Below are positions 1 to 64,000 of a stretch of 64,000 nt of DNA, one piece after another (within the stretch, counting starts at the first letter, position 1; each line of letters starts with the position of its first letter). This DNA comes from Acidaminococcus massiliensis (lineage in GTDB: Bacteria; Bacillota; Negativicutes; Acidaminococcales; Acidaminococcaceae). The stretch covers positions 510,318 to 574,317 of the forward strand of contig NZ_LT608315.1 in NCBI RefSeq assembly GCF_900095825.1. The letters run 5' to 3'. The translations under genes were made by a program, and so were the position numbers. The notes beneath the pieces were generated by a model, which was given only the letters and a program-made list of their open reading frames with translations, ran no database searches and was not told the origin of the DNA.

Positions 1-627
1 TGCCCAAACGAGGATATTGTACCCAAAAGTTCCCCAATACACCAGCTGCAGGAGGCAAATCGGCCACATGATTTTGGTCATATCAAAGACACCCATGCCG
101 GCTTCATAACCAGGGGTCCCCATCAACACTGCATTGGCTGCGACCTGAGAGACGGAACCTGTCAATGTCGCCCCACCGCCAATGATACAGGCAATCCCAG
201 CAGGCATAATGACCATCTTGGAACGGATTTTCCCTTTTGATCCGGCAGCAACGGCAGCAATGATGGGCATCCACATGGCGATACAGCCTGAATTGCTCAT
301 GAAGGCAGACATCAAGGTACAAATGGTTACAACCACAAGGATAAATACTTTTTCATTTTGGGCAATTTTATACTGGCAGATTTTGGCACCGATCCGCTGG
401 GCAATGCCTGTTTGGAACAGGGCATCGCCTACAATCATCATTCCGGCGACCATCACGATGGAACTCCCGCCAAAGCCGGAATAGATTTGTGAAAGTTTCA
501 TTTGCGGAATACAGATACCCATCGCCAGTGCACAACCGACGGCTGTGACACTCATAGGGAATTTCCCTACGAAGAAGAATACCATGGTAATCGCAGCAAT
601 GATAATTGCAACGGTACTGCTTGTCAT
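1..627 (-). CDS. SLC13/DASS-type anion permease, C-terminus outside window
   Basis: Translating the minus strand from an ATG at 625-627 gives an open frame of 209 codons that runs off the left edge with no stop. The product is a hydrophobic membrane protein with an N-terminal TM helix, a serine-rich re-entrant loop around SAFMSNSG (an SNT-like motif) and a glycine-rich GGGATLTGS stretch. These are hallmarks of the SLC13/DASS and ArsB/NhaD superfamily of sodium- or proton-coupled anion carriers. A GAGGGG ribosome site precedes the start. It is the last visible gene of the thiolase/dehydrogenase transcript, so I infer it imports the organic acid degraded by the neighbouring CoA enzymes. The substrate cannot be read from the sequence. 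Confidence 0.82.
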   Translation of the reverse strand, partial: MTSSTVAIIIAAITMVFFFVGKFPMSVTAVGCALAMGICIPQMKLSQIYSGFGGSSIVMVAGMMIVGDALFQTGIAQRIGAKICQYKIAQNEKVFILVVVTICTLMSAFMSNSGCIAMWMPIIAAVAAGSKGKIRSKMVIMPAGIACIIGGGATLTGSVSQVAANAVLMGTPGYEAGMGVFDMTKIMWPICLLQLVYWGTFGYNILVWA

Positions 628-684
628 TTTACTCACCCCTCGTTAAAATTTTCATGTATTTTGAATTTTTTGTATTTTATGTTT

Positions 685-724
685 AGCAGTTGTGTGGATA
701 ATCTGCCTTATCCACACAACTGCT
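685..724. terminator. 17-bp perfect hairpin containing two convergent DnaA boxes
   Basis: A perfect 17-bp inverted repeat with a 6-nt loop lies just after the dehydrogenase stop codon. Its arms contain TGTGGATAA (693-701) and TTATCCACA (708-716), each matching the consensus DnaA box exactly. No clear T-run follows on the minus strand, so intrinsic termination is uncertain. It could be an intra-operon processing or attenuation hairpin, or a DnaA-titrating site. Confidence 0.6.
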
Positions 725-729
725 GCTAT

Positions 730-1614
730 TCACTTTTTGCTGTAATCGTACCAGCCCTTACCAGTTTTACGGCCCAACTCCCCTTTCTTCACTTTTTCAA
801 TCACCAGCGGGTTCGGTGCATCTCTCTCGTCATGGCTCTCTGCATATCTATCTTTTCTCACCAGATAGTTGACATCAATTCCCGTCAGATCCATCAGACG
901 GAAAGGTCCCATGGGATAGTTCAGTCCATTTTCACAGGCAGTATCGATATCTTCCACAGAAGCAACGCCTTTTTGCAAAAGGTCAAGGGCCTCATAGGTA
1001 ACCGCTGCATTGATGCGGTTAGCCACAAACCCGGGGATTTCTTTCCGCAAGATGATAGGAGTTTTCCCCGTCTGGGCAGCAAAGGCTTTGGCTAGCTGAG
1101 CCGTTTCTTCACTAGTATGGGGTCCTTTGACCACTTCAACCAGCTTCATGACCAAAGCAGGATTGAAATAATGCATATTGCACAGTCTTTCCGGATTCTT
1201 GGTTACATCTGCCAATTTCGAACTAACGATGTTGGAAGAATTGGTAGCCAATAGAGCATCCGGCTTCGCAATCTGGCTTACATGGGCGAACAGATCTCGT
1301 TTGGCATCCAATTTTTCAATGATGGCTTCAATAATCACATCAGCTTCCGGCACATATTTATCCGTATCCAAAGATACCGTCCAGCGAGAAGCGATCGTAT
1401 CCGCTTCTTCCTGGGTGATCCTGCCTTTTTTTACACGGCCGGCCAGGTATTCCTTGGCCCAGGCAGTAGCACTTTCCACCGCTTTGGGAAAGCTGTCGCA
1501 CAAAGTGACGATGTACCCATACTTACGGCCATTCAATGCAGTGTTCATGGCAATCTGCCGTCCCATGGCACCGGCCCCAACTACAACCACCTTTTTAACA
1601 TCTTCTATTTTCAT
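730..1614 (-). CDS. hbd: 3-hydroxyacyl-CoA (3-hydroxybutyryl-CoA) dehydrogenase
   Basis: This soluble enzyme oxidises (S)-3-hydroxyacyl-CoA to 3-oxoacyl-CoA with NAD(P)+. The 294-residue protein has the N-terminal Rossmann motif GAGAMG at residues 13-18, the catalytic-region motif HYFNP and the C-terminal dimerisation domain, and matches the usual length of the family (about 280-295). The frame extends upstream, but the ATG at 1614 is chosen because GAGGAGGG lies just before it. It sits 26 bp downstream of the thiolase gene in the same transcript, matching their consecutive roles in beta-oxidation. Chain-length preference is not visible from sequence; C4 substrates are likely by similarity to Hbd proteins. 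Confidence 0.93.
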   Translation of the reverse strand: MKIEDVKKVVVVGAGAMGRQIAMNTALNGRKYGYIVTLCDSFPKAVESATAWAKEYLAGRVKKGRITQEEADTIASRWTVSLDTDKYVPEADVIIEAIIEKLDAKRDLFAHVSQIAKPDALLATNSSNIVSSKLADVTKNPERLCNMHYFNPALVMKLVEVVKGPHTSEETAQLAKAFAAQTGKTPIILRKEIPGFVANRINAAVTYEALDLLQKGVASVEDIDTACENGLNYPMGPFRLMDLTGIDVNYLVRKDRYAESHDERDAPNPLVIEKVKKGELGRKTGKGWYDYSKK

Positions 1615-1640
1615 ATCCAATCCCTCCTCTGGACTGTTTT

Positions 1641-2825
1641 TTAAACTCTTTCGATCATGGTTGCCATGGACTGGCCGCCGCCGATGCACAGCGTTGCGAG
1701 ACCGGTCTTGCCGCCCGTCCTGATCAAGTTATTCAGCAGAGTAACAATCAATCTGGCACCGGTGCATCCCAGCGGATGCCCCAGGGCAATGGCGCCTCCA
1801 TTGATATTCACCTTTGCAGGATCCAGTTTCAAATCTCTTACACAGGCTACCGCCTGAGAAGCAAAGGCTTCATTCAATTCCACCAGATCGATCTGATCCA
1901 CTGTCATATCCAGTTCTTTCAGCAGTTTCGTCGTAGAAATCACAGGACCATATCCCATGATTTCAGGATCCAGAGCAGCCCGTGCGATTCCCTTTATTTT
2001 AGCCAGAGGCTTCAGGCCGGTCTCTTTTACTTTGCTTTCACTCATCAAGACCAGAGCAGAAGCACCGTCATTCAAACCGCAGGCATTCCCAGCCGTTACA
2101 GTCCCTCCGGGTTTCACAATGGGTTTCAGTTTAGCCAAAATTTCCATTGTGGTTTTCGGTTTGATGAATTCATCTTCCGCAAAATCAAATTCCTGGTGTT
2201 TCAACTTCACATGGACAGGAACGATTTCATTTTTAAAGTACCCTTTTTCCCGTGCTTCCGTTGCCCGTTTTTGGCTTTCACAAGCAAAAGCATCCTGCAT
2301 TTCCCGGGTAATCCCGAAACGCTCTGCCACATTTTCTGCCGTCTGGGACATGCTCATCAGCCCATACAAAGAAGCCGGCTGGTCTGCCAATCCCCCTTCG
2401 ATATTGGAATCGACCAGTTTCATCGGGCCGTCGCCCCAACGGCCTTGGCGGATATACATAGGAGCCCGACTCATATTGTCCGTTCCGCCGGCAACTACGG
2501 TATCTGCCATCCCCAGCCAGATTTCTTCACATCCATTCAGCGTTGCCTGCATGGAAGATGCACACAGCCGGTTCACAGTATAGCCAGGGACGGTTTCCGG
2601 CATACCCGCTTCCAATGCCACATACCGTGCGATATTAGAAGCTTCGGAGCTTTGCCGAACCTCTCCCAGGATGACTTCATCCACCATATCTCCGGTAACA
2701 TGCGTCCGTTCCAGAACACTTTTCACAACCGTAGTGGCAAGAGTATGAGCAGGAATGCTTTTCAAAGATCCGCCATATTTCCCAATGGCAGTCCGGCAAC
2801 CGCCCATGATGTATACATTTTCCAT
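1641..2825 (-). CDS. Acetyl-CoA acetyltransferase-type thiolase
   Basis: This 394-residue protein cleaves or forms 3-oxoacyl-CoA using a Cys-His-Cys active site. Cys88 in NRLCAS is the acylated nucleophile. The GHPLGCTGA motif carries the catalytic His, and Cys380 in LCIGGG is the second cysteine. Length and motifs are those of degradative or biosynthetic thiolases (ThlA/PhaA/PaaJ group). It is the first gene of the leftward transcript, 54 bp downstream of a sigma-54 -24/-12 promoter. With the dehydrogenase and the divergent crotonase it completes a beta-oxidation set. The acyl chain released besides acetyl-CoA cannot be deduced. Confidence 0.94.
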   Translation of the reverse strand: MENVYIMGGCRTAIGKYGGSLKSIPAHTLATTVVKSVLERTHVTGDMVDEVILGEVRQSSEASNIARYVALEAGMPETVPGYTVNRLCASSMQATLNGCEEIWLGMADTVVAGGTDNMSRAPMYIRQGRWGDGPMKLVDSNIEGGLADQPASLYGLMSMSQTAENVAERFGITREMQDAFACESQKRATEAREKGYFKNEIVPVHVKLKHQEFDFAEDEFIKPKTTMEILAKLKPIVKPGGTVTAGNACGLNDGASALVLMSESKVKETGLKPLAKIKGIARAALDPEIMGYGPVISTTKLLKELDMTVDQIDLVELNEAFASQAVACVRDLKLDPAKVNINGGAIALGHPLGCTGARLIVTLLNNLIRTGGKTGLATLCIGGGQSMATMIERV

Positions 2826-2878
2826 AAAAACTCCTCCTTTATTCTCTTTTCAATAGAAATTCCTTTCAAAAAAGTATC

Positions 2879-2894
2879 TGCAAAAATTATGCCA
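2879..2894 (-). promoter_or_regulatory. Sigma-54 -24/-12 promoter for thiolase operon
   Basis: On the minus strand the sequence reads TTGGCATAATTTTTGCA, with GG and GC separated by exactly 10 nt. That is the invariant spacing of sigma-54 promoters, and the flanking TTGGCA and TTGCA also match consensus. It lies about 55 bp upstream of the thiolase start codon. Confidence 0.88.
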
Positions 2895-3014
2895 AAAAGA
2901 ATGAGTCTTTTGTCTCTTTCATGGAGTTTCTTTTTCTCACAAATTATATGGAATTTGAGGAATTCTTTCTGTCTGTTCGTTATTGATTTACCCATAAATG
3001 ATATATGTAAATTT

Positions 3015-3068
3015 TGCACTTTATCGTGCAATAAGTGCATATTTGTGCACTATATGCATTTATTGCAC
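3015..3068. promoter_or_regulatory. Dyad cluster, candidate activator-binding site (UAS)
   Basis: Overlapping inverted repeats are built from GTGCA/TGCAC. One pair is TGCAC-N6-GTGCA at 3015-3030. A second consists of 16-bp arms at 3026-3041 and 3053-3068 (GTGCAATAAGTGCATA against its near-complement), centred on a GTGCAC palindrome at 3045-3050. The cluster lies about 100-150 bp from both divergent sigma-54 promoters, the usual distance for an enhancer bound by a Fis-type HTH. The binding protein is inferred to be the activator encoded at 7808-9244. Confidence 0.68.
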
Positions 3069-3154
3069 TTGTTGTAATATTCTAATTTTTATTTCATTTT
3101 TCATTTTTATATTGTCCACTCCCTAAGCTTGTAAAAACAAACAGCTTTATTAAA

Positions 3155-3172
3155 TTGGCATGGATTTTGCAT
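3155..3172 (+). promoter_or_regulatory. Sigma-54 -24/-12 promoter for crotonase/dehydratase operon
   Basis: TTGGCATGGATTTTGCAT has GG at 3157-3158 and GC at 3169-3170, the strict 10-nt sigma-54 spacing with near-perfect flanks. The crotonase start codon is about 43 bp downstream of the -12 element. It mirrors the promoter at 2879-2894. Confidence 0.9.
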
Positions 3173-3214
3173 AATAAGAAAATAGACAAAGGAAAATTCT
3201 TCAAGGAGGCTGCT

Positions 3215-3997
3215 ATGGAACTGCATAATGTACTCTATGAAGTCAAAGAAAGCATATTGTATTTGACTTTGAATCGACCGGATGTGTATAACGCACTTTC
3301 TCCGGAAATGTGGAAAGATTTAAATACGGCGATTGACGCAGCACGTAACGATCCAGAAATCCGCGTCATTATCATTACAGGCGCTGGAGACAAAGCATTA
3401 GCCAGCGGTGCCGATATCAAAGAATTGCACAGCCGCTATTATATGGAACAGATGAAAGGAACGGCAACATTGGCCCTGCGGAATCTGGAAACCCTGTACA
3501 AGCCGGTCATCTGTGCCATCAACGGGTATGCATTGGGGGGCGGATGTGAATTGGCAGAAGCCTGTGACATCCGGATTGCAACGAAACGTTCTAAATTCGG
3601 TCAACCGGAAACAGGTCTTGGTATTATCCCCGGAGCCGGCGGGACCCAGCGTCTGGTACGGATTGTCGGCGTGGCAAAAGCCAAGGAACTGATCTTTACA
3701 GGAAAAATCATCCCAGCAGAAGAGGCTGAAAAAATAGGCCTGGTCAACCAGGTTACAGAAGATTCCCGTGAAGCTTTGATGGAAGCTGCAACAGCCATGG
3801 CAAAACAGATTGTGAAAAAAGGTCCTGTTGCTTTGAGCATGGCAAAGATTTCCATCACCTATGGCCAGGATTCCTCCATTGAAACTGGATTGATGATGGA
3901 AAGACTGGCACAGACCATTGCTCTGAGCACAGAAGACCGTAAAGAAGGAACAGGAGCTTTCATTGAAAAAAGGAAGCCGGTATTTACCGGTCGTTAA
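3215..3997 (+). CDS. Enoyl-CoA hydratase (crotonase family)
   Basis: This enzyme hydrates trans-2-enoyl-CoA to (S)-3-hydroxyacyl-CoA. The 260-residue protein has the oxyanion-hole stretch ASGADIKEL and GGGCELAE. Both catalytic glutamates of true hydratases are present, Glu112 (in CELAE) and Glu132 (in QPETGLG), which argues against an isomerase-only or dehalogenase member. The ATG at 3215 follows AAGGAGG; the longer frame starting at 3155 would overlap the sigma-54 promoter and is rejected. It is the first gene of the rightward operon, followed after 25 bp by a CoA-transferase. In this context it would hydrate the product of the 2-hydroxyacyl-CoA dehydratase. Confidence 0.93.
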   Translation: MELHNVLYEVKESILYLTLNRPDVYNALSPEMWKDLNTAIDAARNDPEIRVIIITGAGDKALASGADIKELHSRYYMEQMKGTATLALRNLETLYKPVICAINGYALGGGCELAEACDIRIATKRSKFGQPETGLGIIPGAGGTQRLVRIVGVAKAKELIFTGKIIPAEEAEKIGLVNQVTEDSREALMEAATAMAKQIVKKGPVALSMAKISITYGQDSSIETGLMMERLAQTIALSTEDRKEGTGAFIEKRKPVFTGR

Positions 3998-4022
3998 ATC
4001 ATATTAAAGGAGGATACAAACC

Positions 4023-5225
4023 ATGAAACCTTTGGAAGGAATTAAAGTCATCGAAATGTCCACCATGCTTGCCGGTCCTATGTGTGCCCGGATTCTGGCT
4101 GAATGGGGTGCAGATGTAATCAAGGTCGAAACGGTGCATGGTGACGCCTGGCGCAAACAGGGTGGAACGACCATGTCCCCTACCACTGACGTAGCCAACC
4201 CCAACTTCGATATGCAGAATATGAATAAACGATTTATTTCTCTTAATCTGAGGTCCCAAGCCGGTAAAGATGTCATGATGAAGCTGTTAAAAGATGCAGA
4301 TGTCCTTGTCACGAACTTCCGGGAATCTGCATTGGAAGGCATGGGTCTTGCTTATGATCAGTTAAAAGAAAAATTTCCTCGCCTCATCCATGCCGGTGTC
4401 CTTGGATATGGTGAAAAAGGTCCTGATGCCAATAAACCCGGTTATGACTACACTGCATATTTTGCCAGATCCGGCTTGATGATTGATCTGGCTCCCAAAG
4501 GTGCTGGTCCGTTGATTCCTGTGGGCGGCATCGGGGACCACAGTGTGTCCGTCGCTCTGGCAGGCGGGATTGCGGCCGCACTGTACGAACGGGAACGTAC
4601 TGGCAAAGGAGACAAAGTGGATGTATCTCTGCTGCAATGTGCCACTTTCATTCTTTCCACCGGTATCCTCAATGGTGTCAATGGACGTGAACTTCCCAGA
4701 GACCGTTATGACTGCGGCCATGCCTGCAGCAACAACTACCAAGGATCTGACGGTGAATGGTTCTATCTGGCAGTCATTGACTACCGCCGGTTTAAAGAAT
4801 TTGTCACTTTGATTGGTCTGCCTGAGCTGGCGGATGACCCTCGTTTCAATACCCAGCCGGCATATTATAAAAACAAAGCAGAACTGACCCGAATCTTTGA
4901 CAAAAAATTTGCGGAACATCCTGTGGCTTATTGGCACAAATTACTGGAAGAACATGATATGCCTCATGAAGTCCTGCGTCATTTCAAAGACGTTCCTGAC
5001 GATCCTCAAATCATTGCGAACAATTACGGATTCAAATACACTTATCCGGATGGCATCAAGACCTTCCTGACAAATGGTCCTGTCCATTTTGCATCCATAG
5101 ATCCTGCCAAGATCCCCTTCAAGCCTTCTCAGCATCTGGGCCACGATACCCGTCCCGTGTTGGAAGAGCTGGGATATTCTGATGAAGAAATCAATAACAT
5201 GTACACAAATGGTGAAATCAAATAA
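4023..5225 (+). CDS. Class III (CaiB/BaiF) CoA-transferase
   Basis: This 400-residue family III CoA-transferase moves CoA between carboxylic acids through an aspartyl-CoA anhydride. The predicted catalytic residue is Asp172 in GGIGDHSVS, and the N-terminal GPMCARILAEWGADVIKVE pattern is typical. Length matches HadA, FldA and CaiB (about 400). It lies between the crotonase and the dehydratase subunits with short gaps (25 and 17 bp). Family knowledge (HadA-HadBC, FldA-FldBC) makes it the enzyme that activates the 2-hydroxy acid, with the product acyl-CoA or acetyl-CoA as donor. The exact acid is unknown. Confidence 0.92.
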   Translation: MKPLEGIKVIEMSTMLAGPMCARILAEWGADVIKVETVHGDAWRKQGGTTMSPTTDVANPNFDMQNMNKRFISLNLRSQAGKDVMMKLLKDADVLVTNFRESALEGMGLAYDQLKEKFPRLIHAGVLGYGEKGPDANKPGYDYTAYFARSGLMIDLAPKGAGPLIPVGGIGDHSVSVALAGGIAAALYERERTGKGDKVDVSLLQCATFILSTGILNGVNGRELPRDRYDCGHACSNNYQGSDGEWFYLAVIDYRRFKEFVTLIGLPELADDPRFNTQPAYYKNKAELTRIFDKKFAEHPVAYWHKLLEEHDMPHEVLRHFKDVPDDPQIIANNYGFKYTYPDGIKTFLTNGPVHFASIDPAKIPFKPSQHLGHDTRPVLEELGYSDEEINNMYTNGEIK

Positions 5226-5242
5226 AGGAGGCTGATTTCATT

Positions 5243-6550
5243 ATGCCAGAAACAATGAATGCTGCTACTGCCACTGCAACGGGAGCCGCACCCAGCAAGC
5301 CAAAACGGCCGAAAGCCAAATCCATGCTGATGCTGGGTGAACAAACCAACGATTTGTATGAACGTGCCCGCAAAGCCAAAGAAGCAGGAGAAAAGGTTGG
5401 CTGGTCCGCTTCTATTTTCCCCCAGGAAATCGCGGAAACGCTGGGTCTGGTTGTCTTGTATCCTGAAAACCATTCGGCCGGGATTGCTGCCCGGCACCAG
5501 GCTGACCCCTTCCTCCAGGAATGCGAGGGTCCTCTGGGATATAATAATGACCTGTGTGCCTACGCAAAAGTCAATCTTGCCTATGCTTCCACACTGGAAG
5601 GCAAAAGCCACGTAGAACTGCCTGATGGAGGTAAGATGGTCAAACCAGATTTTCTTCTGTTGACCAATAACATCTGTACCCAGCTGACCAAATGGTATGA
5701 AAATCTGGCTTATTCCATGAAAATCCCTGTCTTTTTCATTGATACCTGTTATAACCCCTGGGACCATGTGACAGAAAGCCGAGTCCGTTACGTCCGTTCT
5801 CAAATCGATGCACTGATTGAAAATCTATGTAAATTCACTGGTAAGAAATGGGACGAAGAACGGTTCAAGAAAATCATGAAAATCAGCCAGCGAAACAGCT
5901 ATCTCTGGGAACGTGCCAACAATTTAATGGATCATATTCCTTCTCCCTTAAGCGGTTTTGAGCTGTTCAACTATATGTCCTGTATGGTATGTCACCGTGG
6001 CAGAGAATCTACCACAGCCATTCTGGAACAATTAAACAAAGAAATCGAGCAGCATTTAAAAGATGGGACTTCCACCTATCCTGTCAAAGAACAGTATCGT
6101 GTTTCCTGGGACGGCATTGCCTGCTGGCCTTATTTGAAGCACAACCTGCATACCCTGAAACAATACGGGATCAACATGGTAGCTTCCAGTTATGGGAAAG
6201 CCTGGGCCATTGAGTATGAAGACCTGGACGGGATGGCACGCGCTTACTGCTTTGCTTCCACCAACGGGGACAACGCCAGCACCATGATCCATCGCCGTCT
6301 GGAAGCTTTGAAGCGTTTTCATTGCGAAGGAACCATCTATCATGTGAACCGCAGCTGCAAAGTGATGGACTGTCAAATGATGGAAGTCCAGCGGCAGCTG
6401 GCTAAACTGGCCGGTGTTCCTTTCACTGCCTTTGATGGTGATCAGGCAGATTACCGGAACTACAGTGAAGCGCAATTCGAAACACGGATCCAGGGCCTGG
6501 TGGAAATCATGCAGGAAAATAAAGAAAAAAAGGCAGAGGAGGCTAAATGA
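5243..6550 (+). CDS. 2-hydroxyacyl-CoA dehydratase, alpha subunit
   Basis: This is one half of the oxygen-sensitive iron-sulfur dehydratase that removes water from (R)-2-hydroxyacyl-CoA by a ketyl-radical mechanism. The 435-residue protein resembles HgdA: GEKVGWSAS near residues 50-57, then three cysteines in conserved settings, Cys105 (NNDLC), Cys145 (TNNIC) and Cys372 (NRSCK), the likely cluster ligands. The extreme N-terminus is Ala/Thr-rich and low complexity. An AGGAGG site precedes the ATG. The beta subunit starts 1 nt after its stop. No activator ATPase (HgdC/HadI type) is encoded nearby, so activation must come from a gene elsewhere. Confidence 0.92.
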   Translation: MPETMNAATATATGAAPSKPKRPKAKSMLMLGEQTNDLYERARKAKEAGEKVGWSASIFPQEIAETLGLVVLYPENHSAGIAARHQADPFLQECEGPLGYNNDLCAYAKVNLAYASTLEGKSHVELPDGGKMVKPDFLLLTNNICTQLTKWYENLAYSMKIPVFFIDTCYNPWDHVTESRVRYVRSQIDALIENLCKFTGKKWDEERFKKIMKISQRNSYLWERANNLMDHIPSPLSGFELFNYMSCMVCHRGRESTTAILEQLNKEIEQHLKDGTSTYPVKEQYRVSWDGIACWPYLKHNLHTLKQYGINMVASSYGKAWAIEYEDLDGMARAYCFASTNGDNASTMIHRRLEALKRFHCEGTIYHVNRSCKVMDCQMMEVQRQLAKLAGVPFTAFDGDQADYRNYSEAQFETRIQGLVEIMQENKEKKAEEAK

Positions 6551-6551
6551 A

Positions 6552-7679
6552 ATGTCCGAATTACAGGAAAAACTAAAACAGCTGGAAACTGCCTGTACAC
6601 ATCCTCGTCAACAATTGGACGCCTATTTAAAGGCAGGGAAGAAGGTCATTGGCTGCTTCCCTGAATTCACACCCGAGGAACTGGTACACGCCAGTGGGAT
6701 CATCCCTATGGGATTATGGGGTGGAAACATCACCCCTTCGCTTGCGAAAAGTTATCTGCCTCCATTTGCCTGTCCGCTCATGCAGTCAAACATGGAATTT
6801 GGTCTAAAAGGAACCTATAAAGGGCTTTCGGCAGCCATTATCCCTACCCTGTGTGATACTCTCCGCTGCATGACCCAAGACTGGCGGTTCGGCGTGACTT
6901 CCATTCCCATGATTCCCATTGTCTACCCCCAAAACAGGACTGCCCCTGCTGCGGTTGATTATCTGGTAGATGAATTTGAGACCGTCCTGACCATCATTGC
7001 TACCGTTACCGGAGAAATGATGACGGAACAGGCTCTTTGTGACACGATTCAGATTTACAACGAACACAATGCTATAATGCGTGAATTTGCAAAGACTGCC
7101 AACAATCATCTGGATATCATTACACCAAAAGTCCGCCACTACGTGATGAAAAGCTCCTATTTCTTTGAAAAAGCAGAACATACGGCCATTGTAAAAGAAA
7201 TCATAGACGAGCTGAATCAACTGCCGGCTTATCAATATACCGGAAAACGGATTTTACTGACAGGAGTTACCTGTGAACCGGATGAAGTGCTGGATTTATT
7301 CAAAGAAAATGAAATGGCCGTAGTATATGATGACTTGATGCAGGAATCCCAGCAATTCCGCACGGATACTCCCCTGCACGGCGGTGGCGGCATCAAACGT
7401 CTGGCACTGCAATGGATGGATCGTTATGGCTGCAGCCTGCTCCATGAAGACGGCAAACCCAGAGGAGCCATGCTGATCAAGATGTGTAAAGAAAACCAGG
7501 TCGACGGAGTCATCAACTGTATGATGAAGTTCTGTGATCCAGAAGAATATGATCAGCCTTATTTGGAGAAAGATCTGCAGGGAGCCGGCATTCCCGTTAC
7601 CGATCTTTCCATTGATCAGCAGAAAGACAGTATCGAACAGCTTCGTACCAGGATTGAAGCCTTCAGAGAAATGCTCTAG
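6552..7679 (+). CDS. 2-hydroxyacyl-CoA dehydratase, beta subunit
   Basis: This 375-residue partner of the alpha subunit is HgdB/FldC-like. It has the PEELVHASGIIPMGLWGG signature near residues 41-58, Cys74 (FACPL), Cys101 (TLCDTLR), the VYPQNR motif and C-terminal MMKFCDPEEY (Cys328). The start at 6552 is preferred because GAGGAGG ends about 10 nt before it and the gene is translationally coupled to the alpha stop; the frame extends upstream inside the alpha gene and that part is rejected. The subunits usually carry one [4Fe-4S] cluster each or share them. It is the last gene of the operon before a strong terminator. Confidence 0.92.
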   Translation: MSELQEKLKQLETACTHPRQQLDAYLKAGKKVIGCFPEFTPEELVHASGIIPMGLWGGNITPSLAKSYLPPFACPLMQSNMEFGLKGTYKGLSAAIIPTLCDTLRCMTQDWRFGVTSIPMIPIVYPQNRTAPAAVDYLVDEFETVLTIIATVTGEMMTEQALCDTIQIYNEHNAIMREFAKTANNHLDIITPKVRHYVMKSSYFFEKAEHTAIVKEIIDELNQLPAYQYTGKRILLTGVTCEPDEVLDLFKENEMAVVYDDLMQESQQFRTDTPLHGGGGIKRLALQWMDRYGCSLLHEDGKPRGAMLIKMCKENQVDGVINCMMKFCDPEEYDQPYLEKDLQGAGIPVTDLSIDQQKDSIEQLRTRIEAFREML

Positions 7680-7694
7680 TTATTTCAATAGTGA

Positions 7695-7733
7695 GAGGGT
7701 GTTGCCCGTTTTGTGCAGCACCCTCCTTTTTAT
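7695..7733 (+). terminator. Intrinsic terminator of the dehydratase operon
   Basis: GAGGGTGTTGC (7695-7705) pairs with GCAGCACCCTC (7715-7725) with one G-T pair, followed by CTTTTTATTT. It belongs to the stem family found repeatedly in this window. Confidence 0.85.
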
Positions 7734-7746
7734 TTCTTTCTCAGCT

Positions 7747-7775
7747 TATACAGTGTGCTTTTTTTATGCTATAAT
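7747..7775 (+). promoter_or_regulatory. Sigma-70-type promoter of the activator gene
   Basis: TATAAT at 7770-7775 is a consensus -10 element. TATACA lies 17 nt upstream as a weak -35. The activator would therefore be made independently of the sigma-54 promoters it controls. Confidence 0.55.
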
Positions 7776-7807
7776 GATAACAGTCACTTTGATGGAGGCC
7801 TCCAATA

Positions 7808-9244
7808 ATGTTCAATCCATTTGAAGAATTACAAAAGCACCTGTCAATTGTTGATATCCTTGATAATATCGATGCCGGAATCGTAATCTATGATGCCAGG
7901 GGAAACTTTGTCTTTATGAACACCATGATGGTCAATTGGCGGAATATTCCCCGTGATGAATATCTGAAGATGAACGTCCATGATTTTACGAATGTCTTAG
8001 ATGTCTGCGTCTTTGATCTGGTATTGCAAAACAAAAAGAGGGTTTCCCGACTGCAAAATTATCGCGACTATCAAAATGTAAGCAGCGAAATCCGATTGCG
8101 GATGGTTACAGGCACACCGATCTTTGATGACTCCGGAAATATCAGATATGTGGTCATGCTGATGCAGGATATCCAGGATTTTGAACACCAGTACCATACT
8201 TTGCTCAAAAGCCACGCCATCCTCAATAACGGGTTATCAGGAGGACGCGAAAGCAAAACTGGAATGGTGGCAAAAAGCAAAGAAATCCTTCGGCTATTAT
8301 CAGTCACCGATAATATCTCCGTGCTTGACTCCACCGTATTGCTTTATGGAGAGTCAGGATGTGGGAAGGAAGTTTTTGCCCATTATATCCATGAACATTC
8401 AAACCGAAAAGATGCTCCCATGATTACGGTAAACTGTGCAGCCTTTCCAAAAGATTTGATTGAAGCAGAATTGTTTGGCTATGAAAAGGGCAGCTTCACA
8501 GGAGCCAATAAAGAAGGGAAAAAGGGACTGGCCGAGGCGGCCAATCATGGGACCCTGTTTTTAGACGAAATCAATTCATTACCCCTTTCCGTCCAAGGAA
8601 AAGTGCTGCGCATGATTGAAGAAAAACGGATCCGTCCCATCGGATCGGTTCAGTCCAAACAAGTTGATTTTCGGCTCCTTGCGGCCACCAATCGAGATCT
8701 TCGAAAAATGGTCGAACTGGGAACATTCCGGGAAGATCTATACTATCGCCTGAATGTAATTCCCCTCATGATTCCGCCGCTGCGCAACCACCGTGATGAT
8801 ATTATCCCCTTATGTTTGCATTTCTTGTATCATTTCTGTCAAAAATATAATTTGCGAAAATCTTTTTCAAAAAAGGTCTTAAATGAACTTTACCAATACA
8901 ATTGGCCTGGGAATATCCGGGAATTAAAAAATTTTGTAGAAAGGATTGTCGTCATGACGCCTTCCTCAACAAAAGAAATATTGGAAATTCCCCACGGTTT
9001 ATTGGGCGATGTTTTTTCGTCCTTGCCGTCATCTGATTCCAACCATGAACCAATGACTCCACCTCCAGTGACCATGCCGACCTATTTCCCGCGAAAATTG
9101 GGCAGACAGGAAATTCTCGATGCTCTTTCCATCTGTGGGGGAAACCGTGAAAAATCAGCGGCCTATCTTGGCATTTCCCGTCGCCAATTACAATATAAAA
9201 TAAAGCTCTATCATCTCTCAAACAGATGTGTTTATAATGAATAA
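7808..9244 (+). CDS. Sigma-54-dependent activator with PAS sensor, AAA+ and Fis HTH
   Basis: This 478-residue enhancer-binding protein has three parts: an N-terminal PAS-like sensor (about residues 15-125), a central AAA+ ATPase and a C-terminal Fis-type helix-turn-helix (about 445-475, GGNREKSAAYLGISRRQLQ). The ATPase has Walker A GESGCGKE near residue 181, GSFTGA near 228 for contact with sigma-54, and Walker B LFLDEI near 251. GGAGG lies about 9 nt before the ATG. It is encoded directly after the dehydratase operon, and both divergent promoters at 2.9-3.2 kb are sigma-54 type, so it is very probably their activator, triggered by a small ligand or redox state sensed by PAS. There is no receiver domain, hence no partner kinase is expected. 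Confidence 0.93.
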   Translation: MFNPFEELQKHLSIVDILDNIDAGIVIYDARGNFVFMNTMMVNWRNIPRDEYLKMNVHDFTNVLDVCVFDLVLQNKKRVSRLQNYRDYQNVSSEIRLRMVTGTPIFDDSGNIRYVVMLMQDIQDFEHQYHTLLKSHAILNNGLSGGRESKTGMVAKSKEILRLLSVTDNISVLDSTVLLYGESGCGKEVFAHYIHEHSNRKDAPMITVNCAAFPKDLIEAELFGYEKGSFTGANKEGKKGLAEAANHGTLFLDEINSLPLSVQGKVLRMIEEKRIRPIGSVQSKQVDFRLLAATNRDLRKMVELGTFREDLYYRLNVIPLMIPPLRNHRDDIIPLCLHFLYHFCQKYNLRKSFSKKVLNELYQYNWPGNIRELKNFVERIVVMTPSSTKEILEIPHGLLGDVFSSLPSSDSNHEPMTPPPVTMPTYFPRKLGRQEILDALSICGGNREKSAAYLGISRRQLQYKIKLYHLSNRCVYNE

Positions 9245-9249
9245 TAAAA

Positions 9250-9288
9250 ATACCCTGCAGGGACTCTCCAATAGTCCCTGCAGGGTAT
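9250..9288. terminator. Bidirectional terminator between convergent genes
   Basis: Perfect 16-bp arms (ATACCCTGCAGGGACT and its complement) with a 7-nt loop are flanked by an A-run on the left and a T-run on the right. It can end both the activator gene and the converging AbgT gene. Confidence 0.92.
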
Positions 9289-9299
9289 TTTTATTATTG

Positions 9300-10886
9300 T
9301 TAAAGCAAAGCAGAATAGCCAGGTCCCACCGGTAAGCCTGCCATCACCCAAACTACCAGGAATGCAATCCAGACAACGCCTGTAATCAGCGTATAAGGAA
9401 GCATGTAAGCCATGACGGTACCAACTCTGGCCCGCGGTTCATAAATTTGAGCATATCCCAAAATAGCTGCCAGATAAGGAAATACCGGTGCAATATTATT
9501 AGTCAATCCATCTCCCATTCGATATGCTACCTGGATAGCCGCCGGATTGATTCCAGCAATCATCATCATGGGAACAAACATCGTAGAAATCAATGCCCAT
9601 TTCCCAGATGCTCCCGTCATAAACAAATTGATGAAGCTTGCCATCACAACGAAGCCAGCCAATAAAAGTGCTTTTGGCAGCCCTAGATGAACCAGGAAAT
9701 CACCGCCCCAGATTGCTATAATGGTTGCGATGTTACTTTTTCCAAAAACTGCAATGAATTGAGAAGCAAAGAGACAGACCATGATAAATCCAGAAAGACC
9801 CTTTATTTCTTCAGTGATCATAGGTATGGTGTCCCCAAATTTCTTAATGGTGCCCACTGTCTTTCCGTATACATAACCGGGCAAGAAGAACATGAACATA
9901 ATCAGAGTCGGGATGCATTTGAACAATTTCCCCGTCGTTATGCTTCCTCCTTTAGGAGCCGCAAAAGGCATCCCCGGCAGGCACATAAGGGCTACTGCAG
10001 CAAAGAACAGAATCAGCATCAGTAAAGCACGTTTCATCCCCGTTTTTTGAAGGTCACTCAATGCTTCATTTTCGATATCTTCCGTTTCATTTGATTGTCC
10101 CATTCCCATCCCGGTCTTTGCCAGCCGAGGTTCTATCACGTAGATGCTCACAGCAGCGCAAACAATCGTAACAACAAAAGTTGAAGCAAACAAATAATAC
10201 CAGCCCATGGCAGCATTGGCGACAAAATTCGCATCGACAATGACTGCTGCAGCCTGCGTGAGCCCTGCCAGCGAAGCGTCAGCTGACCCAATGAGCAGAT
10301 TTGCCCCAAACCCCACAGAAACACTGGCATATCCTAAAAACAAGCCGGCGAGTGGATTGCGATGGACACTTTTAAAAAGCATGGCCACCAGGGGCGGAAA
10401 AATGAGGAAAGCGGCATCCCCTACCAGGTTGGCATTGACTCCAATAAAAGATACTATCAGCGCAACACTCCAGATTCCCTCACAGTGTCCTGTAAGACGC
10501 AGACCTGCTTCCAACAGCCCAGTTCTGCTTGCAATGGCAAGTCCTACCGTGCATACGGGAACCGTCAGCAAGGGAGCAAAATTCATCCATCTTTTATTGA
10601 TATTCTGCAGAAAGTCTGCCGTATTCGCTGACGTGAACAGATTGATTACAGAAACGGTCTTCCCAGTAACGGGATTCACCGCAGAAACCCCCATGGTGCT
10701 CATAATAAATGAAGCAATATAGGTAATAACGAACAATCCCATAAACATAAATGCAGGACCAGGGATTTTATTGCCAAGTTTTTCCACCAGTCCATAGAAT
10801 CCCGTCATCTGGCACTCTTCGTTTTTCACATCGATCACCGCAGTGCCCATACTTTGATTTGTTTTAATGGTTCCTGTTGCCGCCAT
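9300..10886 (-). CDS. AbgT-family aminobenzoyl-glutamate/peptide carrier (copy 1)
   Basis: This integral membrane carrier of about 528 residues has around 11-13 hydrophobic segments. It is recognised as AbgT by the N-terminal VEKLGNKIPGPAFMFMGLF-type start, the conserved VNPVTGKTV loop, GLAIASRTGL and the C-terminal GDGLTNNIAPVFPYLA motif. AbgT proteins import p-aminobenzoyl-glutamate or export antifolates, using an ion gradient. The ATG at 10886 fits GAGGGGAG at 9-nt spacing better than the ATG three codons upstream. It follows an M20 amidohydrolase by 55 bp in one operon, the AbgA/AbgB-AbgT arrangement, so import plus hydrolysis of an N-acyl amino acid is inferred. Confidence 0.9.
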   Translation of the reverse strand: MAATGTIKTNQSMGTAVIDVKNEECQMTGFYGLVEKLGNKIPGPAFMFMGLFVITYIASFIMSTMGVSAVNPVTGKTVSVINLFTSANTADFLQNINKRWMNFAPLLTVPVCTVGLAIASRTGLLEAGLRLTGHCEGIWSVALIVSFIGVNANLVGDAAFLIFPPLVAMLFKSVHRNPLAGLFLGYASVSVGFGANLLIGSADASLAGLTQAAAVIVDANFVANAAMGWYYLFASTFVVTIVCAAVSIYVIEPRLAKTGMGMGQSNETEDIENEALSDLQKTGMKRALLMLILFFAAVALMCLPGMPFAAPKGGSITTGKLFKCIPTLIMFMFFLPGYVYGKTVGTIKKFGDTIPMITEEIKGLSGFIMVCLFASQFIAVFGKSNIATIIAIWGGDFLVHLGLPKALLLAGFVVMASFINLFMTGASGKWALISTMFVPMMMIAGINPAAIQVAYRMGDGLTNNIAPVFPYLAAILGYAQIYEPRARVGTVMAYMLPYTLITGVVWIAFLVVWVMAGLPVGPGYSALL

Positions 10887-10941
10887 TTCAGCCATCTCCC
10901 CTCAAAATCAAACCAAGATCCTTCACCCTTACAGTACTTTT

Positions 10942-12114
10942 TTACTGGGCAAGATATTGTTGAACAACTGCAATATATGCAGCCATACCTATAACCATGC
11001 TGTTCTCATCGATATTAAAATTACAGGAATGCAGCGATTCCTTCATTTCCTCATTTCCTGTTCCCAGGAAGAAGAATACAGAAGGTTTCTCCTGGGCATA
11101 ATAAGCAAAAGAATCACACCCCATAAATGCATGAGGCAATCTGCCCACATTTTCCATCCCGATAACTTCTCCTGCTGCCTGATTAAAAAACTCTGTCAAC
11201 TGCGGATTGGAATACAATGCGGGATTGCTTTTCTGCCGTTCCAGTTCATAGCTTCCACCAAATGCAGCAGTGATTCCTGCTAAGAGTCCCTTGATTCTCT
11301 GGTTTAAGAATTCTCTCGTCTCCCCATTCAGGCTCCGTATAATTCCATTGATCACGACTTCATCACAGACTATATTTCTCGCCGTACCTCCCTGTATTGT
11401 GCCAAAGGTAATGATAGCTGACTGAAAAGCATCTTTTTCTCTCGCCATCATCGTTTGGACTGCAAGGATGAAATGACAGGCCATCGTCATCGCATCAATT
11501 CCCAGATGTGGCATGGCGCCATGGGCAGACTTCCCCATGATTTTAATGATCAGTCGGTCAGAAGCAGCCTCCATTTCTCCTGGACACGTATATACAGTCC
11601 CTACCGGAAATCGATTTTCGCAATGCATTCCCACCACTGCATCCGCATCGTCCAGTACCCCGTTCTTTATCATAAACTGGGCACCGCCAATATCTTCTTC
11701 TGCCGGTTCAAACATGAGTTTGACATTGCCCTGCAATTCTGACTGATGTTTGACCAATATAGCGGCCGTTTCCATGAGAGTGGCACAATGACAGTCATGT
11801 CCACACGCATGCATGACACCGGGAACTGTAGATTTATAAGGGATATCATTTTTCTCTGTAATATGCAGTGCATCCATATCCGCCCGCAAAGCAATGGTCC
11901 TCCTTTTTTGGGCACCAGGAATGACAGCCACCACACTGGGCAAATCTCCGCCGTACGTTATCTGTACCTGCAGACCTAAATCCTCTAAATATTTCTTGAT
12001 GTAAGCTGCTGTTTGAAATTCATGCTTACTCGGTTCAGGATGCATATGAAAGTAACGCCGAAGTTGAATGGCTTGCTGCAAATGTGCTTTTGCTTCTCCT
12101 AGACAATCAATCAT
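10942..12114 (-). CDS. M20D-family amidohydrolase (N-acyl amino acid / AbgA-like)
   Basis: This cytosolic metal-dependent amidase of 390 residues has the N-terminal RRYFHMHPEPS motif, metal-binding ACGHDCH, and EPAEED carrying the catalytic acid. The lid/dimerisation domain includes SAHGAMPHLGIDA. The layout and length are those of hippurate hydrolase, IAA-amino acid hydrolase and AbgA enzymes. TTGGAGGC precedes the ATG. Co-transcription with an AbgT carrier suggests it cleaves an imported N-acyl or aminobenzoyl amino acid, releasing glutamate or another fermentable amino acid. It is the promoter-proximal gene and has a GTTC...CGAAC dyad about 50 bp upstream. Confidence 0.92.
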   Translation of the reverse strand: MIDCLGEAKAHLQQAIQLRRYFHMHPEPSKHEFQTAAYIKKYLEDLGLQVQITYGGDLPSVVAVIPGAQKRRTIALRADMDALHITEKNDIPYKSTVPGVMHACGHDCHCATLMETAAILVKHQSELQGNVKLMFEPAEEDIGGAQFMIKNGVLDDADAVVGMHCENRFPVGTVYTCPGEMEAASDRLIIKIMGKSAHGAMPHLGIDAMTMACHFILAVQTMMAREKDAFQSAIITFGTIQGGTARNIVCDEVVINGIIRSLNGETREFLNQRIKGLLAGITAAFGGSYELERQKSNPALYSNPQLTEFFNQAAGEVIGMENVGRLPHAFMGCDSFAYYAQEKPSVFFFLGTGNEEMKESLHSCNFNIDENSMVIGMAAYIAVVQQYLAQ

Positions 12115-12160
12115 ATTTGCGCCTCCAAATACGAATTATTTTTTATTTATGCATTTAATA

Positions 12161-12179
12161 GTTCTTGTTAATATCGAAC
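12161..12179. promoter_or_regulatory. 19-bp dyad, candidate operator upstream of M20/AbgT operon
   Basis: GTTCTTGTTAATATCGAAC has the same length and ends as the dyad at 15666-15684 in front of the second AbgT operon. The surrounding 220-bp intergenic region (12115-12334) is AT-rich and otherwise shows no gene or clear terminator. Confidence 0.5.
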
Positions 12180-12334
12180 TTTATTAAAGTATAGTACAAT
12201 AATAATCGTTTTTAATCGTGTTCACGCTTTTTTCACATTTCCTTGTGTTGATTCATGAAAGTTGTAACCATTTTTATAAATCCGAATCAAATCACCCCTC
12301 ATAGACCAAATCATGACAGTAATTGTGACTCACC

Positions 12335-13927
12335 TCAATAAAATGAATCACCTTTACCATGTCTCAATAATTTACCCTCCATAACACCTTGAAAAACGTC
12401 ATCTTTCACCACACATTTTCCTCCTATCCAAACATATACAATTCCCTGTCCTCTCTTTTTCGAATCAGTAAACGTTGCCAAATCTTTTATAGTTTCTGGA
12501 TTGAACAAAACCAAATCGGCATCCATCCCGATCCGGATCAGTCCTTTTGTCTGCAGGCCATAAACCTGAGCAGGCAGAGATGTCATTTTCCGAACGGCAT
12601 CTTCCCATTTAAGGATTTTCTTCTCTCGGACATACTCGCCAAGGACCCGGAGGAACGTCCCAAAAGCACGGGGATGGACTCCTGCGCACCCTTTATAATA
12701 CAATCCATCAGAGCCGATCATGGTCCTGGGATAACGCATGATCCGTTCCACATCCTCATCCTGCATACAGAAATAAATTCCATTGGTTGTCAAATGATCA
12801 TCGCATAGGACATCCATAACCAGCTCACAGGGATCTTTTTGAAGGTCACGGGCCACGTCAAGGACCATCTTTCCCGTATATTCAGGGTGTGCAGGAGAAG
12901 CACCAAACATCGTTGTCCCGAATCGCTGTTCCGGGTTCATACCAGCCAGGATTGCATTCTGCATCATGCTTCTCTGTTCTGGATCTGACATCAGAGAAAT
13001 CAGCTGATTTTCCCCCAAACTATGCAAATGCTGCGGAATCCGGGATTTCAGGCCAGTCGAAGAAGCTGTGTAGGGATATTGATCACAGTACACATTGCAT
13101 CCCCTTTGATTGGCCTGTTCTATCAGGGAAAGGGTCTTTTGAGATTTTCCCCAATTAGGCTGATTAATGGCTTTATGATGCGAAATGACCAGCTTACAAT
13201 GGCTGGATCTGGCGACCTGGATCATTTTCTGATCCGCTTCCAGCAAATGGTTTCCCTCATCCCTGACATGAGCGGCTATGACACCATCGTATTTGGCTGC
13301 TACAGACGATAAATGGACCATCTCTTCAGTTGATGCATAAGCACCTGGAGGATACTGCAGCCCATAAGAAATCCCCAACGCTCCCGCCTCCATACATTGG
13401 TGCAGCGTCTCTTCCATTTTTTGTAATTCCACCGAGGTAGGTTCTCTGTCATCCATGCCCATGACAAAAGCCCGCAGTGTCCCATGGCCTACCATCAGGA
13501 CATAATTATTCCCTGCCGGGATATGTTCCAGATGATCCAGGTATTGTTGATAATCAAACCGGCATCCGGCCGATTGCAGAAAATCACAATCCACTACTGT
13601 GGCAGCGATCTCCAGGGCACTATCCAGATGAGTTTCAGAAAAAGGAGCTGCCGATATGCCGCACATTCCCTCAATCTGGGTAGTGACACCTTGCTCCACT
13701 TCCTGAAAAAAAGAAGGATCCAATTCAAACATCATGTCCCCGTGACTGTGTGAATCAATAAATCCAGGGCATAAGGTCAGTCCATCCGCATCGCAAGTTT
13801 CTCTGGCAAGGCCAAGGTCATTGCCTATGCCAACGATTTTCCCATCCTGTACCGCCACATCTCCCCAAAAAGAAGGACTTCCCGTGCCATCAATGATCCG
13901 TGCACGCTTGATCAAAATATCGTACAT
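12335..13927 (-). CDS. N-acyl-D-amino-acid deacylase (D-aminoacylase)
   Basis: This amidohydrolase-superfamily enzyme of 530 residues hydrolyses N-acyl-D-amino acids or N-acyl-D-glutamate. It has the HxH metal motif in GFIDSHSHGD, a metal-bridging Cys in the EGMCG stretch typical of D-aminoacylases, HVRDEGNH and VISHHKA. The C-terminal AFGTFLRVLGEYVRE and GMDADLVLFNPE segments are also standard. The ATG at 13927 gives the usual MYDILI start; a TTG eight codons upstream is possible. It lies downstream of the second AbgT carrier beyond a terminator-like hairpin, so read-through expression is likely. Together they would import and deacylate N-acyl-D-amino acids, for example from cell-wall turnover or processed food peptides. 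Confidence 0.92.
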   Translation of the reverse strand: MYDILIKRARIIDGTGSPSFWGDVAVQDGKIVGIGNDLGLARETCDADGLTLCPGFIDSHSHGDMMFELDPSFFQEVEQGVTTQIEGMCGISAAPFSETHLDSALEIAATVVDCDFLQSAGCRFDYQQYLDHLEHIPAGNNYVLMVGHGTLRAFVMGMDDREPTSVELQKMEETLHQCMEAGALGISYGLQYPPGAYASTEEMVHLSSVAAKYDGVIAAHVRDEGNHLLEADQKMIQVARSSHCKLVISHHKAINQPNWGKSQKTLSLIEQANQRGCNVYCDQYPYTASSTGLKSRIPQHLHSLGENQLISLMSDPEQRSMMQNAILAGMNPEQRFGTTMFGASPAHPEYTGKMVLDVARDLQKDPCELVMDVLCDDHLTTNGIYFCMQDEDVERIMRYPRTMIGSDGLYYKGCAGVHPRAFGTFLRVLGEYVREKKILKWEDAVRKMTSLPAQVYGLQTKGLIRIGMDADLVLFNPETIKDLATFTDSKKRGQGIVYVWIGGKCVVKDDVFQGVMEGKLLRHGKGDSFY

Positions 13928-13976
13928 TCTGTTCCGCCGCCTTTCCTCCAACCAACAAGGTTCTCACTAATGAAAA

Positions 13977-14019
13977 ATACAGGAATGGAACCTCCGATCC
14001 CGGACTTCCACTCCTGTAT
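13977..14019 (-). terminator. Attenuating hairpin between AbgT copy 2 and D-aminoacylase
   Basis: Arms ATACAGGAATGGAA (13977-13990) and TTCCACTCCTGTAT (14006-14019) match at 13 of 14 positions. On the minus strand they are followed by TTTTT. Placed just after the AbgT stop, it would lower expression of the downstream deacylase. Confidence 0.75.
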
Positions 14020-14024
14020 GCAGA

Positions 14025-15566
14025 TTAAAATTGAGCGTTATAAATTGCCGGATATCCAGGACCCATGGGAATATCAAGAGCGATCCAAATCATCAGGAAT
14101 ACAATCCATACAAAGGTGCAGATCAGTGTATAAGGCAGCTGATAGGCAATGACGGTTCCTGTCTTGGCACGAGGATCATATTGCTGGGCATATCCAAGCA
14201 ATATTGCCAAATAGGCCAAAGTAGGCGTTATATTGTTAGTTACACCATCTCCCATCCGATAGGCAGCTTGAGCCGTGGCTGGATTGACTCCGGCAATCAT
14301 CAGCATGGGTACAAACACAGATGAAATCAGCGCCCACTTTCCATTGGCAGATCCCATGAATAAATTCAAAAAAGCAATAAGGATGACAAAAATGCCTGCA
14401 AGGGCCCACGCAGGAAGTCCTAATCCTTTTAACCATCCGCCGCATATTACGGCGATTACAGTGGCAATTTTACTGGCGCCAAAAATGGAAATGAATTGGG
14501 ATGCAACGAAGCAAACCAGGAAGAAGCTGGCCAATGTACTCAGTTCCTTGGTCATCATAGGAATCGTATCACCAAAATTTTTAATTGTCCCGGCAACTTT
14601 CCCAAAAGCATATCCGGAAACAAAAAACAGCACAAAAATAATGGTCGGAATACATTTCCACAAATATCCAGTCATGATACTGCCATTTTTAGGTGCTTGA
14701 AAAGGCATACCTGGCAAGCAAAGAAGACCGCAAACGGCAATGACACCGACCATGCCCAACAGCCCCGCCCTCATGGCTTTCTTTTCCTGTGCCGTCAATT
14801 CGAATTTATCTTCGTTTACGGGTTTGATATATGCTGTTCCTAAATTTTCACGATTCAGCCGAGGTTCGACGACTTTTAAATTGACCCAGGCACACATGAA
14901 TGTCATCACGAAGGTTGATACAAACATGAAATACCAGGACATGACCGGCGTTGCGATAAAATTTGGATCCAAGGTCTGGGCAGCGGCTTCCGTCATGGCC
15001 GCCAAGGATGCATCGGCAGAGCCTGGTAAAAGATTGGCCCCAAATCCGATGGACACAGATCCATAGGCCAGAAACAGTCCGGCAAGGGGATTCCGATTGG
15101 TGGCAATGAACAGCATGGCCACCAGAGGCGGAAAGACGATAAAGGCAGCATCTCCTGCCAGATTGGCCATGACACCAATGAATGCTACAACAAGACACAT
15201 TTTCCAATCACTTTTTGTAGCGCCAGCACTTTTTAGCATAGCGTTCATCATCCCGCTATGGGTCGATACAGCCATGCCCAAGGTACACAAGGGCACCGTC
15301 AGCATAGGAGCAAACGTCATCCACGTTTTCCCCATATTTCTTAAAAATTCAGCCCATTTTTGAGAAGTCATCATATTCACAACTGTTACTGTTTTGCCAT
15401 TTGAAGGATTAATGACAGAAATCCCAAGAGAGGACATGATCCACGATGCAGCCAGTGCCAATATCCATAGACAGATAAATAAATAGACTGGATGAGGAAT
15501 TTTATTCCCCACTTTTTCAATAAAAGAAAAAAATCCACCGTTCTTTTCTGCAGCTTGGCCGTCCAT
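14025..15566 (-). CDS. AbgT-family carrier (copy 2)
   Basis: This is a second AbgT membrane carrier (513 residues), clearly paralogous to the one at 9300-10886. It shares FIEKVGNKIPHPVYLF at the N-terminus, INPSNGKTV, GDAAFIVFPPLVAMLF and GDGVTNNITPTLAYLA near the C-terminus. The ATG at 15566 follows GGGAAGGGG; the longer frame to 15608 has no ribosome site. It is the first gene of a transcript that continues into the D-aminoacylase. Pairing each AbgT copy with a different amidase family suggests the two carriers handle different N-substituted amino acids. Confidence 0.9.
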   Translation of the reverse strand: MDGQAAEKNGGFFSFIEKVGNKIPHPVYLFICLWILALAASWIMSSLGISVINPSNGKTVTVVNMMTSQKWAEFLRNMGKTWMTFAPMLTVPLCTLGMAVSTHSGMMNAMLKSAGATKSDWKMCLVVAFIGVMANLAGDAAFIVFPPLVAMLFIATNRNPLAGLFLAYGSVSIGFGANLLPGSADASLAAMTEAAAQTLDPNFIATPVMSWYFMFVSTFVMTFMCAWVNLKVVEPRLNRENLGTAYIKPVNEDKFELTAQEKKAMRAGLLGMVGVIAVCGLLCLPGMPFQAPKNGSIMTGYLWKCIPTIIFVLFFVSGYAFGKVAGTIKNFGDTIPMMTKELSTLASFFLVCFVASQFISIFGASKIATVIAVICGGWLKGLGLPAWALAGIFVILIAFLNLFMGSANGKWALISSVFVPMLMIAGVNPATAQAAYRMGDGVTNNITPTLAYLAILLGYAQQYDPRAKTGTVIAYQLPYTLICTFVWIVFLMIWIALDIPMGPGYPAIYNAQF

Positions 15567-15665
15567 AAATACCCCTTCCCTAATTTGTCTTTCGTCTAAC
15601 CTATACATACCAAAACATAATTATTTAGTTTTTGTATGTATAATATTATCATTTTATATTATAAC

Positions 15666-15684
15666 GTTCAATTTATTTTCGAAC
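15666..15684. promoter_or_regulatory. 19-bp dyad, candidate operator upstream of AbgT copy 2
   Basis: GTTCAATTTATTTTCGAAC shares its ends and 19-bp length with the dyad at 12161-12179. A half match (ATTTTATTTTGAAC) occurs at 23863-23877 upstream of the second peptide-binding protein. The whole 15567-15876 gap is very AT-rich and holds no gene. Confidence 0.5.
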
Positions 15685-15876
15685 TTTTTTATATAAATTA
15701 ATATTTTTATTCATATTTGTTTCATTGTTTTCATTTTTAAATTTCTATTAAAAAAGGTCTAAAAAAATTAGATGAAACTACGTTTTCCTACCATTCCCCT
15801 CACGATTTTCAGCTGTCTTCCCCTGTGCTATACTTAATTCAGAATCTTCCATTTTTATTTCACAGGAGGTAGGACC

Positions 15877-16695
15877 ATGCCATTTATTACAACCAACGAC
15901 AATGTATCCATTTACTACGAAATCCATGGAGAAGGAAAGCCTTTGTTCATGCTTCCCGGCTGGACCTGTTCTACGAAATTCTGGAAATACAATGTAGAGG
16001 AACTTTCCCGGCATTTCCAGGTTGTCCTGATGGATATGCGAGGCCATGGGGAATCTGAAAAAGTGCTCCACAGCCACCGCATTTCCCGGTACGCCATGGA
16101 TGTGAAGAATTTGCTGGATGCTTTGGACCTGAAAGATGTTACGGTACTGGGCTGGTCCATGGGCGCTTCCATCCTCTGGAGCTATATCGAATTGTTTGGG
16201 AACTATCGGATCGACAGCCTCATCTGCGTGGATCAGTCTCCGGCCCAATATGTGAAACCTGACTGGCCCTGGGGACAGAAAGCCTGTTTCGATGTAGAAA
16301 CCTTCATGGAAACCTGTTTCGCCGCCAAAAGTGATCCCCGAGGAGCTGCAGAAGGGCTTGTGGGGGCCTGTCTGAAACATGCTCCTTCAGCTGAGGACCA
16401 CAAAATGCTGGTGGATGAAATCTGCAAATGCCCGCCCTATGTGCGGATCGAAATCATGCGGGACCACACCAACCTGGACTGGAGGGATTTCCTGCCTCAC
16501 ATCCAGCTTCCTACCCTGGTCTGCTGCGCCCGGGAAAGCAAGGTCTTCGATGTGCACGGAAGTGCCTGGGTCGGAGAAAACATCCCCGGCGCCCAAACAA
16601 AGATTTTTGAAGACTGCAGCCATATGCTGTTCTGGGAAAAACCGGAAGAGTTCAACCAGTGTGTCATCAGCTTTATTGAAGGGCTGAAGAAATAA
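15877..16695 (+). CDS. Alpha/beta hydrolase
   Basis: This single-domain alpha/beta hydrolase has 272 residues. It has a HG-type oxyanion segment near residue 25 (MLPGWTCS), the nucleophile elbow GWSMGA near residue 93, and the catalytic His in DCSHMLFWEKP near residue 252. There is no signal peptide, so it is cytosolic. An AGGAGG site sits 8 nt before the ATG. The substrate cannot be told: such proteins are esterases, lactonases or C-C hydrolases. It stands alone between the AbgT and peptide-transporter operons, is transcribed opposite to both, and has a strong terminator. Confidence 0.85.
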   Translation: MPFITTNDNVSIYYEIHGEGKPLFMLPGWTCSTKFWKYNVEELSRHFQVVLMDMRGHGESEKVLHSHRISRYAMDVKNLLDALDLKDVTVLGWSMGASILWSYIELFGNYRIDSLICVDQSPAQYVKPDWPWGQKACFDVETFMETCFAAKSDPRGAAEGLVGACLKHAPSAEDHKMLVDEICKCPPYVRIEIMRDHTNLDWRDFLPHIQLPTLVCCARESKVFDVHGSAWVGENIPGAQTKIFEDCSHMLFWEKPEEFNQCVISFIEGLKK

Positions 16696-16737
16696 ATTCC
16701 AAGCTGTAACAAAGTCCCATAAAACGCAAAGAAAAGG

Positions 16738-16784
16738 CCCGCTGGACTGGCATTTTTGAACATGCCGTCCAGCGGGTCTTTTTT
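16738..16784. terminator. Terminator between alpha/beta hydrolase and convergent binding-protein gene
   Basis: CCCGCTGGACTGGCAT (16738-16753) pairs with ATGCCGTCCAGCGGG (16762-16776) with one mismatch/bulge, then TCTTTTTTCTT. An A-rich left flank suggests it may also work for the leftward operon. Confidence 0.88.
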
Positions 16785-16796
16785 CTTCCTTTAGAT

Positions 16797-18329
16797 TTAT
16801 TTTTTCATCATATCCACAGTCCGGATCATACCATCCGGGTTAGGAACAAACCCCTCGATTTTCTTGGATAATCCAAAGACATTGTTGTCATGATACAGGA
16901 AAATATAGGGTTCATCCTCACTCAGCTGGGCCATGATCTGCTGGTACATTCCTTTTCTCTGATTCTGATCCGTCAATCCCCGGGCTTTTTCCAGCAGTTC
17001 GTCTACAGCAGGATTGCTGTATTTCATATAATTCATGCTGGTTCCCGTATGGAACCAGTCATACAGATTACCGTCCGGATCCATCCGGCCGCTCCAGCTG
17101 ATGGTAGCCGCTTCAAAATCGCCTTTTTTGCCCCGGTCCAGCAAGGTTCCGAAGTCCATTTTCTGGATCTGCATATCAATATTGATTGTCTTCAGCTGTT
17201 TTTGGATGACTTGGCAGACCTGTTGGGAAATGGGATCTGTATCAGTCTGGATCGTAAAGGAAAATCCTTCTGCCTTCCCTGCTTCAGCCAACAATTTCTT
17301 TGCCCCTTCAATATCCTGGGCGGGTGCCTTGTCCAAAGCTTCATCATATGCCCAGCTGGATTTGGACAGGGCAGAATGGGCAGGTGTGCCCACTCCCGAA
17401 AGGGCAACAGAAACGATGGCATTTCTGTCCAATGCCTTATCGATAGCTTGCCGTACCCGTTTATCCTTGAATTTTTCGTTGGCCGTATTCAGGACAATCC
17501 CTTTGAATCCAGGACTGGGTTCGTTGATAACAGCAAAGGACTGTTCGTTCTGGGATTTTTTCACTTCATTAAGTGGGAACCGGTTGATCATGTCCACTTG
17601 TCCGCTTTTCAGATTGACCAAAGCAACGTTCCCATCAGTCATGATCTTATAAACAAGAGTATCTGCTTTGGGAGAATCCTTCTTCCAATAATCCTTGTTT
17701 TTAACCAGGACGATACGATTGCCTTTAGACCTTTCTTTAAAAGCATAAGGGCCCGTCCCCACAGGATGATTCAAGAACTTGTCTTCATCTTTCTTCACGG
17801 CAGTGGGAGAACACATCATGCCTGCACGGTCTGTGAGATTGGCCAGCAGCGGTGCATAAGGCACATCCAGATCCAGTTCGACGGTGTAGGGATCAATCAC
17901 TTTGACGGCAGTGACAGCTTTCAGTTCATTCCTTCTGTTGGACTTTTTCTGTTTGTACCGTTCCAGATTGAACTTTACCGCCTCCGCATTGAACTCTGTT
18001 CCATCATGGAATTTGACTCCCTTCCGCAAATGGAAAGTGTATTTTTTCCCATCCGGGCTGATTTCCCACTTTTCGGCCAGCATGGGAACGATATTCCCCT
18101 TGCTGTCAAGATCCACCAGTTTATCAAAGACAGACTGGAAGACCATACGGTCAACAAAGGCCGTCGACATCATAGGGTCCAGCTTGGGCGGATCCTGGTG
18201 CAACGCGATATTGATGGTCTTTCCTCCGCTCCCGGAGCTTTTTCCACCTCCGCAGCCTGCACTCAGCATCCCCAAAGCCAAAATACCCGGCAGAAGCAAA
18301 CTCGTGATTTTTTTCCATGATGTTTTCAT
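16797..18329 (-). CDS. Peptide ABC transporter, substrate-binding lipoprotein (copy 1)
   Basis: This is a family 5 solute-binding lipoprotein (510 residues). It has a signal peptide with a Lys-containing N-region, a hydrophobic core and lipobox LSAGC at about residues 21-25, then a Gly/Ser linker. The mature part has typical SBP_bac_5 motifs such as DGTEFNAEAVKFNLER and HPVGTGPYAF. The ATG at 18329 follows GGGGGAG; the earlier in-frame Met is rejected. It is the last gene of the importer operon and is highly similar to the first gene (22219-23751). It captures peptides or glutathione-like ligands outside the membrane. Confidence 0.92.
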   Translation of the reverse strand: MKTSWKKITSLLLPGILALGMLSAGCGGGKSSGSGGKTINIALHQDPPKLDPMMSTAFVDRMVFQSVFDKLVDLDSKGNIVPMLAEKWEISPDGKKYTFHLRKGVKFHDGTEFNAEAVKFNLERYKQKKSNRRNELKAVTAVKVIDPYTVELDLDVPYAPLLANLTDRAGMMCSPTAVKKDEDKFLNHPVGTGPYAFKERSKGNRIVLVKNKDYWKKDSPKADTLVYKIMTDGNVALVNLKSGQVDMINRFPLNEVKKSQNEQSFAVINEPSPGFKGIVLNTANEKFKDKRVRQAIDKALDRNAIVSVALSGVGTPAHSALSKSSWAYDEALDKAPAQDIEGAKKLLAEAGKAEGFSFTIQTDTDPISQQVCQVIQKQLKTINIDMQIQKMDFGTLLDRGKKGDFEAATISWSGRMDPDGNLYDWFHTGTSMNYMKYSNPAVDELLEKARGLTDQNQRKGMYQQIMAQLSEDEPYIFLYHDNNVFGLSKKIEGFVPNPDGMIRTVDMMKK

Positions 18330-18370
18330 AGATTCTCCCCCCATCCAGATCTAATCTTAAAGAAGAGCCG

Positions 18371-19354
18371 TTATGGTTGAATCAGATGACAAGCTGCAAA
18401 ATGATTTTTCCCCACCTCCCGAAGTTCAGGGATTTTTTCACTGCATATAGGTTTTGCATAAGGACATCTTGTATGGAATACACATCCTGAAGGCGGATTT
18501 GAGGCACTTGGGATGTCCATTCCCAAAAATATCTTTTTCTTTTCTCGGCGCCGGTCAAGTCTGGGAGACGCAGCCAAAAGGCCCTGGGTATAAGGATGCA
18601 GGGTATGGGTAAACAATTCTTCTGTTTCCGCCACTTCCATGACTTTTCCCAGATACATGACAACGATCCGATCACTGATGTAGCGGATCACGGACAGGTC
18701 ATGTGAGATGAACAAATAGGTGAGCTGATACCGTTTCTGCAGATCCTGCATCAAGTTCAGGATCTGGGCCTGCACAGAGACATCCAGGGCAGATACTGCT
18801 TCATCAGCGATAATCAGTTCTGGTTTATTGATCAATGCCCGTGCAATGGCAATCCTTTGCCGCTGCCCCCCGGAAAATTCATGAGGATAACTGCTGTAAT
18901 GGCGATTATCCAGCCCCACTTCTTCCAGCAGGTTCTCTACCGCTTGCCTGCGGCTCTGGGCATTTCCAATCTGATGGATGAGAAGTGGTTCTTCCAGAGT
19001 CCTTCCAATAGTCATCCGCGGATTCAGCGATGCATAGGGGTCCTGGAAGACCATTTGTACAGACTTGCGCAGCTGGCGCATTTCTTCCGGAGACAACTGC
19101 ACAATATCCTTCCCATGGAAAAGCACTTTTCCGTCAGTGGGTTCGATCAACCTTAAGATTGTTTTTCCCAAAGTTGATTTTCCGCAGCCAGATTCTCCGA
19201 CAATACCCACTGTTTCACCTTTATTCACGGCAAAGCTCACATCATCGACGGCTTTTACGTCTCCTTTTTTGCGTCCCAGAAGCCCTCCGTTGTCATAAAT
19301 CGGGAAATATTTCTTCAAATGCTGGATCTCTAAAAGCGGTTCTCCGTTTGTCAA
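18371..19354 (-). CDS. Peptide ABC transporter ATPase (OppF/DppF type)
   Basis: This ATP-binding subunit has 327 residues. It has Walker A GESGCGKST near residue 54, signature LSGGQ-like FSGGQRQRIAIARAL, Walker B LIIADEAVSALD and the C-terminal oligopeptide extension with cysteines (CVFHTRCPYAKPIC) seen in OppD/F proteins. It starts at TTG (19354), which overlaps the stop codon of the OppD-type gene (TTGA), with GGGAGGTG upstream, so the two are translationally coupled. With its partner it powers the two permeases. Confidence 0.92.
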   Translation of the reverse strand: MTNGEPLLEIQHLKKYFPIYDNGGLLGRKKGDVKAVDDVSFAVNKGETVGIVGESGCGKSTLGKTILRLIEPTDGKVLFHGKDIVQLSPEEMRQLRKSVQMVFQDPYASLNPRMTIGRTLEEPLLIHQIGNAQSRRQAVENLLEEVGLDNRHYSSYPHEFSGGQRQRIAIARALINKPELIIADEAVSALDVSVQAQILNLMQDLQKRYQLTYLFISHDLSVIRYISDRIVVMYLGKVMEVAETEELFTHTLHPYTQGLLAASPRLDRRREKKKIFLGMDIPSASNPPSGCVFHTRCPYAKPICSEKIPELREVGKNHFAACHLIQP

Positions 19355-20349
19355 CTGACTGCACCTCCCTGTACTCCTTCTCCGTTGCAGTAAAGGCAGC
19401 GCACCGATCTGTGTTCATCCAGACGCCGAAGCGGAGGCGGCGCCATACGGCAGAGCTGGGTACAGTACTGGCAGCGGTCTGCAAACTTACACCCAGTGAT
19501 TTTGGTTCCTGGCGGAGGGACCGTACCCGGTATACTGTACAGCCGTTCTCCTCCCAGCCACCGTTCCGGCATAGAATTCAAAAGCCCTTGGGTATAAGGA
19601 TGCAGGGGATGATCCAGCAGATCATCGATGGCAGCTGTTTCCACGATCTGCCCAGCATACATCACATACACATATTTGCACATTTCAGCCACTACTCCCA
19701 AATCATGGGTAATGAGGATGATCGCCATATCCAGCTCATCTTTCAGGGCATTCATCAGGTCCAGAATCTGTGCCTGCACGGTCACATCCAATGCCGTAGT
19801 GGGTTCATCTGCAATCAGGAGTTTGGGATTGCAGGACAAAGCCATGGCAATCATGATCCGCTGCCGCATCCCTCCTGACAGTTCAAAAGGATAACTTTTC
19901 AGCATCTGTTCAGGTCTCGGTATCTCTACTTTTTTCATCATATCGATGGCCTTTGCTTCAGCTTCTTTCTGGCTGATTCCCTGATGCAGGATGATCCCTT
20001 CTGTCAGCTGTTTTCCCAAAGTGTAAACTGGATTCAAAGAAGTCATGGGTTCCTGGAAAATCATGGACATGGCATCCCCTCTGACTTTTTCAAGTTCAGA
20101 TTCTTTAAGAGAAAGGAGTTCTTTTCCTGCCAGTTTGATACTGCCGTGACTGATGCGGGAGTTGTGGGGATCAAGGAGCTGCATAACAGCCAGGGATGTA
20201 GTAGATTTTCCACACCCTGATTCTCCTACCAGCCCAACGGTTTCACCAGGAAAAATATCCAGGGATAAATGATCGACTGCTGTAATACTCTTTCCTCTGT
20301 CCAAAAAATCAACGCATAAATCTTTTATCTGCAATACTGGTTCTGTCAT
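19351..20349 (-). CDS. Peptide ABC transporter ATPase (OppD/DppD type)
   Basis: This is the second ATP-binding subunit, about 332 residues. It has Walker A GESGCGKST, signature LSGGMRQRIMIAMAL, Walker B LLIADEPTTALD and the C-terminal Cys-rich CKFADRCQYCTQLC segment. The ATG at 20349 is preferred over one three codons upstream because AAGGGG would abut the latter. It lies 17 bp after the OppC-type permease gene. Confidence 0.92.
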   Translation of the reverse strand: MTEPVLQIKDLCVDFLDRGKSITAVDHLSLDIFPGETVGLVGESGCGKSTTSLAVMQLLDPHNSRISHGSIKLAGKELLSLKESELEKVRGDAMSMIFQEPMTSLNPVYTLGKQLTEGIILHQGISQKEAEAKAIDMMKKVEIPRPEQMLKSYPFELSGGMRQRIMIAMALSCNPKLLIADEPTTALDVTVQAQILDLMNALKDELDMAIILITHDLGVVAEMCKYVYVMYAGQIVETAAIDDLLDHPLHPYTQGLLNSMPERWLGGERLYSIPGTVPPPGTKITGCKFADRCQYCTQLCRMAPPPLRRLDEHRSVRCLYCNGEGVQGGAVS

Positions 20350-20366
20350 GGCATGCATCCCCTTCT

Positions 20367-21233
20367 TCAGTCTTTGATTTTGGGATCCAGAGCACGGCGC
20401 AGCCCATCTCCCATCAGGTTAAACCCCAATACGACTATGGAGATGGACAATCCTGGAAAAAATGCCACCCATGGCTGTGTGCCCAGATAGCTTTGTGCAG
20501 TACGCAGCATGGAACCCCAGCTTGGCTGTTCAGGGCTTGCACCCAACCCGATATAAGACAGGCCTGCTTCAGAAATAATGGCACTGGCCATAGCCAGCGT
20601 AATCTGGACCAGCAGGGTGGGCATGACATTCGGCAGGATATGGACGACTGCAATCCGCAGGTCCGAACAGCCAATGGAACGTGCAGCCTGGACATATTCC
20701 AGATTTTTGATTTGGATGACCTGTGCCCGGGTAATCCGGATAAAAGCCGGCAGGAATCCGATTCCGATGGCCAGCATGGCATTCATGAACCCTCCGCCCA
20801 GCATAGCCGCCAAAGCAAGTGCCAGGACCATGGAAGGAAATGCCTGGAGGGCATCTACGATCCGTGTGATGATCCACTGATCGATGAAGCCGCCCTTATA
20901 TCCACTGTACAGACCAATGGGAACCCCCACGCAAAACGCAAATGCAACGGGCAGGATTGCAGCCGCAGCCGTCAGCCTGGACCCGTACACAAGACGGGTA
21001 AAAGTGTCTCTCCCCAAATCGTCTGTACCAAAGATATGTGTTCCTCCCGGAGAAGCCAGGACAGCACTGTAATCCTGATCATAGACAGGATCATACTGGG
21101 TCAAAAGAGGCGCACATAAGGCAGCCAGCAGCAGAAGTCCGACAATGACAGCTCCCAGGATTGCCTGCCGGTTGCTGCAATACCTTCTGATGAAGATTGA
21201 CAGCATCGAACGTCTTTCAGGAAACTCTACCAT
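20367..21233 (-). CDS. Peptide ABC transporter permease (OppC/DppC type)
   Basis: This inner-membrane permease of 288 residues has about six TM helices. It has the N-terminal extended loop of OppC proteins (LTQYDPVYDQDY, GTDDLGRDTFTRL) and the EAA cytoplasmic loop around QAARSIGCSDLRIAVVHILPN. The ATG at 21233 follows AAAGGAGGGA and overlaps the end of the upstream permease gene; the frame extending to 21299 lies inside that gene and is rejected. Confidence 0.91.
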   Translation of the reverse strand: MVEFPERRSMLSIFIRRYCSNRQAILGAVIVGLLLLAALCAPLLTQYDPVYDQDYSAVLASPGGTHIFGTDDLGRDTFTRLVYGSRLTAAAAILPVAFAFCVGVPIGLYSGYKGGFIDQWIITRIVDALQAFPSMVLALALAAMLGGGFMNAMLAIGIGFLPAFIRITRAQVIQIKNLEYVQAARSIGCSDLRIAVVHILPNVMPTLLVQITLAMASAIISEAGLSYIGLGASPEQPSWGSMLRTAQSYLGTQPWVAFFPGLSISIVVLGFNLMGDGLRRALDPKIKD

Positions 21234-21234
21234 A

Positions 21235-22188
21235 CTATGCTCCCTCCTTTCCCAAACGGATTCGAGGGTCAACCAAGGCATAGAGGATATCGACTGCAAT
21301 ATTGACTACAACGACAAAAACCGCTGAAACAAGGATGGCACTTTGCACTGTAATGAAATCCCGATTGAATACAGAATCGATGATCAGTTTTCCATAGCCG
21401 GGAATGTTGAAAATCGTTTCTGTAATGACAAGTCCTCCCAATAAACCGGCCAACATGATTCCACTTGTAGTGATAACAGGAATCATAGCGTTTTTCAAAG
21501 CATGACCAAACAAGATTGTTCTCTCTCCAAGGCCTTTGGCCTTGGCCGTGCGGATATAATCCGACTGCATGACTTCCAGCATACTGCTGCGCACCATACG
21601 GGTAAGGACCGCACTTTCTCGAAATCCCGTAGCAACAACAGGCAAAATGATTGTTTTCAGGTTTTCTACAGGATCATCGAAAAACGGAACATATCCGGAT
21701 GCCGGCAGGATTCCCAGTTCTACCGCAAATAAAATGATACACATCATGCCCAGCCAAAAATGGGGAATAGACATCCCAATCAAAGAAATGAATGTGCAGA
21801 AATGGTCAATGACCGTATTTGGCCGTGCCGCAGATAAAATGCCGCAGGGCAACGCAATCAGCAAAGCAACCAGAAAAGAACCAAATGCCAGTTCCAACGT
21901 CGCTGGAAGCCGCTCGGCAATCAAATCATTCACGCTGGTCCCGTCAACCAGTGACTGGCCCAAATTTCCCTGCAGTACATTTCCCAGCCAATGGAGATAC
22001 TGGATGAGCAAAGGCTGATTCAGTCCAAGCTGTTCCCTCATGGCTTCAACCGCTTCAGGTGTTGCTTCCTGTCCTAAAATAACTGTTGCCGGATCCCCCG
22101 GCAACAGTTGAAGCATGAGGAAGACCATGATACTCACTATAAACAGGACCGGTATCGCTGCTGCAATTCTCTTAATAATGATTTTCAT
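21235..22188 (-). CDS. Peptide ABC transporter permease (OppB/DppB type)
   Basis: This permease of 317 residues has the standard OppB start (IIKRIAAAIPVLFIVSIMVF), MLQLLPGDPA, an EAA loop (RTAKAKGLGERTILFGHALKN) and the C-terminal VDILYALVDPRIR. GAGGTG 8 nt upstream supports the ATG at 22188; the GTG three codons earlier would sit within this ribosome site. It lies 30 bp after the binding-protein gene. Confidence 0.92.
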   Translation of the reverse strand: MKIIIKRIAAAIPVLFIVSIMVFLMLQLLPGDPATVILGQEATPEAVEAMREQLGLNQPLLIQYLHWLGNVLQGNLGQSLVDGTSVNDLIAERLPATLELAFGSFLVALLIALPCGILSAARPNTVIDHFCTFISLIGMSIPHFWLGMMCIILFAVELGILPASGYVPFFDDPVENLKTIILPVVATGFRESAVLTRMVRSSMLEVMQSDYIRTAKAKGLGERTILFGHALKNAMIPVITTSGIMLAGLLGGLVITETIFNIPGYGKLIIDSVFNRDFITVQSAILVSAVFVVVVNIAVDILYALVDPRIRLGKEGA

Positions 22189-22218
22189 GAGCCGCACCTC
22201 GTTTAACCTTATACGTTC

Positions 22219-23751
22219 TTATTCTTTTGTCATATCCAAAGTACGGATCATGCCGTCTGGAACAGGAGTAAAGCCCTTTACAGCTTTCGAAAGACCGAAT
22301 ACATTGTTTTCATGGTAAAGGTAGATATAAGGAACATCCTCATTCAGTTTCTGCATGACTTTTTTATAGACTTCCTTACGTGCTCCCTGGTCCGTGAGGC
22401 TGCGTCCTTCTTCCAGGAGCTGATCCATTTCGGGATCGCTGTACTTCATGAAGTTGTCCGTGCCTTCAGAATAGACCCAGCTGTAGAAGTTTCCATCAGG
22501 ATCAGTTCTCCCGCTCCAACCCATATAGGCCATCTGGAAATCACCCTTTTGGGTCCGGTCCAGTAACGTCCCAAAATCCTGTTTCTGGATTTTCATATCG
22601 ATATTGATGGCTTTCAGCTGCTTCTGGATCAGCTGGCAGGCCTGTTGAGAAACCGGATCCGAGTCAGTAAGGATAGTGAAGCTGAATCCATTTTCTTTTC
22701 CCGCAGCTGCCAGGAGTTTTTGGGCACCCTCCACATCAACGGCCTGTGGTTTATCCGATTCAGCATCATAAGCCCAGCTGGTGGGAGACAAAGCCGACCG
22801 TCCAGGCGTCCCTACTCCAAACAGAGCTACTTTGACAATGGCTTCCCGATCGATCACTTTGTTGATTGCCTGACGGACCCGTTTATCCTGGAAAGCTGGA
22901 TCCTTCAAATTGAATATTATACCCTTGAAACCAGGCCCCGGCTGATTGACGATCCCGATTTTGCTGTCGCTGGCATACTTGCTGACTTCATTCAGAGGGA
23001 AGCGGTTGGTCATATCCACTTGACCGCTTTTTAAATTAACCAAAGCCACATTGGAATCGGTCATGATCTTGAAAATCAATTTTTCGGTTTTCGGATATCC
23101 TTTTTTCCAATAGTCCGGATTCTTTACCAGGACAAGCTGATTGCCTTTTTTCCGTTCCTGGAATTTATAAGGACCTGTCCCCACAGGATTGTTCTGGAAT
23201 TTATCCCCGTCTTTCTTTACAGCTGCAGGAGACACCATCATCCCTGCCCGGTCCGTCAATTGGGAAAGCAGCGGTGCATAGGGTCTGCTCAGCACGATTT
23301 GTACTGTCAGTGGATCAACGACTTTGACCTCTGCCACAGCACTGAGTTCTCCCTTTCGGTTGGAATTTTTCTGCCGGTCTCTGTCCAGATTGAATTTAAC
23401 GGCTTCAGCGTTGAATTCCGTCCCGTCATGGAATTTTACGCCCTTCTTCAAATGGAAAGTATACGTTTTCCCATCAGGGCTGATTTCCCATTTTTCGGCC
23501 AGCATGGGAATGATATTGCCTTTGCTGTCAAGATCCACCAATTTGTCATACAGGTTCTGGAAAACAATCCGATCCACAAATGCACTGGAAAGCATAGGAT
23601 CAAGTTTCGGTGGATCCTGATGCAGCGAAATCGTAATCGAATTCTTTGCACTGCTGCTTTTCTGGCTACCCTTGCCACATCCCGAAAGCATTCCCATCAG
23701 TAAGATTCCTGGTAAAATAATGCTAACTGTCTTCTTCCAATTTTTGAACAT
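22219..23751 (-). CDS. Peptide ABC transporter, substrate-binding lipoprotein (copy 2)
   Basis: This is a family 5 binding lipoprotein of 510 residues, first gene of the importer operon, with lipobox LSGC at about residues 22-25. Long blocks match copy 1, including ISLHQDPPKLDPM, PMLAEKWEISPDGK and NNVFGLSK. Two near-identical binding proteins bracketing one ATPase/permease set imply duplication and two ligand specificities for one channel. GAGGGGTG precedes the ATG. The ligand is not determined; a gamma-glutamyltransferase gene lies just upstream, which makes glutathione or gamma-glutamyl peptides a reasonable guess. Confidence 0.92.
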   Translation of the reverse strand: MFKNWKKTVSIILPGILLMGMLSGCGKGSQKSSSAKNSITISLHQDPPKLDPMLSSAFVDRIVFQNLYDKLVDLDSKGNIIPMLAEKWEISPDGKTYTFHLKKGVKFHDGTEFNAEAVKFNLDRDRQKNSNRKGELSAVAEVKVVDPLTVQIVLSRPYAPLLSQLTDRAGMMVSPAAVKKDGDKFQNNPVGTGPYKFQERKKGNQLVLVKNPDYWKKGYPKTEKLIFKIMTDSNVALVNLKSGQVDMTNRFPLNEVSKYASDSKIGIVNQPGPGFKGIIFNLKDPAFQDKRVRQAINKVIDREAIVKVALFGVGTPGRSALSPTSWAYDAESDKPQAVDVEGAQKLLAAAGKENGFSFTILTDSDPVSQQACQLIQKQLKAINIDMKIQKQDFGTLLDRTQKGDFQMAYMGWSGRTDPDGNFYSWVYSEGTDNFMKYSDPEMDQLLEEGRSLTDQGARKEVYKKVMQKLNEDVPYIYLYHENNVFGLSKAVKGFTPVPDGMIRTLDMTKE

Positions 23752-24006
23752 TCAAAGCACCCCTCATCAAAATATGGTTCATATTCAGCTAAATCCATGA
23801 ACAAGTTGTTTTAAAATAATTACATATTAATAAATTATTTGCTTTTATGTCCCTCTCTTTGTAATTTTATTTTGAACGTTTTTAATTATAAATCCTTATT
23901 TATTCATTTATATATTTTTTGTTTCGTGTCACATTAAATTCACATCTTCTTTTTTAAAGTGTATCTTTTTTTATATATCCTATCTCCGACAGGAAACATC
24001 GCAAAA
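23752..24006. other. AT-rich intergenic region upstream of importer operon
   Basis: This stretch has no ORF and no RNA gene I can recognise. It must contain the importer promoter. A half match (23863-23877) to the GTTC...CGAAC dyad of the AbgT operons is present. Confidence 0.5.
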
Positions 24007-24054
24007 AAAAATGATTTGTTGCACGTACTTTTCCATGTGCAGCAAATCATTTTT
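24007..24054 (-). terminator. Terminator of the gamma-glutamyltransferase gene
   Basis: AAAAATGATTTGTTGCAC (24007-24024) pairs with GTGCAGCAAATCATTTTT (24037-24054) with one mismatch. A T-run is present on both strands, so it can act in both directions. Confidence 0.88.
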
Positions 24055-24060
24055 ATGGAC

Positions 24061-25674
24061 TCAATAAGCCGCGACGGTTCCATCAGTCCTCGGTTCCGTT
24101 GCTCCCGCCAGGACTCCTTCTTTATTTCTCCAGATAATCTGTCCTCTGCCAAAACCGGTCCGGTCTGTTTTTACGATGACCTGGTGGCCTCTTGCTTCCA
24201 GCTCTTTTATAATTTGAGGATCTGTCTGGGCCTCGATTTCTACTTCTTTCCCTTGGATCCACTGCCACCTGGGGGCATCCAGAGCAGCCTGCGGATTCAT
24301 ATGGAAATCAATGGTATTCAGGATCATCTGCAAATGTCCCTGCGGCTGCATGAATCCGCCCATGACGCCAAAAGGTCCTACGGCTTCTCCGCCCTTGGTC
24401 AAAAATCCTGGAATGATCGTATGATAAGGTTTCTTTCCTGGGGCCAGACAATTATCCATAGATGGATCCAGGCTGAAATTATTCCCTCTGTCATTCAGAG
24501 CGATACCAGTCCCAGGAATGACGATGCCTGAACCAAACCCTCGGAAATTGCTCTGGATGAAAGAGACCATATTGCCCTCCCCATCAGCGGAACACAGATA
24601 AACGGTCCCTCCGCTGAAAGGTTTTCCACAGGTGGGAAGAATTGCCTTATCACTGATGAGTTTCCTTCTTTCATCAGCATAGGCTTCACTCAGCATATCT
24701 TCCACCCGGGTTTTCATATACCGAGGATCAGCCACATACTGTCTGGCATCTGCGAAAGCCAATTTCATCGCTTCGATCTGTTTATGATAACTGTCTGCTG
24801 TTTCCCGCGCTTCCAGATGGAATCCCTTCATGATATTCAATGCCATGAGAGCCGTGATACCATGTCCATTGGGCGGAATCTCCCATACATCAAAGCCTCT
24901 GTAATCTACATGGATGGGATCGACCCATTCTGCCCGATAAGAAGCCAGATCTTCCTTCCGGAGATAACCACCGGTTTTTCTGCTGAAGCGATCCATCCTT
25001 TCAGCCAGTTCTCCCCGATAGAAGCTTTCTCCATAACTTTCGGCAATTTTTTTTAATGTTTTTACATGATCGGGCAAAGCCACCGTTTCCCCAACCTGAG
25101 GGACTTTTCCATCCGGCATAAAAGTTTCGAACCAGCCTGCAAAAGCCGGATCGCTTTTATACTTCATGAAAAGATTTTTCCCCGCTTCCCAGAATTTCTG
25201 GATTGTCGGAGAGACCGGATATCCTTCTGCAGCATATTCTATAGCTGGTCCAAAAAGCTTTTCAAAGGGAAGTCTGCCAAACTTTTTATGAAGCTCAGCC
25301 CATGCAGAAACAGCACCTGGAACAGTCACCGGGAGCCAGCCTCTTTGCGGCATTTCATCATGTCCAGCACTTTTCACAACATCCCGTGTAAGCAAAGCAG
25401 GTGCATACCCACTCCCATTCAGTCCATACAGCTTGTTTTTGAACCACACCAGTGCAAAAGCATCACTTCCCAACCCATTACAGTTGGGCTCTACCACGGT
25501 CAAACAAATTGCCGTGGCAATGGCTGCATCGATGGCATTGCCCCCTTCCTGGAGGATACGAAGGCCAGCCTGTGCAGCCAGTGGCTGCCCCGTACAAACC
25601 ATCCCCTTCCGGGCAAATACGACCCTTCTACGGGAAGCATATGGGTAAGCGGACGAATCAAAAGAAAACCCCAC
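24061..25674 (-). CDS. ggt: Gamma-glutamyltransferase, cytosolic type
   Basis: This Ntn-hydrolase of 537 residues splits gamma-glutamyl bonds (glutathione, gamma-glutamyl peptides). It is made as a precursor cleaved before Thr357, the predicted nucleophile in FSGGTVYL. The family's PNCNGLGSDAF, GWLPVTVPGAVSAW and GVMGGFMQPQGH motifs are present. No signal peptide is visible, unlike periplasmic GGTs, so it probably works on imported substrates (YwrD-like). It starts at GTG (25674) with GGAGA upstream. The gene lies upstream of, and co-directional with, the peptide importer but is separated from it by a terminator. Confidence 0.9.
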   Translation of the reverse strand: MGFSFDSSAYPYASRRRVVFARKGMVCTGQPLAAQAGLRILQEGGNAIDAAIATAICLTVVEPNCNGLGSDAFALVWFKNKLYGLNGSGYAPALLTRDVVKSAGHDEMPQRGWLPVTVPGAVSAWAELHKKFGRLPFEKLFGPAIEYAAEGYPVSPTIQKFWEAGKNLFMKYKSDPAFAGWFETFMPDGKVPQVGETVALPDHVKTLKKIAESYGESFYRGELAERMDRFSRKTGGYLRKEDLASYRAEWVDPIHVDYRGFDVWEIPPNGHGITALMALNIMKGFHLEARETADSYHKQIEAMKLAFADARQYVADPRYMKTRVEDMLSEAYADERRKLISDKAILPTCGKPFSGGTVYLCSADGEGNMVSFIQSNFRGFGSGIVIPGTGIALNDRGNNFSLDPSMDNCLAPGKKPYHTIIPGFLTKGGEAVGPFGVMGGFMQPQGHLQMILNTIDFHMNPQAALDAPRWQWIQGKEVEIEAQTDPQIIKELEARGHQVIVKTDRTGFGRGQIIWRNKEGVLAGATEPRTDGTVAAY

Positions 25675-25807
25675 TGCTGTTCATCTCCAATCGTCAAAAG
25701 TTTCCATGAATACGTTTTTATAAACATATAAGCTATGATGTTTTGCAAAATTTCTTTTTTATTGTAATCTTTCTTCCTGGAAATTTCAATATTTTCTTAT
25801 GAAAAAT

Positions 25808-25846
25808 GAGCTATGGCACAGAAATCCGTTTTCCATGCCATAACTC
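25808..25846 (-). terminator. Probable terminator downstream of citF
   Basis: GAGCTATGGCA (25808-25818) pairs with TGCCATAACTC (25836-25846) with one mismatch. On the minus strand ATTTTTCAT follows. The rest of the 25675-25861 gap holds the promoter region of ggt and no gene. Confidence 0.7.
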
Positions 25847-25861
25847 TTCTGCCTCTTCCAT

Positions 25862-27265
25862 TCACAGCACATTCCTGATTTCGTCGATCACTGTCCCATC
25901 CCGGTATTCCACTTTGGCCACTACCCGGTCCCCGGTCTGGAGGGGCTGGGGGATGCCGTTGATCTGTTCCGCCATATCTTTCAGTTCCTGGATGGACCGC
26001 ACGGGCAGCCCGGCCTGCTTGAATTTGGACAGCAAGTCCCCCCGCTGGGGATTGACGGCGATTCCCCGCTGGGTCAAGATTACATCGATGCTCTTTCCGG
26101 GCGTGGAAATGGTCTGGACCCGGTCTACGATCAGGGGCATCCGGGCCCGGCTCAGAGGTGCCACGATCATAGCCAGTTTGGCCCCGGCCGCTGCATCGCT
26201 GTGGCCCCCGCTGCCCCCCATGATCACGCCCTGGGAATTGGTATGGACATTCACATTGAAATCCACATCCACCTGGGTAGCACCAAGGATCACCGCATCC
26301 AGGCTGTCCACGATGCTGCTTTTGGCCAAAGGCGAAGCATAATGGCTGGCAGAGACCTCCACATGCCTGGGGTCATGGGCCAGAGATTCCACCGCTTTCA
26401 GATCAAAGCACTGGACATCCAAGATGTTCTGGAAACAGCCGGCTTCCAGCATATCCACCAGGTACCCGGTGATGCCTCCCATGACGAAACTTCCTTTGAT
26501 CTTTTTCTCCACCATCAGATCTTTCAGGAATACGGCAGCTGCCAGAGATGCTCCTCCGGCACCGGTCTGGAAGGAAAATCCGTCCCTCAGCAGGCCGGAA
26601 GCCCGGATCACCTTGACCGCCATGTCCGCCATCCGAAGTCCCACTGGATCCCGGGTAATCCGGGTGGTCCCGGAAACGATCCCTTTGGGATCCCCGATGG
26701 CTTCCACCTGGACCACATAATCCACTTCTGTTTCCGGGATAGAAAATCCTCCCAGCGGATAGGGAACCAGTTCATCGGTGACCACCACCACCTTATCGGC
26801 ATGGGCCGCATCGCTCATGGCATACCCCAGGGCCCCGCAGGCAGATTTTCCATACTTTCCGGTGCAGTTTCCCTGTTCATCTGCCTGAGACGCCGCAATG
26901 AACGCTACATCGATGTGGCTCCGCCCTGTATCGATGGAAGCCGGACGTCCCCCATGGGTCCGGAACACCACTGGTTTGGCCAGGATCCCGTGAGAGATCC
27001 CTTCCCCAACGGCCTTCCCCATGTAATCGGTTTCGATGCCGCCCACCGTTCCTTCCTGGATGTGTTGGAGCAAAGGTTCATGGACATCGAAAAGGGAACT
27101 GGCATTGACCGTCAGATCTTTGATGCCCAGGCTCCGGACGGCGTCCAAGACACTGTTGAGCACATAATCCCCATTACGGAGATGGTGATGGAACGAAATG
27201 GTCATATGGTCCTTCAGCCCGCATTTCTGTATGGCCTCGGTCAGCGAAGCTACCAGCTTAGTCAT
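25862..27265 (-). CDS. citF: Citrate lyase alpha subunit (citrate:ACP transferase), orphan
   Basis: The CitF subunit exchanges acetyl for citryl on the lyase acyl carrier protein. The 467-residue product aligns with CitF from the conserved LEEAI-x-GLKDxMTISFHH region onward and ends with VAKVEYRDGTVIDEI. It contains GSGGHSDAAAGAKL and ILTQRGIAVNPQR. About 45 N-terminal residues of enterobacterial CitF are absent. Its start overlaps the stop of a citE fragment. The ACP subunit (citD), ligase (citC) and accessory genes are missing here and citE is truncated, so this gene is intact but probably cannot form a working lyase unless other copies exist. Transcription would come from the upstream ABC operon. 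Confidence 0.88.
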   Translation of the reverse strand: MTKLVASLTEAIQKCGLKDHMTISFHHHLRNGDYVLNSVLDAVRSLGIKDLTVNASSLFDVHEPLLQHIQEGTVGGIETDYMGKAVGEGISHGILAKPVVFRTHGGRPASIDTGRSHIDVAFIAASQADEQGNCTGKYGKSACGALGYAMSDAAHADKVVVVTDELVPYPLGGFSIPETEVDYVVQVEAIGDPKGIVSGTTRITRDPVGLRMADMAVKVIRASGLLRDGFSFQTGAGGASLAAAVFLKDLMVEKKIKGSFVMGGITGYLVDMLEAGCFQNILDVQCFDLKAVESLAHDPRHVEVSASHYASPLAKSSIVDSLDAVILGATQVDVDFNVNVHTNSQGVIMGGSGGHSDAAAGAKLAMIVAPLSRARMPLIVDRVQTISTPGKSIDVILTQRGIAVNPQRGDLLSKFKQAGLPVRSIQELKDMAEQINGIPQPLQTGDRVVAKVEYRDGTVIDEIRNVL

Positions 27266-27476
27266 CCGGGAACACCTCCTTTTTCATATGGGAAGCCATT
27301 TCCAGTACATGGGCAGCCCGATCCACGATGGGCTTGTCGATCATCTTCCCATGGAGGGCCACAGCCCCCCTGCCCAGTTTCTTTCCTTCCTCGATGGCCT
27401 CGAAGACCATCCTGGCATAGGCAATGTCTTCTTCCGAAGGAGAGAACACTTCATTGACGATATCCACCTGCCGGGG
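27258..27476 (-). pseudogene. citE: citE remnant (C-terminal fragment of citrate lyase beta subunit)
   Basis: Only the last 70-75 residues of CitE are left: PRQVDIVNEVFSPSEEDIAY through GKMIDKPIVDRA to the stop. These match the C-terminal region that normally follows a conserved 'IHPxQ' block. The frame begins abruptly at the join with the ABC ATPase fragment near 27471-27477. It has no ribosome site of its own and lacks the substrate- and Mg-binding barrel, so it is non-functional. Confidence 0.85.
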
Positions 27477-27939
27477 CGATCCGCTGCTGCTGTCCTCCGG
27501 AAAGATCGCTGGGATAGACTTCTTCCATCCCATCCAGGCTGGTATGGTGCAGGGCCTCTTTCACCCGCTGTACGATGTCCGCCTTGGGCAGTTTCCGGAT
27601 CTGCAGCGGGAAGGCTACATTTTCGAAGATATTCATATGGGGCCAGACAGCGAAGGCCTGGAACACCATCCCCAATCCCCGCTCTTCCGGAGGCACATAG
27701 ATGTTCTTCTCTTTGACGGAGACGGGGCGGCCGCACAGTTCGATTTCCCCTTCTGACAGGTCTTCGAACCCGGCGATCATCCGCAGGGTGGTACTTTTGC
27801 CGCAGCCCGATGGTCCCAGGAAGGAAAAACATTCCCCTTCTCGGACGGTCAGGTTGAAATCATTGACAGCTGTGATGGTGCCCAATTTTTTGGTGGTAAA
27901 ACGTTTGGTCACGTGCCGCAGCACAATTTGGTCAGTCAC
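27475..27939 (-). pseudogene. Truncated ABC transporter ATPase
   Basis: This is the N-terminal 155 residues of an iron/spermidine-type ABC ATPase. Walker A GPSGCGKST, the Q-loop VFQAFAVWPHM and the signature LSGGQQQRIA are present. Homology then stops immediately after the signature motif, and a stop follows out of frame at 27451. Walker B, the switch His and the C-terminal TOBE region are gone. It starts at GTG (27939) with AAGGGGG upstream, right after the permease gene. The lost half is replaced by citE sequence, which marks a deletion or recombination scar. Confidence 0.88.
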
Positions 27940-27942
27940 GTT

Positions 27943-29667
27943 TTACACCCCCTTCTTGTCTTTGGTGATCTGGGTAACGATGAAATTGCAGATGATGATG
28001 ATGCAGATGGCCACGGCCGCCAGCGCCGAAGCCTGAGGGATCTGTCCGCTGTCCCGGAGGGCGAAGATCTGCACCCCCAGAGTCCGAGTATAGGGTCCAT
28101 AGAGCAGGATGGAAGTGGTCAGTTCCCGCATGGAGGGCAGGAAAATCAGGAAGAACCCAGCTACCATGGCCGGCCGGATCAGAGGCAAGGTGATGTCTTT
28201 CAGGGATTCCGTATGAGACGCCCCACAGGCACGAGCCGCTTCTTCCAGGGACGGGTGGACCTGCTGGAGTGATGCGGAAGCGCTCTTCATAGAGAAGCTC
28301 AGGTACCGGGCCATGTATGCCACCAAAATAATCCAGATGGTGTTATACAGGCTGATGCCCAATTGGCCGGACCAGGAAAGGATCACCCCGATGGCCAGCA
28401 CAGTCCCAGGGATGGAATAAGGCAGGACGGAAAGCATTTCCAGGATTTCCTTCCCTTTGGGTTTGATCTTGATGACTACATAGGCGATCATCACGCCCAG
28501 GAACATACAGAGGACCCCGGCGCTGACAGACAGGAACAGGGAATTCCGGATGGCATCCATGGTCTGTTTGCTGGTGATGATGTTGTGGAAATTGTCCAGG
28601 GTGAAGTTCGCCGGGATCAGCGGCAGCCCATAGGCTTTCACCAATCCTTCCAGGAAGATCATGATGAGGGGGACCAGCACGATGAGGACCAATGTCAGCA
28701 CCGCCAGCAGCAGCAGGGGATATTTGGCCCCCCGGAGCTTGATCAGGGTGGGACGCATGCTCTTGCCTTTGATGATGTCATAGGACCCGCTGGAAAGGAC
28801 CACTTTCTGCAGGATCAGTGCCATGGTGACCACAAAGACCAGGAGGATGGACAGGGCTGCTCCCTGACGGATCCCCTCAAAGCTGCCCCCAGCCCGGTCG
28901 ATGTAGGCATAGATCACCGTAGGCAGGGTATAGATCTGTTTGGAGAAGCCCAGGATGGCTGGCACCCCGAAATGGGCCAGGGAAGAGATCAGGATCAGCA
29001 GGGCCCCTGCGGAAATGGCCGGAGTCACCAGCGGGATGGTGATTTTCCGGATGACGGTCCCCTGGCTGGCCCCAGCGATCCGGGCACTTTCTTCCAGGGT
29101 GGGGTCCATCCGCTCCAGGGCGCTGACCACCTGCATGAACACAAAGGGGAAATAATAAGAGACTTCCACGAAAATGATACCGCCCAGGGAATTGATATTG
29201 AACGGCGGCGACGCCAGGTGGAAGGTGTTCATCAGCCAGGTGTTCACATAGCCGCCCCGTCCCGAAAGGAGCATATCCCAAGCCATGGCCCCGAAGAAGG
29301 GCGGGAACATGTAAGGGATCATGAACAAGGCCCGCATCAGGTTCTTGCAGGGGATGTCGCTGCGCCCCAGCAGCCAGGCATAGAAAAGACCGATAATCGT
29401 CCCCACCACCGTCACGCTGAGGCCGATGATGACAGTATGGGTCATGGCACTGATATTATCCTGGCTGAATACAACGGTCTTGAACATCTCGATGTCCAGA
29501 TGCCCTTCATAGAAGAAAGCATTGTAGACGATCATGAAAATGGGGATAAAGACGATGACGAACAGCAGGACGAAGCTGACCAGCGTCATGGCCTTATCCA
29601 GGCTGAAGGTTTTTCCGTCCAGGGCCGCCAGATCGGACGACCCCTGGCGGGTTCTACGCAGATTCAT
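27943..29667 (-). CDS. Iron-type ABC transporter permease (fused two-domain)
   Basis: This polytopic inner-membrane protein of about 575 residues is made of two tandem BPD_transp_1 halves (FbpB/ThiP/PhnU type), about 12 TM helices in all. EAA loops lie around ARIAGASQGTVIRKITIPLV in the first half and ARACGASHTESLKDITLPLI in the second. AAGGAGG supports ATG 29667 or 29670. It overlaps the end of the intact ATPase gene. With that ATPase and the lipoprotein at 30802-31839 it makes a complete importer for ferric ion, a phosphonate or a similar small solute. Confidence 0.9.
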   Translation of the reverse strand: MNLRRTRQGSSDLAALDGKTFSLDKAMTLVSFVLLFVIVFIPIFMIVYNAFFYEGHLDIEMFKTVVFSQDNISAMTHTVIIGLSVTVVGTIIGLFYAWLLGRSDIPCKNLMRALFMIPYMFPPFFGAMAWDMLLSGRGGYVNTWLMNTFHLASPPFNINSLGGIIFVEVSYYFPFVFMQVVSALERMDPTLEESARIAGASQGTVIRKITIPLVTPAISAGALLILISSLAHFGVPAILGFSKQIYTLPTVIYAYIDRAGGSFEGIRQGAALSILLVFVVTMALILQKVVLSSGSYDIIKGKSMRPTLIKLRGAKYPLLLLAVLTLVLIVLVPLIMIFLEGLVKAYGLPLIPANFTLDNFHNIITSKQTMDAIRNSLFLSVSAGVLCMFLGVMIAYVVIKIKPKGKEILEMLSVLPYSIPGTVLAIGVILSWSGQLGISLYNTIWIILVAYMARYLSFSMKSASASLQQVHPSLEEAARACGASHTESLKDITLPLIRPAMVAGFFLIFLPSMRELTTSILLYGPYTRTLGVQIFALRDSGQIPQASALAAVAICIIIICNFIVTQITKDKKGV

Positions 29668-30748
29668 CATGGTCCTCCTTTCTGGCTTCATAATACCGGG
29701 GCTGGAGGAAACGCAAACCCACTTCCTGGCCTTCCTCCACCTTATTGTTCTGCATCACATCCAGGGCATTGACCTGCATCCGGATCTCCCGGTTCCCCAG
29801 CTGGATGAAATACACGTATTCGCTTCCCAGGAACACGCTCCGGGTGATTTTTCCCCGGATAGGAGACTGGTCGTCAAAGACCATATCGTTGAGACGGCTC
29901 CCCATTTCCATGGGCTTGCCGCTGGCAAAGATTTCCGGAGGGCATTCATCATAGAGGAATTTCTCTCCGGCCACCAGATAGGTGTGTCCATTTTCCCGCA
30001 CCAAAGGGAAGAAGTTGGATACCCCGATGAATTCAAAGACGAACCGGTTGGCCGGCCGCAAGATGATGTCCTCATCTTCCCCGATCTGGCACAGCTTCCC
30101 TTCCCGGTCCATGATGGCCATCCGGTCACACAGCTGGAGAGCCGCCTCCTGGTCATGGGTGATGTACAGGATGGTAGTCCCGATATCATGCTGGATCAAA
30201 CGGATCTCGGTGAGCATTTCTTCCCGCAGCTTGGCATCCAGGTTGGTGATGGGTTCGTCCATGACGATCACTTCATCACTGCTCACCAAAGCACGGGCGA
30301 TGGCCACCCGCTGCTGCTGCCCCCCGGAAAGCTGGCTGGGGAGATGTTCCTCATAGCCCAGCATCCGCACTTGTTCCAGGGCATGATGGGCTCTTGCCTT
30401 CATCTCTTCTTTGGGCAGCCGCATCTTCTTCATGGGATACAGCACGTTTTCCAACACGGTCATATGGGGCCACACCGCATAATCCTGGAATACCACCCCG
30501 ATGTGACGATGCTCCGGAGATACGTCGATGCCTTTTTCCGCGTCGAACAGGCAGCGGTCCCCTACATAAATGGAGCCTGTCTCCGGTTTGATGAACCCCA
30601 AGAGGCAGCGGACCAAGGTCGTCTTGCCGCAGCCGGAAGGGCCGACCAGACACATGATCTGGCTTTCTTCCACGGTCAGGGAAAGATCTTCAAAGATGCA
30701 CTTTTTCCCATAGTGGAAGGTAATATGGTTGAACCGAACATCGGCCAT
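29654..30748 (-). CDS. Iron/phosphonate/spermidine-type ABC transporter ATPase
   Basis: This intact ATPase of 364 residues has Walker A GPSGCGKTT, Q-loop FQDYAVWPHM, signature LSGGQQQRVAIARAL, Walker B VIVMDEPITNLD, switch ITHDQEAAL, and a C-terminal TOBE-like domain from about residue 250. It shares the FQxxAVWPHM segment with the truncated ATPase downstream of the permease, so the original operon had two related ATPases. AGGAGG precedes the ATG. It lies after the lipoprotein gene beyond an attenuator hairpin. Confidence 0.92.
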   Translation of the reverse strand: MADVRFNHITFHYGKKCIFEDLSLTVEESQIMCLVGPSGCGKTTLVRCLLGFIKPETGSIYVGDRCLFDAEKGIDVSPEHRHIGVVFQDYAVWPHMTVLENVLYPMKKMRLPKEEMKARAHHALEQVRMLGYEEHLPSQLSGGQQQRVAIARALVSSDEVIVMDEPITNLDAKLREEMLTEIRLIQHDIGTTILYITHDQEAALQLCDRMAIMDREGKLCQIGEDEDIILRPANRFVFEFIGVSNFFPLVRENGHTYLVAGEKFLYDECPPEIFASGKPMEMGSRLNDMVFDDQSPIRGKITRSVFLGSEYVYFIQLGNREIRMQVNALDVMQNNKVEEGQEVGLRFLQPRYYEARKEDHDESA

Positions 30749-30762
30749 ACTTTCACCTCCTG

Positions 30763-30794
30763 AAAAACGGACGGCAGACTGTCCTGCCGTCCGT
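30763..30794 (-). terminator. Attenuator after binding-protein gene
   Basis: ACGGACGGCAG (30767-30777) pairs perfectly with CTGCCGTCCGT (30784-30794), with TTTTT next on the minus strand. Partial termination here would give excess binding protein over ATPase and permease, a common pattern in ABC importers. Confidence 0.85.
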
Positions 30795-30801
30795 TCCGAC
30801 G

Positions 30802-31839
30802 TTAATTTTTCTTGAAGATGGCATCGAATTCATCCAGTACATTCTTGGCATTGGCAGCCAGTTTCTCCAGATCCACCTTCATGGCATTCTTGGCGATTTC
30901 CTCAATGGTCACACCCTTCTGTTTCACATCTTTGCGGACGGACAGCATATTGTTTTGTACCAGGACTTCCTGGCCTTCTTTGGAAAGGATGAAGTCATAG
31001 AGCTTCTTGGCATTTTCCTCGTTCTTGGCTCCCTTCACCAGGGCGATGGGGCTGTAGATGGAGATGATGTCCTGCTTCGGATAGACGAATTCGATGGTGG
31101 AACCTTTGCTCTTCAGGTTTTCCGTGACGTAATCCAGGCACATCCCTACTTTATAAGCACCGGCCGCAATCTGGTTGTGGGTCGCCGTGGTCCCGGACTG
31201 GAGTTCCGTGCCGTTCTCCTTCAGTTTTTCAAAATAGGCTTTCCCGTACTTGGAATTGGAAATCAGGGCCCCTACTGCATATTTTGTGGTACCCGCCGTG
31301 CCGGGATCCGTCATGACGATCTGGCCCTTCCATTTGGGATCCAGGAGATCTTCCCAAGTCTTGGGAGCTTCTTCCTTGGAAACCTTCTGGGGATTGTAGG
31401 CAATGCCCATGTTCATCATCCGGGCACCGGTGTAGTAGCCTTCCTTGTCAATGAAGACCGGATCGATGGCCTTGGCTTCCGGAGAAGTGTATTTTTGGAG
31501 GATCCCCATTTTCTTGAAACCGATGTAGTCCGCCGGGTCCCCTACCCAGATCACATCTGCCGCCACCTGGCCGGATTTCGCTTCCGTAGCGATTTTGGTA
31601 ATCACTTTCCCGGTCCCGGCAAAGTAATAATCCAGTTTGATATCCGGATATTTCTTTTCAAACGCTTTCTTGATGGCATTCAGCTGGTCTTCCTGCATGG
31701 AAGAATACAGCATCACCGTATTCCCTGCAGATTTCTTGTCCTGTTTGGAACCGGGGATCGCCCCGCCTCCGCCGCAGGCACTGATTCCTGCAGCCAACAC
31801 GCACAGCATCCCTACAGACAGCCACTTCTTCAGATTCAT
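30802..31839 (-). CDS. Iron-type ABC transporter substrate-binding lipoprotein
   Basis: This is a family 1 extracellular binding protein (345 residues). It has signal peptide and lipobox ISACG at about residues 18-22, followed by a Gly-rich linker. The mature domain starts with VMLYSSMQEDQ and contains FAGTGKVITKIATE and DVIWVGDP, as in FbpA/AfuA/2-aminoethylphosphonate binding proteins. It is the first gene of the operon. No metal or phosphonate ligand residues can be assigned with confidence, so the solute stays open. The 31840-31972 gap carries its promoter; I see no riboswitch in it. Confidence 0.9.
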   Translation of the reverse strand: MNLKKWLSVGMLCVLAAGISACGGGGAIPGSKQDKKSAGNTVMLYSSMQEDQLNAIKKAFEKKYPDIKLDYYFAGTGKVITKIATEAKSGQVAADVIWVGDPADYIGFKKMGILQKYTSPEAKAIDPVFIDKEGYYTGARMMNMGIAYNPQKVSKEEAPKTWEDLLDPKWKGQIVMTDPGTAGTTKYAVGALISNSKYGKAYFEKLKENGTELQSGTTATHNQIAAGAYKVGMCLDYVTENLKSKGSTIEFVYPKQDIISIYSPIALVKGAKNEENAKKLYDFILSKEGQEVLVQNNMLSVRKDVKQKGVTIEEIAKNAMKVDLEKLAANAKNVLDEFDAIFKKN

Positions 31840-31972
31840 GGTAATTCAGCCTCCCTTATTGGAATCTCTTTGCCGGGCAAAGTGTTTTACGAGGTTATTT
31901 TACCATATCTTTACTGAATTTTTACATGTTTTTTACAATTCAAACAAAGCTGTCCGGAAGTGTATGGTTCGT

Positions 31973-32023
31973 AACAGAAGAAGGGGGTGTTGCACGTTGC
32001 GTACAACACCCCCTTCTTCTGTT
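31973..32023. terminator. 20-bp perfect-stem terminator downstream of phzF
   Basis: Two perfect 20-bp arms (31973-31992 and 32004-32023) contain GGGGGTGTTG / CAACACCCCC, with an 11-nt loop. The arm includes the last base of the phzF stop codon. It is a strong member of the recurrent GTTGC stem family. Confidence 0.85.
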
Positions 32024-32889
32024 CACTTCTCATAACATGCAGTCCCGCAGATCCGGGTCTTGGTGATTTTTCCTCCGGTGACTTGGGTCTCTGCCCGGAT
32101 CAGGCTGGGCCGGCCCATGGCTTCCCCCTGGTAGACGGTGCAGGGGTTCCAGCCTTCCGCCACCGGGATCAGCTGATGACGGACCAGATAGGCCCCCAGT
32201 GCGGAAGCCGCCACTCCCGTTGCCGGATCCTCATTGTAGCCGGATCGGTTGGGGAACTGTCTGGCATGAAAAACAACGTTGTCTGGGCGGTTGTTTTCCG
32301 GTGCAAAGATATAAAACCCAGTTGTTTCACAGCGGTCACAAAGGTCCCAAAGCGCCGGGAAATCCGGTTTCACTTCATGGACCCAGTGAGGCGCTGCCAA
32401 GGGGACCATCAGTTTCATCCGAGAAGTCGCTGCCGATTCCACTGGCCCCTTTCCCAACGCTTCCTGGGGGATCCCCAGGACCCGGCACAGTTCCTCATCG
32501 GAAGGCCGCTTAGCCTAGAATTTCGGCAGGAACTGCTCCACCCGGATCAGGATCTCTCCGTCTTTCCGTTCCCATTCCACCGGCAGCGGGCCGTAATGGC
32601 TTTCAAAGACAATGGGAGAATGCTGGATGATGCCCTGATCCACCAGCACCATGGCGCTGGCAACGGTGGCATGGACACACATCTCCATTTCGTGGAGAGG
32701 GACGAAATACCGAGGTTTCACATCACAGCCCGGCGCAGTAGGAGACAGTAGGAAAGCCGCTTCCTGCTGGAACTGGAAAGTCATCTGCTGCATCTGTTCC
32801 CCGGTCAGCCCATCTGCCTCCAGGGTCACCGGGCAGGGATTGCCGCCTCCTGGCCCATATTGAAATGCAACGGTATGGAAAGTCTTCAT
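32023..32889 (-). pseudogene. PhzF-family isomerase gene interrupted by an in-frame amber codon
   Basis: Reading one frame from the ATG at 32889 gives a PhzF-like protein of 288 codons except for a TAG at 32515-32517 (codon 125). The N-terminal part has GNPCPV and the catalytic Glu43 in FQQEAAF. The C-terminal part has the second-lobe NEDPATGVAASALGAYL motif. Both halves stay in the same frame with no indel, and a single C-to-T change in CAG would produce this stop. PhzF-like enzymes are metabolic epimerases or isomerases of unknown substrate. AAAGGAG precedes the start. Confidence 0.88.
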
Positions 32890-32926
32890 GGTGACGCTCC
32901 TTTCTTGTTCCAAAACGGGTTCCGCC

Positions 32927-33238
32927 TTATTTTTCCTGGATTTCTTCATCCCGTACCGGCGGCTGCCCCAGCCAATCCAAGGCTTCATCCAGATCCAGGG
33001 TCACCTTGCCGTCCTCCCGGACAAAAGCAGGGATCCCGATGAAGGACTGTCCCTTTTCCCCTTGCCGCACAGGCGCAAAAGCCGGTTCCCGGTCCCGCAG
33101 AGTCAGGAAGGCCTTCATATTGGCCGTATCCGCCGTCATATCTACAAAGCGGAACTGATCTTCCAGGTTCCGTGCCTGCAGGACAGCCAGGGTGTTCCGG
33201 CAGTCGATGCAGATTTTACTTCCATAGAATAGAATCAT
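32927..33238 (-). CDS. Glutaredoxin-like thiol protein
   Basis: This small soluble protein (103 residues) begins with a thioredoxin-fold strand and a CIDC motif (Cys10, Cys13), followed by a conserved FVDMTAD segment and a cis-proline-like GIPAF. It is probably a disulfide or mixed-disulfide reductase of the glutaredoxin-related group. AAAGGAG precedes the ATG at 33238; the upstream extension of the frame runs into a terminator and is rejected. It is co-directional with phzF 37 bp downstream, so the two may be co-transcribed. Confidence 0.82.
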   Translation of the reverse strand: MILFYGSKICIDCRNTLAVLQARNLEDQFRFVDMTADTANMKAFLTLRDREPAFAPVRQGEKGQSFIGIPAFVREDGKVTLDLDEALDWLGQPPVRDEEIQEK

Positions 33239-33300
33239 GGTGCACTCTCCTTTGGGTCTTTTCTTCGTATTGTAGCGGTTCCGGAATCCAGATGCAAGAG

Positions 33301-33333
33301 GGGGGCTGCTGCACATTGCGTGCAACAACCCCC
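33301..33333 (-). terminator. Terminator downstream of ATC-hydrolase-like gene
   Basis: GGGGGCTGCTGCAC (33301-33314) pairs with GTGCAACAACCCCC (33320-33333) with two G-T pairs. It belongs to the same stem family as 7695, 31973 and 38352. Confidence 0.78.
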
Positions 33334-33340
33334 TTACCAG

Positions 33341-33817
33341 TCAGTCTTTCTTCTTCATCCGGAAGCAGAAGGTGCAGTGATGGTCTTTATACATGATATG
33401 GTCATGTATACATTCCAGATCTTCATTGTAGCCCTTGCAGATGGCCGGATCGATGTTTTCGCAGTAAATGCGTCCATACTTCTCTTCCCCGGCATCCATC
33501 CAGGTCTTGGCGAATACACAGCGGTCGAAATCCTGGTTGATTTCCTCCTTGCCGTATTCCGTATCATATCCGAACAGCTCGCTGCGCTCCATATCGTAGT
33601 TGGGCAGATAAGCAGCCAGATCATTTTTCTGTCCCCGTTGGGCAGCCCGGCGGGCAATGTCTTTGCCCCGTGCCACCCCCCAGTCGATGACGCTTTGTTT
33701 CAGGATTTCCAGGCCCTTGGCCCCGAATTCCTTTTCCAGGTTCTTCGCCAGGATGGAAAAGAAACGGGCGAACAGGACAAACATGGAAACCGGTTCCTCC
33801 ATTTTTTGCGGTTTCAA
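33341..33817 (-). CDS. L-2-amino-thiazoline-4-carboxylate hydrolase family protein
   Basis: This soluble protein of about 158 residues resembles the ATC_hydrolase family (PF14196, from memory). It has an N-terminal helical part (ARFFSILAKNLEKEFGAKG), a central DWGVARGKDIARRAA segment, and a C-terminal half with conserved cysteines (RCVFAKTW, YCENID, HHCTFCFRMKK). Family members are poorly characterised; some hydrolyse a cyclic cysteine precursor. The start is uncertain: TTG at 33817 has AAAGGGGAG at good spacing, while the ATG at 33802 has no ribosome site. It follows the ureohydrolase-like gene by 75 bp. Confidence 0.72.
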   Translation of the reverse strand: MKPQKMEEPVSMFVLFARFFSILAKNLEKEFGAKGLEILKQSVIDWGVARGKDIARRAAQRGQKNDLAAYLPNYDMERSELFGYDTEYGKEEINQDFDRCVFAKTWMDAGEEKYGRIYCENIDPAICKGYNEDLECIHDHIMYKDHHCTFCFRMKKKD

Positions 33818-33891
33818 GTTTTTCACTCCCCTTTTTGCTTGCACACACCGTCCTCTGTTTTTCGGACAGCCGGACAACGCTCCAGAATGCC

Positions 33892-34875
33892 TTATTTGCT
33901 GTCTTTGATATGCTGTGCCAGGCCATTCAGGTAATACAGGAAGGCCCAGTTGACCACATGGGCCGCCGTCTGCAGGGTAAACACTTCCGGATATGTTTCC
34001 ACGAAGTCGATCCCCCGCGCGCCTGCCAGTCCTGCTTCATGGAGCATCATGAGCAGTTCATAAGAAGTCAAGCCCCCCATATCCTGGGGTGCCTGCGGCA
34101 TGTTGGCCGCATCCAGGCTGTCTGCACAGACGGTGATATAGATGTATTCCGTATCTTTGCTGACCACTTCCAGAGCTTTGGAAATGGCAGCTTTCCAGCC
34201 ATCTTCATGGACGTCGATAGCCCGGATGACTGTTGCGCCATATTTCATGGCGTTGTTGTATTCTTCCCGATGGTTTCTGGGTCCCCGGATCCCGATATGG
34301 GCAATCTTCGTAGGATCCATATTGGGATCGTTGTATACCCGGTAGAAAGGAGAACAGCGGGACAGTTCGTCATCCCCGAAATGGGAGTAGTTATCCAGGT
34401 GGGCATCGAAATGCAGGACCCCGACCTTCTTGGGATGCCGTTTGGCGATTTCACTGATGATGGGGTAAGCGATCCCATGGTCCCCGCCGATGGTGATGGG
34501 AATGATCTTGGCATCAGCCAGTTTGCCGATCCGTTCCCGGATGGATTGGAAGGTAAAGTCATAGTTGCCGTTCTGGGTGGCTACGTCACCAGAATCTGCC
34601 ACTCGCAGATAATCAAAGCAGTCCAGATTATAATCCGGCAGGAACCCCGTGTAACGGATGGAAGTGGAACGGACCGCCTTCGGGCCTTCCGTGGTGGAAG
34701 AATAACCGCCGATGGTGCAGCCCCCTTCCCAGGGCACCCCTACCACTGCCGCATCGATTTTCTTCAGGTCCTCGTCGTTTTCGATCACGGACAGATTCAG
34801 CCAGGACGGCACCCCGCTGTAAATCATATTGGGCAGGAAATTGGGATCATAAATCGTTGGCTTGCTTTCTCTCAT
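33892..34875 (-). CDS. Ureohydrolase (arginase/agmatinase) family protein with altered metal site
   Basis: This 327-residue ureohydrolase fold protein keeps several dimanganese-site residues: His133 in GGDHG, and Asp157, His159 and Asp161 in FDAHLD. The late motif, normally DxDxxDP, reads CADSLDA, so Cys250 replaces the first Asp while Asp252 is kept. That suggests a changed metal or substrate, so agmatinase should not be assumed. It ends 75 bp before the ATC-hydrolase-like gene and starts 48 bp after an Nramp-like transporter gene, in one apparent operon. Hydrolysis of a guanidino or ureido compound is the likely chemistry. Confidence 0.86.
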   Translation of the reverse strand: MRESKPTIYDPNFLPNMIYSGVPSWLNLSVIENDEDLKKIDAAVVGVPWEGGCTIGGYSSTTEGPKAVRSTSIRYTGFLPDYNLDCFDYLRVADSGDVATQNGNYDFTFQSIRERIGKLADAKIIPITIGGDHGIAYPIISEIAKRHPKKVGVLHFDAHLDNYSHFGDDELSRCSPFYRVYNDPNMDPTKIAHIGIRGPRNHREEYNNAMKYGATVIRAIDVHEDGWKAAISKALEVVSKDTEYIYITVCADSLDAANMPQAPQDMGGLTSYELLMMLHEAGLAGARGIDFVETYPEVFTLQTAAHVVNWAFLYYLNGLAQHIKDSK

Positions 34876-34922
34876 GTCAAAACATCTCCTTTAAAATATA
34901 ACAGTCAGGCCAAAGGCCTTTC

Positions 34923-36152
34923 TTACAGCAAACTGATGACACTGCTGACACCCAGGATCAGAGAGATGATGAAAATCGCTCCCCCCAGCACATTTTCCAG
35001 GGTGCTGTTGGCAAACTGCCCCATAATTTTCCGGCTGGCCGTCAGATAAATGGTCACTCCCACCACTACGGGCAGCACCACACCATTGACCATCTGGGCC
35101 GCCATGATGAGGGCAATGGGGTTGAACCCGGCACCGGCAATGATGATTCCGGTCAAAAGAACCAGGAAATTGGTGATGGTATACCGTTTGTCACTGCGGT
35201 TGGTTTCCCAGCCGAAAAGGCCGGCCAGTACATAGGAAACTCCCATAGGAGTGCAGACGGCGCTGGAAACCCCGGCGGCCACCAGACCGATGGCCATGAA
35301 AGGTTTGGCAAAGGTCCCCAGAGTGGGTTCCAGCTGGATGGACATGTCCATGGCGTTCCGGACAGGCATCCCCAGCATGACGGTTGCGGCCGTCACCATA
35401 ATGGCCCCGGTGACGATGCCGCCGATGATCATGGGAACATTGGTCCCGAACCGGCAGAGGGGCAGTTCATCGGTACTGTGCCAGGTCCGTTTGGCAGAAG
35501 CTGCATGGAGGAACATATTATAGGGCACCACAGTGGTCCCGATCAGGGACAGGCAGGTCATCAGACCACCCTTGGGAATGCTGGGCATACAGCCGGCCAG
35601 CAGTTTTCCCAGATCCGGTTTCACCACGAACATGGTCACCAGGAACACCACTGCCATGATGATGACACAGGCTCCCAACAGTTTTTCCAAGTATTTCAGG
35701 GCATCCCCGGCAAAGCTCAGGAGCAGCAGGATGCAAAGGCCCCATACGGGAGCGATGATCCGGGTAGAAATCCCCGTAAGGGCACTGATGCCGATGGCCG
35801 TCCCGGTCAGGTCCCCGCTCATATAGGCAAATCCGCCAATGGTGATGGCCACAGCCACCAGGCCGCACAGCAGAGTCCGCAGCACAGGGCGGTTCTCAAA
35901 ATCTTTCACCAGGTTCTGGGCCAGTCCCATCTGGGTCACGATTCCCAGCCGGGCTGCCATCCCCTGCATCACAATGACCGCAATGACTGAGAAAATGATG
36001 CACCAGAACAGCTGGAAACCATAATCGGCCCCGGCTTTGGTGGAACTGGTCACCGTCCCCGGCCCGATGAAGGAGCCTACGATCAGGAAACCAGGTCCCA
36101 ATGCTCCCAACTTTTCCTTTAGGGTAAACTGCTTTTCTTGTTTTTCTGCCAT
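34923..36152 (-). CDS. Nramp (SLC11)-family transporter lacking the canonical metal motif
   Basis: This integral membrane protein of 409 residues has about 11 TM helices with the Nramp fold: an inverted repeat, helix 1 followed by KAGADYGFQLFW, and helix 6 motif VVPYN. The helix 1 DPGN motif that binds Mn/Fe is replaced by GPGT (residues 30-33), and the helix 6 Met-Pro-His is Val-Pro-Tyr. The transition-metal ligands are thus absent and another substrate is likely. AAAGGGGAG supports ATG 36152. It is the first gene of the operon with the ureohydrolase-like enzyme, so it may supply that enzyme's substrate or cofactor. Confidence 0.85.
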   Translation of the reverse strand: MAEKQEKQFTLKEKLGALGPGFLIVGSFIGPGTVTSSTKAGADYGFQLFWCIIFSVIAVIVMQGMAARLGIVTQMGLAQNLVKDFENRPVLRTLLCGLVAVAITIGGFAYMSGDLTGTAIGISALTGISTRIIAPVWGLCILLLLSFAGDALKYLEKLLGACVIIMAVVFLVTMFVVKPDLGKLLAGCMPSIPKGGLMTCLSLIGTTVVPYNMFLHAASAKRTWHSTDELPLCRFGTNVPMIIGGIVTGAIMVTAATVMLGMPVRNAMDMSIQLEPTLGTFAKPFMAIGLVAAGVSSAVCTPMGVSYVLAGLFGWETNRSDKRYTITNFLVLLTGIIIAGAGFNPIALIMAAQMVNGVVLPVVVGVTIYLTASRKIMGQFANSTLENVLGGAIFIISLILGVSSVISLL

Positions 36153-36219
36153 TTTTTCTCCCCTTTTTTCAAAATAGTAAATCCTACGCCGCATTACCCT
36201 AGTGATTCACTTCTGTTTG

Positions 36220-36252
36220 ACTACATTGTCGTTTTTATTTTTGCATTGTAGT
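36220..36252. promoter_or_regulatory. Inverted repeat in the divergent Nramp/IclR intergenic region
   Basis: ACTACATTG (36220-36228) and CATTGTAGT (36244-36252) form a 9-bp dyad with one mismatch around a 15-nt T-rich spacer. It is a plausible operator for the IclR regulator. No other structure was recognised in 36153-36350. Confidence 0.5.
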
Positions 36253-36350
36253 TTTATACAGGTTTTATATCACCAATATTCCTGTTTGTCAATCAAAATC
36301 TTTTGTGTTACTCTAATTAAAGAAAATGGTCTGTCCAAAGGAGTTCTTTT

Positions 36351-37133
36351 ATGGAAAAAAAGTTACAAAAACCCATCCAGTCCATCCAGCGGGCCGTGCA
36401 GATCCTGGACTGCTTCACCCCTACGACGCCCAGTCTTCCCCTGGCCGCCATCAGTGAAAGGACCGGACTGAACATCAATACTGCCCGGGGCATCGTGAAC
36501 ACCCTGGTAGAAAGCCAGCTGCTCCTCCGTGACCGGGAAAGCGGCTTCTACAAACTGGGCTATTATTTTATGACCAAGGCTTCCATGATCCGTCAGGATA
36601 TCGACCGGTATGTGGAGCTCTTTAAGCCCTTGGTAGATGCGGTTGCTGAGAAATACCATTTTTCTGCCAGCCTCCAGATGGTCTACCAGAATCAGATTTT
36701 CAGCGTCTACTGTGCCTATCCCACCAAACAGGCCTACTACATCGTCATGAGTGAATACACGGATCTGCCCCTCCATGCCACCAGTTCCGGCAAACTGCTG
36801 CTCCTGGATGAAGTGACCCATGGCCGGGAAGAGCTGCTGGAACAGCTGGAATACCGGGCCTATACCCCCTGCAGCATCCAATCCAGCAGAGCGCTCCGGG
36901 AACAGCTGAAAGTCATCCAGGCAAACGGCTATGCTACGGAAATCGAAGAATTCTTCAATGACGTAGGCAGCCTGGCCGTCCCTTTGTACGATGAAAAAGG
37001 CCGTCTGCTGCTGACCATCAGTGCCACTTTCTTTGTCAAATCTCTGCCCCAGATCAAAGCGGATCTCCTGGCAGATTTCCAGAAAGCAGTACAGACCTGG
37101 AAACAGGCCTTACGAAAGGAGTCCATACAATGA
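36351..37133 (+). CDS. IclR-family transcriptional regulator
   Basis: This 260-residue protein has an N-terminal winged helix-turn-helix (about residues 8-65, QRAVQILDCFTPT...LAAISERTGLNINTARGIVNTLVE) and a C-terminal effector-binding domain with LPLHATSSGKLLLLDE and GYATEIEEFFNDVGSLAVPLYDEKG. These patterns are diagnostic of IclR/AllR/KdgR regulators. AAAGGAG precedes the ATG. Its stop overlaps the amidohydrolase start (ATGA), and it diverges from the Nramp/ureohydrolase operon. It probably controls both transcripts in response to a small acid or ureide. Confidence 0.92.
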   Translation: MEKKLQKPIQSIQRAVQILDCFTPTTPSLPLAAISERTGLNINTARGIVNTLVESQLLLRDRESGFYKLGYYFMTKASMIRQDIDRYVELFKPLVDAVAEKYHFSASLQMVYQNQIFSVYCAYPTKQAYYIVMSEYTDLPLHATSSGKLLLLDEVTHGREELLEQLEYRAYTPCSIQSSRALREQLKVIQANGYATEIEEFFNDVGSLAVPLYDEKGRLLLTISATFFVKSLPQIKADLLADFQKAVQTWKQALRKESIQ

Positions 37134-38353
37134 AAACACTGCAAACCATCTGGCAGGAACTCTTCCAACCGCTTTCGGCTTTTGGTTATGAAAAAGGCCA
37201 GGGGACTACCCGGCTTTCCTGGTCCAAGCCTTTCCTAGAAGCCCAGCAGTATCTGCGCCATTATGGTGAGGCCATCGGCCTCCAGTGCAGGCGGGATGGC
37301 TGGGGCAACCTGCTCATGACCGTACCGGGAGAAACGGATCTTCCGCCGGTGTATACCGGATCCCATCTGGATTCCGTCCCCCATGGGGGAAAATATGACG
37401 GGGCCCTGGGCATCACTGTCCCGCTGGCCATCGCAGCCGCCTGGCACGAGAAGGGATTCCGTCCCTACCGGCCGCTGACCATCATCGCCTTTGCAGAAGA
37501 AGAAGGGACCCGCTTCGGGACACCCTGCCTGGGCAGCCAGGCCATGGCCGGAAAACTCCAGGGCAAAGATCCTGACCGTTTCGTGACAGCAGAAGGCCGT
37601 ACCCTGTCCCAACTGCTCCAGGAAGCCGGCTTGGAAGGGGATCCCTTTGCACCCCATCTGCTGCCTGGAAAATGTTTCTTGGAACTCCATATCGAACAAG
37701 GGCGGGCGCTGGAAGATGCCAAACTGCCCCTGGGAATCGTTTCTGCCATTGTAGGTATCCGCCACTTCACCGTGACCATCACCGGCACAGCCAACCATGC
37801 CGGCACCACGGCTATGAAAGACCGGAAGGATGCCCTGGCAGCCGCCGCCCGGTGGATCTCTGCCGTATTTGAGAAAGCCCTGGCTTCCCAGCAGCAGTAT
37901 GTGGCTACCGTAGGCCATATCCGGGTCTTCCCGGATGCCGGGAATGTGGTCCCAGGGAAAGCCGAGCTGTCTCTGGAAATCCGTTCTGCCAGCGATCAAA
38001 CCATGGATGTTGCCCTGGCAGAATTCCAAGAAGAGCTCCAGAAAATCGCCCGGACCTTCCAGGTCACATTCCAGTGGAAGCAGCTGGACCAGATCCCGCC
38101 CCTGCCCATGGAGCAAAGCCTGATGGATCTTTTCGAACAGGAGGCCCAGGACTTGAAGATCCCTTATCAGATCCAGCCCAGCTGGGCCGGCCACGATTCC
38201 ATGATCCTGGGGCATGAACTGCCCACAGCCATGCTCTTCGTCCCCAGCGTAAAAGGGATCAGCCATTCTCCGGACGAATATACGGAGCCAGGACCCATCG
38301 GCCAGGCAGCAGAAGTACTGGAAAGGGTTTTGAAAAAATTGACAGCAAAATAA
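37130..38353 (+). CDS. M20C Zn-dependent amidohydrolase (N-carbamoyl-amino-acid / allantoate type)
   Basis: This cytosolic metallo-amidohydrolase has 407 residues. It has GSHLDSVPHGGKYDGALG (first His and bridging Asp), FAEEEGTRF (acid pair), LHIEQG (His), a dimer-lid domain near GTANHAGTTAMKDRKDA, and C-terminal GISHSPDE (His). Those are the full metal ligands of the beta-ureidopropionase, N-carbamoyl-L-amino acid hydrolase and allantoate amidohydrolase group. It is translationally coupled to the IclR gene. With the ureohydrolase-like enzyme next door, degradation of a ureido or guanidino compound yielding ammonia and CO2 or urea is inferred. Confidence 0.9.
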   Translation: MKTLQTIWQELFQPLSAFGYEKGQGTTRLSWSKPFLEAQQYLRHYGEAIGLQCRRDGWGNLLMTVPGETDLPPVYTGSHLDSVPHGGKYDGALGITVPLAIAAAWHEKGFRPYRPLTIIAFAEEEGTRFGTPCLGSQAMAGKLQGKDPDRFVTAEGRTLSQLLQEAGLEGDPFAPHLLPGKCFLELHIEQGRALEDAKLPLGIVSAIVGIRHFTVTITGTANHAGTTAMKDRKDALAAAARWISAVFEKALASQQQYVATVGHIRVFPDAGNVVPGKAELSLEIRSASDQTMDVALAEFQEELQKIARTFQVTFQWKQLDQIPPLPMEQSLMDLFEQEAQDLKIPYQIQPSWAGHDSMILGHELPTAMLFVPSVKGISHSPDEYTEPGPIGQAAEVLERVLKKLTAK

Positions 38354-38398
38354 AAAACAAGGGGTGCTGCACAAAACGTACAGCACCCCTTGTTTTTT
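38352..38398. terminator. Bidirectional terminator between convergent genes
   Basis: Perfect 18-bp arms 38352-38369 and 38381-38398 (core GGGGTGCTG / CAGCACCCC) have A6 on one side and T6 on the other. It serves both the amidohydrolase and the converging MalY/PatB gene. Confidence 0.93.
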
Positions 38399-38401
38399 CC
38401 G

Positions 38402-39592
38402 TTATTTTACATATTTCCCATATGCCTTTTCCATCCGTTCCAGGGCTTCCTGGATATACCGGGTGGGACAGGCCAGGTTCCACCGCTCGAAGCCTTCTCC
38501 CTGTTTTCCAAAGATGTATCCTTCATCAAAGAAAAGCCGGGCCTCCTGGCGGTTGATCCGTTCCAGTTCCTTATGATCCAATCCCAGGCCCCGCCAATCC
38601 ATCCAAAGCAGATAAGTCCCCTCCAGCCGTTTGACTTTGATCTGGGGGAATTTCTGCGCCATGGATCCAACAACCAGTTTCCGGTTGGCATCGATGACCT
38701 GGAGACATTGATCCAGCCAATCCTCACAGTGCCGGTAGGCGGTCTCACAGGCAAGATATCCCAGGAGATTGCACTTGGGATTGGGGTTGATTTCTTTTAA
38801 GTACGCCATATACTGAGCCCGCAGCGAAGCATTGGGGATGAAGATGTTGGAAGTCTGCAGCCCGGCCAAATTGAAGGTCTTGCTGGGAGCCGTCAGCACC
38901 AAACAGTTCTGCCCGGCTTCTTGGGAAAGAGAGGCGTAAACCGTATGCTCATAACCTGGCATGATCAGATCATCGTGGATTTCGTCAGAGACCACCAAGA
39001 CTCCATTGGCCAGACAGATTTCGGAAATCTTCTGGAGTTCCTCCTGGGTCCAGACCCGACCGGTAGGATTGTGAGGACTGCAGAGGATCAGCATCTTGGT
39101 CCGGTACGCTTTGGCCTTTTGCTCGAAATCGGCAAAATCGATTCCATAACTGTCCCCCTGCTCCACCAGCGGGCAGTCCACCAGCTGCCGTCCCGTATCC
39201 AGGACCGCATGGTACATGGGATAGTAGACCGGAGTCAGCAGCATGACTCCATCTCCCGGCTGGGTATAGGCTTTCACCGCTGTGAAGAAAGCATCCACCA
39301 CCCCATGGGAAGGACATATCCATTCCGGTTTGGCTGCCCAGTGATGCCGTTTTTCCTGCCATGCACAGCAGGCTTCCCGATAAGATGCCGTGGGATTGGC
39401 ATACCCCAGCACAAAATCATCGATTTCTTTCTTCAATGCTTCTTTGATTTCCGGCGCCGTTTCCAGTTCCATATCCGCTACAGAAAAAGGAATGATGTCT
39501 TCCTCCGGACGGACCCCATACCGTGCCATTTCCTGCCATTTAAAGGACCCTTTCCCATACCGTTTGTTGATGGTGGTAAAATTGTATGCCAT
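38402..39592 (-). CDS. MalY/PatB-family PLP enzyme (C-S beta-lyase / aminotransferase), copy 1
   Basis: This fold-type I PLP enzyme has 396 residues. It has SVADMELETAPEI at the N-terminus, CSPHNPTGRVWT, DEIHDDL (the Asp that contacts pyridine N) and the Schiff-base Lys in APSKTFNLAGLQ. MalY/PatB proteins cleave cystathionine or cysteine conjugates, or transaminate. AGGAGT precedes the ATG. A paralogue lies at 44721-45905. The gene directly upstream on the same strand was cut off by insertion of the IS element in the intergenic terminator. Confidence 0.9.
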   Translation of the reverse strand: MAYNFTTINKRYGKGSFKWQEMARYGVRPEEDIIPFSVADMELETAPEIKEALKKEIDDFVLGYANPTASYREACCAWQEKRHHWAAKPEWICPSHGVVDAFFTAVKAYTQPGDGVMLLTPVYYPMYHAVLDTGRQLVDCPLVEQGDSYGIDFADFEQKAKAYRTKMLILCSPHNPTGRVWTQEELQKISEICLANGVLVVSDEIHDDLIMPGYEHTVYASLSQEAGQNCLVLTAPSKTFNLAGLQTSNIFIPNASLRAQYMAYLKEINPNPKCNLLGYLACETAYRHCEDWLDQCLQVIDANRKLVVGSMAQKFPQIKVKRLEGTYLLWMDWRGLGLDHKELERINRQEARLFFDEGYIFGKQGEGFERWNLACPTRYIQEALERMEKAYGKYVK

Positions 39593-39746
39593 AGGATACT
39601 CCTCCCCAGTCTTTTTTTATTATTCTAGCTTCCTGAGAAGGATTTATCAATAAGCAGGAAAAGGGGCTGTTGCAAACGCAGCAGTGATGTGACCCCAAAA
39701 AGTTAGACCTTAGTAACGAGATGGTTTTTACTGTCTCGTTACTTTT

Positions 39747-40592
39747 TTATGCTGCCAGCAAAGAAAGCCTGTATTGAACAGGACTTTTCCAGCCCAGTTT
39801 TTCCTTGATCCTTTGTTCGTTATAGTATTTGATGTATCGTTCGATAGCGGCTTTTAGTTCTTCGTAGCTGTAGTAGATCACTCCATAATACATTTCCTGT
39901 TTCATTAAGCCGAAAAAGTTTTCCATTACAGCGTTATCATGACAGTTACCCTTTCGAGACATGCTCTGAAAAATTCGTTCTTTTTTTAGTTTCCTGGTAT
40001 AGGCCTTCATTTGGTATGCCCAGCCCTGATCGGAGTGAAACGTTCTTCGATATGGACAATCAGCAGTAATTTCGATTGCTTCAGCTTGAGCTTCCAGTAT
40101 GCTTTCAGCCGAAGGACGTTTGGCTATTCCATAGCTGATGATTTCATCATCGAACATGTCCAGGAAAGGATCCAGATAAAGCTTGTGCAGGGTCAGATGT
40201 CCCTGTGTATCTACTTCATAATATTTGAATTCTGAAGTATCGGTCGTAATCTTCTGATGTGGGATATTCGTCTCAAAACGACGATGTATTCTATTCGGAG
40301 CAATGGTCCCTACCTTACCCTTATAGGAACTGTATTTACGGCTTTTCCGGGTAAAGGATGTTACCTGAAGGCTCAGTTTCTGCATGATACGTTGAACTTT
40401 CTTCTTGTTCACGCAAATCCCTTGATTCTTCAGCTCACCGGTCATGCGCCGATATCCATAATCTTTATGCTGGCTGCGGATTTCCTGTATTTTGTCCTCT
40501 ACTTCCTGGTCTGGATTCACGCGGTCAAACCGTTTCTGCCAGTACATATAGGTCGCTTTGGGCATTTGAGTATAGGAGAGAAGGTCTTTCAA
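39747..40592 (-). CDS. IS3-family transposase OrfB (rve/DDE domain)
   Basis: This is the catalytic part of the transposase (281 residues from a TTG). It has an HTH_21-like region (YGYRRMTGEL) and an RNase H-fold with Asp in TTDTSEF, Asp in HSDQGW and Glu in NAVMENFFGLMKQE. All three metal ligands are present. The frame is open upstream of 40592 and continues in the -1 frame relative to OrfA back to a T TTT TTA heptamer at 40679-40685, so the active product is probably an OrfAB fusion made by -1 frameshifting. Confidence 0.93.
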   Translation of the reverse strand: MKDLLSYTQMPKATYMYWQKRFDRVNPDQEVEDKIQEIRSQHKDYGYRRMTGELKNQGICVNKKKVQRIMQKLSLQVTSFTRKSRKYSSYKGKVGTIAPNRIHRRFETNIPHQKITTDTSEFKYYEVDTQGHLTLHKLYLDPFLDMFDDEIISYGIAKRPSAESILEAQAEAIEITADCPYRRTFHSDQGWAYQMKAYTRKLKKERIFQSMSRKGNCHDNAVMENFFGLMKQEMYYGVIYYSYEELKAAIERYIKYYNEQRIKEKLGWKSPVQYRLSLLAA

Positions 40593-41167
40593 TTTGAATG
40601 ATCTTCGGAGACTGGAGATGATTTTCGCAACTCTCTCATTTTTGCTTCGTCCTCTAAACGCAGTCTCCTCAGTTCTTTTAAAAAAGCATTCTCTATACGG
40701 AGTTTAAGATTTTCATCCTCTAACTCCTTGACATGTTCCACACTGATGTCGACCATCGGCTGCTGAACCTGGGTATCTGTTTTTTTGGTTTGAGATTTGT
40801 TCAAAGTTCTCTTCCTGCCTTTTTTATGTGACCGTAAAGCATCTGGTCCCGCAATTCTAAATTCATTGACCCATCTGGCAATCATTGATGGGTTGTTGAT
40901 CCCTACTTGAATTGCTAGTTCCTGATATGAGATTTCATTTGTTAAGTAAGACTCTACCACAGAAAGTTTTTCTTTGAAAGAGTATATTTTTTGAGAGCGG
41001 GATCTTTTCAGTCCATCATCACCAAATGCCTTGTAAGCAGCAACCCACTTTAGCAGCTGGCTGCTACTTGCCATCCCATATTTACGTGAAATAGAAATAC
41101 ACCCTTCGTCACTGTTCAAATATTCCAGTACTATTTTTTTCTTAAATTCATAGCTGTGTTTTGCCAT
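40589..41167 (-). CDS. IS3-family transposase OrfA (HTH) with -1 frameshift site
   Basis: This 192-residue DNA-binding subunit has two helix-turn-helix units (about residues 5-50 and 65-110) and a C-terminal coiled coil (HVKELEDENLKLRIENAFLKEL) for multimerisation. The sequence T TTT TTA at 40679-40685, in the codon phase GCT TTT TTA, is a classical slippery heptamer. The -1 frame is open from there through OrfB with no stop. ORF length and order are as in IS150-type elements. Confidence 0.92.
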   Translation of the reverse strand: MAKHSYEFKKKIVLEYLNSDEGCISISRKYGMASSSQLLKWVAAYKAFGDDGLKRSRSQKIYSFKEKLSVVESYLTNEISYQELAIQVGINNPSMIARWVNEFRIAGPDALRSHKKGRKRTLNKSQTKKTDTQVQQPMVDISVEHVKELEDENLKLRIENAFLKELRRLRLEDEAKMRELRKSSPVSEDHSN

Positions 41168-41235
41168 AAAAAACTGACCCTCAATTGTTAGATTTTTGGT
41201 CTAACAATTGGGGGTCAGCTCACAGCCCCTCCCTT

Positions 41236-41397
41236 TTATACCCTAAATTCCCGTCTTACCATCCCCGGGACCTCCACTTCATACCCGGTGATCTTGGATT
41301 CTGCCGTACTGGAGTCCAGCGTCCCCAGGGTCAGGATTTCCAACAAGATTTCCAATTTTTTCGTCATCGCATAACCGCTCTTGGCTGTCATTCCCAT
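41236..41397 (-). CDS. Small protein, 53 residues, unknown
   Basis: This short ORF starts at an ATG with AGGAGGG 7 nt upstream. It encodes MGMTAKSGYAMTKKLEILLE and continues to an Arg-rich C-terminus ending FRV. It begins with the same MGM-x-x-K pattern as the next small ORF upstream and shares a following Leu-rich helix, so the two may be paralogues in one transcript. I do not recognise a family. It has no TM segment. Ideas such as a peptide precursor or a regulatory protein have no modification gene nearby to support them. Confidence 0.6.
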   Translation of the reverse strand: MGMTAKSGYAMTKKLEILLEILTLGTLDSSTAESKITGYEVEVPGMVRREFRV

Positions 41398-41445
41398 GAT
41401 CCATCCCTCCTGCTCTCTTACTTTTCTGCCAGGGACCGATTCCTT

Positions 41446-41598
41446 TTATTCGAAATCGAAATATCCCATGGGATCCCAGTCCTTCAGACTGGGGACATCG
41501 CTTCCGGACAGGCTGGGAGCGAACAGTTCCAGGATCTTCTCTTCTACACCAGCGGTTTCTTTGCGAGCCATTGTTTCCACTTTGCTATTCATTCCCAT
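41446..41598 (-). CDS. Small acidic protein, 50 residues, unknown
   Basis: The ATG at 41598 is preceded by AAAGGAGGG at ideal spacing. The product starts MGMNSKVETMARKE, has a helix VEEKILELF and an acidic, aromatic tail ending MGYFDFE. TATAAT on the minus strand about 40-50 bp upstream of the start makes a good -10 element. The conserved start, ribosome site and promoter argue that it is real although short. It lies downstream of rpoN after a strong terminator. Function unknown. Confidence 0.62.
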   Translation of the reverse strand: MGMNSKVETMARKETAGVEEKILELFAPSLSGSDVPSLKDWDPMGYFDFE

Positions 41599-41753
41599 AA
41601 TAACCCTCCTTTTTCGTTCGGTTATTTCCGAACTATCTTTATTATAACTTATAAATAGTTTATGTATAGTGTTTCACATTTCGTTCACATTTCATTGTTT
41701 CATTTGCGTTTGAATTGTAAATAGTTTTACGGAATTTAAGATAATTTAAAAAA

Positions 41754-41789
41754 GGCTGTGAAAAAATGATTTCTCATTTTTTCACAGCC
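41754..41789 (-). terminator. rpoN terminator
   Basis: Perfect 16-bp arms GGCTGTGAAAAAATGA and complement with a 4-nt loop are followed on the minus strand by TTTTTTAAATT. The AT-rich stretch 41640-41753 carries the promoter of the small-protein genes. Confidence 0.9.
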
Positions 41790-41792
41790 CCT

Positions 41793-43130
41793 TTACCACT
41801 CTTTTCTCGCGCTTTTGTCTCCGATGCCCATCTTGACCCGATACTTGTTCACCGTCCGCCGGGCCATGCGGATGCCCTGCCGGGCCAGGGCATCACAGAT
41901 TCCCTGGTCACTGAGAGGTTTCCGCTTGTCTTCTTCTTCGATTACTTTCCGGATCAGCTCCTGGAGTTTTTCCTCGGTCACCGCCCCCGCAGACTGGGTA
42001 ACCGCCTGTCCTACCAAGAAGCTCCCTGCTGGAAAGCTTCCCCAGCGGCAGGCAATGACCTTATGCTGGAGGGCCCGGCTCACCGTAGAAATGGCCAGCC
42101 CTGTCTCTTCTGCCAGATCAGCCAGTTTCAAAGGCTGCCGGTGCCCGGGTCCCAGCCGGAAGAAAGGTTCCTGATGGCTTACCAGAGCCTGGAACACCAA
42201 CAGCAGGGTCTGCTGCCGTTCTTTCAGCATCTGCTGGAGCTGCCGGGCTTTTCCCAGCTGCTCCTTCAGGTAGGCTTTTACCTGCCCATTCCCCTGCTCT
42301 CCGGCCCAGTCCAGATATTCCTGGTTCAGGACGAATTTCCGTCCCCAGGTATCGTACACCGTGACTTGCAGCCCTGCTCCAGTATCATCCACCCGGGCAT
42401 CCTCCCGCTGGTACACCACTGGTCCGGCTTCCGCAAACCGGGCTCCCGGCTTGGGATCTAAAGCACAGATCTGGGCTTTGGCATCCAGGACTTCCCGAGC
42501 CGTCACATGGAATTTCCTAGCCAAGGCCGGGATTTGGTTCTGTCCCAACTGTTCCAGTCCCGACTGGATGATCTTCCGTGCCAGTTCCGTCCCCTCCGGT
42601 GCCTGTTCCAGCTGCAGCAGCAGGCACTGGGAAAGATTCTGTGCCCCTACTCCTGCCGGCTCCAGCTGCTGGACCTTTTGCAGCGCCTGCAAGACCTGCT
42701 CTTCAGGAACTCCAAAGGCCCGGGCGGTTTCTTCCACACTCTCCGTCCACCAGCCCCGGCTGTCCAGGGTCCCCGCAATATAAAAAGCCAGGGCCCGCTC
42801 TTGATCAGACAAAGACAGGCAGCCCAGCTGTTCTTCCACCACCTGCTGGAGAGTCTTTTCCTGCCGGGAAGCATTGGCCACCGGATCCGGAAGGGGGTCA
42901 TCCTCCTTATCCCGGATCCGTTTCCCCCGATATGCTTCCTGGGCCGTTTCCTGCCAGGCCGGACCTGTCACTTCACTGGGGAATTCCAGGAGAGGATTGG
43001 CCTCCACCGCCTCCTGGACGTACTGTTCCAGTTCCAGGGCTCCCAGTTGGAGCAGTTTCATCTGCTGGACCAGATGGAGATTCAGCTGCTGTTTCTGCTG
43101 GGGAGCCAGTGTCAATTTGGTGATGCCCAT
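41793..43130 (-). CDS. rpoN: RNA polymerase sigma-54 factor
   Basis: This is the alternative sigma factor that recognises -24/-12 promoters and needs AAA+ activators. The 445-residue protein has the Gln/Leu-rich activator-interaction region at the N-terminus (QQKQQLNLHLVQQMKLLQL), the core-binding region, the HTH near residues 340-380 and the RpoN box ARRTVNKYR near the C-terminus, which reads the -24 element. ATG 43130 gives the usual start, but AAGGAGG is about 12 nt away, slightly far. It supports the functional reading of the promoters at 2.9 and 3.16 kb. The neighbouring genes are not the usual hpf/ptsN set. Confidence 0.96.
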   Translation of the reverse strand: MGITKLTLAPQQKQQLNLHLVQQMKLLQLGALELEQYVQEAVEANPLLEFPSEVTGPAWQETAQEAYRGKRIRDKEDDPLPDPVANASRQEKTLQQVVEEQLGCLSLSDQERALAFYIAGTLDSRGWWTESVEETARAFGVPEEQVLQALQKVQQLEPAGVGAQNLSQCLLLQLEQAPEGTELARKIIQSGLEQLGQNQIPALARKFHVTAREVLDAKAQICALDPKPGARFAEAGPVVYQREDARVDDTGAGLQVTVYDTWGRKFVLNQEYLDWAGEQGNGQVKAYLKEQLGKARQLQQMLKERQQTLLLVFQALVSHQEPFFRLGPGHRQPLKLADLAEETGLAISTVSRALQHKVIACRWGSFPAGSFLVGQAVTQSAGAVTEEKLQELIRKVIEEEDKRKPLSDQGICDALARQGIRMARRTVNKYRVKMGIGDKSARKEW

Positions 43131-43169
43131 AATGAGAGAGGGCCTCCTTTCTTCCATAGTTTTTGTATA

Positions 43170-43197
43170 AAAAAATCCCATAGCCTGTAAGGGCTAT
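43170..43197 (-). terminator. Terminator after AAA+ ATPase gene
   Basis: ATAGCC (43180-43185) and GGCTAT (43192-43197) form a short stem followed on the minus strand by GGGATTTTTTT. It separates the ATPase gene from rpoN. Confidence 0.65.
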
Positions 43198-43262
43198 TAG
43201 GATCAGGATCCAGGAGATTGGATACGATAAGTATACCATTTCCACCCCGCATTGGGGAAGGG

Positions 43263-44654
43263 CTAGCTGTACAGATCTTCCACTCCCAACAGGAGGGCTC
43301 CTTCCCTGGCTGCCCTTTCTTTAACCGGTTGGGTATAGCCTCCCTTGCTGAAAAACAGCAGATATTTTTCACGGATCTGGGGAAATGCCAGGGTGGCAGT
43401 GAGCAAATCTTCGTATTCCTCCATGGGCAGCGGCCGATTCCTGTATTTGCATTCGCAGAAAAGGCCTCGGGTCCCGGTCCGGTCCAAGGCCAGGATATCC
43501 ACATCATCCTGCTGCCGCAGCACTGGATTGTTCCCCCACCATTTACCTATCTTGGCCGGAACGAAAGGCAGTTTTCCCGCTCGGGCTTTATCCTGGAGAT
43601 ACTGCTTGCAAATCCGTTCAAACACAGGCCCCATATAATCCGGAAGGTTTTCCATGATTTCACGGGCTGCCTCTTTTTCTCCCAACAATTGATTGTAATT
43701 CTCCCGGCTGAACACAAACCGATACCAGAAGGTGTAAAAGAAATCCGTCAGTTCATAAATCCCCTTTCTGCTCCGTTCCGGCTCTCCGCAGGGAACGGTC
43801 CGCTGCACCAGCCGCAGGGTCTGGAGTACCTGCAGGTATTTGCTGCATTTTTCATTGGATTCATGGATCCGGTCCCCGATCCGGGTCACCTGATTGGCCC
43901 CATTTGCGATGGCCTCCAGGATGCTGTTATAAACCCCCGGTTCCCGCAGTTCCATCCGCAGGAGCATCTGGGGTTCGTCATGAAGAAAAGCATTGGGAGA
44001 AAGGATTTTCCGAGCAATGTTCTCTTCCAAGGACAGCCCGGGATCAAAGGCCCGAAGATACCGGGGAATCCCCCCCAGGATCCCGTAAGCCAGAAGCTGC
44101 TGTCCCGGATCCCAATTAGGAAAAAAAGCAGCGGCTTCCCAATAGGAAAAAGGCTGGACTTCCATCTGTCCGGTAATCCGTCCGTAAAGAGGACTCTGGT
44201 ATCCCATGATCTCATTGACCATGAAGCTGACACTGGAGCCGCAAAGGATCAGAAAAATATTCTTCCCTTCCCAGGCATGGTCGATCACATGCTGAAAAAT
44301 GCTTTTAATGGAAGGATTCTGCCCAGCCAGAAACGGAAACTCATCGATGATGAGAACGGTTTTTTCTTGGGGATTGACCCGAGCGGTAATGAAATCCAGG
44401 GCCTGTTCCCAACCCTCAAAAGGAGCCACCGGACTGCCCAGCAGCCGGGTCTGGATCAAACGGGAAAAATCCTGGAGGTTCAGGGCATCATTCTTTTCCT
44501 GGGCCGAGAAAAACAGACAAGGGTGCCTGTGGGCAAATTCTTGGAGTATGGTGGTTTTCCCTACCCGACGGCGGCCATACATCACCAAAAACTGGAATCC
44601 CTTCGTTCCATAGGCTTCTTCCAGTACCGAAAGTTCTTTTTCCCGTCCGATCAT
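43263..44654 (-). CDS. AAA+/STAND-like ATPase with DUF234-type nuclease-like C-terminus
   Basis: This 463-residue protein is of the archaeal-type ATPase_2 group. It has Walker A GRRRVGKTT near residues 26-34, Walker B VLIIDEFPF near 100, sensor CGSSVSFM near 140, a winged-helix middle (about 230-320), and a C-terminal PD-(D/E)xK-like domain. The latter contains DDVDILALDRTGTRGLFCECKYR, with the Asp and the Glu-x-Lys expected of a nuclease fold. These proteins are common in anaerobes and archaea; their role is unsettled (mobile-element, toxin-like or DNA maintenance). The promoter region is unusual: three tandem 14-bp palindromes directly upstream. Confidence 0.86.
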   Translation of the reverse strand: MIGREKELSVLEEAYGTKGFQFLVMYGRRRVGKTTILQEFAHRHPCLFFSAQEKNDALNLQDFSRLIQTRLLGSPVAPFEGWEQALDFITARVNPQEKTVLIIDEFPFLAGQNPSIKSIFQHVIDHAWEGKNIFLILCGSSVSFMVNEIMGYQSPLYGRITGQMEVQPFSYWEAAAFFPNWDPGQQLLAYGILGGIPRYLRAFDPGLSLEENIARKILSPNAFLHDEPQMLLRMELREPGVYNSILEAIANGANQVTRIGDRIHESNEKCSKYLQVLQTLRLVQRTVPCGEPERSRKGIYELTDFFYTFWYRFVFSRENYNQLLGEKEAAREIMENLPDYMGPVFERICKQYLQDKARAGKLPFVPAKIGKWWGNNPVLRQQDDVDILALDRTGTRGLFCECKYRNRPLPMEEYEDLLTATLAFPQIREKYLLFFSKGGYTQPVKERAAREGALLLGVEDLYS

Positions 44655-44675
44655 ATCCTTCCCCCCTTAAAAAAT

Positions 44676-44719
44676 ATACTCGTAAGTATTATACTTACGA
44701 GTATTATACTTTAAAGTAT
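44676..44719. repeat. Three tandem 14-bp palindromic units, 15-bp period
   Basis: ATACTCGTAAGTAT (44676-44689), ATACTTACGAGTAT (44691-44704) and ATACTTTAAAGTAT (44706-44719) are separated by single T residues. Units 1 and 2 are also reverse complements of each other. Located between the MalY/PatB stop codon and the ATPase start, this is a candidate multimeric operator for the ATPase gene. Confidence 0.88.
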
Positions 44720-44720
44720 A

Positions 44721-45905
44721 TTATTTTTCAAGAGAAGCAAACGCCGCCTTCAGCTGCTGGAAGGCCTTTTCCACTGTGGACCGGGGACAGGCCATATTGA
44801 ACCGTTCGAACTGGGCGGTAGCCGGTCCGAAGATCTTCCCGGAATCCAGCCACAGTTTGGCCTCATCAGTAACCAAGTGTTCCAATTCATCATCAGAGAG
44901 TCCGTAGCCGGAAAAATCGATCCACACCAGATAGGTCCCTTCCGGCTCCACAAAGGTGGCTTTGGGGAAATTTTCCTTCACGAAATCCCGGACCCAGGCG
45001 ATGTTCCCGGCAATGTACTCCACCAGTTCCTTCACCCATTCATCCCCTTTGGTGTAGCAGCTCTTCACCGCCACCTGGCCCATGATGCTGCCCTGGCTGT
45101 AGCCGGCGGCGGCGTTGGCCTTCCGGTATCTCCGGCGGAGTTCTTTATTGGGGATAATGATATTCCCGGGCTGGAGTCCCGCCACATTGAAGGTCTTGCT
45201 GGGGGAGTTGAAAACAACCAGGTTGTCTCTGTACTTTTCATCCAGGGCCAGGAAGCTGGTAAAATGGTGGGGCGCATAGACGAAGTCGCAGTGGATCTCA
45301 TCGTCCAAGATGATCACGTTGTGTTTCAAGCAGATATCCCCCATCCGGGTCAGCTCTTCTTTGGTCCATACCCGTCCTGCCGGGTTGTGGGGGCTGCACA
45401 GCAGGAATACTTTTACATTGTTATCTTCGATTTTCTGCTCAAAATCAGTGAAGTCTATGGTATATTTTCCATTTTCATAATGGAGCTGGCTATTGACGAA
45501 CTTCCGGCCATTGTCTTCGATCACTTCTCTGAAGGGGTAGTACACCGGCTGCTGGATCAGCACTGCATCCTCCGGCTCCGTGAATGCCTTCACCCCAGTG
45601 GCCAAGCCATAGACCACGCCGCAGCCCAGGGTCACCCATTCCGGCTGGATATGGTAGCCGTGATGGACGGAGAACCACCGGTCCAGCGCTGCGTAATATT
45701 CGGCATCCGGATCCGTATAACCGAAGATCCCGTGGTCGATCCGTTTGTGGAAGTCAGCCAGGATCTCTTCCGGCAGGGCAAAATCCATATCCGCCACCCA
45801 CATAGGCAAAAGATCCGTGCGTCCCTTCCGCTGCATGCCGAAGTCATATTTCAGGCAGCTGGTGTTCTTCCGGTCGATGATCTGGTCAAAATTGTATTTC
45901 CCCAT
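44721..45905 (-). CDS. MalY/PatB-family PLP enzyme, copy 2
   Basis: This fold-type I PLP enzyme has 394 residues, with WVADMDFALPEEI, CSPHNPAGRVWT, DDEIHCDFV and Schiff-base Lys in SPSKTFNVAGLQ. It is paralogous to 38402-39592 and closer to canonical PatB/MalY (start MGKYNFDQIIDRKNT). Expected activity is cystathionine or cysteine-S-conjugate beta-lyase, giving pyruvate, ammonia and a thiol. AAAGGAG supports ATG 45905. It has its own transcript; the 45906-46122 gap between it and the divergent phosphoesterase has no other gene. Confidence 0.9.
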   Translation of the reverse strand: MGKYNFDQIIDRKNTSCLKYDFGMQRKGRTDLLPMWVADMDFALPEEILADFHKRIDHGIFGYTDPDAEYYAALDRWFSVHHGYHIQPEWVTLGCGVVYGLATGVKAFTEPEDAVLIQQPVYYPFREVIEDNGRKFVNSQLHYENGKYTIDFTDFEQKIEDNNVKVFLLCSPHNPAGRVWTKEELTRMGDICLKHNVIILDDEIHCDFVYAPHHFTSFLALDEKYRDNLVVFNSPSKTFNVAGLQPGNIIIPNKELRRRYRKANAAAGYSQGSIMGQVAVKSCYTKGDEWVKELVEYIAGNIAWVRDFVKENFPKATFVEPEGTYLVWIDFSGYGLSDDELEHLVTDEAKLWLDSGKIFGPATAQFERFNMACPRSTVEKAFQQLKAAFASLEK

Positions 45906-46122
45906 AGTATCGCTCCTTTTTCCTAGTAAAAATCTATACAATATATCATACTGGATGGAGCCAGGGTTGGCAATGGAAAAGGCTTAAAGAAGGCTAAAAC
46001 AACATCTATCCTACGTTTGTAAGACATAAGTTGTTTATCCTATCCTGATCCAATCCATTCCAAAAGAATTTTTTCTCCCCTTTTCCAATCCTGCTATAAT
46101 AAAGCCATCTGAAAGGAGAAGA

Positions 46123-47097
46123 ATGATGATGAAAAAACGATGGTTTCTCATTACGGCGCTGCTCACGATGCTAGCCTGCATCCTGCCCATGGCCCCTATG
46201 GACCACACCGTCCAAGCTCGGCGTTACGAACGGATCGTTGTATGCAGCGATGTCCATTATGGCAGCAAGACCTTGGACCCGGACCTCCGGACCCGAAAAA
46301 TGAAGAACAAGGAGAACGCGGTCCGGGAAATCAACGGATGGGACGATGTGGACCTTTGTGTATTTACGGGAGATATGGTCCAGAAAACCGGCAGCTCGGC
46401 CGATTACAAGCTGGCCCGGAAACTGACGGACCGTGTCAAGAAGCCCAAGGAATTCCTAGCCGGGAACCATGAAGTCATCTACAGCAGTGAACTTTCCAGC
46501 ACCGGCCGTCTCCGGCCGGCAGATTCCTATGAACGGTTCCGGCATATGGAAGACTATGAAAAAAACTTCGGTCCCCTGTACCATTCCCGCAAGCTGGGAC
46601 AGTACTTCCTGCTGTTCCTTTCCCCGGATACCCTGGAAAGCAAGTATGCAGTGGAACTGTCCAAAGAACAGTTGGACTGGCTGAAGAAGGAACTGAAAGA
46701 CCATCGGCAGGAACCCACCTTGATTTTCTGCCATGCACCCGTTTCCGGCACCCTGCTCCCCGGCAGCAAGCTGGACAAACCCCGGAACTATGCCCAACCA
46801 GCCAAAAAACTCCAGAAGCTGCTCCAGGAAAATCCCCAGATCCTGCTTTGGGTTTCCGGCCACACCCACACCTCTCCCAAAAATCCCAGTTTCACCAATC
46901 CAGTAAACAAAATCACCGGAACAGAAATCCTGGATGTCCACAATCCCACCTGGGATGGGAAACAAGTCTGGACAAATTCCCTCTTCCTGTATCCGGAAAA
47001 AATTGAGATCCGTACCTACAGCCACAAAAAGCACCAGTGGCTGCTTCAACTAGACCGGACTGTGACGGTACCATGGGAAATGAGAAAGGGGGTGTGA
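46123..47097 (+). CDS. Secreted metallophosphoesterase
   Basis: This calcineurin-like phosphoesterase has 324 residues. It has an N-terminal signal peptide (Lys-Lys-Arg then a hydrophobic stretch, cleavage near VQARR), then the metal motifs in order: SDVH, FTGDM, GNHE, FCHAP and GHTH. All ligands for two metals are present. It acts outside the cytoplasm on an unknown phosphate ester. AAAGGAG lies just before three consecutive ATG codons, so the exact start could be 46123, 46126 or 46129. TATAAT at 46095-46100 is a likely -10 element. A GGGGGTGTGAA hairpin overlaps the stop codon (47088-47113). Confidence 0.9.
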   Translation: MMMKKRWFLITALLTMLACILPMAPMDHTVQARRYERIVVCSDVHYGSKTLDPDLRTRKMKNKENAVREINGWDDVDLCVFTGDMVQKTGSSADYKLARKLTDRVKKPKEFLAGNHEVIYSSELSSTGRLRPADSYERFRHMEDYEKNFGPLYHSRKLGQYFLLFLSPDTLESKYAVELSKEQLDWLKKELKDHRQEPTLIFCHAPVSGTLLPGSKLDKPRNYAQPAKKLQKLLQENPQILLWVSGHTHTSPKNPSFTNPVNKITGTEILDVHNPTWDGKQVWTNSLFLYPEKIEIRTYSHKKHQWLLQLDRTVTVPWEMRKGV

Positions 47098-47111
47098 AAA
47101 AATTCACACCC

Positions 47112-47256
47112 CCAGTCACGGATCGCGAGCCTGGATGTTGAAACCGTTGGTCCTTTTTCTATAGAATGATAAGACAAAATCGACAGAAATCTAGAAAACC
47201 GGATTTTCGGGTTCCGCCAAGAAGCTCGCGACTCACGGCTCGAGACCCGAGACCTC
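47112..47256. repeat. Degenerate CGAG/GTCACGG-type intergenic repeat
   Basis: GTCACGGATCGCGAGC near 47114-47130 and an opposing GCTCGCGACTCACGGC near 47223-47240 frame a low-complexity stretch that ends GAGACCCGAGACCTC. A related element is at 50894-51045. I see no coding content. It is followed at 47262-47285 by a GCTGCTGC/GCAACAGC hairpin that probably terminates the leftward gene. Confidence 0.5.
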
Positions 47257-47291
47257 AAAAGGGGAGCTGCTGCGCATGCAACAGCCCCTTC

Positions 47292-47822
47292 TTATAAAGT
47301 ACTGTAAACTGTTTTCTTCCCGCTTTTTTCCGGATTCTTTTGGATGGACGCGAAATAATGCTCCGTATCTTCCACCAGGCTGTTGGTGAGAAGGCTGCGG
47401 AAGGCTGCGGGTTCCATCCCCTGTCCTTGGACAGCGAATACATAATTCCCGGTTTCCCACCGGGCGGCGTAGGATTGCGGCCCAAGCTGGGCAATTTCCA
47501 TATTCGTCTCATTTATACGTTGCTTATGCCATTCCGCTCCATATATTCCACTTAATTCTTCTTTACTTATCTCTTTTTTCAAGGCTGTACGGATCCGCAC
47601 TTTGGCCTCTGGCTGTCCCAAACGAAGGAAAGATAAGTCTGCGGACCGTCCGCCGATTACAGAATATCCTTCAGGGGTGTACCCGGAATCTCGGCTGAGA
47701 GTCAGAGGCGCAAAACCCAGGACCCGGGCAGCGGAGCCATAGGTCCCGTAGCTGACTATGGGATTGGGGATCTGTTCCCGGCCGGTGGCAGGCGCCCCAG
47801 CCACCACACTGGAAGCTCCCAA
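47292..47822 (-). CDS. Hypothetical secreted protein, start codon unclear
   Basis: The product is about 176 residues from a TTG at 47822 and not assigned to a named family. It contains IPNPIVSYGTYGSAARVLGF and GYSVIGGRSADLSF, reminiscent of extracytoplasmic DUF4367-like domains. The open frame continues upstream of the TTG as KFSLKTKQLFAASVSLLILG, a convincing signal peptide, but no ATG, GTG or TTG begins it; only GTT AAG follows GAGGTCCT. Either a rare start codon is used or the start was mutated. If the upstream segment is translated the protein is exported and the true 5' end is near 47880. Confidence 0.65.
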   Translation of the reverse strand: MGASSVVAGAPATGREQIPNPIVSYGTYGSAARVLGFAPLTLSRDSGYTPEGYSVIGGRSADLSFLRLGQPEAKVRIRTALKKEISKEELSGIYGAEWHKQRINETNMEIAQLGPQSYAARWETGNYVFAVQGQGMEPAAFRSLLTNSLVEDTEHYFASIQKNPEKSGKKTVYSTL

Positions 47823-48143
47823 GATCAGCAGGGAGACGGATGCTGCAAAAAGCTGTTTCGTTTTGAGAGAGAACTTAACAGGACCTCATTTCGGATAAAA
47901 TAGAAAGGCATGCCTTCTGGATAAGTGTAGCACGGGAAGGAGAACCGGACAAGGCCAAAAAGAGTCATGGAAAAGGGGGAGGCACCGGGGGAAAGGAAAA
48001 GTGAGTAAAAAAAGTGCAGGAATTTGCAGAAAAAAAGGGATGGGCTGCTGCAGAAGCAGCAGCCCCTGTCTCTGGTCAACGGTCACTGGATGTAGAAAGA
48101 AACCCGCGGCTGGCTGCGTTTTCCTTCTTTTCCTTTTCCACGC
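47823..48143. other. Intergenic region with one strong hairpin, no gene
   Basis: This region has no supported coding sequence. GGGCTGCTGC-agaa-GCAGCAGCCC (48042-48065) is a perfect 10-bp stem. On the minus strand it is followed by ATCCCTTTTTTT, so it is an intrinsic terminator of the repeat family. Confidence 0.7.
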
Positions 48144-48178
48144 AAAAAAGAAGCTGTTGCCGGAGCAACAGCTTCTTT
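48144..48178 (-). terminator. tRNA-Val terminator
   Basis: AAGAAGCTGTTGC (48148-48160) and GCAACAGCTTCTT (48165-48177) form a perfect 13-bp stem with a T-run on the minus strand, 12 bp after the tRNA 3' end. Confidence 0.88.
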
Positions 48179-48189
48179 TCATTTTAAAT

Positions 48190-48266
48190 TGGTGGGATTA
48201 TGCGGATTCGAACCGTAGACCTCATCGATGTGAGCGATGCGCTCTAACCAACTGAGCTATAATCCC
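48190..48266 (-). tRNA. tRNA-Val (anticodon CAC)
   Basis: The minus strand folds as a cloverleaf: acceptor GGGATTA/TAATCCC, D-arm GCTC...GAGC, anticodon stem CATCG/CGATG with loop CTCACAT (anticodon CAC), variable loop AGGTC, T-arm with GGTTCGAATCC and one mismatched pair in the stem, and an encoded CCA. CAC reads GUG valine codons. Confidence 0.93.
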
Positions 48267-48311
48267 GATAAATTGTATTATACTCTTACTTGCCGCAGAA
48301 TGCAAGAGGAT

Positions 48312-49016
48312 TTATAAAAAAAGTCCTGCGCCCACGCCAGCCACCAGCAGCCCCGGCAGCATATTTCCCACTCGGATCTTCAGCAGATGGGTCATATTGA
48401 TCCCTACTCCCAGGATCATCAACCCGCCGCTGGCGGAAATCTCCTGGACCACGGTCTGGCTCATATAGGGACCCAGGATACCGGCCAACGCCGTTAGGAT
48501 CCCCTGATAGATCCCTACAGATAGGGCAGAGAACAAAACCCCGATACCCAGATTGGCGGCATAAATGATGCCGCTGAGCCCGTCGATCATGGCTTTGGTG
48601 TACAGGGTAGTGGCATCCCCGCTGAGCCCGTCCTGGATGGAGCCTACGATGGCCATGGCCCCTACACAGTACAGGAGGCTGGTGGACAGGAAGCCGTCTA
48701 CAAAAGCTTCCGTCCCTGCATCTCCCTGGCCTTTTGCCTTCTGGACTTTCCCCGCCAGCCAGGTACCGGCCTGTTCCAATTTTTCTTCAATGCCCAGGGC
48801 CTCCCCCAAAATAGAGCCGATCACCAGGCTGATGATGGTCAGGAGGATATGCTGCCCCTGGAGGGCCATCTGGATACCCAAGAGGATCACGCACAGGGCC
48901 AGTCCATAGATCACCGTTTCCTGGTATTTTTCTTTGATACCCCGGCCTACCAGGAGGCCGACCAGGCTGCCGCCTGCAATGGCGGCCACATTCACAAGGG
49001 TCCCGCTTCCAATCAT
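48312..49016 (-). CDS. DUF554 family membrane protein
   Basis: This 234-residue, strongly hydrophobic protein has about seven TM helices. It is recognised as DUF554 (YdfK-like) by GTLVNVAAIAGGSLVGLLVGRGI at the N-terminus, the EALGIEEKLE cytosolic patch and a central FVDGFLSTSLLYCVGAMAIVGS. The function is unknown; possibly an ion or small-solute channel. It follows parB by 10 bp on the same strand and is probably co-transcribed with parAB, a placement I recall from other Firmicutes. Confidence 0.88.
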   Translation of the reverse strand: MIGSGTLVNVAAIAGGSLVGLLVGRGIKEKYQETVIYGLALCVILLGIQMALQGQHILLTIISLVIGSILGEALGIEEKLEQAGTWLAGKVQKAKGQGDAGTEAFVDGFLSTSLLYCVGAMAIVGSIQDGLSGDATTLYTKAMIDGLSGIIYAANLGIGVLFSALSVGIYQGILTALAGILGPYMSQTVVQEISASGGLMILGVGINMTHLLKIRVGNMLPGLLVAGVGAGLFL

Positions 49017-49026
49017 CCTGCCCTCC

Positions 49027-50049
49027 TCAGACCGTAAAGGGACTGGCTTTTTTCCGGCCTCCGGTCCGCTCCGGTCCTTTCAGCAGATCATAGAGCCGTT
49101 CCAGATCCTCCGGACCGTAATATTCGATGAGGATCCGTCCTCCCCGCTCTTTCCGGGAAGGCTCGATCCTGACCCGGGTCCCCAGGTATTGGATAAGCTT
49201 TTCTTGGAACGCTTTGGTATCCACATCCATTTCCTCTGTGGAAGCGGCCAGGAGCTGATCCAAGCTTTTTTGCGGCTTTTTGGCAGACCGGTTCCCTTTG
49301 GCAGGAGGGATCAAGTTCTCTTCGGTCTGCATATAGATGTGATAGGGCTTGCCCTCCCGTTCTGCCTTGACCACTTCTTCCATGATACGGGCAGACCAGC
49401 CTCCCGCTGCCGCCCGCCGGGCCAGCTCCACCGCCTGTTCCGGTTTTGCCAGTCCCAGCAGAGGACGGATTTGACCCACGGACAGTTTTCCTGCCGATAC
49501 CATTTCCGCCACTTCCGGAGGCAGTTTCAGCAGCCGGAGGGCATTGGCCACCGCAGCCCGGCTCTTGCCCAGTTTCCGGGCCGCTTCTTCCTGGGTAAGC
49601 TGCAGGGATGCCATGAGATGCTGGATGCCCCGGGCTTCTTCCATGGGATCCAAATCGCTGCGCTGCATGTTTTCCACCAGCGCCACTTCCATCATGGCGG
49701 CGTCGTCATAGTCTCGTACCACCACCGGGACCTGGTCCAGGCCCGCTGCTTTGGCTGCCCGCCAACGCCGTTCCCCGGCCACGATTTCATACTGCCGGCC
49801 CTTTTTCCGGACGATCAACGGTTGGATCACACCGCTCTGCCGGATGCTCTCTTCCAGTTCCTTCAGCTGGTCCGGATCAAAAGTCTTCCGGGGCTGGTAG
49901 GGATTGGGTTTCAGGTTCTTTACGGGGACTTTTCCCACCTGTTCCCCCGCTTTCTTTTCTTCCACCACAGGCGCCGGTGTCTTCTGTTTCCGGACACCGA
50001 ACATCTTATCCAGCCCGTTCGTGCCCAGGCCGCTTTTTTTACCTGCCAT
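49027..50049 (-). CDS. parB: Chromosome partitioning protein ParB
   Basis: This CTP-dependent parS-binding clamp has 340 residues: an N-terminal ParA-interacting Lys/Arg-rich tail, a ParB N-domain (NPYQPRKTFDPDQLKELEESI, GERRWRAAKAAG, VALVENMQRSDLDPMEEARG), and the HTH motif (LTQEEAARKLGKSRAAVANALRLL). The linker is Lys-rich and the C-terminal dimerisation domain ends GRILIEYYGPEDLERLYDLL. It overlaps the 3' end of parA by 11 bp. A consensus parS for it lies at 54249-54264. Confidence 0.96.
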   Translation of the reverse strand: MAGKKSGLGTNGLDKMFGVRKQKTPAPVVEEKKAGEQVGKVPVKNLKPNPYQPRKTFDPDQLKELEESIRQSGVIQPLIVRKKGRQYEIVAGERRWRAAKAAGLDQVPVVVRDYDDAAMMEVALVENMQRSDLDPMEEARGIQHLMASLQLTQEEAARKLGKSRAAVANALRLLKLPPEVAEMVSAGKLSVGQIRPLLGLAKPEQAVELARRAAAGGWSARIMEEVVKAEREGKPYHIYMQTEENLIPPAKGNRSAKKPQKSLDQLLAASTEEMDVDTKAFQEKLIQYLGTRVRIEPSRKERGGRILIEYYGPEDLERLYDLLKGPERTGGRKKASPFTV

Positions 50050-50803
50050 GACGCTTCACCTCCCGTGCCAGAGCTCTGTAGGCCTCTGCCGCCTTGCCGT
50101 GAGGGTCGTAGACCGTAATGGGCTGCCCGTAGCTAGGTGCTTCCCCCAGCCGCACGGAACGTGGGATCATGGTTTTATACACCAAATCGGGAAAATGTTC
50201 CCGGACCTGGGCCACCACATCATTGGACAGATTGGTCCGGCTGTCCGTCATGGTCATGACGATTCCCTCGACAGCCAAATCTGGATTGGTGGACTGCCGG
50301 ATCCGGTCCACAGTGGACAGCAACTGGGAGACCCCTTCCAGGGCATAGAATTCACATTGGATGGGGATCAGGACGCTGGCAGCGGCTGTCAGGGCATTGA
50401 CCGTCAAGAAGCTCAGAGAAGGCGGGCAATCGATGATGATAAAATCATAATTGTACGTAATTTTGGACAGATGTTTTTTCAAGGCATTGGCTGGATTCTT
50501 TTTTTCGATCAGATCGATTTCCGCCCCGGCCAAGTTCATGGTGGCCGGTGCCACCCACAGATTTTTCCATTCTGTGGGCTGGATGATTCCATCCATTTCT
50601 GTATTGTTGATCAGCACATCATACATGCAGCGGGACAGACTGCTCTTATCGATGCCCAGACCGCTGGTGGCGTTTCCCTGGGCGTCCAGATCCACCAGCA
50701 AGGTCTTCTTCCGGCCTTCAGCCAGACAGGCAGCCAGATTGATGCTGGTGGTGGTCTTTCCCACCCCGCCCTTCTGGTTGGCCACAGCAATGACTCGGGT
50801 CAT
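50039..50803 (-). CDS. parA: Chromosome partitioning ATPase ParA (Soj)
   Basis: This deviant-Walker ATPase of 254 residues has KGGVGKTTTSINLAA at the N-terminus (signature Lys and P-loop), switch regions DLDAQGNATSGLG and IIDCPPSLSFLTVNAL, and a C-terminal Arg-rich DNA-binding surface. It acts with ParB and parS in origin segregation. ATG 50803 follows AAAGGAG; the longer frame is rejected. It is first in the parA-parB-DUF554 transcript; TACAAT on the minus strand near 50850 may be its -10. Confidence 0.96.
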   Translation of the reverse strand: MTRVIAVANQKGGVGKTTTSINLAACLAEGRKKTLLVDLDAQGNATSGLGIDKSSLSRCMYDVLINNTEMDGIIQPTEWKNLWVAPATMNLAGAEIDLIEKKNPANALKKHLSKITYNYDFIIIDCPPSLSFLTVNALTAAASVLIPIQCEFYALEGVSQLLSTVDRIRQSTNPDLAVEGIVMTMTDSRTNLSNDVVAQVREHFPDLVYKTMIPRSVRLGEAPSYGQPITVYDPHGKAAEAYRALAREVKRHGR

Positions 50804-50861
50804 AGGGTCCACTCCTTTCCTTATTTCCTTTGGGACACTGTAGGATATTGTAACATAGAAA

Positions 50862-50893
50862 TGAGGTTGTTGCACATATAAGCAACAACCTCA
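50862..50893 (-). terminator. GTTGC-family hairpin upstream of parA
   Basis: TGAGGTTGTTGC (50862-50873) and GCAACAACCTCA (50882-50893) form a perfect 12-bp stem; the T-run is weak. It lies about 145 bp beyond the pepT stop and overlaps the parA promoter region, so it may end the pepT transcript before parA. Confidence 0.68.
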
Positions 50894-51045
50894 GGTCACG
50901 AGCTATGAGTTGCGGGTCACGGGCTTGTTCCTGCAGCTCTTTCTGTCTTTTTCTTTTCAAAAGAACGGCAATGCAGTTATTCCCTGACTCCAGGACAGTA
51001 CCAACTATCCCATACCAACAAGCCCGGGATTCACGGCCCTAGATC
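50894..51045. repeat. Second copy of the GTCACG/CGAG-type intergenic repeat
   Basis: GGGTCACGGGCTTGTT near 50911-50928 opposes AACAAGCCCGGGATTCACGGC near 51018-51040 as an inverted pair. A GTCACGAGC start resembles the element at 47112-47256. It abuts, and slightly overlaps, the pepT stop codon. No coding content seen. Confidence 0.5.
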
Positions 51046-52280
51046 CTGTACCCTCTCTTCCCGATTTCCACCACCGTTTCACAGGCCTTCACCAGGCTGG
51101 GGATGGGCAGATATTCGAACCGGCCATGGAAATTGGCCCCGCCCGTGAAAAGATTGGGACAGGGCAGTCCCTGATAGGACAGCCGGGCTCCGTCCGTACC
51201 GCCCCGGATGGGTGCCACGCAGGGTTTCACGCCCACTGCCTCCATGGCCCTCCGGGCCAGTTCCACCACTTCCAGATGGCCGTCCCGGATCTTTTCCAGC
51301 ATATTGTAGTACATATCATGGTGTTCCACTTCCACACTGCCGGCTCCGTATTTCTCATTCAGGAAAGCAGCCAGCTGGTCCAGGAACGCCTTCCGTTCTC
51401 CAAACCGGTCCTTGTCATGGTCCCGGATCAACATATGCATCCGGCAGGTCTCCACATCTCCCGTCACCTTGTGGACATGGAAGAATCCTTCATACCCTTC
51501 TGTATATTCCGGTTTCTCCCCTGCCGGCAAGGCCTGCTGCCATTCCGCAGCCATGGTCAGGGCATTCTTCATTTTTCCTTTGGCGGAACCGGTATGGACA
51601 CTGCGGCCGTGGAAGGTAATCACCGGATTGTCCGCATTGAAATTTTCATATTCCAAGCCTCCCAGTTCCCCGCCATCCACTGTATAAGCAAAATCCGCTC
51701 CGAATTTTTTGACATCGAAACCGGAAGAGCTCCGGCCGGTTTCCTCATCCGGGGTAAAGCCCACCCGCAGGGTCCCATGGGGGATCTCTGGATGATTCTG
51801 GAAATATTCCAGAGCCGTTACAATGGCTGCCACCCCAGCTTTGTCATCGGCTCCCAAAAGGGTAGTACCGTCGGTGAACAAGATATCCTGTCCCCGGTAT
51901 TTCCGGACTTCCGGAAAATCTTCTGCAGAAAAGACGATGTGTTTTTCCGGATGCAGCAGGATGTCTCCGCCTTGGTAATTCCGGACCAGGAGCGGTTTCA
52001 CATCTTTGCCGGAAGCTTCCGGGCTGGTATCCATATGGGCGATGAAGCCCACCGTAGAACCGCTGATCCCTGCCGTAGCCGGAAGGGTTCCCATGACATA
52101 GCCCTGGCTATCCACCGAAACATCTGCCAGTCCCAAGGCTTCCAGTTCCTTTGCCAGGGACCGGGCAAATACCATCTGCCCCGGCGTACTGGGCAGCACA
52201 GCTGTATTTTCTTCATCTGATTGGGTATCAAAAGAGACATACCGCAGGAAGCGGTCCACCAATTTTTTCTCTTCGATCAT
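51039..52280 (-). CDS. pepT: Peptidase T (tripeptide aminopeptidase)
   Basis: This M20B aminopeptidase of 413 residues removes N-terminal residues from tripeptides. It has AHMDTSPEASG (His ligand and Asp), LLGADDKAGVAAIV (bridging Asp), TPDEETGRSS (catalytic Glu-Glu), VDGGELGG, and GGTDGARLSYQGLPCPNLFTGG. ATG 52280 follows a GGAAGAGGAAG site; the upstream extension enters the next gene and is rejected. It is cytosolic and would finish peptides brought in by the importer at 16.8-23.8 kb. Confidence 0.95.
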   Translation of the reverse strand: MIEEKKLVDRFLRYVSFDTQSDEENTAVLPSTPGQMVFARSLAKELEALGLADVSVDSQGYVMGTLPATAGISGSTVGFIAHMDTSPEASGKDVKPLLVRNYQGGDILLHPEKHIVFSAEDFPEVRKYRGQDILFTDGTTLLGADDKAGVAAIVTALEYFQNHPEIPHGTLRVGFTPDEETGRSSSGFDVKKFGADFAYTVDGGELGGLEYENFNADNPVITFHGRSVHTGSAKGKMKNALTMAAEWQQALPAGEKPEYTEGYEGFFHVHKVTGDVETCRMHMLIRDHDKDRFGERKAFLDQLAAFLNEKYGAGSVEVEHHDMYYNMLEKIRDGHLEVVELARRAMEAVGVKPCVAPIRGGTDGARLSYQGLPCPNLFTGGANFHGRFEYLPIPSLVKACETVVEIGKRGYRI

Positions 52281-52296
52281 CTTCCTCTTCCTTTCG

Positions 52297-53670
52297 TTAC
52301 TTTTTTTGTTCAAACAGCCAGTCTCGGATCCCATCGATGTCATAGGCAAAAGTCCAAGTATACATATGGTTTCCTTCCCGGAATACAGTATAGTTGATGG
52401 GCGATTCCTGTTCCTCCATCACTTTCACCATCTGTGCGAACTCTGGTTTCCCAGCAGTGCTGTCCCACATCCGGCTCCGGGCCACCCGTGCCCCGGCTTT
52501 TTCCCACAGGGCTGTGGCTTCATTCATACCCGGAAAAGCCTTGCCATCGCCCTGACAGACGGTGATCCAGAGATTCTTATCCTTCAGGGCCTCCATTTCC
52601 CGGGTATCCCACTGGCAGGCTACCAGGTATTGGGCTGCAAACAGCTCTGGATACCGGTCGCTGATGGCGATATTGGCCATCCCTCCCTGGGACTGGCCTG
52701 TCCCATAGATCCGCTGAGGATCCACTTTATACCGTTTCTTCACATCCTGGATCAGGTCCGTCACCAGCTGGAGCCCCTTGGTCCATTCGTGGGTATCCGT
52801 AGTCATCATACCGATGGAACGGATCAAGTCTTCGGTATACTGGGGAGCCAGCACAATGGCAGGATGCCGGGCCTGTTCTTCTGGAGAGGCCCAGACAACA
52901 GCCCCATTCCCCTGATACAGCACCGCCTGGGGATCATTGATATTGGCGCTGGCATCTGCGATGAACACTACCATGGGATAGCTCTTTCCCTGTTCATACC
53001 CCTTGGGCAGATAAAGATTATACGGCATGGTATAACCGGTGGCCGGATCCCTGTAAGTGAAAGTCCGGAAACTTTCCTTCACCGGGTCCACGGTCTTTTC
53101 GGCTGCCAGCGCCGTTTCCCAGGGGCCATAGACCGTGCCGTCTTCTCCAAAGACCGTGCCAGTCTGGCGGACAGCAACAGAAAGGTCCGGTGCTTTCCGG
53201 TCGGAATACATGGGAGCATCCCCTCCTGCCAAGGCCCCCGCTTCTTTCTCTTTTCCTGTATCCCGATGGGCAGCCTGAGAGGCTGCTGTGGGAAGCGGTG
53301 CTGCCGGATGGTCCAGTTCCAAGATCACATAAGGTCCCTCCTTGGAAACAGCAGGGACTTCCGGGCGGTCGTTGGTCTTGACAGCACGGATGGCCTTGCC
53401 TTCCACTTGGAACGCAGCCGCCTGGAAGCGCTTTTCGTCAATGGTCTTAGGATAGCGGAGGACCACTGCCGAGACACTTTCTCCGTCCCCATAGACAGTA
53501 CTGATGGCCGTGATTTGGGGGCGCACAGCAGGAATTGCTTTCTGGACTGCGACGGTATTTTCTCCCGTGGCTGAAAGAGTAGCTTGGCTCCCGGCTGAAG
53601 CGCCAGCTGTCAGCGGCAGGCTGCAGAGACTGCACCACAGTGCCAGTCCTAGAAAAATACTTCTGTTCAT
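52297..53670 (-). CDS. Secreted alpha/beta-hydrolase esterase (feruloyl esterase/prolyl-oligopeptidase-like)
   Basis: This 457-residue exported protein has a signal peptide ending near AGASAG. The N-terminal Ig-like domain (about residues 50-200) with a long Ala/Gly/Thr-rich insert is followed by a C-terminal alpha/beta hydrolase domain with MPYNLYLPKGYEQGKSYPMVVFI, nucleophile elbow GTGQSQGGM and catalytic His in EGNHMYTW. The substrate could be a carbohydrate ester or peptide. It lies 16 bp upstream of pepT on the same strand, likely one transcript. Confidence 0.86.
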   Translation of the reverse strand: MNRSIFLGLALWCSLCSLPLTAGASAGSQATLSATGENTVAVQKAIPAVRPQITAISTVYGDGESVSAVVLRYPKTIDEKRFQAAAFQVEGKAIRAVKTNDRPEVPAVSKEGPYVILELDHPAAPLPTAASQAAHRDTGKEKEAGALAGGDAPMYSDRKAPDLSVAVRQTGTVFGEDGTVYGPWETALAAEKTVDPVKESFRTFTYRDPATGYTMPYNLYLPKGYEQGKSYPMVVFIADASANINDPQAVLYQGNGAVVWASPEEQARHPAIVLAPQYTEDLIRSIGMMTTDTHEWTKGLQLVTDLIQDVKKRYKVDPQRIYGTGQSQGGMANIAISDRYPELFAAQYLVACQWDTREMEALKDKNLWITVCQGDGKAFPGMNEATALWEKAGARVARSRMWDSTAGKPEFAQMVKVMEEQESPINYTVFREGNHMYTWTFAYDIDGIRDWLFEQKK

Positions 53671-53710
53671 CAGATCAGATCCCTTCTTTTTCAGAAATCA
53701 TGCAGCCGGA

Positions 53711-54142
53711 TCACAGTTTGAAATCCACAATGGCACTGACGCCGACCCCTTCCACCCGATTGATATTGCTGATACTGGTGGCATCGATGGGGATCATGGC
53801 TTTGATCCGGGCCACGCTGGCAAAATTCCCTTCCAGCTGACCCACGGCTTTTACTTGGTCCACCTGGGCCTTGGGGCCTACTACTTGGACGGCACCGATA
53901 TAACTGCCATTTCCCAGGCTGAGGATGGGGACCACCTTGGTAGCATATTGGGTATCCAATCCTTTCTGGAGGGTCAGTTTGTTGATAAAGGTATTGATTT
54001 CTTCTCCGTACCGGCTGACCAAATAGCTGATCCCACCCAACTTCAGGACAGATCCCAGGTCAAAAGCCTGGACCGGCAGGGCATGGGAGGCAGCTCCCAG
54101 CAGATAGGCAGAAAGGACAGCTGCAGCGATTTTCTTATTCAT
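53711..54142 (-). CDS. Small secreted protein of unknown function
   Basis: This 143-residue protein has a clear signal peptide (MNKKIAAAVLSAYLLGAASH, cleavage near VQA-F). The mature part begins with FDLGSVLKLGGISYLVSRYG and has a hydrophobic, beta-rich body ending DFKL. There are no cysteines in the mature part. I do not recognise a family. AAGGAGG sits 7 nt before the ATG. It may be transcribed together with the secreted esterase 40 bp downstream. Confidence 0.78.
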   Translation of the reverse strand: MNKKIAAAVLSAYLLGAASHALPVQAFDLGSVLKLGGISYLVSRYGEEINTFINKLTLQKGLDTQYATKVVPILSLGNGSYIGAVQVVGPKAQVDQVKAVGQLEGNFASVARIKAMIPIDATSISNINRVEGVGVSAIVDFKL

Positions 54143-54231
54143 AGATGGAACCTCCTTGTCTCTGTATCGGGTTCAGGATACCACAAAGAAGTTACGTTTG
54201 TGTGACATGGAGAAACAAAAGCTCCTCTTTC

Positions 54232-54281
54232 AAAAGTCAAAAGGACAATGTTTCACGTGAAACATTGTCCTTTTGACTTTT
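54232..54281. promoter_or_regulatory. parS: parS site embedded in a 50-bp perfect palindrome/terminator
   Basis: TGTTTCACGTGAAACA at 54249-54264 matches the ParB-binding consensus exactly. It forms the centre of a perfect palindrome with 25-bp arms (outer part AAAAGTCAAAAGGACAA), with TTTTT at the right end and AAAA at the left. The structure sits 36 bp past the rsmG stop, so it can also act as the terminator of the rsmG operon. Confidence 0.95.
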
Positions 54282-54317
54282 TATTCCTTTATTGACTGCC
54301 TGCTGCCAACAGGTTCC

Positions 54318-55031
54318 TTATAATGGCTTTTTCACCGCCGTCCCAGCCTTCCGGGGATATTGTTTGGGCGTGGGACGCACTTTCTCGACAGTGATGATGG
54401 CCCGCTGATCTGCCAGCCCGGGAAGCCGGACCGGCCGGACAGCTGTGATCCGTCCGCCCAGTACTTCCACTGCATGATGGGCTGCTTCCACTTCTTCCTG
54501 GTATCGGCTGCCTTTCATGGCATAGAATACACCGCCGACCCGGACCAAGGGCAGGCAGTATTCCGCCAGGACCGGCAGAGCCGCCACGGCCCGGGCTACC
54601 GCCACGTCGAATTTTTCCCGCAGGGCAGGATCCTTTCCCGCATCTTCCGCTCGGGCATGGACGCACCGGACCTGACCCAGTCCCAATTTTGCCACCACCT
54701 GTTCCAGGAAGTTCAGCCGTTTCTGGAGGGAATCGATAAGGGTCACCCGCATCCCTGGGTCATAGATCTTCAAAGGCAGTCCTGGGAACCCGGCCCCCGT
54801 CCCCACGTCCACGATGGTATGGTTGTGGAACCGCTGGGGATCATAGACCAGGAGGGAATCCACCATATGTTTCACCGCCACTTCATCCGGATCGGTAATG
54901 GCCGTCAGGTTCAGGCTTTGGTTGGTTTCCAGCAGGAGATCCGCATACTGGGAGAACTGTTCTAGCTGCTGTCCGCTGAGAGAGAAGCCGGCGGTTTCCG
55001 CCGCCTCCTTCAAAGTTTCCCGATAGCTCAT
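54318..55031 (-). CDS. rsmG: 16S rRNA (guanine527-N7)-methyltransferase
   Basis: This SAM-dependent methyltransferase of 237 residues modifies G527 of 16S rRNA. It has DVGTGAGFPGLPLKI (motif I), VTLIDSLQKRLNFLE, and VAVARAVAALPVL near the catalytic region. The C-terminal tail (PKQYPRKAGTA) is typical of GidB. Its start overlaps the mnmG stop by 4 bp (ATGA), and the order mnmE-mnmG-rsmG is the conserved origin-proximal block. Confidence 0.96.
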   Translation of the reverse strand: MSYRETLKEAAETAGFSLSGQQLEQFSQYADLLLETNQSLNLTAITDPDEVAVKHMVDSLLVYDPQRFHNHTIVDVGTGAGFPGLPLKIYDPGMRVTLIDSLQKRLNFLEQVVAKLGLGQVRCVHARAEDAGKDPALREKFDVAVARAVAALPVLAEYCLPLVRVGGVFYAMKGSRYQEEVEAAHHAVEVLGGRITAVRPVRLPGLADQRAIITVEKVRPTPKQYPRKAGTAVKKPL

Positions 55032-56908
55032 GCCTCTCCTCCTTTCCGGCGGAGGGTTTCCAGATAGACCATCAGCACGCTGATGTCCGCCGGAGAGACC
55101 CCGGAGATCCGGCTGGCCTGTCCGATGGAGACCGGCCGCTGTTTGCTGAGTTTTTCCATGGCTTCCGAAGACAGTTCATGGATCAAGGTGTAATCCAAGT
55201 CTTCCGGCAGCAGTTTATCTTCCAGTTTCAGGGCCCGTTCCACTTCTTGTTTCTGTTTTTGGATATAACCCTGGTACTTCACCTGCACATCCACTTGTTC
55301 TGCAGCATCCACCGGCAGTTTCTCCAAATCGAAGGCTTCTGCCAGCTTCTCATAGGTGACTTCCGGACGGCGGAGCAGATCCAGCATGTTGATGGAACTG
55401 CGCAGGGCCGTGGACCCCATGCCGGTGATCTTTTCCTGGTTTTCCTCACTGGGAGCCAGATTGATCTGGGCCAGATTGGACAGGGTCCGCTCAATCACAT
55501 CCCGTTTCTTCGTAAAGGCCTCGTACCGTTCATCGGTCACCAAGCCCACATCCCGGCCCTTCTGGGTCAGCCGCAGGTCCGCATTGTCCTGGCGCAGCAG
55601 CAGGCGGTACTCTGCCCGGCTGGTCATCATCCGATAGGGCTCGCTGGTCCCTTTGGTCACCAGATCATCGATCAGCACTCCGATATAGGCATCGCTCCGC
55701 TTCAGGATCAGTGGCTTCCGCCCCTGGAGTTTCAAGGCTGCATTGATTCCGGCCATGAGCCCCTGAGCCGCTGCTTCTTCATAGCCGCTGGTACCGTTGG
55801 ATTGACCGGCACTGAACAGCCCGCTGATCTGTTTGTGTTCCAGATTGGCTTTCAGCTGGAGAGGATCCAGACAGTCATATTCGATGGCATAGCCGGCCCG
55901 CATCATCTTGCAGTGTTCCAAGCCCGGGATGGTCTGCATAAAAGCCACCTGGATCTCAGCCGGCAGGGAAGAGCTCATACCTTGGACGTAGACTTCATTG
56001 GTCCGGAGTCCTTCCGGCTCCAGGAACAGCTGATGCCGTTCTTTATCAGCGAAACGGACGATCTTGGATTCGATGCTGGGACAGTACCGGGGTCCCACCC
56101 CTTCGATCATCCCGTTGAACATACAGCTCCGGTCCAGATTGTCCCGGATGATCTGATGAGTCCGGGGATTGGTATAAGTGAGATAACAAGGCACCTGGTT
56201 CCGGGTGGTGATGGTGCTCATGAAAGAGAAATTCCGCACCCGTTCATCTCCGTACTGGGGTTCCATCCGGCTGTAGTCCAGGCTCCGGGCATCTACCCGG
56301 GCCGGAGTCCCAGTCTTGAAACGCATGAGCTGGAGCCCGGCTTCCTGGAGGGAGCCGGTGAGCTTCATGGCAGAGCGCTGGCCGATGGGACCGGACATAT
56401 AAGCCACTTCCCCATACAGGATCTTTCCTCGGAGGTAGGTCCCGGTGCAGAGGATCACACAGTCTGCTTCGAACACTTCTCCGGTTTCGGCTTCCACGCC
56501 CTGGACCTGGCCATTGTGCACCAGCAGCCGGTCGATCATCAGCTGCTTCACATCCAGGTTCTCCTGATTTTCCACCACTTCCTTCATGATGGTATGGTAG
56601 AGGGGTTTATCTGCCTGGGCCCGGAGAGCCTGGACTGCATAGCCCTTCCCGGTGTTCAGCATCCGCATCTGGATGCAGGCTTCATCCGCCGCCAGTCCCA
56701 TCTGCCCCCCCAGGGCATCGATTTCCCGGACCAGGTGGCCCTTGGCCGGTCCCCCTACGGATGGATTGCAGGGCATCAAGGCGATATTATCCATGGACAA
56801 AGTGGCCAGGAGGGTCTTCTGCCCCAGCCGGGCCGCTGCCAGGGCCGCTTCGCAGCCTGCATGGCCGGCCCCCACCACCACAACATCATAATGATCCACG
56901 ACGATCAT
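55028..56908 (-). CDS. mnmG: tRNA uridine-34 5-carboxymethylaminomethyl modification enzyme MnmG
   Basis: This FAD-dependent partner of MnmE modifies wobble uridines with glycine or ammonium. The 626-residue protein has the Rossmann motif GAGHAGCEAALAAARLG, LSMDNIALMPCNPSVGGPAKGHLVREIDALGG, catalytic Cys in CNPS and the C-terminal MnmE-binding helical domain ending GVSPADISVLMVYLE. ATG 56908 is favoured because GGAGGA stands 6-7 nt before it, whereas the ATG two codons earlier abuts that site. It lies 17 bp after mnmE. Confidence 0.96.
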   Translation of the reverse strand: MIVVDHYDVVVVGAGHAGCEAALAAARLGQKTLLATLSMDNIALMPCNPSVGGPAKGHLVREIDALGGQMGLAADEACIQMRMLNTGKGYAVQALRAQADKPLYHTIMKEVVENQENLDVKQLMIDRLLVHNGQVQGVEAETGEVFEADCVILCTGTYLRGKILYGEVAYMSGPIGQRSAMKLTGSLQEAGLQLMRFKTGTPARVDARSLDYSRMEPQYGDERVRNFSFMSTITTRNQVPCYLTYTNPRTHQIIRDNLDRSCMFNGMIEGVGPRYCPSIESKIVRFADKERHQLFLEPEGLRTNEVYVQGMSSSLPAEIQVAFMQTIPGLEHCKMMRAGYAIEYDCLDPLQLKANLEHKQISGLFSAGQSNGTSGYEEAAAQGLMAGINAALKLQGRKPLILKRSDAYIGVLIDDLVTKGTSEPYRMMTSRAEYRLLLRQDNADLRLTQKGRDVGLVTDERYEAFTKKRDVIERTLSNLAQINLAPSEENQEKITGMGSTALRSSINMLDLLRRPEVTYEKLAEAFDLEKLPVDAAEQVDVQVKYQGYIQKQKQEVERALKLEDKLLPEDLDYTLIHELSSEAMEKLSKQRPVSIGQASRISGVSPADISVLMVYLETLRRKGGEA

Positions 56909-56925
56909 GTTCATTCCTCCGCAAC

Positions 56926-58296
56926 TTACTTGCCCACACAGAATTGGGCAAAGATCTCATCGATGATTTCATCGGGGACATCTTCTCCGGTGATTTCGCC
57001 CAGATCATGGAGTGTCTGGGTCAGATCGATGGTCAGACAGTCATAGGGCAGGTGCTGCCGGGCCCCCTCCAGGGCATCCTCTAGGCTCCGGAGCGCCTTT
57101 TCCAACAGATCCTGCTGCCGGGCATTCTGGGTCATACTGCTGCTTTCGCTGTCGGATCCTTCCCCGTAGACGAACTCCCGGAGCCACTGTTCCACCTGTT
57201 CCATGCCTTCTCCGGTCTTTACCGACAGGACGATCACATCGGAGCTGCCATATTCCCGCTGGAGTCCTTCCGTGTCCAGCATCTGGGGAAGATCCGATTT
57301 GTTGACCAGGATCAGCTTCTTCCGATCCTTCAGGCTCCGGAGCAGTTCCCGATCCTCCCCGCTGAGGGGCTGGGACCCATCCAGCACCACCAGAGCCAGC
57401 TGGGCATCTTCCAGGGCGGCCCGGGACCGTTCCACCCCGATTTTTTCCACCAAGTCCTCCGTATCCCGGAGCCCTGCAGTATCCGTCAGGACCAGGGGAA
57501 TGCCCCCGATGGTCATCTGTTCTTCGATGATATCCCGGGTGGTCCCAGGAATGTTGGACACAATGGCCCGGTCCGCCTGGAGCAGGCTGTTGAGCAGGCT
57601 GGACTTTCCCACATTGGGACGGCCCACGATGGCGGTCCGGAGCCCTTCCCGGAGGATCCGTCCGGCACTGCCCTGGCGCACCAGCCGGGCCACCGCTGCC
57701 TGGCCTTCTGCCAGCACCTCTGCCGCCCGATCGTAAGTCACTTCTTCAATATCTTCTTCCGGATAATCGATGGCGGCTTCCAGCTGGACCACCAGGTCCC
57801 GGAGTTTCTTCCGCAGTTCCCGGACTTTCCGGGACAGTCCCCCCTCGTGGCCCCGGTTGGCAGCCACCAGAGCCTGCCGGCTCTTGGCATTGATGATATC
57901 CATGACGCTTTCCGCTTCTGCCAAGTCCAGCCGTCCATTCAGGAAGGCCCGCTTGGTGAATTCCCCCGGCTCTGCCGGCCGGGCTCCCGCCTGATAAGTC
58001 AGGGAGAGGATTTCCTGCAGAGCCTGTCGGCCTCCATGGCACTGGATCTCACAGACATCTTCCCCCGTATAAGAATGGGGACCCGGCATGTAGACAGCCA
58101 GTACTTCATCGATGGGCTGCCCTTTCCAGTCAAGGATATGCCCGTACAGAAGCTTCCTGGCATTGTCCTTTCCAGGCTTTTCCCGTCCAGCAAAGATCCG
58201 GTCTGCAATGGCCAGGCTGTCCGGCCCGCTGAGCCGGATCACGCCGATGGACCCCACCCCAAGGGCGGTAGCAATGGCACTGATCGTATCGTCCAT
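56926..58296 (-). CDS. mnmE: tRNA modification GTPase MnmE
   Basis: This potassium-activated GTPase of 456 residues has the formyl-THF-binding N-domain with RLSGPDSL, central helices, and a G domain with P-loop GRPNVGKSS (near 225), DTAGLRDTEDLVE (G3), NKSD (G4), and the C-terminal zinc/thiol signature ending in FCVGK, which includes the invariant Cys. It forms a complex with MnmG. GGAGGG precedes the ATG. It follows jag beyond an attenuator-like hairpin. Confidence 0.96.
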   Translation of the reverse strand: MDDTISAIATALGVGSIGVIRLSGPDSLAIADRIFAGREKPGKDNARKLLYGHILDWKGQPIDEVLAVYMPGPHSYTGEDVCEIQCHGGRQALQEILSLTYQAGARPAEPGEFTKRAFLNGRLDLAEAESVMDIINAKSRQALVAANRGHEGGLSRKVRELRKKLRDLVVQLEAAIDYPEEDIEEVTYDRAAEVLAEGQAAVARLVRQGSAGRILREGLRTAIVGRPNVGKSSLLNSLLQADRAIVSNIPGTTRDIIEEQMTIGGIPLVLTDTAGLRDTEDLVEKIGVERSRAALEDAQLALVVLDGSQPLSGEDRELLRSLKDRKKLILVNKSDLPQMLDTEGLQREYGSSDVIVLSVKTGEGMEQVEQWLREFVYGEGSDSESSSMTQNARQQDLLEKALRSLEDALEGARQHLPYDCLTIDLTQTLHDLGEITGEDVPDEIIDEIFAQFCVGK

Positions 58297-58304
58297 ATTC
58301 CCTC

Positions 58305-58338
58305 CAAAAAAAGAGCTCCGAACAAGTCTGTCCGGAGC
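58305..58338 (-). terminator. Attenuator between jag and mnmE
   Basis: GCTCCGAACA (58315-58324) pairs with TGTCCGGAGC (58329-58338) with one wobble. On the minus strand TCTTTTTTT follows, directly abutting the GGAGGG of mnmE. It would reduce read-through from rpmH-rnpA-yidC-jag into mnmE. Confidence 0.78.
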
Positions 58339-58353
58339 AACGTTCTAGCTATA

Positions 58354-59103
58354 TTATTTCAGATCGATGACTACTTTGCGGTAGGGTTCTTCCCCTTCAC
58401 TGTAGGTAGTGATCGCCGGATCGTTCTGCAGGCTCATGTGTACGATCTTCCGTTCATACGGATTCATCGGTTCCAGCATGGCCTTTTTGCGGGTCCGTTT
58501 CACCCGGTCCGCCAGGTTCTTGGCCAGCCGTTCCAGGGTCTGCCGCCGCCGCTCCCGGTAATTTTCCGCATCCAGGATCACCCGGTTCCAGCTCCGGTGG
58601 CCCTTGTTGCCGGCCAAATTGGTCAGATACTGGAGGGCATCCAGCGTCTGACCGTGTTTGCCGATCAGCACACCGATCCCTTCCCCATGGATCTTCAGGA
58701 TGATCTCATCCTCTTTTCGACTGATGAACTTTTCGATGAGCAGATCCATTCCCATGGCTGCAAAGATGTTTTCCAGAAAAGCCTTGGCCGCCGCTGCCGT
58801 TTCCTGACGTTCTTCTTCCCGTTCTACAGCAGGATCTCCGCTTCCGTCATCTGCCGCCGGTTCGGCTTTCTCTGCTTCAGCTGGTTCTTCCGTAACGGCA
58901 GGCGCTGTTTCCGGTTCTGCCGGAATCTCTTCCCGGACAGTGACCCGGACTTTGGCGTCCCGTCCTCCAAAGAGGCCCAGGATGGAACTCTTGGAAGCTT
59001 CCAGGACTTCCACATCAACCTGTTCCCGGCTGACGCCCAATTCAGCAAGAGCTGCCTGCACCGCGTCTTCGACGGTTTTGCCCGTCTTTTCCACCACGTT
59101 CAT
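58354..59103 (-). CDS. jag: Jag/KhpB RNA-binding protein
   Basis: This 249-residue protein has an N-terminal Jag-N domain (TGKTVEDAVQAALAELGV, SSILGLFGG), a long acidic Ala/Glu/Pro-rich linker (about residues 65-110), a type II KH domain (LIGKHGQTLDALQYL) and a C-terminal R3H domain (ERIVHM-type stretch NPYERKIVHMSLQND). It is an RNA-binding regulator of cell elongation and division. AAGGAGG precedes the ATG. It lies 34 bp after yidC in the conserved cluster. Confidence 0.95.
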   Translation of the reverse strand: MNVVEKTGKTVEDAVQAALAELGVSREQVDVEVLEASKSSILGLFGGRDAKVRVTVREEIPAEPETAPAVTEEPAEAEKAEPAADDGSGDPAVEREEERQETAAAAKAFLENIFAAMGMDLLIEKFISRKEDEIILKIHGEGIGVLIGKHGQTLDALQYLTNLAGNKGHRSWNRVILDAENYRERRRQTLERLAKNLADRVKRTRKKAMLEPMNPYERKIVHMSLQNDPAITTYSEGEEPYRKVVIDLK

Positions 59104-59137
59104 CTTCCTGCCTCCTTACAGGCCATTACGGCACTTT

Positions 59138-59770
59138 TTATGATTCTTTCTTATTCCGGTCCAGCAGGAACTGCTGGCCGATCTGCATGATGTTCATGAC
59201 CACCCAGTACAGCACCAGGCCTGCAGGGAATTTCAAGCTGATATACCCGATGAAAAGAGGCATGAAATACAGCATGATCTTGCCCTGGGGATTGTCCGAA
59301 GGGGGCATGGTCTGTTTGGATTGGATGAAGGTAGTGGCTGCAGACAGGATGGGAAGGATGTAATAAGGATCCGGATCCGCGATGCTCTGCATCCACAGGA
59401 AAGAACTGGGCCCTGCATACTGGAAATCACGGATGCCGTAGAAAATCCCGATCATGATGGGCATCTGGATCAAAAGAGGCAGACAGCCGGCCAAGGGGTT
59501 GACGCCCTCCTGCTTGTACAGTTCAGACATCTTCTGGTTCAGGGTCACCTTGTCGTCCTTGTACCTTGCCTGGAGTTCCTTCATCTTAGGCTGGATCCGG
59601 CTCATGGCACGGGTGGAAGCGATCTGCTTGGCCGTCAGGGGAGACAGGATCAGCTTGATTAAAATGGTCATGATAATGATGGCCAGCCCGTAACTGGGTT
59701 CACCGATCAGACGGGTCAGTTCATAGATATGGGCCACCACCTGTTGGACAAACGAGCTTAAAATTTCCAA
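59138..59770 (-). CDS. yidC: Membrane protein insertase YidC/Oxa1 (short form)
   Basis: This 210-residue insertase has five hydrophobic segments and no large periplasmic domain, as in Gram-positive SpoIIIJ proteins. It has a conserved Arg-containing hydrophilic groove (IKLILSPLTAKQIAS), KMKELQARYKDDK and CLPLLIQMPIMIGIFYGI. Unlike monoderm SpoIIIJ it has no obvious lipobox. It starts at TTG (59770) with AGGAG upstream. It is co-transcribed with yidD and rnpA. Confidence 0.95.
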   Translation of the reverse strand: MEILSSFVQQVVAHIYELTRLIGEPSYGLAIIIMTILIKLILSPLTAKQIASTRAMSRIQPKMKELQARYKDDKVTLNQKMSELYKQEGVNPLAGCLPLLIQMPIMIGIFYGIRDFQYAGPSSFLWMQSIADPDPYYILPILSAATTFIQSKQTMPPSDNPQGKIMLYFMPLFIGYISLKFPAGLVLYWVVMNIMQIGQQFLLDRNKKES

Positions 59771-59796
59771 AGTTCGACTCCTTTTCTTCCTGTCCG

Positions 59797-60006
59797 TTAC
59801 GGCACAGGATCATATCCACCCTTGTGGAAAGGATGACATTTCAGTATTCTCTTCACAGCCAGATAGGATCCTTTCAGAAAACCGTATTTCTGCACTGCCT
59901 CCAGCGCATATTGGGAGCAGGTAGGATAAAACCTGCACCGGGGCGGAAAACAGGGAGAAATCCACACCTGATAAAAACGGATCAGGGCAATCGCAATTGT
60001 TTTCAT
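59797..60006 (-). CDS. yidD: Membrane protein insertion efficiency factor YidD
   Basis: This 69-residue membrane-associated protein has the hallmark motif [17 protein letters not shown] with conserved Cys residues ([13 protein letters not shown]) and [14 protein letters not shown] at the C-terminus. It lies in its invariant place between rnpA and yidC. Confidence 0.96.
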
Positions 60007-60026
60007 AGGCCTCTCCGGTACTACAG

Positions 60027-60386
60027 TTACAGCAGCCCGGCCTTCCTGGCCAGCCGCCGGAAAACTTCCTGATAGACTCCGTAGGGAGCATGGGCCAGAC
60101 GATGGCGGGCAACCCAGACGATGGCGTTCTTTCCCTTCAGGCCGGCCTGTTCCTTCCGGAACACCTCCCGCATCCGCCGTTTCACCTGGTTGCGCAGCAC
60201 AGCATGCCCCAGCCGTTTGCCCACAGCCGTCCCCAGCTGGTTCCGTCCAGTGGCGGAGGGAAGCACATAAAAAACGCCGTACCGGTCCACGTAAGACCTG
60301 CCTTTTTCATAGATTTCCTGGAACCGCTCATGGGACTTGACCCGATTGGCCTGGGTATATTTCTTTCGGGGAACATTCTGTTCCAA
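60027..60386 (-). CDS. rnpA: Ribonuclease P protein component
   Basis: This 119-residue basic protein binds RNase P RNA for 5' maturation of tRNA. It has [18 protein letters not shown], the RNR-like signature [18 protein letters not shown] and a C-terminal basic helix. It starts at TTG (60386) with a weak AGGTGCAGGA site. The rpmH gene lies 56 bp upstream beyond an attenuator hairpin. Confidence 0.95.
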
Positions 60387-60411
60387 AGTCCTGCACCTGC
60401 CTTGTAGTAAA

Positions 60412-60434
60412 ATAGGCCGCGAAGAGCGGCCTAT
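60412..60434 (-). terminator. Attenuator between rpmH and rnpA
   Basis: ATAGGCCGC (60412-60420) and GCGGCCTAT (60426-60434) form a perfect 9-bp stem, with TTTTAC following on the minus strand. Partial termination would keep rpmH expression above rnpA. Confidence 0.8.
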
Positions 60435-60442
60435 CTTATTCT

Positions 60443-60577
60443 TTATGCAGACAATCTCTTTCTGCCTTTTGCACGTCTTCTCTTTAAGACTTGTTTACCA
60501 CCCAAAGTCTTCATTCTTTCTCTGAAGCCATGAGTCTTTTTTCTCCGATTGTTATTCGGTTGAAAAGTTCTCTTCAT
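60443..60577 (-). CDS. rpmH: 50S ribosomal protein L34
   Basis: This is the 44-residue L34, starting [20 protein letters not shown] and ending [12 protein letters not shown], identical in plan to bacterial L34 proteins. GGGAGGG lies 8 nt before the ATG. It heads the rpmH-rnpA-yidD-yidC-jag-mnmE-mnmG-rsmG series. In many Firmicutes dnaA and oriC lie directly upstream on the opposite strand, but here the upstream gene is a PNPOx-like protein. Confidence 0.97.
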
Positions 60578-60649
60578 GTTCCTAACCCTCCCTTGCCTCC
60601 AAAGATACGTCAAGATCTATAATATGTAAATCGTTTGACAGCTCATATC

Positions 60650-60678
60650 ATTATAAGAGGAAAAAGGAAGAGTGTCAA
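60650..60678 (-). promoter_or_regulatory. Consensus sigma-70 promoter of rpmH
   Basis: On the minus strand TTGACA (60673-60678) and TATAAT (60650-60655) are separated by 17 nt: both hexamers perfect. Transcription would start about 65 bp upstream of the rpmH ATG. Confidence 0.92.
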
Positions 60679-60717
60679 TATATTTACAAAGAAAACCGAA
60701 AAAACCTGGATTTTTTC

Positions 60718-61194
60718 TTACTTCTCATGGACCCGTTTCCCGGTCATGTGTTCTGGGATCAGTTCCAGCATGGTTACCCGGCTGGCGGCACGTGTCATCA
60801 CATCATCCACTGCGGCTTCCGTAGGATAATATTTCAGTCCGATCTGCCGCAGGAGGGCCATTCCCCGTTCCCGATCCTCCAGGATCCGGAGGCGGCCGAA
60901 AATGATCACGGAACGCACCGTATAGGCCCAGTCTCCCTCCAGTTTCACGCCTTCATCATGGACACAGAATGAAACTTTGTCGCAGCGCCGGAGGGCATCG
61001 ATTTTGTGTCCTTCACCAGCACCGTGGAAATAGATCCGGTGGGATCCCGGATCGAAATAATAATTGATGGGCAGGGCGTAAGGATAGCCCTCATCGCCGG
61101 CAAGGGCCAAAGTTCCCCGCCTGCCCTCTTTCAGGACTTCCAGGCATTCCTCTTCCGGGAGAGCCTGTTTGAAACGCCGCATAGGACGGAACAT
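60718..61194 (-). CDS. Pyridoxamine 5'-phosphate oxidase-like flavoprotein (NimA-like)
   Basis: This 158-residue split-barrel FMN-binding protein has MRRFKQALPEEECLEVL, GTLALAGDEGYPYALPINYYFD (the flavin-site strand) and IYFHGAGEGHKIDALRR. This subgroup includes 5-nitroimidazole reductases (Nim) and heme or F420-type relatives, but function within the group cannot be set. AAAGGAGG supports ATG 61194. It is co-directional with the AbgB-like gene, 49 bp downstream of it. Confidence 0.88.
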   Translation of the reverse strand: MFRPMRRFKQALPEEECLEVLKEGRRGTLALAGDEGYPYALPINYYFDPGSHRIYFHGAGEGHKIDALRRCDKVSFCVHDEGVKLEGDWAYTVRSVIIFGRLRILEDRERGMALLRQIGLKYYPTEAAVDDVMTRAASRVTMLELIPEHMTGKRVHEK

Positions 61195-61243
61195 GGTATC
61201 AACCTCCTTTGTGTGAGGGGCTGCCGCTTGGACGACAGTCCCC

Positions 61244-62659
61244 TTATTTCCCATACGCTCTCGGCATCACTTCTGGGGGAATGGGGCATCGATAAGTCCG
61301 GCCAGACAGCCGTTTCTGCAGTTCGGCTTTGGCTGCTGCCAGCACGTCCGGCTGTCCATACAGGATCTTTGCCCCTTCTGCCAGGACCCGGGCCGCAAAG
61401 AAACAGCCCTTCAAGGCTGCGCTCCCTTTTCCCTGGGCCACCCACTGCCAGGAATGGGCGCTGGTACCGATGGCGAAACAGGCTGCAGCAAACTGTCCCA
61501 GGGGCGTGATCCAGCTTACATCCCCCGTATCCGATGACCCCATGGCTGAAACACTGGTGGGCTGATAGGGCAGGAGGAAGGCCCCGGAGGGGTCTTTCCG
61601 GATCAGTTCTTCCCGGAGTTCCGGATCTGGAAAGGGAGCCATCCCCGGGTCTTTCAGCACCCGTTCTTCCCCGGCCAATTCCTGGAACTGCCCCAGGAAC
61701 GCTTTTTCTTCTCCGGTCCGTACCGGGACTCCCACACGTTCCATAGCATCATGGAGGACCTGCCCCAGGACCCGATTGGGGATGATATTGGAAACCGCTT
61801 TGTCGAACCGGACAGTCATTTCGGTCTCCGTCATCAAGGCTGCTCCCCGAGCAATGTTCACTACTCGTTCATACAACCTTCTGGTTTCCTCATTGGTCCG
61901 GGAACGGATCAAGTAGAGGACTTCTGCTTTGGGTTGTACAACGTTGGGTGAAACGCCTCCCGCATCCAAGATGGCATAATGGACCCGTTCATAATCGGCC
62001 ATATGTTCCCGCAGGTAATTGACCCCTACATCCATCAGTTCCACGGCGTCCAAGGCACTCCGGCCGTTCTGGGGAGCTGCCGCCGCATGGGCCGCCCGGC
62101 CCCGAAAAGAAAAAGACGCCTGGATATTGGCCTGGTTGGATCCCACCATCACTTCGTTCTGGGTCCCCGGATGCCAGGTCAGTGCCCCATCTACATCTTG
62201 GAAGAGCCCTTCCCTGACCATATAGGTCTTGCCGCTGCCCCCTTCTTCCGCCGGACAGCCATACACCCGTACTGTCCCTTTCCCAGGGTGATCCTCCAGG
62301 TATGCCTTCAGCAGGAGTCCGGCGCCGGCTGCTGCTGTTCCCAGAAGGGAATGGCCGCAGCCATGGCCGTTGGCACAGTCTTTCCGGGGCAGAGGACGGA
62401 AGGTCCCTGCTTCCTGGCTGAGTCCGGACAAAGCATCATATTCTCCCAGGATGGCGATCACGGGCTTCCCCGTACCATATTCTGCCAGGAAAGCCGTGGG
62501 CATATGGGCCAAGCCTCGGGTGATCCGGAAACCGTGCCGCTCCAGCAACCCGGCCATGGCTTCTGCCGAACGGAACTCCCGGAATTTCAGTTCCGCGGCA
62601 TCCCAGATCAGGTCATTCAGTTCTGTCAGTTCTTTTTCATAGGGTTCCAGCCCCTCCAT
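61244..62659 (-). CDS. M20 amidohydrolase, AbgB-like
   Basis: This metal-dependent amidase has 471 residues. It has LGEYDALSGLSQEAG, CANGHGCGHSLLG (metal Cys/His), GCPAEEGGSGKTYM (catalytic Glu pair), TWHPGTQN, AAHAAAAPQNGRSALDAVEL and SSDTGDVSWITP with GTSAHSWQW. These are typical of AbgB, the p-aminobenzoyl-glutamate hydrolase subunit, and related aminoacylase-type peptidases. AAGGAGGGG supports ATG 62659. Two AbgT carriers are encoded elsewhere in the window, but no AbgT is adjacent here. Confidence 0.9.
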   Translation of the reverse strand: MEGLEPYEKELTELNDLIWDAAELKFREFRSAEAMAGLLERHGFRITRGLAHMPTAFLAEYGTGKPVIAILGEYDALSGLSQEAGTFRPLPRKDCANGHGCGHSLLGTAAAGAGLLLKAYLEDHPGKGTVRVYGCPAEEGGSGKTYMVREGLFQDVDGALTWHPGTQNEVMVGSNQANIQASFSFRGRAAHAAAAPQNGRSALDAVELMDVGVNYLREHMADYERVHYAILDAGGVSPNVVQPKAEVLYLIRSRTNEETRRLYERVVNIARGAALMTETEMTVRFDKAVSNIIPNRVLGQVLHDAMERVGVPVRTGEEKAFLGQFQELAGEERVLKDPGMAPFPDPELREELIRKDPSGAFLLPYQPTSVSAMGSSDTGDVSWITPLGQFAAACFAIGTSAHSWQWVAQGKGSAALKGCFFAARVLAEGAKILYGQPDVLAAAKAELQKRLSGRTYRCPIPPEVMPRAYGK

Positions 62660-62716
62660 AGGTCCCCTCCTTTTTATAAACAACTGTTGTACGATGATTG
62701 TAGGACACTGGTTGTT

Positions 62717-63763
62717 TTACTTTTCCCGCCGGGCGTCCAGTTCCTCCAGCAGCCTTTCCCTGGCCAGGTCGTAGCAGGCATCGATGTAGGCCTGTCCAGC
62801 CTGCCGGACCAGCTGATACCCCAAAAAGGCAGAAGCGGCCTGTCCTACCACCGGGACCGCTTTCAGGAAACTCCTGGCAGCGAATTTCCGCCCCAAGGTC
62901 TTGATGATCACCTTGATGCCTTCCTTGCTCATCCCTCCCAGGATCATGGCCTTGTGCCCCAAAGAAACCTTCCGGCTGCTGTGGACCACTTCTGGCGTGA
63001 TGCCAAAGGCCTCCCGGATACATCCGTACATCTGATAGAGGATCAGCAGATCCACCGCTGCATCCACCCCGATGATGGGATTGACACCATTGTAGGCCGC
63101 ATACGCACAGCTGCGGCGCACATAGCTCCGGGCCGCTTCCCGTTTGGCATCCAGCTGTTCCCGGGTCCTGGCTTCCGCTGTCAGGATGTATTTTTCCCGC
63201 CGGGCCGCCGGCATCTTTGCCATAATGGCGTCATTCAACTCTGCCAAGCCGGCAGGGGCATCCTGGCGGGAGCAGACAAAGACCAGGGTGAAATCTTCCC
63301 GTCCCAGCTGTGCGGCTACGTCGTTCCGGATGGCCTCCTCGCTTTCTTCCAGGCTCATGCCTTCCTCATAGATCAGATCCGTCTTGTTCCGCACGAAGAT
63401 GCAGGGCTTCCCATGGGCTGTCAGCTGCCGGAACAGTTCCGTATCTCCCTGATGGAGCTTGTCGGAGAACACACACAAGAACAGGTCATACGCCAGGAGA
63501 TGGAACTGCTCCAGGAAATCTTTCCAGGGAAAGGTCTGGGTCCCATATCCAGGCAGATCGATGAAGGTGGCATCTCCATGCTCCACCAGGAGCGGTTCCC
63601 GGGTAGTATCTGTTTCCACCCCCACAGGAGCCGCCTGATAGCCGCAGATGGCATTGATCAGGCTGGATTTTCCGGAGCCGGGCTGACCGAAAAGGACGAT
63701 GCTCACATTCTCTTCATCCAGTTTTTTCAGTTTTTCTCTGATTGCATTTCCGTCACTTGTCAT
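62717..63763 (-). CDS. IRG/dynamin-like GTPase with hydrophobic C-terminal domain
   Basis: This 348-residue GTPase has G1 GQPGSGKSS (residues 26-34), G3 DLPGYGTQTFPW (about 89-100) and G4 NKTD (about 144-147). The wording around these, with the aromatic-rich FLEQFHLLAYDLFLCVFSDKL segment, recalls immunity-related GTPases. The C-terminal third is helical with a hydrophobic hairpin (LKAVPVVGQAASAFLGYQLV) and ends QAYIDACYDLARERLLEEL. ATG 63763 overlaps the stop of the upstream EcsC-like gene (ATGA). It probably acts at a membrane; function unknown. Confidence 0.82.
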   Translation of the reverse strand: MTSDGNAIREKLKKLDEENVSIVLFGQPGSGKSSLINAICGYQAAPVGVETDTTREPLLVEHGDATFIDLPGYGTQTFPWKDFLEQFHLLAYDLFLCVFSDKLHQGDTELFRQLTAHGKPCIFVRNKTDLIYEEGMSLEESEEAIRNDVAAQLGREDFTLVFVCSRQDAPAGLAELNDAIMAKMPAARREKYILTAEARTREQLDAKREAARSYVRRSCAYAAYNGVNPIIGVDAAVDLLILYQMYGCIREAFGITPEVVHSSRKVSLGHKAMILGGMSKEGIKVIIKTLGRKFAARSFLKAVPVVGQAASAFLGYQLVRQAGQAYIDACYDLARERLLEELDARREK

Positions 63764-64000
63764 GGTTCCCCCATCTGGATCTCTGCCCGGAGCCGTTCCA
63801 GAGCATACCGGTAACAAGCATCGATATACTTCTGCCCCAGGAAATAGAGACTCCCTGCATTGAAGCCCATTACGGCGGCACCGCCCACCACGGGGATTGC
63901 CTTGGCTGCCCTGCCTGAGGCCTTCTTCCGGAGCAGCCAGGTCAGTCCTTTGGTGACCCGTTCTCCAGTGACCCCTTCTGCCAGTTTCTTCACGATCTGG
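63760..64000 (-). CDS. EcsC-like protein, 5' part outside window
   Basis: This is the C-terminal 79 residues of an EcsC-type protein, open to the right edge: LLRKKASGRAAKAIPVVGGA, then a hydrophobic stretch and GQKYIDACYRYALERLRAEI before the stop. The same pattern, PVVG...GQ-YIDACY-x2-A-ER, ends the neighbouring GTPase, so the two share a C-terminal membrane-active domain. Start-stop overlap shows translational coupling. Without the N-terminal part, a fusion with another domain cannot be excluded. Confidence 0.75.
   Translation of the reverse strand, partial: QIVKKLAEGVTGERVTKGLTWLLRKKASGRAAKAIPVVGGAAVMGFNAGSLYFLGQKYIDACYRYALERLRAEIQMGEP

Follow-up and report, generated by a model that had tools for sequence, protein, structure and literature searches.

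A predicted sigma-54 regulon in Acidaminococcus massiliensis that may feed a radical 2-hydroxyacyl-CoA dehydratase product into beta-oxidation

Genes for a radical 2-hydroxyacyl-CoA dehydratase lie among beta-oxidation genes at one end of the window (the whole 64,000-nt stretch of DNA analyzed), raising the question of whether the enoyl-CoA formed is reduced or oxidized. All genes named by the initial annotation for positions 1-9244 were recovered as intact frames with family matches, apart from a permease gene cut by the window edge. On the minus strand, the C-terminal part of this DASS/CitMHS-type permease (1..627; PF03600, E=1.4e-19, above cut-off; TIGR00785 dass, E=6.6e-10, under the model cut-off) belongs to a gene modeled at C4:509613-510944, about 443 aa, and is accompanied by a 3-hydroxyacyl-CoA dehydrogenase (HADH, 730..1614; PF02737 and PF00725), whose start is most likely 1614 rather than 1689, and a thiolase (THL, 1641..2825; TIGR01930, 468 bits vs. 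a cut-off of 240.55). On the plus strand are a crotonase/enoyl-CoA hydratase (ECH, 3215..3997; PF00378, E=3.7e-68), a class III CoA-transferase (4023..5225; PF02515, E=4.9e-90), the HadB-type alpha subunit (5243..6550) and HadC-type beta subunit (6552..7679, gene model; start 6543 or 6552) of the dehydratase, and a PAS–sigma-54 interaction (AAA+)–Fis-type HTH activator (7808..9244; PF00158, PF02954, and PF00989/PF13426). The activator-side unit ends at a terminator-like hairpin of 20 pairs on both strands (9246..9292), between the activator and a convergent AbgT gene. ATG 3215, preceded by AAGGAGG, is most likely the crotonase start, because the TTG at 3155 in the ORF list falls on a sigma-54-like site and 3215 yields a protein of 260 aa, as in several orthologs. 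The gene caller picked 3167.

Both dehydratase subunits belong to PF06050 (220.3 and 274.7 bits vs. a curated cut-off of 28.4), and they aligned over nearly their full length with PDB 3o3m (chain A, E=1.1e-113; chain B, E=2.4e-112), which represents HadBC, the (R)-2-hydroxyisocaproyl-CoA dehydratase from Clostridioides difficile. The alpha-subunit cysteine motifs DLCAY, NNIC, and NR.CK, whose cysteines are presumably cluster ligands, align with 3o3m_A and were kept in 22/22 clade members, and a CoA-transferase gene adjoins the subunits as in C. difficile. In contrast to that system, the window subunits scored 468.4 and 470.2 bits, below the NCBIfam HadBC equivalog cut-offs of 750 and 700, and the locus lacks an activator gene and an enoyl-CoA reductase but adds crotonase, HADH, and thiolase. 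Catalytic motifs of this lower half of beta-oxidation, whose activity is predicted from family matches and motifs, were conserved among the clade members examined: H.FNP of HADH in 16/16, NEAFA and GHP.G.TG of THL in 17/17, and, for ECH, GGGCEL in 19/19 and FGQPE in 17/19, being missing from L014 and L016; the motif C.GGG was missing from L027. The patterns used for HadC (CP[LF], 1/20; LCD.L.C, 6/20) and for the CoA-transferase (16/20 and 1/20) were poorly chosen and constitute no test.

The co-occurrence check supported the grouping. HadBC was kept with hydratase, dehydrogenase, and thiolase in 21 orthologous loci (HadB 78–84% identical; several short or truncated, 14 spanning at least 14 kb) from many gut bacteria, including Oscillospiraceae, Lachnospiraceae, and related groups, and the window HadB clade was supported 100/100; such recurrence suggests that the arrangement reflects more than chance. 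Gene models were finally taken from a codon-scored caller, the first caller having chosen shadow ORFs in G+C-rich loci.

The genes of the reductive Had, Fld, and Lcd-type systems were then compared. Similar to what the initial annotation had stated, tblastn at 1e-20 found no acyl-CoA dehydrogenase or EtfAB in the 21 orthologous loci (several short) or in the 83 kb made up of the window and the 19 kb before it, nor an enoyl-CoA reductase, so that the locus differs from those of leucine or phenylalanine reduction. In the sister clade, 6/8 loci carried acyl-CoA dehydrogenase and only 1/8 the beta-oxidation genes, against an acyl-CoA dehydrogenase count of 0/21 in the window clade, and the oxidative direction is therefore more than a guess. 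Elsewhere in the genome there are three acyl-CoA dehydrogenase-family matches, whose products could reduce the HadBC product if the dehydratase and the beta-oxidation enzymes had different substrates and only regulation in common; given that THL, HADH, and ECH accompany this HadBC clade in different genera, and given the contrast between the two clades, such a separation appears quite improbable.

The initial annotation had also taken the missing dehydratase activator as a sign of oxidation. While the window locus indeed contains none, an HgdC-type gene (PF01869) was found at C4:920521-921267, two more activator-family matches fall in one 1436-aa frame elsewhere in the genome, and 7/21 orthologous loci carry an activator gene, so this argument was rejected. 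The ATP-dependent dehydratase activator is required whichever way the enoyl-CoA is used.

Regulation provided a further link. Three near-identical sigma-54 promoter-like sites, exact matches to TGGCAYN5TTGCW, precede THL (TGGCATAATTTTTGCA, 2879..2894, minus strand, 54 nt before the start), ECH (TGGCATGGATTTTGCA, 3156..3171, plus strand), and the NhaC-type transporter gene of an operon beyond the window edge (C4:501858-509406). With an AAA+ activator, these -24/-12-type sites, and rpoN in the genome, a sigma-54 regulon is predicted, as initially annotated. A putative enhancer (3013..3068, unstranded) comprises TTTGCACTTTAT and clustered TGCAC/GTGCA words. The 12-mer TTTGCACTTTAT occurs exactly three times in the 2.67-Mb genome, with one copy in the THL/ECH intergenic region, two copies upstream of NhaC, and no exact copy outside the putative regulon. 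In the 389-bp THL/ECH intergenic region, TGCAC/GTGCA words numbered 6 vs. 0.29 expected, a count reached in 0/5000 mononucleotide shuffles. The length of the common 12-mer alone was not significant, as a common word of that length or longer was found in 67/1000 shuffled pairs, and 1/10 other sigma-54 upstream regions also had a 12-mer in common with the THL/ECH region.

The common promoter-like sites and 12-mer tie the window locus to the upstream operon, which encodes the NhaC-type transporter, an alanine-racemase-like protein, an aminotransferase, a D-2-hydroxyacid dehydrogenase, and two enolase-superfamily proteins. The unit is thus larger than first described, and we consider it fairly likely that 14 genes, six just outside the window and the permease gene straddling its edge, form one regulon and would be co-expressed. 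In all 13 divergent THL/ECH regions (the own one and 12 others), sites with at most one mismatch face both genes, accounting for 26 of the 44 such sites in these stretches. No well-placed sigma-54-like site was found in 5/22 loci scanned (L010, L013, L020, L024, and L025, three of them short); L020 and L025 also lack the sigma-54-type activator gene. Among the 13 divergent regions, the TGCAC/GTGCA enrichment was absent in L023 and L026 and weak in L027 and L035.

The initial annotation had regarded an external 2-hydroxy acid as the fuel. The aminotransferase, D-2-hydroxyacid dehydrogenase, and racemase-like genes carry the same promoter and enhancer motifs as the window locus, and the 2-hydroxy acid therefore probably arises in the cell from an amino acid, as an intermediate rather than a fuel. 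Aminotransferase genes were found in 10/21 orthologous loci, D-2-hydroxyacid dehydrogenase genes in 9/21, and both in 8/21; they share a gene run with THL-HADH or ECH-HadBC in L018, L020, L021, L025, and L035, and likewise in L012 at the edge of the stretch examined. The DNA stretches of the other 11/21 loci contained no aminotransferase gene, including 5/14 of those spanning at least 14 kb (L008, L014, L016, L017, and L022).

Alternatively, an external 2-hydroxy or 2,3-dihydroxy acid would be the fuel, and the NhaC operon would offer other entries to the same (R)-2-hydroxy acid through a dihydroxy-acid dehydratase, 2-oxo acid reduction, and racemases. This agrees with the DASS or TRAP acid-type transporters and with dehydratase-like genes found within or next to these loci, of the enolase-superfamily, GD_AH (L015 by Pfam; L014 and L019 by clustering), and IlvD (L012) kinds, as well as with a LarA-type 2-hydroxyacid racemase above its cut-off in L015. 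Yet LarA occurs in only 2/21 loci, the second being L019 by similarity, against an aminotransferase in 10/21 and in the own regulon, which makes an external fuel unlikely. With LarA or sugar-acid-dehydratase-like genes in some orthologous loci, a hydroxy or dihydroxy acid might also enter the route there. The two enolase-superfamily proteins of the upstream operon have no part in the route proposed below; for the enolase-superfamily protein compared, the nearest solved relatives (2ox4, 2o56, and 2gl5) carry only the labels ‘putative mandelate racemase’ or ‘putative dehydratase’ and indicated no function.

For an intracellular origin of the acid, a route from amino acid via 2-oxo acid, (R)-2-hydroxy acid, CoA ester, and enoyl-CoA to hydration, oxidation, and thiolysis is, on the gene evidence, the probable one. 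An amino acid would be imported by the NhaC- and/or DASS-type carriers, its D/L form racemized by the alanine-racemase-like protein, and its amino group removed by the aminotransferase to give a 2-oxo acid, which the D-2-hydroxyacid dehydrogenase would reduce to the (R)-2-hydroxy acid. The class III CoA-transferase would move CoA onto this acid from an acyl-CoA product, and HadBC, primed by the genome’s HgdC, would dehydrate the ester radically to the 2-enoyl-CoA; hydration at C3, oxidation, and thiolysis would then release acetyl-CoA and an acyl-CoA two carbons shorter. The proposed route would include no decarboxylation, in contrast to glutamate fermentation. Gene content, gene runs, common promoter and enhancer motifs, conserved catalytic motifs, and the lack of acyl-CoA dehydrogenase in the loci examined were seen in the sequence. 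We infer the order and direction of the reactions, the use of HgdC, and the passage of a single substrate through all enzymes. These steps are reversible in principle, and the reverse route would condense acetyl-CoA with an acyl-CoA, reduce and dehydrate the product, and hydrate the enoyl-CoA at C2 to yield a 2-hydroxy acid or amino acid. However, a sigma-54-type set with transporters, a racemase-like protein, and a CoA-transferase would seem catabolic, and with no evident biosynthetic need, this reversal is very improbable.

Which amino acid enters was approached through the thiolase. The window thiolase scored 398 bits on PRK05656 and 416 on PcaF, while that of the genome’s butyrate-type operon scored 590 and 426, respectively; all five thiolases compared fall under every equivalog cut-off listed. 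The window enzyme thus appears to differ from the acetyl-CoA acetyltransferase-like one, and because of these scores, the 2-hydroxybutyrate (a C4 acid) initially proposed is down-weighted as the substrate, although they are only a hint. A chain longer than C4 fits the thiolase better. It may be dicarboxylic, as in the 2-aminoadipate type, which would yield succinyl-CoA, or gamma-branched, as in the leucine type, which would yield isobutyryl-CoA. The nearest solved relative of the class III CoA-transferase is a succinate-hydroxymethylglutarate CoA-transferase (9br6), i.e., a succinate-using enzyme, which would agree with a dicarboxylate, although leucine-like or other chains may serve as well. 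Comparisons of the aminotransferase and racemase indicated no specific substrate, the latter passing the general alr model TIGR00492. A separate thiolase/acyl-CoA dehydrogenase/HADH/crotonase group and a gct-gcdA-hgdCAB locus (L007) occur elsewhere in the genome, and the window set therefore looks dedicated.

The 2-hydroxyglutarate pathway of L007 resembles the proposed route in passing from 2-oxo acid to (R)-2-hydroxy acid, CoA ester, and radical dehydration, followed by hydratase, dehydrogenase, and thiolase. Unlike L007, the window locus has its own thiolase set and lacks the Gct-type glutaconate CoA-transferase and the glutaconyl-CoA decarboxylase beside the dehydratase. An HgdAB-type substrate was rejected because these two are missing and the own HgdA-type subunit is distant, with 43% identity to window HadB over the best tblastn segment. 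Glutamate fermentation already passes its dehydration product, decarboxylated to crotonyl-CoA, on to hydratase, dehydrogenase, and thiolase. Also, crotonyl-CoA is formed from (R)-2-hydroxybutyryl-CoA via lactyl-CoA dehydratase in C. propionicum, where an amino-acid-derived 2-hydroxyacyl-CoA is likewise dehydrated, while the parts covered of that source mention no operon dedicated to crotonase, HADH, and thiolase (PMC8473912). The window thiolase, in addition, is not acetyl-CoA acetyltransferase-like. Given these partial precedents, the novelty initially claimed was overstated. No description of the window gene set was found in the portions covered of the open-access literature, including PMC8473912, PMC11574389, PMC11770544, and PMC3582634, which is no proof of absence.

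If the route holds, gut radical 2-hydroxyacyl-CoA dehydratases would do more than accept electrons in reductive metabolism; an entire clade, found in Oscillospiraceae, Lachnospiraceae, and related groups, would work oxidatively to supply acetyl-CoA, adding an amino-acid fermentation route with acetate and a shortened acid as products. HadBC paralogs could be annotated more easily from neighbor genes, and a defined enzyme set with an inducible promoter would be at hand for finding the substrate.

More broadly, but with somewhat less than even confidence, this might be a carbon-conserving amino-acid fermentation, in which an alpha-hydroxyl takes the place of the alpha-amino group and is removed by a ketyl-radical dehydratase, after which the chain is fully beta-oxidized without decarboxylation or enoyl reduction. 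It would have arisen in two or more HadBC lineages whose CoA-transferases are unrelated (class III in the window locus, the butyryl-CoA:acetate type in loci like L066) and have moved laterally into one Acidaminococcus species. Similar to the window locus, such distant loci combine HadBC with HADH-ECH-THL and a sigma-54 activator, but their HadB is 40–46% identical, their CoA-transferase is of the butyryl-CoA:acetate type (tested for L066, the others by clustering), and some carry acyl-CoA dehydrogenase and Etf-like genes. L066 also carries a class III aminotransferase and a D-2-hydroxyacid dehydrogenase-like gene.

Reading the gene order on both strands confirmed the gene content first annotated at positions 1-9244: permease, 3-hydroxyacyl-CoA dehydrogenase (HADH) and thiolase (THL) lie in that order on the minus strand, and crotonase (ECH), class III CoA-transferase, the dehydratase subunits HadB and HadC, and a sigma-54 activator in that order on the plus strand, with a terminator-like hairpin of 20 pairs (9246-9292) closing the locus. 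This locus is one part of a larger regulon that includes the NhaC operon (own-genome coordinates C4:501858-509406), which lies on the minus strand just upstream of the window and encodes an NhaC-type transporter, an alanine-racemase-like protein, an enolase-superfamily protein, a class I/II aminotransferase, a D-2-hydroxyacid dehydrogenase and a second enolase-superfamily protein.

Exact matches to TGGCAYN5TTGCW, the sigma-54 consensus, were found 54 nt ahead of the thiolase, ahead of the crotonase start and 32 nt ahead of NhaC; the whole genome has 13 such matches, and only 2 to the reversed control. Overall, no enrichment over shuffles was seen in the two initial scans, which permitted two mismatches and took C as the sixth base (window, 32 vs. 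38.6 expected; upstream stretch L006, 16 vs. 12.1), and the weight falls on sites that are exact and well placed. The 12-mer TTTGCACTTTAT has three copies genome-wide, one between the divergent window operons and two, inverted, upstream of NhaC. Since shuffled pairs had words of this length in common by chance in 67 of 1000 cases, and one of the ten other sigma-54 upstream regions also shares a 12-mer with the THL/ECH region, the regulon evidence lies in uniqueness, placement and conservation, not in 12-mer length. TGCAC/GTGCA was enriched between THL and ECH (6 vs. 0.29 expected; 0/5000 mononucleotide shuffles) and upstream of NhaC (3 vs. 0.15; 16/5000), and the ten other exact sites had none (eight sites) or one (two sites) in their upstream 250 bp. 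An rpoN gene (sigma-54 DNA-binding domain) lies at window 41802-42275, minus strand; a transposase-like frame, labeled by eye, is near it in stretch L115.

Among the best 80 of 109 relatives in a genome scan, 21 orthologous loci (L008-L027 and L035, several on short contigs) carried a HadB 78-84% identical. By our own gene calls, which miss fragments at stretch ends, they contained HadC (20), CoA-transferase (19), ECH (18), thiolase (16), HADH (15), sigma-54 activator (11), dehydratase activator (7), racemase-like protein (4), DASS permease (3) and LarA (2). An aminotransferase was present in 10 of the 21 (two from a different cluster; 9 of the 14 loci that span 14 kb or more), a D-2-hydroxyacid dehydrogenase in nine, and both in eight. 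In L020 and L025, a single gene run comprises two D-2-hydroxyacid dehydrogenases, aminotransferase, ECH, CoA-transferase, HadBC, thiolase, HADH, and FAD-oxidoreductase-like and transporter-like proteins; in L018, L021 and L035, the genes for D-2-hydroxyacid dehydrogenase and aminotransferase come immediately after those for thiolase and HADH. The substrate is probably an amino acid, degraded via a 2-hydroxy acid, which replaces the external 2-hydroxy acid of the initial annotation. Two proteins conserved in Oscillibacter/Flintibacter gene runs, L026 14259-15668 (transporter-like, 469 aa) and L020 4325-4945 (206 aa), had no Pfam match.

The switch was then scanned in 22 loci (own plus the 21) at no more than one mismatch. 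At least one sigma-54-like site was well placed ahead of a set gene or of the gene that opens its run in 17, and none in L010, L013, L020, L024 and L025. All 13 loci with divergent THL/ECH (own plus 12) had sites towards both genes, accounting for 26 of the 44 sites of this kind in the 13 stretches. In 9 of the 13 intergenic regions, no more than 8 of 2000 shuffles contained as many TGCAC/GTGCA words as were observed; enrichment was weak in L027 and L035 (71 and 84 of 2000) and negative in L023 and L026 (979 and 2000 of 2000).

Acyl-CoA dehydrogenase was found in none of the 21 orthologous loci by gene calls, confirmed by tblastn, in contrast to 6 of 8 loci (two below 9 kb) of the sister HadBC, the nearest outside the window clade (57-67% identical), of which only L032 had the beta-oxidation set. 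On an 81-sequence tree, the window clade (22 rows; support 100/100) contained no acyl-CoA dehydrogenase row, and the label "acyl-CoA dehydrogenase without beta-oxidation set" required 5 changes vs. 9.6 in shuffles (0/500 as low). Because of this distribution, oxidative use of the enoyl-CoA is the better reading, and the direction first proposed gains comparative support; the missing dehydratase activator, previously advanced as an argument for oxidation, is rejected as such. The oxidative-type gene set is not confined to the window clade: 26 of 50 distant rows (HadB 40-46%) had two or all three of HADH, ECH and thiolase close by, five of them with acyl-CoA dehydrogenase as well, and four of the 50 had acyl-CoA dehydrogenase alone. 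In L066, L075, L047, L052 and L059, a distant HadBC lineage lies beside HADH-ECH-THL, together with a sigma-54 activator and a CoA-transferase from another family (named for L066, assigned by clustering for the others). That of L066 is of the butyryl-CoA:acetate type, under its cut-off, and L066 also encodes a class III aminotransferase, an iron alcohol dehydrogenase and a D-2-hydroxyacid dehydrogenase-like protein. Sister loci L030, L031, L033 and L034 combine acyl-CoA dehydrogenase with LarA-like/DUF362 protein and TRAP transporter genes, the first three also with an enolase-superfamily protein of the same cluster as the own regulon's.

The own genome also carries gct-gcdA-hgdCAB (genes named by eye, apart from those checked by structure or family search) and a separate group of thiolase, acyl-CoA dehydrogenase, HADH and crotonase-like genes at ~C4:2249-2253 kb; the window enzymes would form a dedicated set. 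The window thiolase scored 398 bits on PRK05656 (acetyl-CoA acetyltransferase model) and 416 on PcaF, compared with 590 and 426 for the thiolase of the separate group, and the orthologs of L015, L017 and L020 score like the window one. Because none passed an equivalog cut-off, the scores give no more than a hint that the substrate is not acetoacetyl-CoA.

Passages of three papers bear on these enzymes: one describes how 2-hydroxybutyryl-CoA gives rise to crotonyl-CoA, as well as the 2-hydroxyglutarate pathway (PMC8473912), another places 2-hydroxyacyl-CoA dehydratases on the reductive side of Stickland fermentation (PMC11574389), and the third reports a subunit of this family among the proteins identified in Syntrophomonas wolfei (PMC3582634); these passages contain no description of the present gene set, whose novelty we consider moderate.

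The source genome is assigned to Acidaminococcus because its GcdA (glutaconyl-CoA decarboxylase alpha) matches structure 1pix, the A. fermentans protein, at ~97% identity across all 587 residues, counted on the alignment. Among nine genomes of the genus (counting this one), a single one carried window-type HadB (E <= 1e-120); among 59 from the family, two did, the other hit being just 46% identical. G+C is 43-47% from ~C4:499,000 to window 16,000, 46-49% from there to 24,000, and 50-57% in the other blocks to either side. The locus may have been acquired laterally, with its local activator left behind and HgdC relied on. Behind the hairpin, window 9300-15608 encodes two AbgT-family transporters, an M20 amidohydrolase and another amidohydrolase (nearest NCBIfam PRK09061, under its cut-off; D-aminoacylase-like by eye); M20 and AbgT homologs are also near L015 and L019. 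The A+T-rich stretch continues through window 16797-25674, whose genes suggest peptide scavenging: Pfam identifies a family 5 solute-binding protein and a gamma-glutamyltranspeptidase there, and ABC-transporter-like frames, recognized by eye, separate the two. Genes for CitF (citrate lyase alpha-subunit) flank the region, at L006 5094-7487 (~C4:496 kb) and window 25862-27265 (~C4:536 kb).

Follow-up and report, generated by a model that had tools for sequence, protein, structure and literature searches.

A candidate bidirectional sigma-54 control region with a shared TGCA array between thl and crt of Acidaminococcus massiliensis

The intergenic region at positions 2826-3214 of the window, the 64,000-nucleotide stretch of Acidaminococcus massiliensis DNA analysed here, is very likely a bidirectional sigma-54 control region. 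A shared array of TGCA cores would be bound by the activator encoded at 7808-9244, which would fire both outward-facing promoters of the region and a third promoter left of the window. The region (389 bp) fits exactly between the start codons of the divergent thl and crt genes. Features of the locus are listed in Table 1.

Table 1. Features of the thl-crt locus and the rpoN gene, in window coordinates unless stated otherwise.
Feature	Position	Strand	Basis or remark
CitMHS-type transporter gene, N-terminal part	1-636	-	third gene of the left operon; whole gene G000:C4:509613-510953; PF03600 matches its C-terminal part
hbd, 3-hydroxyacyl-CoA dehydrogenase	730-1629	-	PF02737/PF00725
thl, acetyl-CoA acyltransferase (thiolase)	1641-2825	-	PF00108/PF02803; TIGR01930 above cut-off
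sigma-54 -24/-12 element TTGGCATAATTTTTGCA	2879-2895	-	predicted promoter of thl-hbd-CitMHS transporter; exact consensus; counterpart in 8/8 homologous loci
candidate activator-site array	3014-3068		six TGCA cores, dyad and inverted repeat
sigma-54 -24/-12 element TTGGCATGGATTTTGCA	3155-3171	+	predicted promoter of crt-caiB-hadBC; exact consensus; counterpart in 8/8 homologous loci
crt, enoyl-CoA hydratase	3215-3997	+	PF00378; ATG at 3215 preceded by AAGGAGG
caiB, family III CoA-transferase	4023-5225	+	PF02515
hadB-like 2-hydroxyacyl-CoA dehydratase subunit	5243-6550	+	PF06050; best NCBIfam match HadB, sub-cut-off
hadC-like 2-hydroxyacyl-CoA dehydratase subunit	6546-7679	+	PF06050; best NCBIfam match HadC, sub-cut-off
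intrinsic terminator closing the crt-caiB-hadBC operon	7695-7735	+	fold -21.2 kcal/mol, z -4.9, then T run
sigma-70-type promoter with extended -10 (TATACA-17-TATAAT), activator gene	7747-7775	+	consensus match only, 10/12
PAS-AAA+-Fis (HTH_8) enhancer-binding protein, proposed activator	7808-9244	+	PAS, AAA+ sigma-54 interaction and HTH_8 domains; GSFTGA loop
rpoN	41793-43181	-	AID, CBD and DBD present; sole sigma-54 gene found in the genome

Divergent promoters and the array between them

The sequence-only reading had placed two outward-facing sigma-54 elements with exact GG-N10-GC spacing in this region, and both were confirmed. TTGGCATAATTTTTGCA and TTGGCATGGATTTTGCA agree with the Clostridiales consensus TTGGCATNNNNNTTGCT except at the final base (PMC6615313). 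In each, the -24 GG and the -12 GC are separated by 10 bases in a sequence near the consensus TTGGCATNNNNNTTGCW, and the genome carries rpoN. Across the 2.67 Mb genome there are seven exact matches to TGGCAYNNWNNTTGCW; of these, two fall in the 389-bp region, another lies 865 bp to the left of where the window begins, and two are close to genes for other sigma-54 activators. Among 20,000 dinucleotide shuffles of the region, 39 contained a strict element and not one contained a divergent strict pair. Near rpoN, two minus-strand ORFs at 39747-41167 resemble an IS3-type transposase pair by eye.

A dense set of GTGCA/TGCAC dyads, claimed earlier to be centred at about 3047, was indeed found there, and the shared array is established as anatomy. 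Its six TGCA cores lie at 3015, 3027, 3036, 3046, 3055 and 3064. The steps between them (12, 9, 10, 9 and 9 bp) are near one helical turn, and the cores therefore point to much the same face of the helix. The array contains a TTGCAC-N6-GTGCAA dyad at 3014-3031 and a 17-nt inverted repeat (3026-3042/3052-3068, 94%) centred at 3047, which exceeds the length found in all 300 shuffles. GTGCA/TGCAC occurs six times in the region compared with 0.51 expected, a count reached in 0 of 2000 shuffles; all six copies fall within 54 bp, and elsewhere in the 64-kb window the count in any 60 bp reaches two at most. A pattern of three TGCA cores with 8-13 bp steps has 21 matches genome-wide; four of them overlap at the array, and any other single spot has at most two. 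This is the longest such array found in the genome. The array is 103-185 bp from the promoters, inside the 100-250 bp usual for Clostridiales (PMC6615313).

These elements suggest the following mechanism. RNA polymerase-sigma-54 would wait in a closed state on the two promoters. The activator, presumably expressed from its own housekeeping promoter, would bind the array, and its PAS domain would sense a ligand, probably intracellular, upon which the protein would oligomerise. The oligomer would then loop over approximately 100-185 bp in either direction and open both promoters, so that thl-hbd-transporter and crt-caiB-hadBC would be switched on together in an RpoN-dependent manner; the same activator would also fire the third promoter.

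Conservation in Clostridia and assignment of the activator

Because searches of the genus, family and class found the activator in the window genome only, relatives were sought in Clostridia. Eight homologous loci have thl-hbd divergent from the crt operon with the same order of elements: L041 (genome G300), L083 (G304), L084 (G301, Pseudoflavonifractor phocaeensis), L093 (G472), L095 (G665), L100 (G911), L103 (G743) and L105 (G842). The L041 contig ends before hbd is reached, and a run of N separates the promoters of this locus. All eight bear an outward -24/-12 element on each side with GTGCA/TGCAC repeats between, and the thl-side element of L084 has ATGCT at -12. The intergenic cores of the nine loci form five blastn groups (the window; L084; L095; L100 with L105; L041 with L083, L093 and L103), and the core of the window has no blastn match to the other eight at E<=1e-3. 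When 5-mers were counted without bias in five representative cores and two further regions, GTGCA/TGCAC ranked first of 463 (40 copies versus 5.2 expected, z 14, present in 7/7 regions), with AGTGCA/TGCACT as the top 6-mer. This comparison, with the layout retained in eight loci whose spacers have diverged, supports the earlier proposal that two sigma-54 promoters stand back to back and share one activator platform, as do the tracking of the motif with orthologues of the 7808-9244 protein and its absence from the other sigma-54 promoters tested in these genomes.

The arrangement of the repeats varies. They are dispersed at 263-388 bp from the crt-side promoter in L083, L093 and L103, and lie 377-668 bp from it in L084, so that a compact array is not universal. 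Instead of a single platform, the array could comprise two or three separate dimer sites that each act on the promoter closer to them, in which case the operons would be co-regulated but separately fired. The GTGCA sites of L083, L093 and L103 fall into groups approximately 85 bp apart, and each promoter of the Desulfovibrio orp operons has an EBP site of its own (PMC3897727), both of which favour independent sites. However, the six cores of the window are 9-12 bp apart over 54 bp, with the 17-nt inverted repeat spanning most of the array, and the array of L100 lies equally far from its two promoters (204-253 bp in each case). We consider independent sites unlikely, while giving them appreciable weight.

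The product of 7808-9244 has the features of a one-component PAS bacterial enhancer-binding protein, with an AAA+ domain bearing a GAFTGA-type loop, a Fis HTH and an N-terminal PAS domain; GSFTGA is an accepted variant of the loop (PMC6615313). Its best NCBIfam match is PrdR (NF041552), with which it shares the PAS-AAA-Fis architecture, but membership was rejected (362 bits versus a cut-off of 795). Co-transcription of the activator with hadBC is not favoured, with the strong terminator and the sigma-70-like extended -10 promoter intervening; a promoter of this type fits a constitutively made sensor, as would be expected. Downstream of the activator gene, a strong bidirectional terminator hairpin (9246-9292; 20 pairs, T runs both ways) separates it from abgT.

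The array is assigned to the 7808-9244 protein mainly because motif and activator co-occur, an assignment that sequence comparison suggests. The GTGCA motif accompanies the orthologue in every examined locus with an orthologue of at least 59% identity. In G301, the activator gene lies approximately 15 kb from thl-crt, yet it too has a sigma-54 element upstream, together with a GTGCA array (P 0.0005). In L043, whose activator is 45% identical, GTGCA sites precede both the activator gene and a second sigma-54 promoter. Other sigma-54 promoters in G300, G302, G303 and G304, two other divergent pairs included, have 0-1 GTGCA copies upstream, and two further ones of the window genome have 0 and 1. 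This pattern bears on whether the array is the operator of another regulator, such as another EBP, an NtrC-like protein or a repressor, with the 7808-9244 protein acting elsewhere. The NtrC site is TGCACC-N5-GGTGCA. The TGCAC-N6-GTGCA dyad resembles it, and the genome encodes four other typical enhancer-binding proteins, but their recognition helices differ from that of the 7808-9244 product. Set against the constant company of motif and orthologue, the array adjoining the displaced gene in G301 and the other promoters without the motif, a different regulator is improbable. Accidental sigma-54-like matches in AT-rich DNA with sigma-70 promoters used instead can be dismissed almost entirely: sigma-70-like matches are present (3 found, 2.7 expected), but the shuffles of promoter pair, GTGCA count and inverted repeat, together with conservation in eight further loci, reject chance.

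Related layouts with other motifs were also observed. In a Lachnospiraceae locus, L042, whose activator is 56% identical, the divergent sigma-54 pair at 7839-8251 comes with TGCAGA dyads in place of GTGCA, and the HTH of this activator (10001-11404) reads SVRKLQYKI versus SRRQLQYKI, a possible shift in specificity. Divergent sigma-54 pairs approximately 300 bp apart and without GTGCA repeats occur at L086:7956-8311, with TTGCA/TGCAA dyads, and at L085:6477-6817; the layout is therefore seen again in these Lachnospiraceae under different activators.

Regulated genes and origin of the locus

The third predicted sigma-54 promoter, TGGCATGATTTTTGCT, lies at G000:C4:509438-509453 on the minus strand, outside the window and 865 bp beyond its left end. 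Ahead of it is an inverted repeat, ATAAAGTGCAAATGCGCAA/TTGCACATTTGCACTTTAT, which carries GTGCA (19 nt, 95%) and is longer than in 300 shuffles; the array of this promoter is at G000:C4:509542-509595, and its GTGCA count is weak by itself (P 0.027). Because of this promoter and its GTGCA repeat, the regulon probably exceeds two promoters. Downstream are genes for a Na+/H+-antiporter-family protein (NhaC), an alanine racemase, two mandelate-racemase/enolase-superfamily proteins, an aminotransferase and a D-2-hydroxyacid dehydrogenase.

The protein families together suggest a pathway. The aminotransferase and 2-hydroxyacid dehydrogenase would convert an amino acid to an (R)-2-hydroxy acid, CaiB would form its CoA thioester, the HadBC-like dehydratase would yield the enoyl-CoA, and the crt, hbd and thl products would complete beta-oxidation to acetyl-CoA. 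Assignment to the HadBC (R)-2-hydroxyisocaproyl-CoA dehydratase (NF052455/NF052456) was rejected at 468 versus 750 and 471 versus 700 bits; by these scores the proteins are a related dehydratase with another or unassigned substrate. In relatives, an acyl-CoA dehydratase activase gene (TIGR00241, hadI type) lies between caiB and hadB (L100:13741-14541), and one also precedes hadB in L039 (L039:1-735). In the window, no activase gene is present between caiB and hadB, which are separated by 17 bases (5226-5242). A stand-alone HgdC-like activase gene at G000:C4:920521, beside glutaconyl-CoA decarboxylase- and HgdA-like genes, suggests that the dehydratase activase is supplied in trans. Beyond the activator gene, at 9300-15608 on the minus strand, two AbgT-type transporter genes flank genes for an M20 peptidase and an amidohydrolase (D-aminoacylase-like by eye), possibly for N-acyl amino acid uptake; no sigma-54 element was found in this stretch.

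The control region and its genes were probably acquired horizontally, because the activator is absent from the class sample and nothing in the family closely resembles the dehydratase. At E<=1e-80 none of the 58 other family genomes contained the activator, nor at E<=1e-110 did any of the 299 other class genomes sampled, and HadB has a single family match with 46% identity, compared with 80-85% in the Clostridia loci. The GC content of the locus is 45.9%, versus 53.0% for window positions 20,001-64,000. No tRNA integration site was found near the locus; the only tRNA gene in the window is approximately 45 kb away. Tentatively, and at somewhat less than even confidence, the whole cassette of two sigma-54 promoters, shared array, activator and pathway may have moved from an Oscillospirales-like to an Acidaminococcus-like bacterium, where it would have lost its own activase, would use the RpoN and dehydratase activase of the recipient, and would control the flanking operon via the second GTGCA array.

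Relation to known systems and significance

Control of divergent sigma-54 operons by one EBP is known from orp1/orp2 of Desulfovibrio vulgaris, where DVU2106 is the cognate EBP and its sites lie in the promoter regions between the two operons (PMC3897727). That system differs in its cell-division-related genes, an EBP site for each promoter, the requirement for IHF, and a sigma-70 promoter and the EBP gene within the orp cluster. For the divergent T3SS operons of the same species, a common motif was predicted for the EBP DVUA0100 (PMC4641369), but their function is unrelated and the EBP gene lies inside one operon. Closer still are the clostridial regulons in which PAS-EBPs control had, crt, hbd and thl genes (PMC6615313); these share PAS-AAA-Fis activators, the same consensus, UAS mostly 100-250 bp upstream, and fermentation or amino-acid genes belonging to the same families. 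Among the groups set out in the main text of that study, none has thl-hbd divergent from crt-caiB-hadBC, and no GTGCA motif is printed there; literature searches turned up nothing closer to this exact regulon. The general mechanism is thus known, and the proposed switch, though well supported by sequence, is largely of textbook type.

Activators with a GTGCA half-site apparently represent an undescribed sigma-54 group, whose regulon in gut anaerobes would connect the dehydration of 2-hydroxyacyl-CoA with beta-oxidation. The enhancer is compact, and its layout is kept while the surrounding sequence diverges; it offers a test case for one enhancer serving two opposite promoters, and the locus may likewise serve as a test case for the survival of a sigma-54 circuit on transfer between distant lineages.
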